From the NCBI RefSeq assembly GCF_041381155.1, contig NC_091137.1:15247765-15311764 (forward strand): DNA of 64,000 bases. The letters run 5' to 3'. A program made the translations under genes and the position numbers. Shown here in pieces: positions 1-64,000 of this stretch. Every line of letters begins with the position of its first letter. The first letter of the stretch is position 1. This DNA is from Argopecten irradians. Taxonomy: Eukaryota; Mollusca; Bivalvia; Pectinida; Pectinidae. Below the pieces are notes generated by a model. That model had not been told where the DNA came from, searched no databases, and saw nothing but the letters and a program-made list of their open reading frames with translations.

Positions 1-940
1 TCAAACTATATTTTCAAGATGGCGGGAGTGGTGTCCATCTTGGATTTCAGATCAACATACAATATAAAAACAGTTGGTCACGACCATGACAAGGATCATT
101 TCATGCAAGTATCAGCTAAATCACACTGGCAGAATTTGAGAAGAAGTTCAAAATTCAAGATTTTAGAATATTTGACCCCCCTGACCTTGATAGTTGGTCA
201 AGGTCATTCATTTCAATAACTTTGGTAACCCTTCATCACAGCATGGCACAGGCCAAATATGAGTACCCTGGACGTTTTGGTTAGTTAGAAGAAGTCATTC
301 AAAGATTTTAGCCTATTTGACCCTTGTGAACTTGACAGCAGGTCAAGGTCATTCATTTTCATAAATATGGTAGCCCTTCTTCCCCGCATGTTACAGGTAA
401 AATATGAGTACTCTGGGCATAATGGTTATTGAGGAGAAGTCATTGAAAGATTTTAGCCTATTTGTCCCCTGTGATCTTGAAAGTAGGTCAAGGTCATTTA
501 TTTTCACAACTTTGATAGCCCTTCATCCCCGCATGCTACAGGCCAAATATGAGTACTCTGGGCCTTATGGTTATTGAGAAGTGGTTCAAAGATTTTAGCC
601 TATTTGACACCTGTGACCTGAAAGTAGGTCAAGGTCATTTATTTTCACAACTTTGTTAGCCCTTAATCCCAGCATGATACAGGCCAAATATGAGTACTCT
701 GGGCCTAATAGTTATTGAGAAGAAGACATTCAAAGATTTCAGCCTATTTGACCCCTGTGACCTTGAAAGTAGGTCAAGGTAATTTATTTTCACAACTTTG
801 GTAGCTCTACATCCCAGAATGCTACAGGCCAAATATGAGTACTATGGGCCTTATGGTTATTGAGAAGAAGTTGTTTTAATGAAAAGTTTACGCACGGCGG
901 ACGGTGCATGATGACTATAGGTCATCCTGACCCTTTGGGG
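1..940 (-). mobile_element. Composite TIR element with ~145-bp tandem units, cut by the window start
   Basis: About five tandem units of 141-146 bp can be followed through the repeated GGTCAAGGTCATT core at 195, 341, 486, 627 and 771. The right edge, near 890-938, reads TGACTATAGGTCATCCTGACC. This is the reverse complement of the left edge of the element at 34.2 kb, so this copy lies in the opposite orientation and its other end is outside the window. The first 170 bases resemble the 146-bp units of the 34 kb copy (fragments such as CAAGATGGC and ATCATTTCATGCAAGT). No transposase is visible, so it is probably non-autonomous. Short open frames inside it are products of the repeat and are not called as genes. 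Confidence 0.7.
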
Positions 941-1060
941 CTAGGTGAATACTTTATATAAAACTTTCGTACCTTGGACAGTTCTTGAGTTTTGGGTCTA
1001 GGTGAATACTTTATATAAATCTTTCGTACCTTGGACAGTTCTTGAGTTTTGGGTCTAGGT
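941..1060. repeat. 57-bp tandem duplication
   Basis: The sequence beginning CTAGGTGAATACTTTATATA starts at 941 and again at 998, and a third partial start (CTAGGTGAG) is at 1,055, giving a 57-bp period. It directly adjoins the end of the element to its left. No function is visible. Confidence 0.85.
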
Positions 1061-2713
1061 GAGTTTTGTTTAAATTTGGAGGGGATCTGCCAGAGTCACT
1101 TCTTCTCTGTCTGTCAAGTGAACGTTTTCGTTGGAGTGACAATGATGGTTCTGTGTCAATCTTGCGTACAAAGATACGAAGTAGATGTGTACAAGCGTGG
1201 TAAATCTTGCTTTTCGTGCTGCCACGCTGAAGTAGTACTTTCATAACAGTCTCAATACCTAAAGGCCAAGAATATCACTTGTTATAAACTAGCAACGTCA
1301 TTACCTGTGAGGCAGAAAGTAACTCATTTGTTTCACCATTAATCCCACAAAATTTTTGGTGCATTTCCCTAGAAACAAGTTTTAACTGAAAATATATGCA
1401 ATATAATAAAATTGATTCAAACTATATAAAGTGTACATGCAGGTAAATATGATGACTTTTTACAATATCTATAAATAGAGCTTGGAGTTATCACTTGGAA
1501 ATAACTCACCTGGTTTTATTTTGTTTGCTGTTGATTTTTCATGAGACATTTGCACTGAGGTAAGAATTTATGTAAGTATTACATTTTCGCCAAAGTAAAT
1601 TTTTCAAAGTGAAAAAATTCAGAAGAAAGTTATTGTCATCAAAATGGTAGTGAGTGGAATGGTCTAATAAGCAGTAGACTTGTGAATAAAGCAGTAGAGT
1701 TATGTTGCATGATGATGGTAAGATTTGTCGCTGGTTATATCAAGTTTGGAGAGATTACCTTCATGGTGGTAAAATTTGTCTCTAGTCGTATCGTTTTTGA
1801 AGAGAATGTTACACAGACAATTCAGGCATGCCACCAAAGCATTGCTGGAGTCAGACGGAATCATCAGCAACTTGGAAATGACGTCTACAAAAAATCAGAA
1901 AATTAATTTATACTTATGGTTTACCTCCATCCATTTCTTCAACCATAATTCTTCAGTCAAAAGTGATAACTCGGAAAACTTATGCTTTATTTGAGTTCCG
2001 CTCGGTATATGTTACTTTTGGGCTTTTATTTTTGGAGCAACATATTTTTTCCACAAGTATTAACTATAACACAGTTGAGCCTCTTATCTTTTATTCCTAG
2101 AACTATAGAACTCAATTTCCATTCCAATTATTCCATATAAGTCTCATCTAACTTCACAGTATCATTCACTTCATTCCATTACTTGGATTACTTAATGTAT
2201 AACCACGATTACAAGGTTCAATGGTACAGTGTAATTCAAATGCTTGCATCTACCTGGTAAATCTTTCTATAATCTTCACCTATATGTTTGATAAAGTTGT
2301 AAACAAACATTTTTCCATAGTTACTAAATTTCACAATTTCCATTTCTATGTATAATTGTGAGGATTAAGTTTCATGAATTTAAATGAAATGTTACTTCAT
2401 TAAAAAAAATATTGTGGATGATATCATAGCTGATGTTACTCCCATAACATGAGAGTCGACTGGTAAGCCGTTTTTAATCGGACGTTATTTTGTTAGACAC
2501 GACATAATGTTCTAAATGTGTCTCGTTGTGCTATACCTCTAACATTGTTGGAGTAAGCTGATGTAAACTTACTTGATCGCAAAATTCTAAAAAATTAATC
2601 ACATGTGATAAAGTTGGTTTACAGTACTTTACACAAGATTCCACAGCGATTGAATGACTCACCCAGAACGCATTCAGTAAGGTTGCTATTGGAGATGCTA
2701 GTTGACATCTTAC
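1061..2713. other. AT-rich stretch with no recognisable gene
   Basis: Only short chance open frames occur here. It lies 3' of the last exon I can place for the minus-strand Tudor gene, so it may be intron or flank of that gene. I see no further exon with convincing coding character. Confidence 0.4.
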
Positions 2714-4734
2714 TATAGAAAGCAATGTTTGTGACCAGTCTGAGTACATAGTGAATAGTTTCTGGTTCAGGACAAGCATGGAGAAATGTCTCCAGGGTTT
2801 CTATTCCACCCAGCTCAACCAAAATCTCACCTGACAAAAAAATGTTAATGATGTTAATGATACTCAATAAATATCATTTACCAACAAGATAATTAATCTA
2901 CAATAAATATCATTTACTAACAAGATAATTAATCTACAATAAATATCATTTACCAACAAGATAATTAATCTACAATAAATATCATTTACCAACAAGATAA
3001 TTAATCTACAATAAATATCATTTACCAACAAGATCATTAATCTACAATAAATATCATTTACCAACAAGATAATTAATCTACAATGAATATCATTTACCAA
3101 CAAGATAATTAATCTACAATAAATACCGGCAATGACAATGATGCATTAACATTATGATTGTCAATTTGATAATTGAGAAAAATAAATTTCATCAAAGATA
3201 AAAATAAATTCAAAAATTACAATGAACAAATAAAGAATTGTGAAACTTTAAATAAGATTGTATGAATGGATACTTTAGTCGTCATTTACTTGATGGCCAT
3301 GTTTCTACTCCTTAATGAAGTATCACTTACATGCTGGAATACTTTTCTGGCACATATTAGAGAGGATGGAGGCTGCCAGTTTTGGAATGACATGATGGCG
3401 TGGTGAGGGCTCAACTCCTACAACATAAATATTATATTAATGTAAATTGGATTATACGCTACCTTGAACAGTACCTTATTATTTCGCTTCACCAAAATGA
3501 AATGACAGTGCATATAGAATTATACAGGGAATCTTGCTTTCGGTTGCGATGCTGTAACCTCATCTTGGACTATCAATACGAATATAGATGTTCTGACATC
3601 ATTATCATTATTCATAATTTAATAAATTTTTAATTTTTGTTAAGAAAATGTAGTGGATCTTAACATAGCATATCACATGAAATGGAAACTATGAATTTGA
3701 TATTTAATTAATCCAAATCAAATACCTGCCAGTTTACACAGGGATATCTGCGGAGAGTATTTGCTGGTACCTATATGGTCAGGTAAGGTGTAAACTTCAT
3801 TACATGGTAAATCAATCTCATAACCATAGTCCAGGGCCCAAACTTTCATCTTCCATTGGTCGACTTTGATGACCCTCGCCCGAATGTAAAACGATCTGTC
3901 AGAATCCAGTATCCTCCTAACAACAACTGTGTCACCCGCAGTACATTTAGTAGGTTGCAGATGTTCATCTTCCAAAGCCATTTGTATGTCACGAACTGTT
4001 TCAATGTTGGCCATGCCAATATGTGCCCAAAATAATGGACCATCAATGACTTCAGACACGAAAATGTCTTCCCATTCTTCTATATCTTCTGTTTCACATT
4101 GGACTTCATTCCTGTTGGGCCAGGCTTGATGTTGGAAGTTTTCAAGGAGATGATCAGTGATATTTATATCTTTTTCAGAATCACTAGTATCAAATAGTGA
4201 ACAAATTTTCAGGTTGTCCGGTAAAAGGTCCAGATATTTCAGCTTAAGATTTGAGAGTTTGTGTACTTTGTCATGTAACTCCGAGGACAAGGACTTGGTC
4301 TGTATTCTCCCAATCAAGTGCTTGTTTTCACAAAGCTGCTGAAACTGATTGGAGAATTTGGATGTAAAATGATAAATGTTACCTTTGACATCTAACAAAT
4401 ACAACAGGCGTCTCATGACATCATGTGTTATCATGTTTTGCAGGGGTCCAATAGAGAGTTGTGAGAGAAACCAAAGACATTTCAAAGCTACATCAATAGA
4501 AGCTAGTTCAGACTGGTTGTCTAATGATGAATCTATAATCAGCAAAATTGATTCTATCAGTCCTCTGTCCATAAACATTTGTCTTATAGTGCCATTTTTG
4601 TCATTTTTCAGAAATTCCTGAATGACTGTCAAAGAGGCAAGTTTTATGCTGGAGTTTTCCTTGACTTGGGTCAGGTCCATATGATACTGGAGTAAGCGTG
4701 AGGCTATTATCTTCTCACTCATCATACTGCTCAT
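2714..4734 (-). CDS. ARM/HEAT-like plus extended Tudor domain protein, 5' part (three exons)
   Basis: Three minus-strand exons fit by phase: 4,734-3,726, 3,417-3,331 and 2,830-2,714, all joined in phase 1 with GT donors and AG acceptors. The start is the first ATG in frame, since a TAG codon lies two codons upstream. Residues about 1-110 are helical and ARM/HEAT-like (ALKCLWFLSQLSIGP). Residues about 200-340 form an extended Tudor domain: EVIDGPLFWAHIG at the front, then RARVIKVDQWKMKVWALDYG, with the DYG of the Tudor barrel. After the Tudor core, exons 2 and 3 again look ARM-like (ILVELGGIETLETFL). Tudor domains of this kind bind methylarginine on Piwi-pathway partners in germ cells; that role here is inference. 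The frame ends at donor GTAAGA, so 3' exons are missing. I do not recognise the orthologue. Confidence 0.75.
2863..3123. repeat. 36-bp minisatellite in an intron of the Tudor gene
   Basis: About seven near-identical 36-bp units occur between the second and third exons of the Tudor-domain gene. On the gene's strand each unit contains an acceptor-like end (ATTTATTGTAG) followed 16 bases later by a donor-like GTAAATGATA. Because 36 is divisible by three, a spurious 12-residue repeat frame stays open across the array. Confidence 0.9.
3440..3665. repeat. Possible decayed relative of the TTAA-flanked MITE found at 41.0 kb
   Basis: Fragments such as GAATCTTGCTTTCGG and GCTGTAACCTCATCTTGG, and an end reading AATGTAGTGGATCTTA, resemble the right half of the element at 40,995-41,393. 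The similarity is patchy, and this copy sits in the first intron of the Tudor gene. Confidence 0.3.
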
Positions 4735-4865
4735 TTTCTATGTTTACTAGTTGTAGCTTTCTTTCAACTTTGATCATATGTAATTACGAATATCAAGCAG
4801 GATCTGAAAGAAAAAATGAGAGTGATATTCATCAAACAGTAAACAATCTTAAATCTTTGAAAAAA

Positions 4866-6433
4866 CAAGAGGCCCAGAGGGCCTGTATCGCTCACCTGGT
4901 TTGTAATGCCAAGTAATGTTCTGTTTACAAGTTCATTGTTTCTTTTCTGAAGGAATTTTAATATTAACCTCTAAATCCCCTATTGGGCCCCACCCCTCCT
5001 GCCCCCAGGGGGTCAGAGCCAAAATTTATACAAGTTCTGTTCCCCTTCCCCCAAGGATGTTTATGGCCAAATTTGGTCACAATCCAAGCAAAACTCTAGG
5101 ACAAGTAGCGATTTATAGGATTTACCTCTATTTCCCCTATTGGGCCTCACCCGTTCTGCCCCGGGGGAGCCAGAGCCAAAATTTATACAAGTTCTGTCCC
5201 CCTTCCAAAAAGGATGTTTGTGGCCAAATTTGGTTACAAACCATGCAGAACTCTATGACAAGTAGCGATTTAAAGGATTTACCTCTATTTCCCCTATTGG
5301 GCCCCACCCCTCCTGCCCCAGAGGGTCAGAGCCAAAATTTATACTGGGGGTCAGAGCCAAAACTTATACAAGTTCTGTTCCCCTTCTCCCAAGGATGTTT
5401 GTAGCCAAATTTGGTTACAATTCATGTAGAACTCTATGACTAGTAGCGATTTCAAGGATATACCTCTATTTCCCCTATTGGGCCCCCGCCCCTCCTGCCC
5501 CCTGGGGACCAGAGCCAAAATTTATACAATTTCTGTTCCCCTTCCCCCAAGGAGGTTTGTGGCCAAATTTGGTTACAATCCATGCAGAACTCTAGGACAA
5601 GTAGCGATTTATAGGATTTACCTCTATTTCCCCTATTGGGCCCCGCCCCTCCTGCCCCAGGGGGTCAGAGCCAAACTTTATACAAGTTCTGTTCCCCTTC
5701 CCCAAGGATGTTTGTGGCCAAATTTGGTTACAATCCATGCAGAACTCCAGGACAAGTAGCGATTTATAGGATTTACCTCTATTTCCCCTATTGGGCCCGC
5801 GCCCCTCCTGCCCTCGGGGGGTCAGAGCCAAACTTTATACAAGTTCTGTTCCCCTTCTCCCAAAGATGTTTGTGGCCAAATTTTGGTTACAATCCATGCA
5901 GAACTCTAGGACAAGTAGCGGTTTATAGGATTTACCTCTATTTCCCCTATTGGGCCCCCGCCCCTCCTGCCCCCGGGGGGTCAGAGCCAAACTTTATACA
6001 AGTTCTGTTCCCCTTCCCCCAAGGATGTTTGTGGCCAAATTTGGTTACAAACCATGCAGAACTCTAGGACAAGTAGCGATTTATAGGATTTACCTCTATT
6101 TCCCCTATTGGGCCCCGCCCCTCCTGCCCCCGGGGGGTCAGAGCCAAACTTTATACAAGTTCTGTTCCCCTTCCCCCAAGGATGTTTGTGGCCAAATTTG
6201 GTTACATTCCATTCAGAGCTCTATGACAAGTAGCAATTTAAAGGATTTACCTCTATTACCCCTATTGCGCCCCGCCCCTCCTGCCCCCGGGGGGTCAGAG
6301 CCAAAATTTATACAAGTTCTGTTCTCCTACCCCCAAGGATGTTTATGGCTAATTTTGGTTACAATCCATGCAGAACTCTATGACTAGTAGCGATTTAAAG
6401 GAAATGTTGACGGACGGACGGGCCAGGTGAGCT
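4866..6433 (+). mobile_element. Composite TIR element with nine ~157-bp tandem units
   Basis: The left edge reads AAGAGGCCCAGAGGGCCTG followed by CGCTCACCTGG, and the right edge reads GGCCAGGTGAGCT. CTCACCTGG and CCAGGTGAG are therefore the inverted ends. Between them a unit of about 157 bp recurs about nine times, counted by CAAGTTCTGT-type cores at 5,031, 5,188, 5,370, 5,528, 5,683, 5,840, 5,999, 6,156 and 6,313. One unit has a 24-bp internal duplication near 5,345. A shorter copy of the same family is at 58.9 kb. The open frames crossing it repeat the same peptide and are not genes. The element begins about 130 bp upstream of the Tudor gene start codon, where that gene's promoter should be. 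Confidence 0.85.
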
Positions 6434-6715
6434 AAAAATGTCTCAAAATGCATTAAATATAGTAAAACATTAGGAAATTTGATTTTACCATTAAAAGCAA
6501 ATGTAACGAATTGATTTCAACAATGTCCAAGACCAAATATACGTAATTTTTCAGGTTTTTTTTTTTTGTAATCACAAAGATTTACAAGAAATTTACCACG
6601 CTCTCCCTCCGAGACCAACTGTGAAGTTTTGAAAAAAAAAAAAAAAAAAACCCAATTACACATCAATGATTGATTGATTTTACAACATCTTTTGACTAAG
6701 TTGTATCAAGACACA
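6434..6715. other. Short AT-rich spacer with A and T homopolymers
   Basis: Nothing gene-like is visible. A T run near 6,556 and an A run near 6,633 are the only marked features. Confidence 0.5.
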
Positions 6716-6928
6716 GGCCGTTTTCAATTATACGGTTTGACTGGTTGGACCTAAGTGTTCGTTTATTAATTAAAGACGGACCTGGGGCTTTTACATTGTT
6801 TTCAGACGAGCCTAAGCAAAGCCTTCACAGGCCTGTATCAAAAACTGCAGGTCCGTCAAAATTTATAATTGAAATAATGACTTAAACCAATGGTCGAACC
6901 GGTTGTTCCGAATAAACGAAAACGACCA
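6716..6928 (+). mobile_element. MITE-like repeat, copy 1 of a direct pair
   Basis: This 213-bp block is repeated almost unchanged at 7,109-7,321. It begins GGCCGTTTTCAATTATACGG and ends in the reverse complement of GGTCGTTTTCGTTTATTCGG, so its ends are imperfect inverted repeats of roughly 36 bp. No clear target-site duplication is visible. It codes for nothing recognisable. Confidence 0.7.
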
Positions 6929-7108
6929 CAGTCTTGACAAGAAATCTGAAAAAAGAAAGCCGAAGTGACTCTAATCCCAAGTGCCGAGATGTCCCGATAC
7001 TCGTGAAATGTGTTTTGCACGCTAGATTGGCTTTACTCTTCCCTCTAACTACTTACATTGGGTTTTTTTCACATAACACTCAACATCATTACTTTAGAAA
7101 ACATGCAT

Positions 7109-7321
7109 GGCCGTTTACGATTATACGGTTTGACTGGTTGGACCTAAGTGTTCGTTTATTAATTAAAGACGGACCTGGGGCTTTTACATTGTTTTCAGAC
7201 GAGCCTAAGCAAAGCCCTCACAGGCCTGTATCAAAAACTGCAGGTCCGTCAAAATTTATACTTGAAATAATGACTCTAACCAATGGTCGAACCGGTTGTT
7301 CCGAATAAACGAAAACGACCA
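7109..7321 (+). mobile_element. MITE-like repeat, copy 2, at the PSMB7-like promoter
   Basis: Second copy of the 213-bp block described at 6,716. It ends only 180 bp before the ATG at 7,501. Similarity to copy 1 is very high, with only scattered substitutions, so the duplication is fairly recent. Confidence 0.7.
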
Positions 7322-7399
7322 TGGTTTAAACTAAAATTGAAAAACAAGCTTCTGCGTTTTGTTGGGTACGAAGCGAGCTGCAAAAACCTCTCTCAATCA

Positions 7400-7470
7400 G
7401 ACGCTTATTGGTTGAAGAAGCGTCTAATTAACCAAGAAATTCGGATTTACAGCCAATCAGATTTCTCCAA
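7400..7470 (+). promoter_or_regulatory. Candidate proximal promoter with CCAAT boxes
   Basis: An inverted CCAAT box (TTATTGGTTG, near 7,407) and a direct one (GCCAATCAG, near 7,453) lie 40-100 bp upstream of the PSMB7-like start codon. There is no TATA box. CCAAT-driven TATA-less promoters are usual for housekeeping genes such as proteasome subunits. The assignment is inference. Confidence 0.4.
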
Positions 7471-7500
7471 ACTGTTTACACCGAACCTTATCTCGAGAAA

Positions 7501-8479
7501 ATGGCTGCAGTGTTGGGTGCCGAACCGCGAGTCGGAGGGTTTAATTTTGAAAACTATGCAAGGCAAGTAATTTATTTCTGACTTAACGACAAGGAAACAT
7601 AAACCACTTGTAAAGCTAACACATCCCGTTAAAATTAAAGTATATTTCTACTTGGTTACATAATTTGATATGTTTTTGGCGAATGATCACACGATGACAA
7701 AGCAACATTATTCGATTCTCTCTGGGTTATTTCGCCGGTGAATCGCCCTCAATCTCATTTTATGCCGAAACTAACTACTGTTGTTGCGGTAAAGATATCA
7801 CCTTCTGACTGACTTTTTTGTCAGAAGTGTTATCTTTTCGGCTACAACATTAGATAGAGCGAAACATAATTTTGTTATTTCATCAGCACAAAATGTCGGT
7901 CAATATCAGCAGAGAAAATGTCAACATTAGATTCAAATGCGTCTACATGATTAAATAATTCGCTGAACAATCACTGGAAGAACCATGTCATGAAATTTCA
8001 ACCATTAACAGGTTGGGCACAACCCTGCATTTGGGTAAAAGTTACCCATTTGAGTAACAGTTACGAGGGTTGAAATATCCCTGATTCTCCCATACATAGC
8101 AGAAAAATGATGAAATTCCTCTTGGTTTCCAGCTTTTTCATTGCGCTATTATCACAGAAACGTCGTTATGCGTCAAAATTTATGAAGTCATCTACAATGT
8201 GCGCTGCATGTATTAACGACATCACGTTATTGTCTAGCGCGTGTGAGCTGTCTTACACCCCCCTGTGTAAGATAGAGATATCTTTTCCCTAGCAACCATA
8301 GGATATCCCTGTGAAGTATGGGAGAAAATGACACCCATGACGGTAATGTTCTTACCACCTCCATAACAAAAACCTCACTGGTAACTTATTCTCATTTCAG
8401 AAATATTTCTCTGGAGCAAGCAGGAATAAAACCTCCAAAAGCTTACAAAACAGGAACCACTAAGCGAGATCAAAAGTAG
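7501..8479 (+). CDS. PSMB7: Proteasome subunit beta type-7 (beta-2), first two exons only
   Basis: Exon 1 (7,501-7,562) encodes MAAVLGAEPRVGGFNFENYA and matches the start of PSMB7/PSMB10, whose hallmark is GGF-FEN. It ends AG followed by GCAAGT, a GC-AG class donor. Exon 2 begins at 8,401 after TTTCAG and continues in phase through the propeptide: NISLEQAGIKPPKAYKTGTT. In beta-2 the propeptide is cleaved before the TT of TGTTIAG and that first threonine is the catalytic nucleophile of the trypsin-like site. Here homology stops exactly at TT, followed by KRDQK and a TAG at 8,477. I find no later PSMB7 exon downstream. It could be a truncated 5' duplicate, a gene interrupted by an insertion or misassembly, or a functional gene with distant exons and an unusual donor. 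Identity of the fragment is fairly sure; function is not. Confidence 0.7.
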
Positions 8480-8559
8480 CCGCTCAATATTTGTGGAATT
8501 AAAAAATAGTCTTAGATGAAAGGCCTAACCATCTATAATCTAAACTAATTAAAGGTTTC

Positions 8560-8840
8560 CCTAAGCGGCGGTCCCTCGCTCCGCAAGCGATTTAATGCAG
8601 TCGCTCCAGCAGAATTCGATCCCGCTGGCAGCGAGATCATCCATTTTTTTTAGAGAAGCTCCGGTAGCGATCCCGCTCCGGCAGCGAGATCATCCGCGGA
8701 ATCCGGCAGCGATCCCGCGGCGGTCCCGCTCTCCGCAGCGATATGATCCCGCTGGCAGCGAGCTTCGGTAGCGATATGATACACTTCGCTCCGACAGCAT
8801 CGCTTTTCGGCATCGATTTCACCAAGCGATCTGTTGGTAG
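8560..8840. repeat. GC-rich island of degenerate AGCGATCCCGCT words
   Basis: In an otherwise AT-rich region these 280 bases are strongly GC-rich. They consist of short degenerate words such as GCAGCGAGATCATCC, GCGATCCCGC and CCGCTGGCAGCGAG on both strands. A second island of the same style is at 18.0 kb. Open frames through it are low-complexity and are not called. It may be a simple satellite or insertion debris; no function is visible. Confidence 0.5.
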
Positions 8841-8879
8841 ATATTGACATCGTTTCAGCTTTGACAAACATGCCGCGAT

Positions 8880-11630
8880 GATTACTTAGCATGACACAAT
8901 CTAAAACTAAAGGGGACGAGTATAGTTAGCTAACGAACTAAACCTTCTTCAACTTGCTCATCGGAAACTATGAAGAAATTGTTTTAAAATAGAATGATGT
9001 GTTAACACGTGCTTTGTGAATCAATCCTATTCAGTATTTAATAAAATATACTATTGATAATATATACAGTATATGTCCATGTGTTGTCTTTCCAAAATTT
9101 GACACTAATTCAAGATTTGATATATACTGATCTATTATTAGAATGTGTCGTATTGTTTCGTCGTTTTTTATCAAAATACCCCGTTTTTGGCATGATGACA
9201 TACAAATGGTTGTGAAGACAAATTCAAACAATATGCATATGGCCTGTAATTCAAATGTCTTTAACTAACTGGTATTTTTTACCATCTGAATGATGTTTTT
9301 ACGATATTGCCTCTTTTAGTTTATACTCAGAATATATACAGTAGATATTTTTTAACCAATTCCAATTAATGGTCAGATAATTCCTCTCAAAATCCTTATT
9401 TACTTTTACCATGCAACGTTATAGAATGCTTTGCTTCATGTAATTACATGTATACATGTAGTTTATTTATTATGTAAATTGTCTAAGTACGCCATCATTA
9501 GCTGGACATACCTAACGTTTGATGAAAATATTATTTGTATGAAGTGTTTTATACGATGCAAATTGTTTGACACTAAGATAAAAATAAAACAATTGACTGG
9601 ATGTTGTTACTTGTCCTCGATATCTTCACTGTGCAATATATATTTATCTGGAAAGACCTGAAATCGACCAGCGGGGAAACAAAATACGATGAATATGCCT
9701 GTTCAATGTAAAAATACCAACTTCGCATATTCCAGCCAAAACGGTAAGTGCCTGTCATTATATTCATTTTTTTCGATCCCTTCTTTACTAGTGCTGATAA
9801 TCATTTTTCAGAGTGTAGGACCGCCATCTTTGCTGTTACTAGCTAAAACGATGTACCATGAACCCTGTTTATTGGAGAATGGCATAGTGATATGTCATGT
9901 AAAGGAAAAATATTCTCAACTATCAAAAGAATAGTGCAACGATTTTTCACTTTGCAATTGTTCACGCTAAAATGAAGTGAGTACTCCTTTCAAGATCTAG
10001 ACGCGATCACTTGGAGTATCAGTACATTTTATTTTATTTGAGTGTCACATATCAAAATCACATAAAAACAACCGAGTTTTCATCAGAGTACTAGTACATA
10101 TGAAAATATTATGATAATGATATCCACACAAACTGACTTATGAGACACTAATTTGAAGTAAAAAAAAAAGGAAAAAACACACACATACACAATTATGTCA
10201 CACCGAAACGGGTAAAAGAAGTAAAACTGAAAATGAATTGACCGATCGCCATGTGTAATATAAACACGTCTCGTGCTCGCAAACGCACGTGTTTCTTTTC
10301 AATGTCGGAGCATACATCGTAGCACACACAATACAAAATGCAAAGTCATGATGCGACTTGACTGACAGCTGGCGATCTGTCAATTATATGAAGTTAAAAC
10401 ACATATTTTATAAGGTACATGTAATATTTACCTAGCATGTTTTGTATGGGCGGACTGTAAGTTATGATTATCATCAAGTTCAAAGAAATGAGGATTAAAA
10501 TTAAAAACACAATTATAAAGATCGCTTCTAAAATATCAGTTATTAGTTAACAGTTGTCGGACTCCTAAGATATCCGCCTTTTGGTATCAGAATATATATT
10601 GTGGTAACGAGACTTATTTGGTGCGTGACGTAATCGACCCGCAGCTCATCACTATCAATATTTGCATACAGCGCCCGACACGCCTACCTGTGATTTTCAA
10701 AACCCGTTTCATAACCATTATTGGTCAACTTACACTCATATACATATCATGATATACACACTACATGTATGTCGCATTCGGATGCATTATGCAAGAAAAA
10801 GACAAAACCCAGAAAAAATATCATTACTGTTTATTTATTTGTTCATTTATCTTAAGGTGTTTTAACTACTTGTTCGACGAAATTCGTCGTTCTAAGTAAG
10901 ATAATAAGAATTAATCATGAGGATGATTAAAATATACATGTATATATATAATTAGGTTTACGAAATTGTTGTGTCCCCTTGGAAATATAGGATGAGTAGC
11001 AACGTTTAATATTAAAATAATTTCAATTTTTACATGTTATGCGATTACCATTCTTTGTATAATTCTCATTATTAAAATGCGATACTTTGCACATTTACGT
11101 CCTCGTGCAGATACGGATCCAGATACGCCGGAGGAGACGCCATCGGGGATCGTTATTTTCAGCGTTCAAAATTAACGCCTGTCCATCTGCCCTTGACCGG
11201 CAATTTTATAGTCAGGTAGACAATTTGTATAATGTAGCTGGTCCTTTGACAGGCAACTTTTGGTCCAGATAGAAGATATAAAAAAACATAAATGGCAGTA
11301 GAATTGAAGAAAGGTTGAAGATCAAACTGTACAAAACAAATTTTGGTAATATTCTGGTTTTCGGCCAATTTTGTTAAGAGCCTACGATACTAATACGGAT
11401 ATGCAGATATATTTTGTTAGTAAAACTATTACTTTGCTAGTAATTATGTAAGCTATAGAGATGAATTGTAACTTTGTAAGGACCAGTAACTTTTAGGGTC
11501 AGCCGGTCCTTAGGACCAGCAGGAAAAAATTATTTAAGGGAGAACAATGGTTATTTTGCCGATTTGTTATCTGGAACGGTTTTTTTTTCTTATAAATAAA
11601 TGTAACCTGGTTATACTAGGCAATATATCG
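8880..11630. other. AT-rich stretch with no supported gene
   Basis: Only short open frames without recognisable domains occur. An ATG at 9,689 is followed by a short frame ending at a good donor (AACGGTAAGTG, about 9,740), but no partner exon could be placed. The stretch may be intronic or intergenic. Confidence 0.4.
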
Positions 11631-11639
11631 CTCGGCTGG

Positions 11640-11714
11640 AGAGAACTTCTTTTAGCTCGATCGGTTGAGCGTTTAGTAATCCAAGGTCCCGAGTTCGATC
11701 CCTGGCAGAGGCAG
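11640..11714 (+). other. tRNA-like sequence, probably the head of a SINE
   Basis: An A-box-like TAGCTCGATCGGTTGAGCG (about 11,653) is followed by a B-box-like GGTCCCGAGTTCGATCCC (about 11,684) and a 3' GGCAGAGGCA. The distance between the boxes is too short for a normal anticodon arm, so this is unlikely to be a functional tRNA. It fits a decayed tRNA-derived SINE promoter. Confidence 0.45.
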
Positions 11715-11719
11715 GTATT

Positions 11720-14700
11720 AAAATTTTGTCTTGAACTACAATTTGTCTTACCGTTTTCTTATATGCTTTTCAGTTAAAAATGGCAATCAATGAGGAACCA
11801 ACTGCGATGAACGACCTAAACCTGTACAATTTTACCTGGATACGGAGGCTGGCTGAAGATAGAGGATTATATATATTTAATGGGGATACAACTTTCGTTT
11901 AGATTTCTTACTTTTGCAATTTCTAAAGACAGCTGGAATAAGTAACACATAATTGTTATAATCATCTTACTGATTTTTTTATTTTTTTTTTCACTTCTGT
12001 ACTTCTCTCTCTCCGTTTTAGTGTACACGGAATGGTTTGATGTATAAAACTTGCAAAACGCACCATTGGATAAAATTTAGAATGGACAAAGTACGATTTC
12101 CATTACGGTATTAGAGATAATGCGACTTTTCTTAGAACACACCTGAAGCCCCAAGCTTTGAACCCCGACCTGTGACGTCATGACGGGATCGACTCTACAG
12201 ACTCTAAAGTAATAGCTATGTTCAAAATGTAATTACTTTTTGTGTCCATTATGATATATATTCATTAAAAATGAAATTATTTGAAAGTAGTAGCTCTATT
12301 CAAAATCTACTACAGGATGTATGCATTCTGATATACAATGTGTGTTTATTATTTAAAATACATATAATACAAAATATCAAGCGGTTTTTTCCCTTTACAT
12401 AAAGTGGGGTATCACATAAAGTACATACCTATAAAACTTGAAAAGTTTCATGAAACAGCCTATAGCCTCACCTGTAATTATCTCCTATTGTTCTGTCTTT
12501 CACACGTAGTCTCCATTGGCCAACAAAATACCTTACCTGTATACCTAAATATTCAGAATAATGGCTAAGTGTTGAACCTTATGCATTATGTTGCGATAAG
12601 TTGTAAACACTTAAACAAAATAAAGAATCTGAATCTGAACATCGATTTGTAAGGCACAAATACCTTGTACATGTCCGATACATGTTTAATATATTCTCAA
12701 TCACAGATATAGTTCGGAATACACTTGGAAATAGGGATTTATACCATACATATATTGATGTACCTATCGTAGATGAATTGCCATCTCTGCATAATTATAC
12801 ACAATAAAATGTTACATAATAAGTATATCCGCGGTGTTTAGAACTACATATACATGTACACGATTATTATATTGCTAATCACTTTGTCATTTAATTCTTG
12901 ACTATCTTTGTCATTTGGGCAGTTAATTCTAACTGTAAATTTGCGCGTTCTAATTCTATATAACAAGTTTTTGAGAACCGTCATATCACAAATATTTATA
13001 ATTATCAGGAGTGGTATTTTTCGACCAATTTGGTTTTGATGAAATAAATTCAGCCTTCATATAATACAGTACGAACGACTTATTGATATTTTCGCTCAAG
13101 TTTCATTCATTAATAATGTCTTTACTTTGAAAATAAAACATACACGGATCAGCAAAACAAAAAAAAAATGAGGCTGAAAATGTCAAATGTCTTATACCAA
13201 TAGCAGATATCAAGTATTGAAATCAGAATACTTCCGAATATAGCCAATGTCGTGCTTTAATCTCTATACACTCGTATACTTGCTGTAACTAAAAAACGCG
13301 TGGTCAACCCTGGCTAATTAGGGGGCTAACCAGATTATGTAAGAAGGGTGTTTAGTGACCTGTATCACGCTTTGTTGATTAGCACACGTCACGTGTTCAA
13401 AATATCAGTCCACAGGTAAGTTTATAGATGGACCATCATGTAATTGCCGTATAATGTCATATTCGTAAACAATTATAAGTCCTTGGTTTACAGTAAAAAT
13501 ATACCGTTCGTACATAACATATACAAATGTAACAAGTGTATCAAGCACTCACATGTATTTACTTCAGAAACACCCAATGTATGGCACTTCAGCATCCATG
13601 TACATGTACATGAAGATATATGTTTCTGTGTTACATGTATATGTATTTTTATACCAATAACTGCAAAATTATTTACATATGGCATGTCGAGCAAGAACAA
13701 TGCAAATGTAATGCACAATGTCAGGAATTTAACATTTCTGATAGTTGCTAGATATTTCCGGATATCCAATTCTTTAACCAATAATGATAATCTATATGAC
13801 CAAATAAACTGTACTGTGAAAACTGTTGAGGAGATTGTTTAAAAAGAAGAGAAACACGTTTTACAACTATAAAATGAATTGTGTATTATATAATTCAAAC
13901 TCGCAAGTTTTTTTTTTCTTTTTTTTTTTTTTTTTTAACCCCCCGCCCTAATTTTTTGTCCTATGATCTGCGTGTATTGAACAACGAAATACATTATATA
14001 CATATTTTGTTTCTTTTCGTTATGTTGAATTGGTTCTTGATTATACAGAAACATGTTCAAATGGATGATTAAATATGACCATTTTTTTCCTGAATTCTTC
14101 TCCTTTTAAATTACATAGTGAAAATTGAATATTTCTCGAAGTTTGATAATTAAGTAATTTGTTAAAACAGAGATTAGATTTCTAGTCAAAAAGATACCGA
14201 GCCGTGCATGGTTTTAAAGTTTACGCAAGGCAGAGATTAATGATAATTTCATTATTAAAATCTCTGCACAAGGTGATGCCTTTAGACAGCTTATACATGT
14301 GTATTTAGAGCCTACTGTATAGACCACTACAATCCGCAGGTGTCACAACACTTGACCATTAACCGACTTATTAACAACATAATTATGGGTAATTGGAAGT
14401 CGTGGGAAACATCCTGTAGCTTTCGCTGACCACAGGGGGTCCATCTCCATCCATACAGGTAAGAGTGACACGCGAGCTGATCCTCTGGTTGTACCTGGAA
14501 AAACAAAGTACATGGAAAGTGTCACTCAAACTGATACTACGACCAATCAAAACAATGCCCGCTCATCAGTCGGTGACTCTGTTGTCATGGCCTTGACTAT
14601 TATCCAGTTTTATATGTCAACACGCACGAAGAAAATAATTTTCAAGAATGAGTACCAGGTTTAGTTTTAAGTACTGCTAGTAACGACAGTGACCACTGTG

Positions 14701-16140
14701 CACACACACGGTCTACGTTAAAAAAGCTATGTTTTCAATCAAATGAAGTTGGTGATGGAAACTTAATTCCATAAGCAGATAAGCCGAGTTCTATATATTA
14801 ATCAAGGTTAATCACATTTTTACATTCGGTATATTACACCACGACAGAGACATACATAGTATACCTATCTAAAATCTCTTGCGAAAGGATAGACCATTTG
14901 ATTATTTACTCATGATTACATGATAAGAACTGTGAATACAACTCGTCGCTGTTTTCTGCCAGGTAAGGTAAGGTCACTTAATATCCGAGACATAAGAAAC
15001 ATATATTATTTTTCTTGAGAACATATATTGGTATAAATAGCTATCTAAAATCTCTATATGAAATAAAAACAATTTGATTGTAGTCGATTGATTGATATCA
15101 ATTCCACTGGGATTTACCAACCTACACTCGGTATACAAGGGAGTCCATACAGGGATAGTCACAGGTAGGTCTGATCAATTCCAACCAACCACAGGTAGGT
15201 CTGATCAACCAACCGTGAAATAACACACCCGTGTCAATGGTTGTCCCATGCCTTGTCCTGGGGCGTTGTAGTACAGGTGTGAAGGCTATGTTACATAATT
15301 ACACCGGACACCTGAGAATATGATCGTGAATGATTGAACAATTTAAAGTGCAACATTGGAGCGGTAGGAACTACCACGTGCACGCGGCCAGTTTATTTGG
15401 TTATTGTACGCAAAAAGCAAAGCTAGAATAAAACTAGAATAGTAAGTTTCGTATTCAATTTCGAGACCTCACATGAACCAAGCACTTAAAATCGTATACG
15501 TACTACATATGTATGCAGGGTGCTAGTTGCAGACCACATATTAATAGTTACAACATATATCTCAAGTTCCTTGTTCAACATTTATATTTGCATGTCGTTC
15601 TAAAGAGCCTGAATACATATGTAAGTTATGTTTGAATAGTTATTTATCGTTGAAAATGCCAACCAGAACCACATTACATATGGTATCGAGAATCCTAAAA
15701 TACTTAAAAAGTGTATGCTTAAAATATGATGAAATGTAACTATCAATTGACTATTTTGCATAGATCATAAAAGTGAATCTCAGAAAACATCTGACGAAAA
15801 AAATATTCAAAATACTAAACTTTTTGACTCTGAAAACTGAGACGAAATTCGAGATTTAGACACTGTATAATGCATATAGGCTGCCGTGCGCTTGGAACAG
15901 CCGTAAGGTGCTTAGTAAGCTTTTAATATGAACAACATGCGAAATCAATAGTAAGGAAAAATTTCTACTTCTCATTGTTTTGTTTAATCCAAACTGATTT
16001 CTGCTTAGAATGGATTTGTATCGCTTATTATTAAATGTAACCCTTATTCATGAATAGTCTGTTTCCTTAATTATCAAAGTATCAATTTATATTGCCCGCT
16101 CTGTGCATACTTTTTTGCATAGTATAAATATATACTATCT
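11720..16140. other. Long AT-rich non-coding stretch
   Basis: No gene is supported. Minor features are a T-rich tract near 13,910, ACATGTACATGTACAT-type palindromes near 13,590, and minus-strand exon-like fragments near 14,490 discussed among the rejected items. Confidence 0.4.
12560..12640 (+). mobile_element. Possible 3' tail of a LINE
   Basis: The stretch ends AATAAAGAATCTGAATCTGAA, the short GAATCT repeat seen at the 3' end of many CR1/RTE-like LINE copies. No reverse transcriptase frame is attached, so at most this is a heavily truncated copy. Confidence 0.35.
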
Positions 16141-16335
16141 GTATTAGGGGCCATTATATCATTTTATATTTATCTTGTACGTACAACTTAATAAATATAT
16201 ATATACGTACAAGAAAGTACATGTATCATGAACGTACAACTCAGTATCTATGGCTTGTACATGTACGTACAAGATAACACCTAATATATATATAAATGAA
16301 TAAGTATAAATAAAATGACATAGTGGCCCTAATAC
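16141..16335. mobile_element. 195-bp MITE-like element with TTGTACGTACAA palindromes
   Basis: The left end GTATTAGGGGCCATTATATC is the inverted counterpart of the right end, which read on the other strand is GTATTAGGGCCACTATGTC. The interior contains several CTTGTACGTACAAG-like palindromes. The bases after the right end, GCCGCCGT, also follow the related end at 18,975, so the family's true edge may include them. Confidence 0.6.
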
Positions 16336-18000
16336 GCCGCCGTGGGCTTTAGATGATACGTATATTTTAAAATTTAAAAGCATGTTTTCGTGATTTACTG
16401 AAAAAGTCCTTTCCTATCATTATAATACCATCAACATATTGGTGATGACTTACTACCTATATCTACACCCGTAGACCAATTCAAACAAATTTGCCTAATA
16501 ATCCATCCAATCTGTTTGTAATAAAGCTGTAATAAAATCGTTTGAATGTTTAAATTTTATGTATGTTCAGAAACTTCTACACATGATATGTTCAAAGGCC
16601 TATTGAACTCAGTTTCTGTCAGCTGTCAAACTAATGTCAAAACTTCTATTCTTCTGACCATAAACATATATCGACATTCTCAAAATGGTTTATTTATTCT
16701 AACACTGAAACACGATCGTAAGAGGTTTGGAACAATGTGATACTTGCGTCTATAGGAGAACTGTTGGTAATTATACGACAAAAGATGGGTAAGAGCTTCT
16801 GAGAAACTTTGAAATTACATGTATATCGCTGAAAATATCATCAGTTAAAACTAATGACGCAATATCAATTAACTATGCGATATTGTGTATACGTCATGTA
16901 CATAAATGTATATCTGGATAATAATGTCGGTCACAATGTCTTCCTTTCCCGATGATTTCAATATAACTGCGTTTCGAAATATATATTTCTGGTTCAATCC
17001 TATATACCCCGTGACTTCCGGTAGAGATAGACTATCAAAAGATTTAAAATACAAATGAAACTAGAAATTTTTGTTTTATGATTTAGACCTCGTAAGCCAG
17101 ACAGAAGTAACCAAATGATGTCAACGAGGTCAGTTTATTAATTCTGATCATGGAATCACTGCTTATTCGTGTTTGTGTCATTATAAAGATATAAAAAGCA
17201 AGACCATCAGCGTGTGAATGTCATTATGACACATGTATTCATCTGCTAAATTTTGTGGACAAAATTGTTAAAGGGTTAAAATCTAGATGCAGATAGTTGT
17301 GCATAGATCTATTTAGTTTTTATTAGAAAATATAAAGCGTACCAAGTAGTACACATGATTATTGATCATTGAGTAATTTCACCAACGTACGTTTTGGAAT
17401 CCATGTCAGATTTAAGACTATTTATATATGTTTTCCGAGTATTTTGTTCTGCTATATATTTGAAAATTATAGCTTGTTTTTAAAAAAAATGTCATTATCA
17501 ACAGGGACATGTGTAATCAAAACAACATAATCCTTGATCCCGGTATACGTTGGCAATGCAACTATACAAAGTACATGAAAGTCTCCGCGTTAACTTCACG
17601 TTGTTAAATACACTTACGTAATTGAAACGTACATGGTATGGATGTAAAGAGTAAAGGCTCTTTCATTCTTCCGGAATCGTTATTTTGTATAATAGATAAT
17701 ATGATTTCCCGATATTTCACTCTGTACTTGTATATGTCTGTTCCAAATAAATGTCACAATGACCTTATTCAACTACAAGATACTACAAAAGGAATTTGTA
17801 CTTACCGTGAACATTCAGCGTAATTCTAACATCTTCCTGTAAACAATTCATTTATGTGCACATATAGTCTTGTTGTCGATTCTTTTCCATTTTGTTAAAA
17901 TAGATTATGAATATGAAAAAAGAAAATGATATACATTGTATAAGACTTACCATGCCATGACTTTTCGAAACTGCTTAAATGTCGTACTAGTAACTGTTCC
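16336..18000. other. AT-rich non-coding stretch
   Basis: No exon, RNA gene or repeat that I can support was seen. Confidence 0.4.
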
Positions 18001-18265
18001 CGCTCCGAGACAGATATGATCGGCGGGCGAAATCCGCTCTGAGGGCGAGCGGTCTCACGCTCCATGAGCGGGCGAATCCGCTCTAGGAACGAGCAGCCGA
18101 ACTCGCTCTACGAGCGGGCGAACCCGCTCGTAGAGCGGGGAGGACAGCGGGCGGATCCGCTCTGTGAGCGATGGATCATCCTCCCGTCCCGCCGTCCAGC
18201 GATCGCCGCGATCCCCGCTCCAACTCTCGCCGCGATCCCGCTCAAATTCCAAGCGAAAGCTCGAG
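18000..18265. repeat. Second GC-rich island, made of GAGCGGGCGAATCCGCTC-like palindromes
   Basis: Short imperfect palindromes such as GAGCGGGCGAACCCGCTCG and GCGGGCGAATCCGCTC are strung together, followed by GCGATCGCCGCGATCCCCGC. Composition differs sharply from the AT-rich surroundings. It resembles the island at 8.6 kb in word usage (GCGATCCCGCT) but is not a simple copy. Open frames through it on both strands are low-complexity. Confidence 0.5.
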
Positions 18266-18769
18266 CGATTCAATACTACTATTCTGAAGTAAATAAATGC
18301 TCAAAGTTCCACATACTTTCAATAATAGGTAAACAAGACACAAGTTGAAGTATGTTAACTTTTAATACCTGAAGAGAAATTAACGAATTTGTTTGCTTCC
18401 TCTTTTTATTAGTTAAAACTTATCATTCATCCGGTGATGTATCTTAATCGCATTTTATCAGTAAAGTATCTTATCTATTAAAACAGAGCGAAAGAAACTA
18501 AGTGTCAGTCTGTCAAAATAAGGCAAGTGACTATAACAGTTCCACACTTTTAATCGCGGCAATTTCAAATTAGATGGGTGAAAAAGATATTGTCCTCATT
18601 AATATATACCTTTATATTTCTCAATATGTGTCAATATAAGTTAATAAAGCCCTGTGATAGTGCTTGAAGCAATGCAAAGTAGACCGACTATCTTTAATTA
18701 CGAAAAATATCATGCGGGTGACTCAATATCCTTACAAACCTGTTAATGGTGATATGTGTAATTACAAGT

Positions 18770-18985
18770 CATTCCATACAAGTAGTTAATATCATAAACT
18801 GATAGGTGTACATTGATGTAACTTCACTGTACAAGATAAAAAACTGATTAGTGTAACAAAGATACTTGTACGTACAAGATTACTATTGTACGTACAATGA
18901 TAAGTCACTATCCTGTACAAAGTTAGTTAATATCGTACACTGATAAATTAAATTATATAGTGGCCCTAATACGCCGCCGTATAGT
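18770..18985. mobile_element. Relative of the 16.1 kb MITE
   Basis: The right end, ATAGTGGCCCTAATACGCCG, matches the right end of the 16.1 kb element, and the interior again has CTTGTACGTACAAG and TTGTACGTACAA palindromes. The left end is not clear. Confidence 0.5.
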
Positions 18986-20279
18986 TATCACAATAAAGGC
19001 AATTATTTATTTGATTATCTAATTATTTGAATGTACATTTTAATTAGTTTTAAAATACCAATACTAAATTTACTTTAATGTTAATAATTCTGAATAAAAT
19101 GAAAAAATCTACTACTTTGTTTATTTATTACCAAGACATCTTTTGGTGTCATAGACACTGATAGTGTGTAACATTGTGAAGTATATATATCCATTACTGT
19201 TTTCTTTACAATATCCAACATTACATTATAGTGGGCATTACCGAATGCAATGCTAGCCAAAAATAACTGTATCTCCTTGTCCATACAGGTCGTTCTCCTG
19301 GAAACTGTAGCAAATAGGAAGTGTCAACATCAAATGAAAGTTTCTGAACATTTGCGTTGAATTTCCGTCTTATAATGATTTGTCACCTCTCTATCATATT
19401 CACTGATAGGTGTGGTATTGTGAATGATCACTATCTGTTGATATTCACATACAATCGTTGTGTGATATTCATAAATTTGTGTGATATTTCACATGATTTG
19501 ATTTGTCAACTTTTTAAATTGCAACCTTGTGATCATACACATGATCAGTGTAGTGTTTGTTCCTGTGTGATGTACTCAAGCACAGTGTAGGTCTTATTCT
19601 TAAATGAGATATTAACATTGTGCATTTATTGGAATCCATGCAGATTCTTCCAAAAGTATCTGTATACCTCACTTTGATAGTAGAATGTACGGTGCTGCCT
19701 GGAGTAAGCGATTCTGGTGATGCAGTTTGCTTGTCTACTTTCTGATTTAATACTGGTTCTATTCTTTAGATCAACATAAAACTTGTTAGATTACGATACT
19801 GATCAATCCGTGTATTGGCGCAACTACTGCATTAGTTAAGTCGTTCATCCTGTTTGCTGAAGAATTTGTGTTTGTTCATAGGCCGATTCCTTATTTCATT
19901 TTGAATCATGGAATCCTTTTCTTAGGTCTTCAGGCACCATACTCTGAAAGACCCATGCGTTGTGTAAGTCACTATCTTTGTATTGCGCGTAATAATATCA
20001 GTACACCTTGGTACGTTTTGCAAATGTATTTTGGCAATTAACTTCTTTCCTTGTCACGTTTTTACTTTGTATATCTTGGCTTATTTGTATGAATCCTGAA
20101 TCTGACTTCCATCAAGTTGTCTTTTGAGTTTGTAAATACACTTGTCTTGTTGTGGAGTTTTTGCCATATCATTAGTCTGTTGATGTAGCTGTTGTCTCGG
20201 TGGGTTGTTGACTGTTTGGGTTTCATTTTCTTGTGATAATCATCACTTCAGTATTGTTCTTCAGCACTAAGTTTTTTCC
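18986..20279. other. AT-rich non-coding stretch
   Basis: Nothing gene-like is supported. Its right part may belong to the retrotransposon fossil that follows. Confidence 0.35.
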
Positions 20280-21000
20280 TCTGTATCGTCCTGATAGGTG
20301 CTACCGGAAATAATTTGGCCTTCTTTTACAAATCATAATATGTTTTATCTAACACTGAGTATGTATTGAGAACAGACATCTTTGTTATCACTGCATCTTC
20401 GTTAGTTTAACCGTGTCTTTTGGTCCTTTTACATACGATGTTATAGGGTCCTACCCATTTTCTGTTAGTTTTGGTGCATCCACAAGGATTTGTGTGCAAT
20501 ATAAACCTCACTTTGTCTCCTTCCATAAACTCTGTAGGTTACATATTTGTTATATTGCTTTTTTGTACATATCTTGTGCAATCTGTATGTTTTCTCTCTT
20601 TTGCTACTAAATTTTCTAGCAATAACCTTTTTTCAGATGTTGTGACAGATGAACAAAATTTTTTGGGATGAGGTCTGAATCGATTGGCATCCGCATCTCC
20701 TGTCCAAATAGCACGTAGTCATGATGAATGCAATGTGGAAACTGTGTAGCTGGTGTCATTCGATATGACATCATGATGGCTGGTAAAACATCTGAAGCCA
20801 TGTATCTTGCTTATCGTTGGTTGACCATGAGGTTTATGGTATTTTCCCCATTTCTTTAGTTTGGAGGTCCATCAGGATATGGCTGTTCAGTTTTCGGGGT
20901 AATGAGCGTAGTATCGTGGTGACGCATAACACACCCTTCTGAAACCTCCGTGTTGGTCAACCCACTTGGTGAACTGTTTATTTGTACAAACGATGATTAA
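20280..21000 (-). mobile_element. Ty3/Gypsy-like retrotransposon fossil (integrase part of pol)
   Basis: On the minus strand a stretch of about 60 residues contains LPAIMMSYRMTPATQ and later LFGQEMRMPID, typical of the Ty3/Gypsy integrase core region. Flanking sequence on both sides still resembles neighbouring integrase regions, including a GD-V-like segment of the C-terminal part. The copy is broken, with several breaks. No LTRs, gag or reverse transcriptase were found. It looks old and inactive. Confidence 0.65.
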
Positions 21001-21679
21001 TGAAACGCCATAGCATTCCTCTTCATATAAATTTGTCCGTTATTTGTCCTGAAACAATAGATATTACAACTGTGAAGTGAACATATTACAGTATGGGAAA
21101 GTTGGGGTGCTATGGCCTTAACACTGTATTTAGGTCTAATTGCAAGGAAGGGTCACTCTCCACTCAATGATATCAACTTAACACTCATACACTCTCGGGT
21201 TCCACTCTATATCATTTATCCCATATGCTAAAATTAATTACTAAAATACTAAGTTATACTTTGATTGGCAATACAATTAATTAGTGGGCGGAGTTACACT
21301 AAAAATCCTACATTACAGTGATAATCTAACATACCCTGACAGTAAATGCCTATGGTCAACATCCATACAATAGTTTTACTTATTACAAATAAACCTGGCT
21401 GAGCAAGCTTAGTGTGCTTGTCACCTTTCGAATCCCTTTATCAAATGCCAAGACTTGTCACTGGTCAACTCGAACTAATGAACACAGAGCCCCTGTAATA
21501 ATAGTTATGCAAACTGCACTAATGTGACTGCCGAAGAAATGTTCCATTAGCCAATTTTATTTACTATCCATAGGACAATGGACCCGGCTAATTTTTAAAC
21601 ATGTATAATTCACTATGATTTCCATACCACCTATTCATTATGGTCATATAATATCATACACGATCCATCCCATGTTTAA

Positions 21680-22039
21680 AGATGTTCCACCGCCGACAAA
21701 CATGTTGATATTCATCAGTTGAACAATAATTAGTGTTTGATCATGTATATATTATGTCTAATAACACAAAATATAATATAAAATATTCTATTTCGCCTTT
21801 GGTGCATGCGCAATATAGTATTCCCTTCCATATAGGATATAGTGAACGGATTATTTTCGGGATGCAATTATTATTATTTTTTCATATTTTTAACTTAAAG
21901 TAAAATTAGAAGCTCAAACTTTTCAATGGTGTTAATGGCGTAAAGTAAGTAACTTTTGTAACTGAAGAAAAATACGAAATCGTCTGCTCCTGTTTTTGAT
22001 AGTGAAAAAATACCAGTTATCATCAGCGGTGGAGCATCT
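21680..22039. mobile_element. TTAA-flanked MITE, family 1, copy A
   Basis: Inverted ends AGATGTTCCACCGC and GCGGTGGAGCATCT are flanked on both sides by TTAA (21,676-21,679 and 22,040-22,043). The second copy is at 40,377-40,724. The TTAA target fits piggyBac- or Kolobok-type mobilisation. No transposase is present. Confidence 0.8.
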
Positions 22040-22880
22040 TTAAAAAAGTTCCTTACGGACGAAATCTATAAGAAAAAAAAAAACAATAATGACTGACTAG
22101 TGAGCGCTTTCGCCCCATTCACACGTTTTTTTGTTACCGAAGGGTTGTAAAAAAATGGCCCTGATGTTCATGCCTCAAGCTAATAAGGAGTTTTATTAGC
22201 CTCTATTAGTCCAATTGAATTTTTCTTAACTGATAGATAGAAACACTGTCAAATTGCACATAAAAATATAATCACATTGTACATGTATAATATATTTACT
22301 GTCGAAACAAATTACATCACAAAGGCAGCGATGTATTACTTCCTCTTTAAGTAGATAGCCTAGCTACCTGTGTATTTGTGAGTAATGAAGCGGCATGATT
22401 TATTCTGGGAGTGTAGCGCTTGTTATTATTGGTCGACGCATGTTGATCAACACGCCTATACGGTACTATGTCAGTCTTTTGAATTGCATTTAGTTTACAT
22501 ATCAACATGGACGATTTATGGACATTGAAAAGTATTGATCCTTGCCTTTTAACTTATAAAGGAGTTGTTAATGCGTTCCGTAACCAGTATAGGAACACTA
22601 AAAGTACCTTCAACCACGGGGAGATGAATGAAATGCAAAATACCAGATTGTATACAAACAGCTATAACTGATAGAGTGATCAGTTTTTTAATCGCCAGAA
22701 ACCACAATCCGTCATTAAAAAATACCAGTCCTTTCTGTTCCAATCCGGTCATTTGAGAACAGTAAGAAAGAAAACGTTTTTTTCATCCCCTGTGATTTTA
22801 AGCGACGACGTCCAACGTCAATGATCACTGTGACTAGCCAGCCCCTAAGAAAGTTTTTCAATTCGTCAAAATTATAAACG
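22040..22880. other. AT-rich stretch before the assembly gap
   Basis: It contains one short plus-strand frame from an ATG at 22,507 (54 codons, starting MDDLWTLKSID) that ends at a TGA at 22,669. It has no recognisable domain and an antisense frame overlaps it, so it is not called as a gene. Confidence 0.35.
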
Positions 22881-22890
22881 NNNNNNNNNN
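22881..22890. other. Assembly gap (10 N)
   Basis: Ten N characters mark a join of unknown true length. Upstream exons of the RAPGEF1-like gene could be missing here. Confidence 1.
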
Positions 22891-23017
22891 TTAAGACACA
22901 TAACTATAACCCCTCAATTTTTACTGTTTTAACTTGATAATGTCAGTGCTTAAAATGGTCTCTGTGGATTGTCGTTCATATGTTTCTTGGTAACTACGTT
23001 GTATTATTTTAATATAG

Positions 23018-24862
23018 GCACTGGAAGGAGTTCTGCCAGCTCATCGACAGTTTACCTTCAGCATCGTTCCGTGCCTACAGACAAGCCTTGAGTGAGAACA
23101 TAGACCTCCCTGTATACCATACATGTAAGTTGGTCATTGATAAGCTGATTGATCAATGTCCTTAGAAACAATAGGTAGAACAAAAACTTGTTAGTTTTAT
23201 GGGGTTTAGGTATTCCAGTCCATACTGTTGATGTGCTAGACTGATTCTTGTCTTGTCTGGCCCATAGATCAAATTTCAGAAAACCATTGAATATTTTGAA
23301 GGCAGGGTTTTGAAACGTTTATAAAGATTTTACATAGGCTTATTGATAAGGCTTTCTTATATTTTGTATGAGGTTTTGTTATCAACTTTGTCCTCACCAG
23401 GAACCAGGGGACAATAGTATTGTTGGCAGTATGTGTTGTGGTCACTGTGACCTTAATTATTGATGTTTTTTGATACCTAACCTATAGGAAAAAAAAAAAT
23501 CTTGTCTTCTGTCTTGATGCAGTCTTCGTTACTAATGGGAACCAAAACTTTACATGGATTCATCCCCCTAGGCAAGGAGAAATACAACTACCTACCAGAA
23601 AACTGACTTATTTTGTGACGTTAAAAGTATATATAAACAAAGCAGAACTTTATGGACTGTATAACATGTACAATATTTAATTACAACAAGGACGTATATA
23701 ACAAGGATAAGTCACACTGGGGGTTTTGGGGGAAGTCCAAGGCAGGCGCTTTTGTGTTTGTGTACTGACCGTGACGTTGGGCGACGACTGATTTTCCTTT
23801 GATATCCGCCGCACAGCCTTTGATGTAGCTTGCGGGTGCGAGGGGTTACCGTCTTACTTTCTGAAGCGGGCTGTCATTTCATGAGCTGTCGAAAATTTTT
23901 TAACGAAAATTTTAAGACATATCCTCTTAAGTCTTCCGTCCTTAAAGCCAGTGATAAACGTTGTGAAATTAAATAAACTTTACATTGGTGTTTCGTACTG
24001 ATTCGATAAGACAAATATTATGTTGAGAAAAATGGTTTTTATTCCCAGGTTGCATGGGCGTCTCGCATGGGTGTTAAGTAATGTTAAGAGACAGTAACAA
24101 ATCTTTCTCACTTACAAATCCTTGATTACGATATTTTGTTTTTTTCCACAGTGGACTGATCCTTCAGGACCTGACCTTTATAAATATCGGTAACCAGGAC
24201 TTCCTGCCAGACAAAAACGTTAACTTCGCTAAACGTTGGCAACAGTTCAACATACTGGATAGCATGAGGAGGTTCAAGAAATGGTAAATATCTGTCATCT
24301 GTGTAGTGAGGTCTGGTTTTTTCATCCCAATAAATCTTACTTATTCCACACAACACTTTATAGGTGTATAACCAGGTGATATTAGATTGAAGTAATGCAA
24401 GATTTTTGCAGTAGATGCAAAATGAAGAATATAAAATAAAAAATCACGTTTGAATATTCACGACAATGAATATCTGCTGTAACATTGAATATCAATTAAC
24501 TGGGGGAAAAATCTGTAAAAATGAAAGTTATAGTGAAACCTGGGTCATTTGGAGACAGCAGCACTTATGTCTTCTCGAGTGTGTCACATGATAAGTATAC
24601 TACAGACATCTGATATACTACAACTGTATGTTTATATGACTTCTCTTTTTGCAGTAATTATGAGTGCAAAAGAAATGAAAAAATCATGACTGTGTTCAAT
24701 AACTTTGAGGATTACCTCAGTGAAGAAAGTTTGTGGCAGATATCCGTAAAAAATCAAACCCGAGAGAACAGTGAGGAAAAAAACGGAACCAGTGGAACCT
24801 TAATACAGGTGGACGTTCTAAACAGGAAGTTTAGGGACACTACACAGGATGTGACCTTTTAA
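23018..24862 (+). CDS. RAPGEF1: Rap guanine nucleotide exchange factor 1 (C3G), last three exons
   Basis: Exons 23,018-23,124, 24,152-24,283 and 24,655-24,862 encode the C-terminal half of a RasGEF (CDC25) catalytic domain. Key stretches are FRAYRQALSENIDLP, then LILQDLTFINIGNQDFLPD, then FAKRWQQFNILDSMRRF, then FNNFEDYLSEESLWQIS. I recall C3G/RAPGEF1 having very similar segments (LILQDLTFVHLGN, FSKRWQQFNILDSMR). C3G activates Rap1 downstream of Crk adaptors at the membrane. The stop TAA is at 24,860-24,862. The second junction fits (TG plus T gives Cys), but the first is out of phase by one base. Upstream exons, including the proline-rich and REM regions, are not seen; large introns or the nearby gap may account for this. 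Confidence 0.85.
23691..24126. repeat. Dispersed ~430-bp repeat, copy A (RAPGEF1 intron)
   Basis: It matches 53,841-54,259 over about 420 bases, including GACCGTGACGTTGGGCGACG and TTACCGTCTTACTTTCTGAA. Both copies lie in introns of plus-strand genes in the same orientation. No inverted ends or coding potential were recognised, so the class is unknown. Confidence 0.8.
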
Positions 24863-25733
24863 CCTTTCACTGGAATGATCATAGACTTAGCCGGTTGTTC
24901 ATAGGCGACTTGGTTTGATCAACCAGAAATTTAGAGAAGAAAGTGATACAATTGACAGTGAGGTTAAATTACCAGGGGAAGTAACTCTGGTGGACAATGT
25001 AGAAGCATATCTAGATTACATGTTAGTTTGTGTGTAGTGTTGGTCGGTGCTACGCTTTTAGATAAGGATTATTTACTATTGGGACTTTCAGTTGTAAGGA
25101 AGATAAAAAGAGTAATTAAGGAGAAATTGTCAGCTGACGAGGTTACTTACACACCTAGCTTTATTTTAATTATTTCTCTAAAGACCACGGAAATTCAGTA
25201 GATAGAACAAGTTCATACAGAGACTCATGTAGAGTTTGGGAACTAAAACCGACGGCCTTTATATACAGCGGTTTGTTATGTAGAAAGTGGCCTTCATGAC
25301 AATATTCTATAGTTTATAGAAGTTTTACCTATTCATGAAATACATGAGGGTCTTTTAACGCAACGTTTTATTGCGTTGTGTAGGCATTGTTTGACATATG
25401 GCTGTATTTGTTTTGTGTAAGATATAAACCTTTTGCAACTTACAGTTGGAAGCTTTATGCATTTTGCTGTAATTATCGAAAATAAGTTCTGTCAGTGAAC
25501 CGTACAGGATAGGCCTGTTATATGCAAAGTAGTTATGTTGGCATGACGACAGGGTACTGTATATGCAAATACTAGTCCATATGTAGTGACATTAGGGCAG
25601 ATACTAGGTGATGACAGCATGTTGACTCATCTCATTTTTATTGACCACAGTTATTCCAACCTATTGTTTGCCCCACTCTCTATACTATGTGTTTACCGTA
25701 TCACACAGATCAGCCGTTATATTGATCATACAG
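24863..25733 (+). other. Probable 3' UTR/flank of RAPGEF1
   Basis: It follows the stop codon directly and has no further coding character. No polyadenylation signal near the stop could be singled out. Confidence 0.4.
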
Positions 25734-27056
25734 ATTATAGAGATGAGATAAGTACTAGTAGCTAGCTATAGAGATGAGATAGGTACTAGTAGCTAGCTAT
25801 AGAGATGAGATAGGTACTAGTAGCTAGCTATAGAGATGAGATAGGTACTAGAAGCTAGCTATAGAGATGAGATAGGTACTAGTAGCTGCTACTAGAAGCT
25901 AGCTATAGTGATGAGATAGGAACTGGAAAGCTAGCTATAGTAGATGAGATAGGTACTAGTACTAGCCCTATAGAGCCCCCTAGCTATAGAGATCGAAGAT
26001 AGGTACTATAGCTATAGAGCTGAAATAGAGATGATAGATAGGTACAAGGATATAGTAGCTAGCTATAGCTAGCTATAGAGATGAGATAGGTACTAGTAGC
26101 TAGCTATAGAGATGAGATAGGTACAAGTAGCTAGCTATAGAGATGAGATAGGTACTAGTAGCTAGCTATAGTGATGAGATAGGAACTGTAGCTAGCTATA
26201 GAGGATGAGATAGGTACTGAGTAGCCTAGCTATAGAGATGAGATAGGTACTAGTAGCTATAGAGAGTACTAGCTATAGAGATACTAGTACTAGCTAGCTA
26301 GTCTATAGAGATGAGATAGGTACTATAGTAGCTAGCTATAGAGATGAGATAGGTACTATCGAGCTAGCTATATAGAGATGAGATAGGTACTAGTAGCTAG
26401 CTATAGAGATGAGATAGGTACTGAGCTAGCTATAGAGATGAGATAGGTACTAGTAGCTAGCTATAGAGATGAGATAGGTACTAGAAGCTAGCTATAGAGA
26501 TGAGATAGGTACTAGTAGCTAGCTATAGAGATGAGATAGTACTAGAGAAGCTAGTACTATAGAGATGAGAATAGGTACTAGTAGCAAGCTATAGAGATGA
26601 GATAAGTACTAGTAGCTAGCTATATGAGATGAGATAGGTACTAGTAGCTAGCTATAGAGATGAGATAGGTACTAGCAGCTAGCTATAGAGATGAGATAGG
26701 TACTAGTAGCTAGCTATAGAGATGAGATAAGTACTAGAAGCTAGCTATAGAGATGAGATAGGTACTAGTAGCTAGCTATAGAGATGAGATAGGTACAAGT
26801 AGCTAGCTATAGAGATGAGATAGGTACTAGTAGCTAGCTATAGAGATGAGATAGGTACTGAGCTAGCTATAGAGATGAGATAGGTACTAGTAGCTAGCTA
26901 TAGAGATGAGATAAGTACTAGTAGCTAGCTATAGAGATGAGATAGGTACTAGTAGCTAGCTATAGAGATGAGATAGGTACTAGTAGCTAGCTATAGAGAT
27001 GAGATAAGTACTAGTAGCTAGCTATAGAGATGAGGTAGGTACTAGTAGCTAGCCTC
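25734..27056. repeat. 31-bp minisatellite (TAGCTAGCTATAGAGATGAG unit), about 40 copies
   Basis: The unit contains AGCTAGCTATAGAGATGAG followed by ATAGGTACTAGT and recurs about every 31 bp over 1.3 kb. The stretch around 25,880-26,300 is ragged with many small indels, while 26,620-27,050 is nearly perfect. The raggedness may reflect assembly error rather than true divergence. Confidence 0.95.
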
Positions 27057-27419
27057 CATGTGATGAGTCTGTGGCAGTGTACTTAACTTAGTAGTGATAT
27101 AATTACGTCAGGAGTTATATCCATTCACAATCACTTATAACTCAGATTAGATGAACATGACGTCGTGTGCCTGGCTTTTTGTCATCATGGCAGAAAAATT
27201 GAATTTTGAATATATATGAGGAATTATTTATTACACTATTGTGTGTTTGTAGCTATGTAAGACAAAGTGTGTATAGATGTGTATGTAAGTAAGGAATGTT
27301 GGGCTTGACCGGTGCATTATTTATTGAAGTCTGATGTTAAAAATTGTTGAAGTTTTATATGGTGACTGTACACAACGTAAATGACACTTTAGCACATTAT
27401 TATGATGATCATTGTGGTG
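27057..27419. other. Spacer between two arrays
   Basis: AT-rich single-copy sequence with nothing recognisable. Confidence 0.4.
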
Positions 27420-27762
27420 GCTAAATGGTTAAGGATGACCTGATGTATTTATACCACACTAACTAAAGAGTTCTCACATTACAATGGTCCACAACAAATG
27501 TTAAAGGTGTTCTGACGTATTATACCACACTGACTAAAGAGTACTCAGTAACATTACAAAGGTCCACAACAAATGCACATATTAATGATGATCTGTTAAA
27601 TGGTCTAAGGTGACATTACCACACTGACTAAAGAGTTCTCACATTACAATGGTACCACAACAAATGGTTAAGGTGTACTGACATTATACCACACTGACTA
27701 AAGAGTTTCTCACATTACAAATAGACCACAACAAATGGTTAAGGTGTTTTTTTTTTCTGTTT

Positions 27763-27803
<41 letters not shown>

Positions 27804-27818
27804 TTTACCACACTATTT

Positions 27819-27850
<32 letters not shown>

Positions 27851-29455
27851 GTTTTTTTTTTATCTCACTAACTTTTTTTTTTTCATTTTTTTTTTTTTTT
27901 GGACCACAACAAATGGTTTAGGTGTTTCCTGACGTATTATACCACACTGACTAAAGAGTTCTCACATTACAATAGACCACAACAAATGGTTAAGGTGTTC
28001 TGACATACTCACACTAACTAAAGAGTTCTCACATTATAATGGACCACAACAAATGGTTAAGGTGTTCTGACATACCACACTAACTAAAGAGTTCCTCACA
28101 TTACAATGGACCACAACAAATGGTTAAGGTGTTCTGACATACCACACTGACTAAAGTATTTCTCACATTACAATAGACCACAACAAATGGTTAAGGTGTT
28201 CTGACGTATTATACCACACTAACTAAAGAGTTCTCACATTACAATGGTCCACAACAAATGGTTAAGGTGTTCTGACGTATTATACCACACAAACTAAAGA
28301 GTTCTCACATTAGAATGGACCACAACAAATGGTTAAGGTGTTCTGACATATCACACTAACTAAAGAGTTCTCACATTACAATAGACCACAACAAATGGTT
28401 AAGGTATTCTGACGTATTATACCACACTAACTAAAGAGTTCTCACATTACAATGACCACAACAAATGGTTAAGGTATTCTGACATACCACACTAACTAAA
28501 GAGTTCTCACATTACAATAGAACACAACAAATGGTTAAGGTGTTCTGACATACCACACTGACTAAAGAGTTCTCACATTACAATAGACCACAACAAATGG
28601 TTAAGTTGTTCTGACGTATTATACCACACTGACTAAAGAGTTCTCACATTACAATAGACCACAACAAATGGTTAAGGTGTTCTGACGTATTATACCACAC
28701 TAACTAAAGAGTTCTCACATTATAATGGACCACAACAAATGGTTAAGGTGTTCTGACATATCACACTAACTAAAGAGTTCTCACATTACAATAGACCACA
28801 ACAAATGGTTAAGGTATTCTGACGTATTATACCACACTGACTAAAGAGTTCTCACATTACAATAGACCACAACAAATGGTTAAGGTGTTCTGACGTATTA
28901 TACCACACTAACTAAAGAGTTCTCACATTACAATGGATCACAACAAATGGTTAAGGTGTTCTGACATATTATACCACACTAACTAAAGAGTTCTCACATT
29001 ACAATGGTCCACAACAAATGGTTAAGGTATTCTGACATATCACACTAACTAAAGAGTTCTCACATTACAATAGACCACAACAAATGGTTAAGGTATTCTG
29101 ACATACCACACTAACTAAAGAGTTCTCACATTACAATAACCACAACAAATGGTTAGGTGTTCTGACATACCACACTAACTAAAGAGTTCTCACATTATAA
29201 TGGACCACAACAAATTGGGTTTAAGGTGTTCTGACATACCACACTAACTAAAGAGTTCTCACATTATAATTGGACCACAACAAATGTTAACGGTGTTCTG
29301 ACATACCCACCATAACTAAAGAGTTCTCACATTACATTGGACCATCAACAAATGGTTAAGGTGTTCTGACGTATTATACCCACACTAACTAAATAGTTCT
29401 CACATTATAATGGACCACCACAACAAATGGTTAAGGTCTCCTGACATTTTACCAC
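27420..29455. repeat. 66-71-bp minisatellite, about 28 copies
   Basis: The unit carries GGTTAAGGTGTTCTGAC, CCACACTAACTAAAGAGTTC and CACATTACAATGG in order. Full units are 71 bp, and a shorter variant lacks the GTATT segment. Units remain very similar across 2 kb. A T-rich block interrupts the array near 27,750-27,900. Confidence 0.95.
27749..27900. repeat. Poly-T-dominated block inside the 71-bp array
   Basis: Several T runs of 20 bases or more are separated by remnants of the array unit (for example ACCACACT). This looks like homopolymer expansion or low-quality long-read consensus rather than a biological feature. The open frame of poly-phenylalanine it creates is spurious. Confidence 0.8.
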
Positions 29456-31904
29456 GGGGGCCCTCCACCTCTGGGTCTCATGTTGGTAAACTCTCAGGAA
29501 ATACGATCAACTGTTTCATATTTTATTTACGTTTTTTAAGTGGTTTGCCTTGTGTACAGCCACAGTTGTATATTTAGTTAGGCCTGCAGTATTGAGTGCT
29601 GTAAGGTACTGGGTTATGGTACGCATGTAATGTTGGAGGCATTCACTTTCATTTTGAGGTGACAATTGGGTGAACTAGTTTTAGTTATCTGTAGCGATAT
29701 TGTACAGCCATATTGAATGTGTTCATTGATGTCTTGTATAAGATATTCATATGTAATATATATGTTATAGAGCACTTGTTAGTGTCCAAGCTCCCAAATG
29801 TACCATGTCATGTTTATTTATATGTTATTATATTATTGACTAAGGGATAGTTGTTAATAATGTCATTACATTTGTTTGTTCATAGGTTACATGTAACGTT
29901 AGTGACACTCATTTATTGAAGGGGATTATATGCATGTCATAGAGGGAAAGGAGTATTGACAAACACTGGCCTATCTGGACAGTTTAGGAGCTGTAAATAT
30001 TATTCAATTGTATAATCATGCTAGATATTCCACATGTCATTCTATCAATATAAATAAAAGTCTTTTCTTGTCTCAATCACATGGAACAAAAGTCAGGGAC
30101 CACAGTGTTATTCTTGCAAAACTTGGGCCAATAAATTCAGTAATTGACCCATCCCCATTTATTTCTTGGGTAGGGTGCGATGCTTACTCGCTGGTAAATT
30201 ACTGTAGTACATGTTATATGGATATGGAAGTATGGTAAACATCTGACATACACTGTATGGACACTGGTGTCTGGCACCTACAATATGTTCTTAGATAAAC
30301 TTTGTTTAAAAGGTCAATGTTTTTTCACCAGTGGTCAAGTAAAAAACATTTTATACCAAATATATCATATCATATAACTGCCATAGGCAAAATCATGATC
30401 TATTGGTATATATTCTTCTATGCAATATGCATCATAAAATAGGATTTGTAGCTTTTCCCCTCTTTTCTCTTAAACTTTAATGAGGATTTACAATCAATAA
30501 TCCTTCCTCAGGGAACTAAAGGTTGGGATTGGAAGTCGCAAGTTGTAAGTCCTTGATTTAATGGGTTTTCGAAACGGCATTATACATTTTTAAAATAGGA
30601 ATGTTAAAACGAGATCAATAATTTTGTTAGAGTCGCAGAAGTTACAAACTATACATTTACTAGCACAACTTATCATCACTTCAGAAATTTTTAATCAGAA
30701 TAAACAAATGTTAATTTTCATAACGCGGGTCGTTTTTATGTTTCCCGCCGTCGTCACTAAATGCCGCGCGGTAGTTTGACTATCACTGCGCCAGACGGGC
30801 AAAACAGCGAAATGAACTGTTATCGTACATTAGACAGAGAATCTTGCATATGTTTGGTGTTGTAACCACGTCTTAAGCCATCGATATATATATTTTCTTT
30901 TGTTATTAATGTTTTTAAGAAACCTATAAATTTTGCTCCGAAAAGGTAGTGGGCCTTTAAGGACATTTTACAGATACTAGACATCCATCAGTCGCTAGTG
31001 TGGTTCTACATTTGGAGGACCCTAGATAAATTATTGCATGATTCCATCCCTATTCCTTAACTAAAATGTTTCCATAGACACAGTAAAGATTTTAAGTTTT
31101 CAATAGGAACAGTACAGATGATAAGTTCTTCAAATCTGTAATTTTTGCCTTTGGAAAATTTAAAATTAAGGAAATTTCATCAGTTGAGGAAGGTTTGTGA
31201 AACTGAGAATTGGTTTTGTTTTATTGAACACAAATTTTGTCATAGTTTGTGGTCAGTTATGTTATAAAAAAAAAATGTAGTTATACTGCGCATTGTTGTG
31301 ATAGAACTTATGCATTACAGAGATCATTTAATACATTACTAATGTAGTATCATTCACACAAATCATTTTTGTAATTTACATCAGACATTGTTCTGTGTTA
31401 TTATGTTGGTCCTGTATAGGTGGTCAGGTCTGGGTATTATGTCCACATAATTGTACCAAGTCTGAGCAATGCTTTCCATAGATCTGTATCACTTGGATGT
31501 TTTGTACTGGCAAAGCAAAAAAAAATGGAACTGCTGATATTGGTTAGAGGTTAAACCCTCTCTTATAGAATTATCAATTCCAATACATCAATTAATGTAT
31601 TGTTCTGCAAGAAAATTCAAGGTACAGAGGTGTGTACAATTTGAAATACCATCAAAGAATGTCACCTTCTCAATCATTGTGAGTAACTTAGAAAGATTTT
31701 GGATCCACTCTGAGGGAAATTTGTATGGAAAATAGTTATAATACAGGCTATAAATGGAGTGATAAATGTGAAGACTGGCAGGTAATAGTGTGTAAAGGGA
31801 GAGATATGGGGAGTTATAATGTTAGATCATCTTTATCATGGTTTAGTGTCCATATGTAACAGCCATTGTTAATGTTTCCCTCATTTCACCAATGTCTCAA
31901 GAGT
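29456..31904. other. AT-rich stretch holding one MITE
   Basis: No exon is supported. The only feature I can name is the TTAA-flanked MITE at 30,562-30,956. Confidence 0.4.
30562..30956. mobile_element. TTAA-flanked MITE, family 2, copy A
   Basis: It matches 40,995-41,393 over most of its length, including TAACGCGGGTCG, TTTCCCGCCGTCGTC and CTATCACTGCGCCAGACGG. The right end, GGTAGTGGGCCT, is followed by TTAA, and a TTAA also precedes the left end at 30,558. The left terminal dozen bases are degraded in this copy. Confidence 0.75.
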
Positions 31905-32720
31905 ATCACCGTTGTACTTACCACTTAGTAAATACATTTCCCTCCCTCACAAATCTCTCAAAAGTCAACTACTCCTCATTACTTACTATTTATCATACAT
32001 ACTAAATCTCCCTCAATACTTAGTACTTACCACTAAATATCTCTTAATACACTTAGTACTTACCACTAAATCTCCCTCAATACTTAGTACTTACCACTAA
32101 ATCTCCCTTAATACTTAGTACTTACCACTAAATTCTCCCTCAATACTTAGTACTTACCACTAAAATTTCCCTTAATACTTAGTACTTACCTCTAAATCTC
32201 CCTTAATACTTAGTACTTACCTCTAAATCTCCCTTAATACTTAGTACTTACCACTAAATATCCCTTAATACTGAATACTTACCACTAAATCTCCCTCAAT
32301 ACTTAGTACTTACCACTAAATCTCCCTTAATACTTAGTACTTACCACTAAATCTTCCTTAATAGAATACTTAGTACTTACCACTAAATCATCCCTTAATA
32401 CTTAGTACTTACCACTAAATCTCCCTTGATACTTAGTACTTACCTCAAAATCTTGCTTAATAGTATACTTAGTACTTACCACTTAATCTCTCCTTAATAC
32501 TAAGTACTTCCCATTAAAGAATACTTAGTACTAACCACTAAATCTCCCATTAAAGAATACTTAGTACTTACCACTAAATCTCCCTTAATACTAAGTACTT
32601 TCCCATTAAAGAATACTTAGTACTTTACCACTAAATCTCCCATTAAAGAATACTTAGTACTTACCACTAAATCTCCCATTAAAGAATACTTAGTACTTGC
32701 ATCTAAATCTCCCTCACAAG
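31905..32720. repeat. 31-bp minisatellite with antisense GTAAGTACT donors, about 26 copies
   Basis: The plus-strand unit carries CTTAGTACTTACCACTAAATC then TCCCTTAATA. On the minus strand each unit reads TTTAGTGGTAAGTACTAAG, a near-consensus 5' splice site. No gene could be placed on that strand here. Units near 32,450-32,700 have an inserted TAAAGAA segment. Confidence 0.9.
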
Positions 32721-32865
32721 TCTTCCAGATATTTATTGCTTATTATTTATAACACATACTTACGGTATCTCCCTTTTCCTCACAAATCGCTAGTAGGAAA
32801 CTTGCAAACTAGATTCCCTTGCCTTACAATTCTCCCCAGTTGGACACATCAAATAGTACTTATTA

Positions 32866-33945
32866 TTGGTTATACATACTGTATCTCCCTCGCCTCACAG
32901 ATCTCCCCCAGTAGAACACTCTAGTACTGTATCTGTTATACATACTGTATCTCCCTCACCTTACAGATCTCCCCCAGTAGAACACTCTAGTACTGTATCT
33001 GTTATACATACTGTATCTCCCTCGCCTCACAGATCTCCCCCAGTAGAACACTCTAGTACTTTATCTGTTATACATACAATTCATCCTCCCGCCTCACAGA
33101 TCTCCCCAGTAGAACACTCTAGTACTGTATCTGTTATACATACTGTATCTCCCTCGCCTCACAGATCTCCCCCAGTAGAACACTCTAGTACTGTATCTGT
33201 TATACATACCGTATCATCCTCGCCTCACAGATCTTCCCCAGTAGAACACACTAGTACTGTATCTGTTATACATACTGTATCTCCCTCACCTCACAGATCT
33301 CCTCCAGTAGAACACTCTAGTACTGTATCTGTTATACATACTGTACCTCACAGATCTCCCAGTCACTAGTACTGTATCTGTTATACACTGATCACCTTAC
33401 AGATCTCCCCCAGTAGAAACACTCAAGTACTGTATCTGTTATACATACTGTATCTCCCTGTATCTAGAACACTCTTATACATACTGTCCCCCATAGAACA
33501 CTCTCATACTGTACCTCCCTCACAGATCTCCCCCAGTAGAACACTCTAGTACTTTATCTGTTATACATACTGTATCTCCCTCGCCTCACAGATCTCCTCC
33601 AGTAGAACACACTAGTACTGTATCTGTTATACATACTGTATCTCCCTCGCCTCACAGATCTCCCCTAGTAGAACACTCTAGTACTGTATCTGTTATACAT
33701 ACTGTATCTCCCTCGCCTCACAGATCTCCCCCAGTAGAACACTCTAGTACTTTATCTGTTATACATACTGTATCTCCCTTGCCTCACAGATCTCCCCCAG
33801 TAGAACACTCTAGTACTGTATCTGTTATACATACTGTATCTCCCTCGCCTCACAGATCTCCCCCAGTAGAACACTCTAGTACTGTATCTGTTATACATGC
33901 TGTATCTCCCTCACCTCACAGATCTCCTCCAGTAGAAAACTTACC
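32866..33945. repeat. 66-bp minisatellite, about 16 copies
   Basis: The unit carries CGCCTCACAGATCTCCCCC, AGTAGAACACTCTAGTACTG and TATCTGTTATACATACTG in order. Because 66 is a multiple of three, a frame encoding a 22-residue repeat (with HTVSPSPHRSPPVEHSSTVS) stays open for 167 codons. The damaged middle part near 33,350-33,500 breaks this frame, which suggests no coding constraint. The CCTCACAG core resembles a 3' splice site. Confidence 0.9.
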
Positions 33946-34230
33946 ACAATCCTTGTACAATACCTTCCCCAGACCTAAAGTACTTGTTGGGCCAGATACA
34001 TCACTTCCCTTTATTTAACCTTTAGACCTGTTGGTGTGTAAGGATTGGAGTGATGGATGATAGTTTACAAGTGTTGTAGTATCTTTAGCTGGTTACAATT
34101 CCGTTACTACTACCAACAAGGATATCCTCTCCACAATACAGACCCATACATGATTAATTTACTTCCATGTATACAAATCAATATCAAAGCAAAACATCAG
34201 AAATGATTAATATGTCCTGATTAACCTTTT

Positions 34231-35655
34231 TAGGTCATCTGACCCGAAGGGTCAGGATGACCTATAGTCGTCATGTTTCGTCCGTCGTCGTCCGCCGTGC
34301 GCCGTCCGCCGTCCGCCGTGCGTTAATTTTTCACATTTTGAACTTCTTCTCAAGTTCTACCAGTGCGTTTTGGCTGAAACTTGCATGAAATGATCCTGCC
34401 ATAGTCCCGACAAAGTGTTGTTATTTTTCGGGTCGATCCGAAATTCAAAATGGCCGCCACAGCCGCCATCTTGAAAACACATTTTGAACTTCTTCTCAAG
34501 TTCTACCGGTGCAATTAGGCTGAAACTTGCATGAAATGATCCTGACATGGTCCCGACAAAGTGTTGTTATTTTTCGGGTCGATCCGAAATCCAAGATGGC
34601 CGCCAAAGCCGCCATCTTGAAAGCACATTTTGAACTTCTTCTCAAGTTCTACCGGTGCGATTTGGCTGAAACTGGCATGAAATGATCCTGATATGGTCCC
34701 GACTAAGTGTTGTTATTTTTCGGGTCGATCCGTAATTCAAGATGGCCGCCACAGCCGCCATCTTGAAAATACATTTTGAACTTCTTCTCAAGTTCTACCA
34801 GTGCGTTTTGGCTGAAACTTGCATGAAATGATCCTGACATGGTCCCGACTAAGTGTTGTTATTTTTCGTGTCGATCCGAAATTCAAAATGGCCGCCAAAG
34901 CCGCCACCTTGAAAACACATTTTGAACTTCTTCTCAAGTTCTACCGGTGCGATTAGGCTGAAACTTGCATGAAATGATCCTGACATGGTCCCGACAAAGT
35001 GTTGTTATTTTTCGGGTCGATCCGAAATTCAAGATGGCCGCCACAACCGCCATCTTGAAAACACATTTTGAACTTCTTCTCAAGTTCTACCGGTGCGATT
35101 TGGCTGAAACTGGCATGAAATGATCCTGATATGGCCCGACAAAGTGTTCTTATTTTTCGGGTCGATCCGTAATCCAAGATAGCCGCCAAAGCCGTCATCT
35201 TGAAAATACATTTTGAACTTCTCAAGTTCTACCAGTGCGATTTGGCTGAAACTTGCATGAAATGATCCTGACATGGTCCTGACAAAGTGTTGTTATTTTT
35301 CGGGTCAATCGGAAAACCAAGATGGCCGCCACAGCCGCCATCTTTAAAACACATTTTGAACTTCTTCTCAAGTTGTGCGATTTGGCTGAAACTTGCATGA
35401 AATGATCCTGACATGGTCCCGACAAAGTATTGTTACATCTCTTGTTGATCCCAAATCGAAGATGGCTACCATGACACTATATCTAATTAATTTCCTATAT
35501 GTTAAGGCCCTTGGGCCTCTTGTTTGAAAGAAAATTTGTTGAAAGAAATTGAAAATGATCCTGACACGGTCCTGACAAAGTGACACCATATGAAATTAAA
35601 TTTACTATTGCCAAGGTAGTCAGATGACCGTTAAGGCCCTTTGGGCCTCTTGTTC
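34231..35655 (+). mobile_element. Composite TIR element with ~146-bp tandem units
   Basis: The left edge is GGTCATCTGACCCGAAGGG and the right edge is GTCAGATGACC, followed by AAGGCCCTTTGGGCCTC; GGTCATCTGAC is the inverted end. About seven units of 146 bp lie between, spaced by CTTCTTCTCAAG at 34,343, 34,489, 34,635, 34,781 and onward. A second AAGGCCCTTGGGCCTC motif near 35,500 suggests a nested or duplicated 3' end. The same family, inverted, occupies 1-940, and a truncated copy is at 63.75 kb. Minus-strand frames repeating a FKMCFQDGGCGGH motif are repeat products, not genes. Confidence 0.85.
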
Positions 35656-37126
35656 TCTGATAAAACATATTTGGCTCTCCCTACAATAAACAGAGAAACC
35701 CTGTACTAGTTTGGTAATGATGATTAAACAAAATTCTATACATTTAGCTTGTTTACATACAAAAATAATTTACTAGATGCTCAACTTGAATTGTTTTCAT
35801 ACCAAGATATGTTGCTTATGTTATAGAAATAAAATCTATTATAAAAAAAGTTTGCAACAGATACCTCAAACCTTGGAACCACCTAGATTTACAAAATACA
35901 AAGAATACAGTGTATATAACTTTATAGTACTAATCTTCCTGACTGTGCCTTGAATTGTAATGCAATTCAAGTTTTAAAAAAGTGCTTTTAACTTGGTTTT
36001 GTTATATTTTTGTTTTTTGTTAAAATTCATCCCACTTTATTTTAATTGCACATTTTGTCAAAAGAATATTATACAGCTTTCATATTTGAAAAATAGTGGA
36101 AGTACTTGGTGATTTACAAGCTTTATTTATGGTGATATGATTGTTTGATTGTGAAGGGATTTTCACATGCTATGTTGCTTTTATCACAGTGTGACCAAAG
36201 ATTTTAGAACCAGCATGATTGATCTCCCCTACAAAGTGATCTCCCCTACGCTCCGAACATCATTGATAAATGAATAAAGGTAACTTGTTGTGGATGTCAA
36301 TAATCAACTACCAAAAAAATTGTCATGAAATTGATGTTAAATTAACAACTTTATGCTGCATTTAACCCTATAAGAAAATATAACTGATAACTATATTGAT
36401 ATCATAAGTTTGAACATATAAATTATAAACATTGGTTTAAGTATTAAAATAAAGTCTTTTCCATAGGGTGTTCACCAAGGGGAAGCAGTAACACATTAAA
36501 TTTGATGATACTTGTGTATCTGTTTATCTGTAGATAATGTTATACTGGTATGCTGCCAGATGTTTATTTATTTATACAATGTTAATGAGTTACCAGTATT
36601 TATGCATATTAACCCTATGTAATTACGTAATGTAGTATGAACTTGTGCGTGTATTTACAAATATCTCAATGAATTTCTTTTCAAAAGTGTACATTTCGTT
36701 AATCATGTGTAAAGTATCAATAGGAGTGAATATTTAAAAACTTGTGTAATATTTGTGTACACTGTATTATGTTATTTATACCCATCCATAGACTGTGGTA
36801 CTGTATATCTGTGTCAGTTTTACAATGTGTTAATGGTGCATAGGTTTGTTATGTTAAATCGCTGATGAACCCATTCTTTGTCAATGTGATATTTCTCCCT
36901 TCTCCTCTCTCTCTATCCATGTGTTGTGTGTCCTCATCACTCTCATCTTCTCATTATCACAGACACTAAGCTGTACCAAGACATACAGAAATAACATAAA
37001 TAAAACTGTCAATACAGTAGAGTCTTATTGTCTGTTATACAATAAAACATGATCCTAACCACATCCTGGGAACAACCTAATGACTTTGTTATATGCATGC
37101 TAATATACACAAGGGTTTTATTTATT
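35656..37126. other. AT-rich stretch with no feature seen
   Basis: No exon, RNA or repeat beyond simple low complexity was recognised. Confidence 0.4.
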
Positions 37127-37818
37127 GGGACTGCAGTCCTTATTGGGTCAAGCATACCTTTAGGGGACAGTTAAAGGGACTGTGGTCCTTATTGGGTCAA
37201 ATATGCCCTGAGGGGACAGTTTAAGGGACTGCAGTCCTTATTGGGTCAAGCATACCTTGAGGGGACAGTTTAAGGGACTGTCGTCCTTATTGGGTCAAAT
37301 ATGCCTTGAGGGGACAGTTAAAGGGACTGTCGTCCTTATTGGGTCAAATATGCCTTGAGGGGACAGTTTAAGGGACTGTGGTCCTTATTGGGTCAAATAT
37401 GCCTTGAGGGGACAGTTTAAGGGACTGCAGTCCTTATTGGGTCAAATATGCCTTGAGGGGACAGTTTAAGGGACTGTCGTCCTTATTGGGTCAAATATGC
37501 CTTGAGGGGACAGTTTAAGGGACTGTCGTCCTTATTGGGTCAAATATGCCTTGAGGGGACAGTTTAAGGGACTGCAGTCCTTATTGGGTCAAATATGCTT
37601 TGAGGGGACAGTGAAGGGACTCTGGTCCTTAATTGGGTCAAGTATGCCTTGAGGGGACAGTTAAAGGGACTGCAGTCCTTATTGGGTCAAATATGCCTTG
37701 AGGAGACAGTTTAAGGGACTGCAGTCCTAATTGGGTCAAACATGCCTTTAGGGTACAATTAAAGGGACTGCAGTCCTTATTGGGTCAAACATGTCTTTAG
37801 GGGACGGTTAAAGGGACT
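37127..37818. repeat. 49-bp minisatellite, about 14 copies
   Basis: The unit carries GGGACTGCAGTCCTTATTGG, GTCAAATATGCCTTGAGG and GGACAGTTTAA in order. Two versions alternate, with ACTGCAGTCC or ACTGTCGTCC in the same position; the first is a perfect 10-bp palindrome containing a PstI site. Confidence 0.95.
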
Positions 37819-38300
37819 GGGAGACCAGTGACATCAGCATCTAATGTGAATGTTACACAGATCACTTTGAATTGGTGATGAATATGGTGCAGAGTTGACC
37901 TAAAACCAAGGCTCTTAATGATACCTTTATAAAGGACAATTGACATGGATGAAAGATGTTCCATCTTAAGATGTAAGTGCTGCACAGGCGACCTTTGATC
38001 AATAAAATCGATGTTTGTGTTGAGGTCGACTTTCTGGCCTGAGAAGTCTGTATTTGCGTATATGACCTTTTGGTCAATGAAAATTGCATAGGTAATGAAT
38101 GCTGTACATTTAATTTATTGTCCAATGACATAGGGAACTTTTGGACAATAAAAGTGACATTGGTATCTGCAATTGACCTTTTGGACAATAAAAGTGGCAT
38201 TGGTATGCTGCAGTTGACCTGTGGGCAAATTAAATGTACATTGGCGGTGATTGCTGTACAGTTGATTTGGTCAATACAACCAGCATACCGGGTGGGTGTA
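37819..38300. repeat. Degenerate tandem repeat with GACCTTTTGGACAATAAAAG units
   Basis: GACCTTTTGGACAATAAAAG, or close variants, recurs every 40-60 bases with GGTATG or GGTAATGA and CTGCA words between. It directly follows the 49-bp array and looks older and more diverged. Confidence 0.5.
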
Positions 38301-38572
38301 TTCATGTATGTTTCAGTTTACATTGACTGGTATATGCTTTTCAGATGACGTGTAGACTAGTAACATTGAGGAGTATGCTGCTCGCTGTTGACGTTATGGA
38401 GTTTTGGCTAACGTTAGTGCATACTCTTAGCATAGACTTCAAAAATAGAAATTAACAAATTTTATTTGTTTATTTGTTTACTTTGCCAGTTACTTTTCAG
38501 TCACAATTCTAATTTTGTATCGTTATAAACAAAAAAGAAAAAGAAACGTTAATTAAAGTTTGACATATTCGT

Positions 38573-40343
38573 TTATTCGTTGCTTTTGACCGGCGGGTAT
38601 CTTGACAGAATCAGATTGGGAACTGAAACACAAAAATAAACTCCGTCATTATATTACATTTACTTATGGCTCCTGTTTCACACAGTGTATTTGGCGATAT
38701 TAGAGATCTTTACATTTGCTACACCGACAGGAAAATGATTTTAGTCGGCAAGATACAGAAGATAAAACCTAGCAACATATAAAAAGACATGTATGCGGCA
38801 AACCAGTAAAGAATTCGATCATACTTAAAATACTGACGCAATGTACGGTGCTTTAATCATGGTCTCTAGCAATGTAGCTGTAATGACAATACATATACGT
38901 TTCAAATTAATCAATCCGACCCTACCTATACCAGTGGCTGGACCGCCGGGCGGGGTGTGGCTGAACCGTGATGCTTTCGGGAAGTTGACGTCAGGTAATC
39001 GACCTGCTGGGTCGCGGTAGCTGACCCGGGATGTGGTGGTCTCCGTGTACACGACGGCCGGGGCCTTACCTGGAAGTAATCATGGACTACGTTATCGTCA
39101 CACCATAATTGTCATGACAAAGAAAACTTTGAAGCAATCTATTCATTTCTCCAGTCTACAAAGATATTATATGTAGCATCCACTATATTTTCCTTATTAT
39201 AAGTCGCGCCTGAATAAGCTGAAAAGACCCCTTTTTATACCACCCCATCCAAACCCCGTTTTTGTACACGTATAAACCGCACTAGAGTACAAGCCATGGT
39301 CAGTACTGACTGTAATCTGTCGGTAATTCGATAAAATGAAGATACATCTACAATAATGTAAAAATATAATTGTCTGTGAAGTGTATATGCAGATATTGAA
39401 ATTTCCAATTCACAATTCTGAGTCAATGAAGTTCAATTACTGGTTAATTTCTTCACTTTGAAACAGTAAAATGTATCTGGAAAGATTGAACGAAATAGAT
39501 ACGCTTATTAATCAAATATACCGTATAGCATTTTATACTGCGTTAGACCAATGTACATGTATATGTACATGTATACATATGGTATGTTGTAATCATGTAC
39601 AATGCATATATAGTACATTTTAATTTTGCGCATGAAAAGTATTAATATCATCAATTCACGATGATCGTTGTTAAGAAATGTTATTTTAATGTAAGACATT
39701 AGATCACTCGAAACAAAGTCTGCTCTAATAAGCATTGGACGTTTTCCTCTGTCTGATAGCATAACGAGCATGGTTGGTCTCCACTGTGTCGAATGGAAAC
39801 ATGCTTTATAATTAGTTACAATTCTACATATATCTGTGATAAAATTATCAATATTTGATACCTCGGTCACAACTATTATACGAAGACAACACGAATATAC
39901 CATAGCCTTCCAAAACACACAGACATTCATGATCACTTACATAGCACACTGTCACCCTTACTAAATGACCGTATAGTTATGATAGGACATAAGTTTTCTA
40001 TGTACCTAATTCGTTGACGTGTCGTATGAGAGGTCCACAGCTGAAGTTCACCCATCCTGGAATAGATCATACAAATCATATCAATAGATATAGTAATGTA
40101 GGCGGTAATCCAGTGTCTTAACAGTATCTAGATTTATACGAATCAAACTAGTCGAAAGATCTAGTAATCAACATTCAATTTAATTCATTTGTCAGTTTTG
40201 TTATAAGAAAATTATTCAATGATAGTCATAATTCAATATCACTTATCATTTATGTATCAAGTAAGGGACTTACTTAGGTGGTCGACCATGGATGGAATCC
40301 TCCGGGATATTTTGTTGAAATCGGGGTGCCAAATACCATACGA
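38573..40343 (-). CDS. Unrecognised small protein, last four exons
   Basis: Four minus-strand exons join without phase conflict: 40,343-40,274, 40,056-40,006, 39,069-38,932 and 38,622-38,573, ending in TAA at 38,575-38,573. Acceptors (CTTTTTTAG, CTATTCCAG, TACTTCCAG, GTGTTTCAG) and donors (GTAAGT, GTACAT, GTATAG) are all plausible. The joined frame gives just over 100 residues, including YGIWHPDFNKISRRIPS, NFSCGPLIRHVNELGK, TTTSRVSYRDPAGRLPDV and LILSRYPPVKSNE. It is rich in Arg, Pro and Ser and has no membrane segment. The style recalls small axonemal proteins, but that is a guess. The start exon, upstream of 40,343, was not found. Confidence 0.6.
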
Positions 40344-40376
40344 CTAAAAAAGACACAGCAAATCATTATTTGTTAA

Positions 40377-40724
40377 AGATGCTCCACCGCCGACAGAGCA
40401 TAAATGATATTCATTATTTGAACAATAATATGTGTTTAATCGTGTATATATATATATATATATGTCTAATCAACACAAAAAAATTGCCTTTAGTGCATAC
40501 GAAATCAGTACATCATTCCATAAAGGATATAGTGCGACGGATTTTTTTCGGGATGCAAATAATCATTTTTGATATTTTTTACTTGAAGTAAAATTAGAAG
40601 CTCTAAATTTTCAACGATGGTAATGGTGTAAAGTAAGTAACTTTTGTAACTGAAGAAAAATACCAAATCGTCTGCTGCTGTTTTTGACAGTGAAAAAATA
40701 CCATTTGTCAGCGGTGGAGCATCT
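40377..40724. mobile_element. TTAA-flanked MITE, family 1, copy B
   Basis: Inverted ends AGATGCTCCACCGCCGAC and GCGGTGGAGCATCT are flanked by TTAA (40,373-40,376 and 40,725-40,728). It closely matches 21,680-22,039. A TA microsatellite near 40,445 is internal. It lies just upstream of the first exon placed for the minus-strand gene. Confidence 0.85.
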
Positions 40725-40994
40725 TTAAACATTCTTTCAACCAAAGCATGCAACAAAGCAGCGGAAAGCCAAGTCCCCTTATACGTAATAAAGGACTAAA
40801 ACGGTTACCGCATCACAAGGTAACATTTGGGTAGCACCGGTACCATTGAATACTAATTGGTTACTAATTTTAAGATTATAACAAACATCTTGGTGCCAAC
40901 AAAATTGCACCGTTAAAATTATTGTTCGCTATACATACACTGAAATTCAACATCTTGTGTGATCCTTAACAGTGTAAACCACGAATTCGTTTAA

Positions 40995-41393
40995 AGGTCC
41001 ACTACCTTTCCGAAACGGCTTTTAATTTTTAAAATGGGAAAGTAAAACGAGATCGATATTTTTGTATAGTCGCTAAAGTTATTAACTTACCGTTAATACT
41101 ACACGTGTCATCACATTCTGAACAATTTGATTGAAATAAATAAAATGTTAATTTTCATAACGCGGGTCGTCTTATGTTTCCCGCCGTCGTCCTAAATACC
41201 GCGCGGTACTTGACTATCACTGCGCCAGACGGCAAAACAGCGAAATAACTCTCCACTGTTATCAAACATTACGCAGGAAATCTTGCATATGTTTGGTGTT
41301 GTAACCTCATCTTAGGCCATTGGTATATATTTTCTGATGTTATTAATGTTTTTAAGAAACCTTTATGTTTTCCTCCGGAAAGGTAGTGGGCCT
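40995..41393. mobile_element. TTAA-flanked MITE, family 2, copy B
   Basis: Inverted ends AGGTCCACTACCTTTCCG and GGAAAGGTAGTGGGCCT are flanked by TTAA (40,991-40,994 and 41,394-41,397). It matches 30,562-30,956. The interior has a GC-rich core with GCGGGTCGTC and CCCGCCGTCGTC. Confidence 0.85.
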
Positions 41394-41399
41394 TTAAAG

Positions 41400-42820
41400 T
41401 ATGTTCGCTATAATCAAGTTTACTTTATATGTGATAACCTTGTTGAACGTACCGGCTTTTCCTGGCTAATTAGCTGGTATCGCAATCCCGGGGGGTGGGG
41501 ATTCGCCACTCTTGTGGGAGACAGAATCCGTGGGAGATAGCGTGGTTTTGTTGTCTCGAACCCACCGTAGTCAGACAGGGTGGTACTGCGTGGTTTTCGG
41601 GTTCGCTTTGTGAAAACGTTTGCCATTTTCACAACAACGGATTGCAAAGACGGCTGTCGAATCCCGGGCTGCTGTTTCTAGTCCCAACCCAGCGGATATG
41701 CACCTATTCTACCAGTTCTTTACATCACTAGACATATGTTACAGGTATACATTTACATCAGCAGGTAACTATGTAACGTCATAGCTTTATGACGTCATAA
41801 AATAGCCGAGTACAGGGTATTGTGACGTCACAATTGACTATTAGCCTGAATATCTCTCAGTTTTTAACGTTAAGGTTAAAGAAACATTGGAATGGCTGTC
41901 TTTTTATTTCGCAAAAACTAGCATTATAACATTATAACATGATTGTAGTGACTACAGATCATACAATAGATAGTTAATCGGTTGTGTGAATGGGTTTGGT
42001 TCACTTGTCGATATTGATAGGTTAATGAATGACAACAGTATTGTTTAATAATTTTTAACATGGCAGAATAACGGAGATCTCAATTAAACAATACTTAAAG
42101 ACAATCGTGAAATCGAATCAAAATGAGGACGATTTTAGAACATGTCGTCTTTTCAAGCGCAAAAACGAAAACGAACTTACGACTCAATCGTGATTTATCT
42201 TATGATTCGGGATAGATCCACAAGTCTTTGGTAAACGCGATGGTAAACTAAGGGGTGTTGTCTGTAAAAGGTTTTGTATCTTCACTTGCATAGAAAATTC
42301 AACAGAAGCATTTTGCAATGCACAGCAAAAATCCGTGGACATTTATTGGAATGAGATGAGAATATCAATTTTCTGTATAACTACATGAAGTTGTTTTTAA
42401 TATAGATATTTTGACGTGATAATATTTGTCAGTCATGCTGAGATTAAATTTCTCATGTACTGTTAGTTAAGCATGCTGATATGTATGCCAACACTTTTAA
42501 CCACTATACATACAGTACCAAGACAATTCGATTATTAAAGTGTGGCACAATACGTAATTTCAATTAACGGAGTATGGGGTAATTAACATTTTTAAAGAAC
42601 TGTTTTTTTTCTGTTTCCTTTGTTTATTGTAAGGTAAATTCTGCCTTTTATGACTTTAAAACACTTGCCCTGACTTGCACTGTTATTTCCTCAGCTTACT
42701 ACCGGTATCCAGTCTGTAATACATTCCCTGTACGTACGGAGATAGTCGGGTATATATCGATATAGGTATATAATTAGTTGTCCTTTTAAAGCTTAACGCC
42801 TGACAATCCGCTCAGTCACT
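41400..42820. other. Non-coding stretch
   Basis: A moderately GC-rich segment at 41,450-41,700 (CCCGGGGGGTGGGGATTC and CGAATCCCGGGCTG) may be an old repeat. The remainder is AT-rich with nothing recognisable. Confidence 0.35.
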
Positions 42821-42822
42821 AG

Positions 42823-43018
42823 AACCATATAGAGAGTCGTCGAGGTGTGTCCGGGCCTGAAAGTTTTATTGAACCAGTAGCTAAGGAATTAAGTTCTATT
42901 ATCGCACATGCGCCCTGTATTACGTTGCCACATGGTACTAAGATCTACCTTGGATTAGCACAGGAACTAAACTATAGTGGAGTTGTCCATTATAATTGTT
43001 TGATTCATCTGAATCAGG
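42823..43018 (+). CDS. Candidate exon of unknown function
   Basis: An open frame with good amino-acid composition (PESFIEPVAKELSSIIAHAP, then THGTKIYLG-like LPHGTKIYLGLAQELNYSG) runs to a strong donor, CAGGTAAGAG, at 43,018. There is no ATG in frame, and a TAG lies upstream at about 42,820, so the left end needs an acceptor; ACTAG at 42,822 is possible but weak. It could instead be a non-coding first exon of the NmrA-like gene 8 kb downstream, whose first coding exon begins at an acceptor. Confidence 0.3.
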
Positions 43019-46000
43019 TAAGAGTTTTATTTTACTTCTTAACTTTTAAAACATGAAAACATATAAAGTATATATCTTGTCTCTATATATACATGTATTG
43101 TAAATGATAAGTCAGTTTTGTTTATGTTTCGATGAAAGGTTCGAGACAAACATAATACACGACGTATCGTATTATCAGGGGACGCAATGTAAACTATAAA
43201 ATATTATACAATATGTCGGCATCTGTGTCAGCTAATTATAACTGCCCTGTTTCTAATACTAAATAATTCCCACGTTTGATATTATAAAAATAGTGTGATT
43301 TACAGCGAGATATGCCATTCATGATTAACTACGTATGGCCTATAACATTACATTAACACTATAACACCTGTTATCGATTACTAATCGATACAGATCGCCG
43401 ATCACTGATACCCCATACCGTGTACATATCATCGTCCATTCATCACACTAACAATTACCGTAAAAGATTTCCTTCTGTGTACAACATGTACTAAATGTTA
43501 GATCTTACGTTGATACATTAATGTCACAAAGGGATTAGGCACGGATTGTCCTAATAACTTACATTGTAAACGGCCTTCTCTTACAATATAAGTTTGACGC
43601 TGTTTTGAAATTTTGTTAAACCATTTGTTAAATGTTCATGTATAACTTCAAAGACATACATGTATTAAGCATTGAATTGCATTCAGCTGGCAATTATAAG
43701 ATTATTATGTCAACTGGACAGCGGTAAATTCAACACGAAGAGCGCCAATGCTGTCCCTTTGGCATTCATAGTCCTATCATTGCCAACTGATTATATCTTG
43801 ATACTTATTTCTACACTTGATAAAGATTGTTAGATAAAATCCCAAGATATTTTGCATCCAAAATGAATAAACAATTCATATTGTAACCAATGGAACGATC
43901 ACTGACACGACAATGTTGACGTCACAATGATAATGACGTCAAGATAAGCAGATGGCAGTTCATAACTGTTGAACATCAACCAATTGCGTTTGGTAAAGTT
44001 ACATAGTGGAGTTATAGTGAAAATGATCCCGATGCACGACGTCCTGGGATCGTAACAAACTCAATAGCCCTGTATTCTATTCTGTCTATTGCTCTTTATG
44101 AATACTTTCTATGCTGATAAGTAGACAATATGATAGAAAACGATGCCAGAGTTTCTTTACTTTAAAGCTGGTCTTTATTCGCACGACTTCATATCCCTTT
44201 AAACTCTTTGTTTTATACACATTTTCGTTAATACCAGGTCAAATCTTTACAACCGTCTGTATAACTTTCCACATAGCGCATTCAGTCAATCAAATCCATT
44301 GAATGGCTGAGTTCATTGGGGGACGACTTCATTGTTAACAATGATAGAGTTGTGTGTCGGTTGATATAGTGACGCGCATTGTTAATTGGGATAGATATAC
44401 ATGTCAGTAGTTTACTAGATATGTGATGGATATTATAGTTGACCATTCACCACAACGTGAATTAATTTCGGCTTGTAAATGGCGACTGACAAAATTAACA
44501 ACATATATATTTACACGACATGCATGTATAAGGTTTTTAATTTTTGTTTAATAAAACCTGGACGTTATGACGTTTCATTATCAATAAGCGGTACTTTCGT
44601 GATTCGTAATTTATGGGTAATATAATGCCGTTTTATAAAAGATTGATTTATAACTCAGGGTGGGGGTATCAATATGCTAACCATACTATAGATTTTTTTA
44701 TGGCCGTGGGGAGGGAGGGGGTAGGGGTGTACTAACTTCGGTTTATGAAAAATACGTTTGAAAATGGTCGATGAGGGTAGGTACATGTCGGTATTTAAAA
44801 CTAACATTGGTTTTGGGTTTATGTTGTTCTGTACGGAATTAACCGATTTATACGATCTACGTGGAGTTATAGATAAGACGATGACAGTAAATGTACAGTC
44901 TTTAGTGGACGAGAATTTGACAAGATTAATACCAAACTCATAACACTCAAGCACCCCGGAATCCGGCGTTTCCATATATATCTCTACTAAGACAAATATT
45001 GATGTATAAATTGGCACCTTGTCCAGATCGCCTCCCCGGTTATTAATACAAGATTTGTCTATAATATTTACTGCACAAATCTGATCCTACCTGATTAAAT
45101 AACACACATCTATATATCTCTAGTTATTTAAACAGTGAATGTCTTCCTATCAGTACTCCAGGTACGCCTTGTCTTATTGATAAAGAAACGATATCATATA
45201 GCTTGCCCTGTAATCGATTCCGCTGTGTCGGGGTCATGTTCAAGCTTTCCTGCAGATCTATCAAGTTTTAATGGTATTCTTAATTGAAATACCATCGATT
45301 TTCATTGTATTGTCTGTTTATGGATGCACGGATATAATGCATCACTTTCAAAGAAATTAAAACTTGGTATATTCTGAATACCGAACGGGATGGAGCGTAA
45401 TGAATCTAGGCGTCACTTGGAAAGGAACAATCTTTATAACAGGAATATATCGGTAATGGGGTTTGGTTTGTTGAAGTTATAACTTTAATGAACTAAAACT
45501 TGAGTGATTCATTTTTTAACTTTAACGAAATATAACGATAATGACTGACGATAGCAATTTGATTTTGAATAATAAATATCGTTCCCTTGGATATTAGGTA
45601 TACCTGTATAGACATTCAGACTAGAAGTGATATGGACGGAACATTGATTTTGGCCATGACAAGTAATATTGATATCAATCAATTCACCTCTTTACCTCAG
45701 TAAAGTTTACTCAACTTTGATATAGAAATATGTACATAGAAATTATCAAATGTCAGTTAGAAAACTCTGCTGATGTTATTGTCTTGGCACTGAAAACATA
45801 ATGGGAAAAATTGTAACGATATCACTACAGGTACAACATAAGGATTGGTCAAGGCCTAGGTCTTTTCTACAAAAATGATTACTCATGTTCTGTCGTAGAC
45901 CACCTTTATCAGACACCCAGATATAAGGAGACTATCCAAACTGTCACACAGACATCAAGCTAACGACACTTGGTTGATTTTTTCACACCACCACTTTAAT

Positions 46001-47152
46001 TGAGGTAACGTTCCCATCGTCCTGTTTGAATGTCCTTTAAATGTCCACAGGACAATAACTAACCGACTCATTCTACCTATCTACCAGATAACATTATTCT
46101 TATACTAAACTGACTTTGGACTTCAGGGATTGTTTTATATAAGTTTCTGAAAAACTAGTAACATTAACAGTCTGAAAGGTGTGATACTAAATTTTCGCCG
46201 TTTTGGCTCTTGGAAAGCATTTCAAAATTGCTGACAATTCTAACAGGCCGAATGACATGTATTACATGTTCCTGTATGTACATGACGATTGCACGAAACT
46301 ATTCTCCACGACAATGGATGGCTATGGAGCAGGCTCCAATCGTGATGTATCCCGTTAGACATCATTGTTGTATCCTATATAGAAAGCCGAGGACTTTACT
46401 AAAGAAAAAACATGATTCCGTAACTGCCATTGCAACATTATAAATTGTGTTACAATACGTGTATTATACCCAGGATTTCTGACTTCTCTTTACCGACATA
46501 ATGTTACACCAAAACCTTATAGCTAGGCCAAAAACAAGGGGTAATCAAACAAGGTGTCTAAAGTCTCTGTGGACAGTAGAAATAGGTGTAAAACTGTTAC
46601 TCATTGATCTTCGGTTCCCTTTATATTGAGAATGGTACACAGGTATATACGCGTCGTATATTGTTTCTTTGTGTCTCCATGCACGAATCGCCTCCGAAAA
46701 CTTGGGTCAGAGCTAATCGTAGACACGAAAAATACCGCTACATATCATATATAGAATTACCTGTTTGATCACCATCCTTTAAAAACACTTTAAATCAAGC
46801 ACGTTTGTTATGTCGTAGTAAGAGGTCTTTTCCCACAAAAACATTTTTGAACATTAAAACTTTAGGAACTTACTAATGTCCCCAAATACAGAATCACATA
46901 GATCGTGAATGAAATACAGTTTATATACCGGTACATTTGGAAGCACCATTGTCAACTCTATAGACCATTTAAAGAGGTTTTAGTGCCTTGATAAACGAGA
47001 GCTAATCCACTCTCAACTTGGTGTATACATACATCATGTAGAGTATGATTTTAACGATATTTAACTCTTTAAAACTCCCAAAATGATCTATCGACACTCT
47101 GGAAACTTCAAGTATAGATTCCTTTGGTGATGAGCACCACTTACGGTCTTCT
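43019..47152. other. AT-rich non-coding stretch
   Basis: No supported exon, RNA or repeat. If the candidate exon at 42.8 kb belongs to the NmrA-like gene, this would be its first intron. Confidence 0.35.
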
Positions 47153-47154
47153 TA

Positions 47155-50100
47155 GGCCATGGGCTAGGAGGGTCCCACATGCACCCCCCCCCCCCCAAAC
47201 CTCCGAACCAATATTTTTCTGAACCCTTATGACCCACTGATCACAAATCAAAGTGTTAACATTGCATAAGTTGGGATGAACTTCCGGTTATGACGTCATC
47301 AAGATGGCCGCCATCCCGAATTTCACTAAAAATTGAAAAATAGTCATAACATTAACATTTTTCAACCGAAGTAGACAAATGAGGTATCAAAATGACCACA
47401 ATAGAACAACAAATACATATCAGGACCAAAACATCCAATATATGTAGTGATTTCTACGTAGGAAATGAAAAAATCGGATTTAAAGTTCAAAAATGGTGAT
47501 TTTTCAGCAAATTTTTCATATTTTATTTGACACAGCAACAATGTTTCTCAACAGCAATCTATTATTTCTAATAAGTTTTTTGACCACTTGTCAATCAGTT
47601 TAAGCAACAAAAACAACCAAAACCAATGTTAACATCGTATAAGTTCCGGTTATGACGTCATCAAGATGGCCACCATCTCGAATTTCACTGAAAAATGAAA
47701 AATAGTCATAACATTGACATTTTCAACCGAAGTACACAAATGATTATCAAAATGACCACAATAGAACAACAAATACATGTCATGACCAAATAATCCAATA
47801 TATGTAGTGATTTGAACGCAGGAATGAAAAAAATACGATTTTAAGTTCAAAATGGTGATTTTTCAGCATTTTTTTCATATTTGGCTTGACGCAGCAAAAT
47901 TGTTTCCCAACAACAAATTATTACTCACAATCAGTTTTTTGACCTCTTATCAATCGGTTAAAACAACAACAACAAAAATATATAGAAATACAAAAGAGAA
48001 TTGTTATACCATCATTTGGTTTACAAAACATAACCGGATGCTGCATATGATTGTTATTTTTTCCAAACCGCAAACACTACAGTTTCCTGGTGTCTTGGAA
48101 TTTCCTGAATATAACATTGGCTATTGACGATTTATATCTTAACAAATTCTAATTTAAAGTTAGTTGAATATCTAAGTGGGACTTCAAAATAATCCATTTT
48201 CATGTTCGAAATATTGTAGACTTGTAGCCTCTTAAACTGAATTATTACAGCAAAACGCCAACTAATAGATATAGGGTATCAAATTAAAATTCCGTAAATA
48301 CCATGGCACTTTTTCGAAACATATTGTGTCTTTTAGAATGAGCACATCCATTGTTTATTTCCTGTGCATAACGTAAGGAAATATAAGATGGTTACTACGG
48401 TGTCACATATTTCTTTCACTAGTTCTTAATGATAATCATTTTCGTTGTGCGTGCTTTCTCGCCAGAGTGTCGTCTTCGACCTCGGTGACCTGATGTGACA
48501 TTGCATTACCGGGTTACCATCGTGGTTCTAACTTGCAACTGTCCATGGTCAGAGTTAAGATCAGAAACATCGGCTTCAGGGATGTGGGAGCTCTTCCTGT
48601 TTCCAACCTAGTTTCACCTAGATTCACATATCGTATATGATGTTCCAGACTTCCCAGGCATAATGGAAAAGACACCAGATCAACATTCTGCAGAGAGTTG
48701 AGTTGGTTCTCCTTAATTCGTATGAAGCACAATTCCTCATTCTTGTGAACCTCAGTGACCATAGGTAGCACAGGTGGATTCTTTGAGGTCATAAATGAGG
48801 TCTGCAGTGAAGTTTCACTCTTTGCCAAGTCTGGAAAGCACTTTAGAGAACTTTTTACTGGAGAGTCTTCAATGGTCTCTTTGCGCATACACCAGATGTG
48901 CACCTTCTAGGGGGTAAGGAAAAGTCAGACCAATGAAAAACATTTAACATTTATGCCCTCATTAATGACCTCGATGATATCACCTGTGCCATTTATGGTT
49001 GCACGAGGGTCCACAAGATTGATGAATAGTACTTCATACGAATTATGGAGTTATGTGCTAAGGAGAACCTATTCCACCATTGGAAGAATGTGCATCTGGT
49101 GTAATTTCCATTATGCCGGAGAAGTCTGAAACAGCATATACGTACGATATGTTAAAATCTGAAAGAGATCCCACATCCCTGAACATGTTGTTCCTGATAT
49201 GAACTCTGGCCATGGATTGGTCATAAAAGGCTAGAACAACACTGGTAATGCAGTGTCACATGAGCTCATCGACATCGAAGACGTCGATCTGGCTTTCGAC
49301 GAATTGGATACTGATATCTCGAGTACTCTGATTCGGACTGCATGTACCAGCTACCAGATATGCCGAGTCTCTTCAGTGGATAGGTCAGTGAGGCGAGAAA
49401 GCACGCACAATGATAATGGTTATCATTGAGAACCAGTGAAGGACATATTAGTGACATTGTAGTAACCATCTGACATTTTGCTTATGCTATGCATAGCAAA
49501 TAAACAATGAATGTGCTCATTTTCAAAGACACAAACGCTTTGGGAACTGTTAATGATATTAACGGAAACACAGGCTTAGCTTAGGTTACATTTGTTACGC
49601 TATCAGTAGGTGTTGTGTTATATTTGAGACGCTGCTAATCTACAAAATTGAGGGTATAACAATGATTCTTTTTTTGCAATTCTATATATTTTTGTTTTTG
49701 TTTTTGTTTTTACTGATTGATAGGAGTTTAAATAACTGATTACGAGTAATAATTTGTTGTTGGGAAACATTTCTGCTGCGTCAAGCCAAGTATGGAAAAT
49801 TTGCTGAAAAATCACCATTTTTGAGCTTAAAAGCTTATTTTTTATTTCTTTCGTACAAATCATTACACATATTGGATTATTTGGTCCTGATATGTATTTG
49901 TCGTTCTATTGTGGTCATTTTGATACCACATTTGTCTAATTTAGTTTAAAAATATCAGTGTAATGACTATTCTTCATTTTTTTAGTGAAATTCGAGATGG
50001 TGGCCATCTTGATGACGTCAAAACCGGAACCTATACAATGTTAACATTTGTTTTTATTGTTGTTGTTGTTTAAACTGATTGATAAGTGGTCAAAAAACTT

Positions 50101-50874
50101 ATTAGAAATAATAGATTGATGTTGGGAAACATTTTTGCTGCGTCAAACAAAATATGAAAAATTTGCTGAAAAATCACAATTTTTGAGCTTTAAATCCGAT
50201 TTTTTCATTTCCTACGTAGAAATCACTACATATATTGGATATTTTGGTCCTGATATGTATTTGTTGTTCTATTGTGGTCATTTTGATACCACATTTGTCT
50301 AATTTAGTTTAAAAATATCAGTGTAATGACTATTCTTCATTTTTTAGTGAAATTCGAGATGGTGGCCATCTTGATGACGTCAAAACCGGAACCTATACAA
50401 TGTTAACATTTGTTTTTATTGTTGTTGTTGTTTAAACTGATTGATAAGTGGTCAAAAAACTTATTAGAAATAATAGATTGATGTTGGGAAACATTTTTGC
50501 TGCGTCAAACAAAATATGAAAAATTTGCTGAAAAATCACAATTTTTGAGCTTTAAATCCGATTTTTTCATTTCCTACGTAGAAATCACTACATATATTGG
50601 ATATTTTGGTCCTGATATGTATTTGTTGTTCTATTGTGGTCATTTTGATACCTCATTTGTCTACTTCGGTTAAAAAATGTTAATGTTATGACTATTTTTC
50701 AATTTTGAGTGAAATTGGAGATGGCGGCCATCTTGATGACGTCATAACCGGAAGTTCATCCCAACTTATGCAATGTTAACATTTTGATTTGTGATCAGTG
50801 GGTCATAAGGGTTCAGAAAAATATTGGTTCGGAGGTTTCGGGGGGTGCATGTGGGACCCTCCTAGCCCATGACC
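47155..50874. mobile_element. 3.7-kb fold-back DNA element with 1.3-1.5-kb inverted arms and 362-bp subrepeats
   Basis: The left end GGCCATGGGCTAGGAGGGTC is mirrored by the right end GACCCTCCTAGCCCATGACC, and both ends abut TA (47,153-47,154 and 50,875-50,876). The arms are about 47,155-48,475 and 49,395-50,874. Inside each arm a 362-bp unit repeats: GTGAAATTCGAGATGG-type cores at 49,984, 50,346 and 50,708, and their complement at 47,318 and 47,680. The 0.9-kb centre is itself partly palindromic: FPLCLGSLEHHIRYVNL on the minus strand has a diverged partner, FPLCRRSLKQHIRYVNLK, on the plus strand. A 129-codon minus-strand frame at 48,514-48,903 includes this segment but matches no transposase I know. 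It is probably a non-autonomous DNA element with a captured or relict coding piece. It ends 84 bp before the acceptor of the NmrA-like gene. Confidence 0.8.
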
Positions 50875-50962
50875 TATCTGCTTGTTCAAAAATAAATGTT
50901 CGAGTTAACCGAATACTCCAGTTTACATGTATTTAAGTCGTACGTTTATCTGTTTCAGAGCC

Positions 50963-53900
50963 ATGTCGAAAGTGTATGTGGTACTGGGAGTTGACTCGGC
51001 TGTAGGGGCAGCTGTAGCCTTCTACCTGTCCAAAGTAGCAACAGTGAAAGGCGTTCCTCTTGGGAGTCCTAGAGGGAAAGGGGAGGTAGACCCTCCGCCG
51101 GGAGTGGCAGTACATCGATGTGCACCACATGATGTTGGTTCTATGGAACATATCTTAAGAGGATGTGATGGTTGTTTTGTATTTACGCTATCCGACTTTA
51201 GGAACGACCCCAGTAGTTTTATGGTGACCGAGGTAGAATACGGGAGGACAATAGCCACTGCTAGTAATAAGGCACGTGTTCCCCACGTGATCTACTGTAC
51301 AGAGCCTCACACAGGCGATATACAGGGAATCGGTGCTCGTCACATGATCGCGAAAGCCGAGACGGAACAATGTTTCAGAGTGGCTGACGTCCCCCTCACC
51401 CTCATCACCCTCCCCCGGAGGTACGAGGATACTCTCGACTACATGGCACCGGAAAAGGTCGGCAGAGATTTCGTCTTCGGTAAGCCAAAAGCGTAAATGG
51501 TCGGCAGGGATTTCGTGTTAGGTACAATAAAAGCGTAAATGGTCGGCAGGGATTTCGTGTTGGGTACAACCAAAGCGTAAATGGTCGGCAGGGATTTCGT
51601 GTTTCGGTACGTCAAAAGCGTAAATGGTCGGCAGAGATTTCGTGTTCGGTAAGTCAAAAGCGTAAATGGTCGGCAGGGATTTCGTGTTCTGTAAGTCAAA
51701 AGCGTAAATGGTCGGCAGGGATTTCGTGTTCGGTACGTCAAAAGCGTAAATGGTCGGCAGGGATTTCGTGTTCTGTAAGTCAAACCGTAAATAGTCGGCA
51801 GGGATTTTGTGTACGGAAAGTCATAAGCGTAAATGGTTGACAGAGATTTCGTGTACGGAAAGTCATAAGCATAAATGGTCGCCTGGGATTTTGTGTACGG
51901 AAAGTCATAAGCATAAATGGTCGACAGGGATTTTGTGTTCGGTAAGTCAAAAGCATAAATGGTCGGCAGGGATTTCGTGTACGGAAAGTCATAAGCGTAA
52001 ATGTTCGACAGAGATTTCGTGTACGGAAAGTCATAAGCGTAAACGGTCGGCTGGGATTTCGTGTACGGAAAGTCATAAGCGTAAATGGTCGGAATGGATT
52101 GATTTCGTGTTCGGTAAGTCAAAAGCGTAAATGGTCGACAGGAATTTCGTGTACGGAAAGTCATAAGCATAAATGGTCGGCAGGGATTTCGTGTTTAGTA
52201 AGTCAAAAGCGTAAATGGTCGACAGGGATTTCGTGTACGGTCGTATACGGATTGTCATAAGCGTAAATGGTCGACAGGGATTTCGTGTACGGAAAGTCAT
52301 AAGCGTAAATGCTCGACAGGGATTTCGTGTACGAGAAGTCATAAGCGTAAATGGTCGACAGGGATTTCTAGTTCGTAAAGTCATCAGCATAAATTATCGT
52401 AAAAGTTTTCGTGTTCGGAAAGCCATCAGGGCAGGGATTTCGTGTTCAGTAAGTCACCAGCATCGTCAAGGATTTCTTGTTTGACGTAAAATTTCATGTT
52501 GTTTCTAAGGTCTACGTTTCATAAAAGGAGTACCTGTAATTGTTGCGCCGACTGAATTCAACTCATAGAGGCGCTGAAACAAATGACTCTTTCTTGTTTA
52601 ATGTAATTTTACACATTTTGTCTTTATTTCAGAACTCCCGATGGACACCGAAATTCCCCTGAACATGATCAGCGTCCTGGATTTAGGGCCCATTATAGAG
52701 AAAATCTTCAATGACAGGGCCAAATTCACGGACAAACGTGGGAACCGTGGTCCGATTAGTCTGTGTGGCAGTAAGGTATCCCGCCAGACGTTCGCTCAGT
52801 GTTTCTCCTATAACATAAACGCTCTCAAGTTCTTCGACAAACCCGTAAGTAAAATGATTATCAAATAGTATGTTAGGGGCTACATAACCAAGGAATTTCA
52901 ATGAACATGAGTTTTACCAAACACAGCGTTCTGCTAAACGCACACGTCCCTACTATAAGAGAAGGGAAATGACCACAGGGACCTGGCACGAAAATTTTTA
53001 ACCAAACAGTATACATATATATATTTATTACATAATTTGTTTACACCAATCTATATATGAAGAAATATAATATTTTCAACTATTACACCGACCGTTCAAT
53101 AAAACCTTGTTATATTGCACGGTTCGAAGTTATATTGCACGCTTCCATGGAAACGTTATATTGCACGGTTCGAAATGTTATATTGCACGGCTTTAGGAAC
53201 ACCTCGCTGTTGTAGTCTCGAATCAAGCACGTCATGTAGACGTTTACTGTACCGAGTAAAGGACGGACACGATGAATGTATTAGATCAAAAGGCTGCAAG
53301 CAGGTCTAATAATGTGAAAACAGACAATAAGACATCCAAACCGGAGTTACAACGTGACGTACGTAGGCTGTACGTCAATCTTCAATAGGATATTAAGGTT
53401 TTTTCCGTACGATACGGTGTTGTGATTTTGTTAAGTGATTGTCGTATTCGTTTTATAAAAAAAAAAATATTCAACTGAAAAACTGGTGATTATGTAATAA
53501 AACAAATATTCCATGGTTACTGTGCCCTAGTTCATAATATTTACCCCTCGGTGATGGTAATCAACAAATGTTATATTGCACTCGGCCTTTGGCCTCGTGC
53601 AATTTAACATTTGTTGATTACCATCACCTCGGGTTAAATATTATGAACTAGAGCACAATAAGCCATGAAATATTTGTATAATATATTATAGTATCATAGA
53701 TACAATGATATGTATATATGTATACAGTTAGTTTAAAAAAATCGTGCCAGGTCCCTGTGGAAATGACGAAGAATCGTGTCTTGGACACGGGAAACGTAAA
53801 CGCCCTCATATGTGATTTTGCATCGCCGTAAATCATGTCAAGGACGTATATGAGAAGGATAAGTGGGCAAAGACAGCGCAGGCGCTTTTGTGTTTGTGCA

Positions 53901-54659
53901 CTGACCGTGACGTTGGGCGACGACTGATTTCCTTTGATATCCGCCGCCGTAGCCTTTGATGTAGCATGGGGAGTGCGAGGGTTACCGTCTTACTTTCTGA
54001 AGCGTGCTGCCATTTCATGAGCGGTCGTATTTTTAAACGATAGTTTAAGACATTTCTTCTAAATCTTCCGTCTTTAAAGCAAGTTATAAACGTTGTGAAA
54101 TTTAATTTACTTTACATTGGTGTTTCGTTTGACTCGATAAGACAAGTATTTGTTGAGAAAAACGGTTTTTATTCCCGGTTCGTAAGCGTCTCGCGTGGTG
54201 TTTAGTAGTGTAAAGAGACAGACACGGAAATCCCTTCTCACTTATAAAATCCGTAAATCATGTCTTAGAAACCTCAATTTTAAATGTTTCTTGGAAATTG
54301 ATAGTGCATATATATATTATGCCTCGACTTAAAACTTCGATTTTTGTTTACATTGATGTTAATTTCCAATATGGTATAGAATGTTATGGGTTTGATTCCA
54401 GGTAACTCACGCAGCCTACCGCCAAGCCTCCCACACACACCCATGGAAGGAGGACTACGCAAACATGTTTCTATTCTTAATGCGCACGCGCTGGGATCAT
54501 ATGTACAGTGACAAAATAACGCGTGAGCTCAACCCCGATACCAGGTACTTTGAGGAATGGGTACAAGCAAACGCCCATGGACTTTATACAGTATTTACTG
54601 AGGTTAAACCCGAGGATAGACTTCGCTGGTGGTTTAATCAGATTTACAAAATGAAGTAG
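50963..54659 (+). CDS. NmrA-like family NAD(P)-binding protein (three coding exons, 328 aa)
   Basis: Exons 50,963-51,479, 52,633-52,844 and 54,402-54,659 join in phase 1 and phase 0 to give 328 residues. NmrA-like proteins are atypical short-chain dehydrogenases that bind NAD(P) and act as redox sensors rather than enzymes; human NMRAL1 is about 300 residues. The N-terminal Rossmann motif reads VVLGVDSAVGAAVAFYLSK, where the usual GxxGxxG is GxxSxxG, so the middle glycine is serine. Further family-like segments are IATASNKARVPHVIYCTEP, GARHMIAKAETE and the C-terminal WVQANAHGLYTVF. The first coding exon starts at an acceptor (TTTCAG, 50,953-50,958) four bases before the ATG, so a non-coding first exon lies upstream. 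Intron 1 is filled by a 42-bp array and intron 2 by two inserted elements. Confidence 0.85.
51458..52480 (+). repeat. 42-bp minisatellite built from the exon 1 donor junction of the NmrA-like gene
   Basis: The first unit is the end of exon 1 plus its donor: GGTCGGCAGAGATTTCGTCT, then TCGGTAAGCCAAAAGCGTAA. About 23 further units follow with only a few changes each. Several keep a consensus donor (TTCGGTAAGTC near 51,640, 51,940 and 52,110; CTGTAAGTC near 51,690 and 51,775). Others change it to GGAAAGTC or GGTACGTC. Each unit is 14 codons long, and in the exon 1 frame most carry a TAA in the AGCGTAAAT segment. Use of an inner donor would therefore add an early stop. The antisense 243-codon frame across the array is a repeat product. 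Confidence 0.95.
52973..53760. mobile_element. 788-bp TIR element with 6-bp target duplication, in NmrA-like intron 2
   Basis: The left end CCACAGGGACCTGGCACGA is mirrored by the right end TCGTGCCAGGTCCCTGTGG, and the similarity extends inward to GTATACATATATA. AAATGA flanks it on both sides (52,967-52,972 and 53,761-53,766), so this looks like a clean insertion. Internally TTATATTGCACGGTTCGAA recurs several times, followed by a large hairpin. No transposase is encoded, so it is non-autonomous; the superfamily is not certain. Confidence 0.85.
53503..53677. repeat. Near-perfect ~80-bp-arm hairpin inside the TIR element
   Basis: The arm containing TGATGGTAATCAACAAATG is mirrored by CATTTGTTGATTACCATCA around a centre at GGCCTTTGGCC (53,584-53,594). 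Outer parts (CCTAGTTCATAATATTTA with TAAATATTATGAACTAGAG) are also inverted. Only a few mismatches separate the arms, so an RNA read from this intron could form a long stable stem. Confidence 0.9.
53841..54259. repeat. Dispersed ~420-bp repeat, copy B (NmrA-like intron 2)
   Basis: It matches 23,691-24,126 in the same orientation, from GTATATGAGAAGGATAAGTG-like left sequence to CTCACTTATAAAATCC. It sits directly between the TIR element and the last exon. Confidence 0.8.
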
Positions 54660-55500
54660 GTCATCATGGCAACAGGAATACATAACAGTAAGACAATAAC
54701 TTCCTTGGAAGGAGTAAGGAGGACATTTACAGACCATTCAAAGTCAAGTCACCAAGCAGTACTGTTTAAAATCTGAAAAATGTGATACATCTACATGTAG
54801 CTCGGGTTATTCGTAATAGCATTGGTTTCTACACACGTTTGTACAAGACCGACAACTATACAGGAATCAATTGATATTTTATAGAGATGATACAATACTA
54901 CTCAGTGATAGAAACTATATCCTGGATACCACATGTTAAAATTATTCTCTTACTGTAGCAAATTCTGTGGAATCTTGGAATCATTTTGCATACCTGGAAG
55001 GTACCAAAATTCGGACAGCTACCGAGTTTTTTCTGGCGCAATGCGAACGGTAACATTGGTGTCGTCACTTTAAATGTTATTACATCTCAAGTGTAATGTC
55101 AGTATATTAACGCGGATTGCTGTCGGAAATTTTAAAATGCATAGAGGTCATGTCAGACGAATTTGTCTACGAAGGTTTGGGTCTTAGCAAATTAGCGCCA
55201 TAAATGATACGGGCATAGGATTTCCAGTGAGATCTCATGTAAAGCCAGTGCAGAATATGACACTTATGAAAGAGTTTTATGGACCCAAGTCATCATTATG
55301 TCATCATTGGATTTCAGTTTGTTTGTATATCTTGTGTTACATCAATGGAAGTAGGAATGATCACTTCCATTTCATAATTGATTTGCTTCTTTCTCAGCGT
55401 CAATGTTAGTCTACAATCATACTAAAGACTTTGCATACCAGTATTATGTTTTAATGTATAAATTTTATACTATACACGGGTACAGAAATAAAAACTTAAC
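54660..55500 (+). other. Probable 3' UTR of the NmrA-like gene
   Basis: It runs from the stop codon to a polyadenylation signal, AATAAA, at 55,487-55,492. No other gene is visible in it. Confidence 0.5.
55487..55492 (+). promoter_or_regulatory. Candidate polyadenylation signal AATAAA
   Basis: A canonical hexamer 828 bp past the NmrA-like stop codon, in an AT-rich context. Assigned by position only. Confidence 0.45.
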
Positions 55501-55770
55501 AGAAGCCTTCGAGTTGTTTTGGTATTTAAGTTGATGTCTGTAATGTGCCCTGTGGAAACAATTCCAATGGTCAATAGAAATACTATCTAGAAAATCACTT
55601 ACCACAGGCACATAACGTTGTGAAAAAAGACACCAATCACGTAAATACGTCTAGTAAATAATACTGCCGTTACAATTGTATGTCAATGCAAATCAGTTAC
55701 AGCTTAAAATACTGTTAGGAAGACACCTGAGAGGAGCATCATGCAATTACAATGTATGTATTGGATATAT

Positions 55771-56099
55771 GAATTGGATTGAGACACAGAGAAGAATTGG
55801 ATTGAGACACGGAGAAGAATTGGATTGAGACACAGAGAAGAATTGGATTGAGACACGGAGAAGAATTGGATTGAGACACGGAGAAGAATTGGATTGAGAC
55901 ACGGAGAAGAATTGGATGAAGAATTGGATTGAGACACAGAGAAGAATTGGATTGAGACACGGAGAAGAATTGGATTGAGACACGGAGAAGAATTGGATTG
56001 AGACACGGAGAAGAATTGGATTGAGACACAGAGAAGAATTGGATTGAGACATGGAGAAGTATTGGACTGAGACACAGAGAAGAATTGGATTGAGACACC
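55771..56099. repeat. 23-bp minisatellite, about 14 copies
   Basis: The unit GAAGAATTGGATTGAGACAC plus GGA (or AGA) repeats with one internal truncation near 55,915. Since 23 is not a multiple of three, all three minus-strand frames remain open and give similar Ser/Leu/Asn-rich peptides; none is a gene. A C run follows at about 56,131. Confidence 0.95.
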
Positions 56100-56199
56100 A
56101 AGAACACTTCCAAGACATTTCCAAGACTTTCCCCCCCCCCCCCCCCTATTTATTCGAAGCCAGTGGAAAGGGACAGAATGTGACAGACAAGCTACAGAT

Positions 56200-56879
56200 C
56201 ACACAAATCACAATCACACAATTTGGTGACATCTTTTAATCAATGACAGAACAAGAATTCTAACATACAATTCCAAAATTAAAAAGAATTCCCTGACGTA
56301 GTGTTGGCCAATCATGATGTATTCAGTATCTAGGCTGATTCCGGAAGTTAATTGCGCAGATGCCCAATATGTGAAACAGCTAATGTATCCGCGTTGACTG
56401 TTTAGACTACCTTACAATACACACTCAGACACTTGTTCATGCAAAAAATGGTGGTATGTTTTGTTGAAAATAACAAGGACTCAATGACTTTTTTGAACAT
56501 TTTGGTGCCAATTTCATAAACATTCCTAAAACATAGAATTCTACACAGGAAAGCATTGTAGAAGTTTATAGTTAGGATCCCCTTAACTTATTTAATGCTT
56601 CTCATTGAAGAATTTTATGTTATGGAATTCCTTAAAGTTTAGGAATTTTGATGGTTAAGATTATGAAGAAGATATTCAAAGCACTTTGTATGCTTTTCAA
56701 GGTGGTGAATTTCAAAAAGATCACCAAACTACTTGCACTACTAAATGTAACATATCTTAGTCATGATTATGCTAGTATTATTCCAGGCAAGTGTAAGGCC
56801 AATGCAGCTGGTGGAACTTGATAACTAGTATTATATAGCAAAACTGTTTGTACATTATAAATTATGTTTTAAATCTTAG
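56200..56879. other. AT-rich stretch with nothing recognised
   Basis: No exon or repeat could be supported. Confidence 0.35.
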
Positions 56880-57515
56880 GTGCCATGGAAACATTTTCAA
56901 AAAAAAAATCACATCGCTCCATAGGCTGCCCTTCCTTTACTTCCCCCCAAAGTTTCAGATGATTGCACCTGTGGAACTTGAACAGTTGAAAAAGTATATT
57001 TTAAGATGGAAACTTTGGCATCAATCCTACATCTTGGACTGACAAAAAAACAACCAATATTTGGGGAAAACCATAATCTTACTTGAAGAACTTGAAAAGA
57101 AATTTGAGATACTTCTTGTGCTGGAAAACTGTGATTGTCATGTTACAAAACAGCAGCGGCTGAAAAATAACAACACTGTACGAGTTGCTCTTCCTTTACA
57201 CTCCTACATTTTTTACCAATCATACCAGTGAAACTAAAGCAGAAGTTTCAAATATGTTTTTCAAAATGGCAGCAGTGGTGGCCATCTTTGATTTTAGACT
57301 AAGACAAATAACAACACCTGGACCATCTAGGGATTATTCCAGGCAAGTTTCTGCTCATTTCTACTTGTGGAATTTGAGAAGGTCTTGTATTGGAAAACAG
57401 TGCACAATCATGTTAAAAAAAAATATGTTGTAGAAGTTGTGCGAAGTGTAATATTTTTTCTGCTACAACAGTAGATACAGGTTATCCTGACCAGCCACGT
57501 TAGATGACCTTCATT
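56880..57515. repeat. Old decayed relative of the ~146-bp-unit composite element
   Basis: Fragments such as GTGGAACTTGA, CAAAATGGCAGCAGTGGTGG with CCATCTTTGATTTTAGAC, and GGATTATTCCAGGCAAG follow the order of parts seen in 1-230 and, inverted, in 34.3-35.4 kb. The right side, GGTTATCCTGACCAGCC, recalls the family's edge. Divergence is high. Confidence 0.45.
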
Positions 57516-58865
57516 TTGTGATACAGCACAACAACAAAATTTAACTTTAATTTATATAAGATATTTAATGATATAACAATTTTTGATTATAGTGAGTATT
57601 TTCTCATACACTGAAAATATGAACACTATTATAAAACACTAAACTATAGTGAATATGCACACTTAAAAATATAAATAAAATAAAATGCCATTTCTGAAAC
57701 ATTAACAACTAGTTTAAACAGAACATTTTTGTCAGTGTACCTTGAATAGCAGAAAACTTTTGTATTTTCATCAATTGGACTTTGACAATTATGAAGGTTA
57801 TAAGACTAACAGTATCACAATACTAAAAGTGTCACATTTTACTGAACTATAGTAAAACTCACTTAGAACAAACATGAAGATGTATATATAAAATTTCTGT
57901 ACAAGAAGTTTGTTGTATTGGTAGAAGGAATAGAAATAAACATTGTTTTAATTTTGTTATACATAACTTTGTTTTCAAACGACTCTGGCAAAAGGAACAG
58001 ACTTACTTTTATTTAGAAAATGCTGTAAACATACTTATCCTAGCGCTGCTGCTTTTCGTGCTGACTTTGAAGTGCGGAGTCATGTACAGCCCTAAATTTA
58101 GTTTTTTTTCTGTATTGAACCTATACAGTATATCATATGTATTAGTAAGCATACACTTTGCTGAAAACATTTAGATAAGGTGATGAGTGATTGGTTGAGT
58201 GTAAAATTGCTAATAAAATGAGGTGAACAGACGCAAGAATGTATTTGTTATACAAAAATATTTGTTGTATAAAAATTGCAGTACAAATAGTTATATAAGT
58301 AGCAGTTTGACACATATACAGTACATGTACATATTTTTGTCTATGGTACCGATACCGAGGTAGATGAACAATTACCGCTATTGTAATGAAAACTTTATCA
58401 CAGAACATGTACATTTACATTGTATTTTTGTACTTCTATGACTGACGCATTCAGTCTGTAGTTTAAAACCAGGAAAATACTTGTGTATGGTGAACTACAA
58501 TGTCATAAAATGCAAAATAATTAGAGAAGTCAGGTTTTTAATATGCAAACCATTTCATACGTTGATGAAGAAAGCTGCATTGTTTATTATATAAAATGGC
58601 TAGTATGTGTTTCAATAGTATTTAGTTAGCAGATATTTTTTATTACGTTCACTCAAGTCTGACTAGCAAACAAACAATAGACAATGACAATTTTCAGTCT
58701 TGCTAGACACATGTACAATGTTATACAATAATATGTGTGTTTTATGTAAAAACAACAGTCATGATCACTCATATCGGTTAACAAATGATCGAAAACAATG
58801 CCAGACATGCATCAGTTAACATATTAGCTTTTAGTCTTGAGTTAACAGCTTCAAATTGTTTATAT
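57516..58865. other. AT-rich stretch with nothing recognised
   Basis: Short frames only, with no domain, RNA or repeat structure. Confidence 0.35.
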
Positions 58866-58867
58866 AA

Positions 58868-59437
58868 CAAGAGGCCCAGAGGGCCTGTATCGCTCACCTG
58901 GTTTGTAATGCCTAGGAATGTTCTGAATACAAGTTCATTGTTTCTTTTCTGAATTCCCTTATTTGGCCCCACTCTTTCAGCTCCAGGGGGTCAAAGCCCA
59001 AATTTATACAAATTCTGTTAACCCCAAGGATGTTTCTAGGCCAAATTTGGTCACAATCCATGCAGAACTATATGACTATTAGCGATTTACAGGATTTACC
59101 TCTATTTCCCCTATTGGGCCCCGCCCCTCCTTCCCCCAGGGGGTCAGAGCCAAAATTTATACAAGTTCTGTTCCCCTTCTCCCAAGGATGTTTGTGGCCA
59201 AATTTGGTTACAATCCATGCAGAACTCTAGGACAAGTAGCATTTTATAGGATTCACCTTTATTTCCCCTATTGGGCCCCGCCCCTCCTGCCCCCGGGGGG
59301 TCAGAGCCAAAATTTATACAAGTTCTGTTCCCCTTCCCCCAAGGATGTTTGTGGCCAAATTTGGTTACAATCCATGCAGAACTCTATGACTAGTAGCGAT
59401 TTAAAGGAAATGTTGACGGACGGACCAGGTGAGCTAA
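58868..59437 (+). mobile_element. Composite TIR element, short copy of the 4.9 kb family
   Basis: The left edge ACAAGAGGCCCAGAGGGCCT with CTCACCTGG and the right edge CCAGGTGAGCTAACAAG match the 4,866-6,433 element. Only about three 157-bp units are present here against nine there, so copies differ by whole units. Confidence 0.85.
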
Positions 59438-60071
59438 CAAGAATTATTAAAAATAAGCCTACCATGATCAGTAGTAAACAAAACATTTCTAGATTTAATT
59501 TGCCGTTGTAAGCTGTTCACGACTCACTGACCAGGTTAATTAGTTACATGATTTTGGTTGTAATCACGCATGAGGTAATGATCAATTATATACTATCAAA
59601 AGTGGTCATCATATGGAATTTAGCTACCAATATACTAAGACATATATTTATAAATATCGGAATTGGACAATGCCGTAATTTAGCGAGATGGTTGGTTATT
59701 CCCTAAAACTCTAGCGCCAATACCTTATATTATAACTTTTGTTTTGTACAACAGTTTCTTAAATTGCTGCTGTTTATTTCAATGTTAAATTTACCGATTG
59801 ACCGGTTACTCGGTCGGAAGATTTTCGGAGTAACCTGTTAGCAAACTCTGACCCGTTTGACAACCCTAGTTTTAATTCTTTACACTGGTAACTCTAGATA
59901 AAAAAAACCTAAGCAAAAATTGCTAAAACCTTTCTTTTTTCTTTAGCAAAAAAGAAACATTTTTAGCAGAACGCACCTAGTGCCCGACAAAATTACTAAA
60001 AATATGAGTGATTTCTACAATAGCATGTAGAGCAAAATTTGAGATGCTTTTAATTGCTAAAAGTAAGCAAA
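59438..60071. other. AT-rich spacer
   Basis: No feature supported. Confidence 0.35.
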
Positions 60072-60480
60072 ACAAGAGCCCCATGGGTCTTAACAGTCAC
60101 ATGAGTTTGTTTAGAATGAAACAAAGACATATAAATACTAATATACTGGCCCTTGAAGTCGGTCAGATTTTATAAACTTGACTTTTTAATCTAAGAAGAG
60201 TATTTACTTCATCAAACCTGTGAACTCAGAAATGTTTTTGAAATTTTAAGTAATTTTGACCCTGTTTGGCCCCGTCCCGCTGGTCCCCTAGGGGATCAGC
60301 GAGGACTGATATGGATGTTAAAATAATATATCTCAGGCTAATAATTCTAATCAAGTTTGACTCGTTTCCTATGAAAATTGTGCAAATAATGTTCATAAAT
60401 GTGTTTTTCATATATAAACTGAAGTAAACTTGACCCCCTCCCCAGGGGGAAATGTGAGACCCCAGGGTCATATAATTCAC
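60072..60480. mobile_element. Possible third composite-element family, one end visible
   Basis: It starts CAAGAGCCCCATGGGTCTTA then ACAGTCACATGAG, parallel in design to the GAGGCCCAGAGGGCC families (a short palindrome followed by a CACNTGAG end). The interior has CCCCTAGGGGATCAG. A matching right end was not identified. Confidence 0.4.
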
Positions 60481-60739
60481 TTGTCTTCCATTAGCAAAAT
60501 GCCCAAAATGCTATCCAAAGTGTGAGCACAGCTTTATATATGATATTTCTTTCTAAGTGAGTTTGTTATATTTAAAATTTATTGTAAAGGTGTATTCAAC
60601 TTATACATTATCGGTTGTTAAATGAACAAAACCTTGAACATAAAGCATATAAAATATGCAATGAGTAAAATTCTGGTCATGGAAAATACAAGATAAAAGG
60701 AAAGAAATCAAAATCTCTATCAAACCTGTTAAGTCTTTT

Positions 60740-60745
60740 TTTATT
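60740..60745 (-). promoter_or_regulatory. Candidate polyadenylation signal of the Schlafen-like gene
   Basis: TTTATT on the plus strand is AATAAA on the gene's strand, about 110 bp past its stop codon. Assigned by position. Confidence 0.4.
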
Positions 60746-60851
60746 TTGGTCAGGAATATTTCCTGTTTCCATCAAGATCACTTGTAAGGGAGATAACTGT
60801 ATAATGCTGAAAAGGTAACATGTTTTTCTACTGCAGAAAACCTGAAGCTGT

Positions 60852-63659
60852 CTATATTACTGACTTCAGCTGATCAAGTTCCATTGATAGTTGTTTGAAT
60901 TCCTCCATAAAAGCTTCCTCCTCTTCCAATATAATCAACTGTCTCATCTCCTGTTAATTAAACATCATAAGATCATCTCCTGTTAATTAAACATCATAAG
61001 ATCATCTCCTGTTAATTAAACATCATAAGATCATCTCCTGTTAATTAAACATCGTTAGATCATCTCCTGTTAATTAAACATCGTTAGATCATCTCCTGTT
61101 AATTAAACATCGTTAGATCATCTCCTGTTAATTAAACATCGTTAGATCATCTCCTGTTAATTAAACATCATAAGATCATCTCCTGTTAATTAAACATCAT
61201 AAGATCATCTCCTGTTAATTAAACATCGTTAGATCATCTCCTGTTAATTAAACATTGTAAGATCATCTCCTGTTAATTAAACATCATAAGATCATCTCCT
61301 GTTAATTAAACATCTTTAGATCATCTCCTGTTAATTAAACATGGTAAGATCATCTGTTAATAAAACATCATAAGATCAACTCCTGTTAATTAAACATCGT
61401 TAGATCATCTCCTGTTAATTAAATATCGTTAGATCATCTCCTGTTTATTAAACATTGTAAGATCATCTGTTAATTGAACATCGTAAGATCATCTCTTGTT
61501 TATTAAACATTGTTTGATCATCTCCTGTTAATTAAACATGGTAAGATCATCTCCTGTTAATTGAACATGGTAAGATCATCTCCTGTTAATTGAACATTGT
61601 AAGATCATCTCCTATTATTGAACATTGTAAAATCATTTCCTGTTAATTAACATTGTAAGATCATTTCCTGTTAATTAACATTGTAAGATCATCTCCTGTT
61701 AATTAAACATTATAAGAGGTATAAACTGTCTTTGTGAAACTAATGGCTATATTATTCTATTGTTGATTCTTCTGTTATAGCAATTGTCAGTGCATTGCCA
61801 AATCATTTGCTCTTTTGTTTTCATTTTGTCCCAAAATTTCAAACATGTGTAAGTACAAACCAATAAAAACTTATAACTTCTGACAGTACTTAGTATGGTC
61901 GGACACCAAAATGGCTGGCAAATGTGCAGTTTTGAGAAGTAGAACATGGAATCATACCAGAGCAGTGAGTTGAGACGTGTGTGGTCCAAAACGATAGAAA
62001 CATTCCCCATCTTTTAGTGTATGCATGATTCCATGAGACACAGGTTTAACAGCGACCTCTGCAAGATAGATATGTTTCTCAGCGGACAATTCATACTAAG
62101 ATTAATATCGTAAAAAACCCAAAATCCATAAAGGCCCCTGGTCAACCATTTGGATCTGTGATCAGTCCTAAATTAGATAAAAACAATTGTAAGAGACAAG
62201 TGAAATGAGACTTTTCACTAAACAGTTCTATCTGAGAAAGTACAGTATTGGGGAACTTTAACTGACTTCAATCATAACATTGACATGTAGGATCAAGATA
62301 TAACATCGTTGAGAAAGACGTTTTCAACATTTTCTTAAATAGCTGTAAATATCAAGAGCTGGCAAACTGATAGTAAGTACCAGGTTTGGATAAAGATGCA
62401 TAAAATTGAAATTGAAAAAAAAAAAGAAAGAAATCTCCCCCTACTCACCAAATTAAAACTGTAAAATGCACTTGCCCATTATATACAAGTGCTGACTAAA
62501 CCCGCAAAAATATACCGATAGTTAAACATTAAAAAATATTTTCCTATTCCCATGGATTTGCTACAATAGTAAGACAGATTTGAGTGTATGAAAACATTCG
62601 TTCATTCCCAGTATTACATGAAGATAAGTTTACTTACCAGCAACAAAGCGGTCTTTGATGGCTACGAGAGTGTTAGTATGTTCATCGTGCTCCACGACAG
62701 GTGTATATATAACATCAAACATGGAGTGGAGAACACACGGGGAAATTTTATCTGACATCATCCGGTCTACGCCAATACGGAACTCATCGCGATCATCTCG
62801 ATTCATTTCCACACCTTGAACCGTACTAGAAATCCCGAAGTAGATCTTCCCTCCTTTCCCTGAGCAAACACAAACATGGATACATGTCATACCATTACAA
62901 AGTCCTTTCATACTACAAAATTAATAAATTTTGCCAAAGACACGCCAGTTTAAAATGGTGCAGAAAAGCAAGAGCACAAAAAAACATCCACCTATGTACA
63001 ATCATCACCAAATAACTGTCCATGTGAGACACCTTAACAACTTAGCCACTACCAAGATTTTAAATGATGCTTTTATTTCTTGAATGGTAAATGATAGCCT
63101 ACCACTGTTAAGGAGCCCACAGACATGCTTGGCGATGACAGAAGACGACACTTTGAAGATGGATTTGTTTGGTCTTAGCTCATGTGTAGTATCATTCTCA
63201 AACTCCACCTCAGAACCTTAAACATACAAACAAATAATAACACTCAACTAATAACAAATGTCATAATCATCATTGGCCTGAATTAATAGATCAACTTTTT
63301 CAGCCAGTTTTAAAGAAATAATGTGTCCAACATGAGATGAAATACAACTAGGGATGATTATGTATTAGTCTTAAGTTTTAAAATACTATCTCTTTGAAGC
63401 AAAAAAAAAAAAAAATTCTAATTGTAATTCTAGTTTTGCTTTCAATAAAGAAATACGACTTGTTGTGTAACGATTCCATATATGGAAAAAACATGTAAAG
63501 TAAATGTTTCCCATAAACAATACATCTCTATAATTACATATGACCACATTGATAAGGTAGAGATCTGATTTATAAGCTTACCCAATATGAAGGAATTGTT
63601 GGTTGTTTGTCCATAGTAATGTGTGGCGTCAATGGTTGTGACAGGCCTGGTAATGTCAT
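60852..63659 (-). CDS. Schlafen-like AlbA_2-domain protein, last five exons
   Basis: Minus-strand exons 63,659-63,582, 63,216-63,103, 62,859-62,638, 62,058-61,958 and 60,950-60,852 join in phases 1, 1, 1 and 0, giving just over 200 C-terminal residues and a TAG stop. The AlbA_2 (Schlafen-type) nucleic-acid-binding domain is recognisable: VIAKHVCGLLNSGKGGKIYF, then GISSTVQGVEMNRDDRDEFR, with the family's LNS-GG-I-FGI pattern, then VLHSMFDVIYTPVVE and DGECFYRFG. The last exon adds an acidic helix (ILEEEEAFMEEFKQLSMELD). Vertebrate Schlafens act in growth control and antiviral tRNA cleavage; for the invertebrate relatives the role is not known to me. The 5' exons lie beyond the window or in its last 340 bases. 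The final intron holds a 29-bp array. Confidence 0.8.
60943..61718 (-). repeat. 29-bp minisatellite built from the last 3' splice site of the Schlafen-like gene
   Basis: On the gene's strand the unit is TTTAATTAACAGGAGATGAT followed by CTTATGATG, repeated about 27 times. The real junction is TTAATTAACAG joined to GAGATGAGACAG, so every unit carries the acceptor and the first seven bases of the exon. Most units preserve AACAGGAGATGA exactly. Variants in the spacer (CATAAG, CGTTAG, TTGTAAG) come in runs, showing block-wise amplification. Confidence 0.95.
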
Positions 63660-63751
63660 CTGTAATAATACACAGCTAATCAACACATAAATGTTGACGA
63701 GTGCTGGTTTACATCATTTAACTGAACATCAAAATTTACTATTTTTATAAC

Positions 63752-64000
63752 TGACCAACTAGGTCAGGATGACCTATTGTCATCGTGTTTCGTGCGCCGT
63801 CCGCCATCCGTCGTGCGCCGAGCGTAAAACTATTTATACAAAAGCCTACTCCTCCTAAACCCTTGAGTGAATTACATCCATATTTGGTGTGAAACATCCT
63901 TGGGGAAGGACAATCATATTTTATATAAATGAGATAAGTCAGACCCCTAGGGGCAGAGGGGTGGGGCCCCAAAAGGGCAAATTTTCTTAATTTAAGCTTT
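63752..64000 (+). mobile_element. Composite TIR element cut by the window end
   Basis: AGGTCAGGATGACCTATTGTC then GTGCGCCGTCCGCC matches the left edge of the 34.2 kb element (AGGATGACCTATAGTCGTCA, GTCCGCCGTGCG). The following CCTTGGGGAAGGACAATCAT and GACCCCTAGGGG begin the tandem-unit region, which continues outside. The window therefore starts and ends inside this family. Confidence 0.7.

Follow-up and report, generated by a model that had tools for sequence, protein, structure and literature searches.

The window analysed here, 64,000 nucleotides of Argopecten irradians DNA (assembly GCF_041381155.1, contig NC_091137.1, positions 15,247,765 to 15,311,764 of the forward strand), carries on its minus strand a gene that can be classed, from its Pfam match, as SLFN/AlbA_2-like (positions without a prefix are those of the window). 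Its five identified exons are bordered by AG and GT and together read as a single open frame of 204 residues: an upstream exon (63582-63659, DITRPVTTIDATHYYGQTTNNSFIL), two exons of the AlbA_2 domain (63103-63216, GSEVEFENDTTHELRPNKS...LLNSG, and 62638-62859, GKGGKIYFGISSTVQGV...), a penultimate exon with the end of that domain (61958-62058, ...GECFYRFGPHTSQLTAL) and a last exon, the coding part of which lies at 60855-60950 (EMRQLIILEEEEAFMEEFKQLSMELDQLKSVI). Exons 5′ of 63582-63659 were looked for and none was located; the gene model is incomplete. The five joined exons match AlbA_2 (PF04326) with 38.8 bits (gathering cut-off 25.3) from position 5 to position 117 of the 118 in the profile, the match covering residues 30-169 of 204 and stopping before the last exon. 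The latter encodes 32 residues after the AlbA_2 domain, up to a TAG stop at 60852-60854 (minus strand), and no Pfam domain covers it. Purines account for 64% of its bases (99 nt scored), GARGA motifs occur some 25-50 nt from its start, and downstream of it lie a candidate poly(A) signal (AATAAA, 60740-60745, minus strand) and a further AATAAA at 60578-60583. A PDB search with the protein gave nothing convincing (best E 0.094; SLFN11, 0.29). The last intron (60951-61957, minus strand, 1007 nt) begins at the phase 0 donor CTG|GTATGA, and about three quarters of it are taken up by a tandem array.

This array is a 29-bp repeat at 60944-61717 on the minus strand (TRF: period 29, 27.0 copies, 91% matches, score 1177), which was also split into units, searched for acceptors and counted column by column. 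With head-to-tail units in the 10-100 bp range, it is a minisatellite (VNTR). Each unit combines 22 nt of the intron 3′ end (TCTTATGATGTTTAATTAACAG) with the exon bases GAGATGA (7 nt). The junction at the end of the array reads, on the minus strand, ...TTAATTAACAG|GAGATGA|GACAGTTG, so that the array stops 7 nt within the ORF-bearing last exon. The original prediction had described about 27 copies of a duplicated 3′ splice site with the first seven exon bases, ending on the final exon, and the TRF count, the 22 + 7 nt split and the running on of the last unit into the exon bear it out. The left flank of the outermost unit is CTCTTATAATGTTTAATTAACAG, which would fit a single original 29-bp duplication across the junction. 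In the 845.8-Mb genome searched (1508 contigs), the motif TTAATTAACAGGAGATGATC, with at most one mismatch, occurs nowhere except in this array and in a partner copy. An older paralogue was sought as the source of the array: neither the final pair of exons (searched to E 10) nor the main AlbA_2 exon (to E 0.1) matched anything but the array locus and its partner. The genome holds four other AlbA_2 hits, two of them above the cut-off; those on C11 and C12 were read as ORFs only, and the C15 locus matches the AlbA_2 exon weakly (E 0.009) and has no homologous last exon. The ORF of the C15 AlbA_2 exon looks RRM-like too, by eye, and two very long arrays lie downstream of it (C15:4002125-4016207; a 41-bp unit repeated 165 times and a 74-bp unit repeated 94 times).

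The intron part of each unit consists of a branch-point-like CTTAT, CTTAC or CTAAC followed by ...TTAATTAACAG. The AG is kept in 27/27 units of this copy and in 18/18 of the second, and a yUnAy motif occurs 12-24 nt upstream of it in 25/27 and 17/18 units, respectively. Both elements of the U2-type 3′ splice site pattern are thus widespread in the 27-unit array (27/27 for AG, 25/27 for yUnAy), in agreement with the earlier proposal that each unit is a potential acceptor. The putative branch A, which is a sequence match only, occupies an invariant column in all 45 aligned units of the two copies; its neighbours vary (T/A 31/14 at the n position, C/T/A 29/15/1 at the y position). The acceptor finder, which required AACAG, AACAAG or AATAG, gave 27 and 18 sites, and a count of TGATC/TGATT anchors, for which no AG was demanded, gave 26 and 17, to which the final unit is added in each copy. 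The two counts agree, and therefore every unit has an AG. Since the units copy one another, the fact that all or nearly all of them keep AG and yUnAy does not count as independent evidence. Upstream of the AG, ATGTTTAATTAACAG offers only a short T run, and by inspection a polypyrimidine tract is almost absent. Given this weakness and the shared ancestry of the units, the pattern denotes a capacity to act as acceptor rather than use, and more than one AG could serve: an outer acceptor, being transcribed earlier, might prevail. Similarity among units is higher near the exon, nearest-neighbour divergence rising with distance from the exon (rho 0.53, p 0.004 in the 27-unit copy; 0.56, p 0.015 in the 18-unit copy). 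This gradient suggests recent growth of the array on its exon side.

The same scaffold bears the partner copy, 67.7 kb distant, which contains 18 units as against 27, with an identical last exon; copy number is therefore variable, whether between alleles or between paralogues. The second copy reproduces four of the five exons exactly, among them the last exon together with its acceptor. Across the segments of the five exons, 617 bases align with 0 substitutions; 17 substitutions occur in the 1504 bases measured in introns and 3′ flank outside the array, and the array itself has 10, plus 261 gap columns. The remaining exon (63103-63216) differs in the second copy by four small indels (+1, +1, -1, +2; net +3 bases), which create an early in-frame stop as assembled; either real damage or faulty sequencing of this copy could account for them. 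The surrounding duplication is extensive: C4:15205082-15256226 and C4:15270655-15332591 are collinear, their aligned pieces adding up to 53.7 kb that are 96.8% identical, with many indels, the right-hand member standing about 65 kb from its match upstream. The stretch with the SLFN-like gene begins at 22891, the first base after a 10-N assembly gap (22881-22890). Two alleles, one of them a second haplotype kept in the assembly, are probably represented, to judge from the alignment. True tandem paralogues, the second of them perhaps decaying, are a rather improbable alternative. They would account for the presence of both copies on one scaffold, for the four indels concentrated in one exon, and for the 14.4 kb before the gap (8463-22880), for which no good partner was found up to C4:15389999. 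However, the right-hand copy starts at the very base that follows the gap, 96.8% identity with many indels over 53.7 kb is what would be seen between alleles in a highly polymorphic animal, and three of the four exon indels involve one base each, within or next to a run of A, which is also compatible with read errors.

The consequences of using an inner acceptor can be read from the frame. With exon 61958-62058 ending in phase 0 and the acceptor placed alike in the units (one unit being off by one base), translation would usually continue as GAG ATG ATC TTA TGA or GAG ATG ATC TAA. When translation was carried out from every acceptor, a stop appeared within 1-17 codons after each inner one (26/26 in this copy, 17/17 in the second). 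The commonest short tails of the 27-unit copy are EMI (8) and EMIL (6); some differ in sequence (EMI, EMIL, EMILQC...), and none reads the last exon. Tested as tandem consensus, both of the most frequent unit types contain stops in every reading frame, and retention of the last intron leads to an immediate stop (CTG GTA TGA). It had been proposed that inner acceptors would cycle the reading frame of the last 32 codons and so diversify the C-terminal tail, an idea that draws on the indivisibility of 29 by three and on the AG in each unit. This part of the original prediction fails: the stops precede the 32-codon tail after every inner acceptor, in 26 of 26 and 17 of 17 cases, and cycling of the C-terminal frame, ruled out by the translations in both copies, retains next to no probability. 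Because stops follow every inner acceptor, the 32-residue tail after AlbA_2 would be lost wherever one was used. The predicted products are accordingly expected to be a full-length or a truncated protein, and not a family of shifted tails. Stops after inner acceptors sit in the last exon, so that the usual junction-based decay would be unlikely.

This uniformity of outcome could be given a functional meaning. The array might serve as an acceptor decoy, its copy number setting the ratio of full-length to truncated protein; the resemblance of the unit to a near-complete 3′ splice site, the difference between 27 and 18 copies and the same kind of truncated product from all inner choices would be in keeping with such a role. 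Nevertheless, selection on copy number shows no sign and a neutral account covers the same facts, which makes this explanation unlikely.

The SLFN-like array has counterparts in its neighbourhood. The 214 kb that were examined contain 52 merged arrays, which make up 24% of the sequence (243 per Mb), and at this density placement on a junction is in itself less surprising. Merging alleles and split rows by hand left, in the C4 stretch, 16 distinct arrays that have a unit length of 12-80 bp and four or more copies; five of them lie across a splice junction, three at a donor and two at an acceptor. One donor array (51453-52422, plus strand, 42-bp unit, about 23 copies) covers the end of an exon and the start of an intron in an NmrA-like gene. 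The exon ends at 51479 (TTCG|GTAAGC), and the intron (51480-52632) is supported by the Pfam NmrA score, which rises to 37.2 bits when the flanking exons, scoring 15.6 and 13.7 bits apart, are joined. There are 22.8 copies in the window and 23.8 in the partner at C4:15233367-15234375. CABIT had been considered as a candidate for this gene at 51 kb and was ruled out, since the joined exons match NmrA. The three other junction arrays lie in a gene which we take to be RAPGEF1/C3G from its PPPLPPKKR motif and its resemblance to human C3G (C4:15185328-15193248); Pfam returned nothing above cut-off for its exons. They comprise a donor array of 23-bp units after ...PPPKPPLPKDQAVIHR (C4:15185328-15187074), a donor array of 35-bp units after ...PPPLPPKKRH (C4:15187976-15189480) and an acceptor array of about 109 32-bp units before the exon ...QAYMQTFGNYTQPSA (C4:15189709-15193248). 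The intron C4:15188002-15193234 has arrays at both ends and is filled from both sides by different units. The polarity seen in the SLFN-like array recurs in the NmrA-like array and is absent in the three RAPGEF1-like ones. Against a yardstick of 135 codons (99th percentile at random positions), the open runs into the NmrA-like array (partner copy) and the 35-bp array are long (183 and 295 codons), and those into the 23-bp and 32-bp arrays (73 and 87 codons) do not stand out. Visual inspection of the remaining C4 arrays, for one of them without its left flank, revealed no exon; untranslated exons are possible there. A 157-bp repeat family, perhaps the tandem core of a dispersed element by its resemblance, also occurs in tandem at several places, for example at 4963-6402 and 58983-59408.

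Numbers of this kind bear on the simplest alternative, that an ordinary minisatellite overlaps the junction by chance, its inner acceptors never being used and its copy number having no effect. Tandem arrays make up 24% of the 214 kb, 243 per Mb, and inner units are intronic, which would make growth cheap. On the other hand, 4 of the 15 arrays besides the SLFN-like one span a junction as against 0.14-0.42 expected (P 1e-5 to 1e-3), an estimate of random placement that is rough, since 40-120 junctions and 150 kb are assumptions. A sample from outside C4, chosen for GTAAGT only, adds to this. It consists of the first six periodic-GTAAGT arrays listed on C1, with their left flanks; an isolated irregular match at C1:2203238 was skipped. 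Four of these six begin at the donor of a coding exon, which also argues against chance. The exon of L041 belongs to enolase (Pfam 5.3e-10), and its PDB alignment to residues 175-204 of beta-enolase reaches the last whole codon of the exon; that of L043 belongs to ALG3 (Pfam 2e-12), and a PDB search with it gave no match. L044 and L046 follow open exons with acceptors, for which no Pfam family scored above cut-off, and at L042 and L045 no clear exon was found.

Genome-wide counts were obtained by requiring a hexamer three times with 12-40 nt between occurrences on both strands; such matches count units rather than arrays, and large arrays dominate them. Periodic GTAAGT (74,516) exceeds five controls of the same composition 1.2-2.7-fold (TGAATG 27,130, GATGTA 56,508, ATGTAG 53,059, GTATGA 59,917, AGTATG 51,489). 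In the non-array background of the examined sequence GTAAGT is not unusually common (122 vs. 153 for TGAATG). The longer donor AGGTAAGT (AG|GTAAGT) gives 5,571 matches as against 795 backward, 3,434 for GTAGATGA and 2,946 for AGTAGATG. For periodic GTGAGT there is no real excess genome-wide (34,034 vs. 31,083 backward), and for periodic TTTCAG there is none (16,421 vs. 20,734 backward). A genome-wide bias toward the main donor is therefore suggested by a hexamer test that is partly positive and not decisive, and a general bias toward splice sites is not established. The partial result is in favor of chance overlap, the junction counts on C4 and C1 speak against it, and chance overlap appears doubtful.

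Splice-site minisatellites have precedents. IFI6 is interferon-induced, and Schlafens are interferon-linked too. A splice-donor minisatellite in human IFI6 (6-16/G1P3) was reportedly described by Turri, Cuin and Porter in 1995 (NAR 23:1854). That paper is among the references of PMC2572611 and PMC4526556, and the latter states that two downstream repeat units act as splice donors. The likeness lies in a minisatellite at an exon border with a splice site in each unit, the SLFN-like array having 27 acceptors in 27 units and abutting its exon. The difference is that the donor is multiplied in IFI6 and the acceptor in the SLFN-like array; multiplication of donors as in IFI6 is seen in the three neighbouring C4 arrays. 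Moreover, alternative use of units is reported for IFI6, whereas in the SLFN-like array the predicted use would truncate the protein. Boundary repeats have also been studied in human duplicated genes, the authors reportedly being De Grassi and Ciccarelli (2009). According to that study, genes in human segmental duplications carry minisatellites averaging 30 bp on exon-intron boundaries, which vary in copy number and can alter splicing, with 27 intron modifications (PMC2812944). As described there, these repeats have about 4 copies, lie in recently duplicated genes and are interpreted as new introns formed from exonic repeats; the Argopecten arrays, in contrast, have tens of copies, a unit cut across the splice site and hosts that are unrelated genes. 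Several close acceptors at one exon are known as NAGNAG or tandem splice sites (PMC3250501, PMC2423196). NAGNAG sites, however, number 2 at a spacing of 3 nt, as against 27 copies spaced by 29 nt. Introns derived from tandem arrays were reportedly described by Zhuo et al. (2007, PNAS) and are said to share with the present case tandem splice-site-bearing copies inside a spliced-out stretch. The SLFN-like intron differs in having its array at the 3′ end only, with the donor GTATGA outside it, which indicates that this intron was not made by the array. A literature search for a genome-wide class of junction-spanning minisatellites, with most subscription journals and bioRxiv outside its coverage, turned up no title reporting one.

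Taken together, the evidence favors, with a probability of about 0.72, a 29-bp junction segment that was tandemly duplicated and grew into a minisatellite of variable length, one of a recurrent class. Initially, 29 bp straddling the last 3′ splice junction of the SLFN/AlbA_2-like gene would have been duplicated in tandem, and minisatellite growth would then have led to 27 units in one copy and 18 in the other. Such growth may have been tolerated since the unit that adjoins the exon would continue to yield the original mRNA as the main product, the choice of the last acceptor perhaps being aided by the purine-rich last exon. Use of an inner acceptor, or retention of the intron, would give one kind of short isoform in which AlbA_2 is kept and the 32-residue tail is lost. 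The SLFN-like array would belong to a recurrent class of splice-junction minisatellites, on donor and acceptor sides, in this genome. Their apparent excess at junctions could arise if the duplicating event were commoner there, or if an exon-side copy kept by selection re-seeded decaying arrays.

A wider claim, that minisatellites are preferentially born or kept at splice junctions and form a genome-wide class with units cut across donors or acceptors, driven by junction-linked mutation or exon-side renewal, is tentative and stands at slightly less than even odds. If it held, there might be perhaps a thousand such arrays (a guess from the periodic GTAAGT excess), splice sites would be multiplied tens of times while introns lengthened from their ends, and hundreds of genes would possess ladders of surplus splice sites that vary in length. 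Single cases of splice-site minisatellites are known, such as human IFI6, and recurrence on the present scale would be new: the SLFN-like, NmrA-like, RAPGEF1-like (three times), enolase and ALG3 genes are independent genes with junction-cut arrays. Two questions become testable in this way, namely whether minisatellites are seeded by events at exon-intron borders and how the spliceosome chooses one site among dozens of near-identical ones 23-42 nt apart. If both are expressed, the copies with 27 and 18 acceptor units would constitute a natural dosage experiment.
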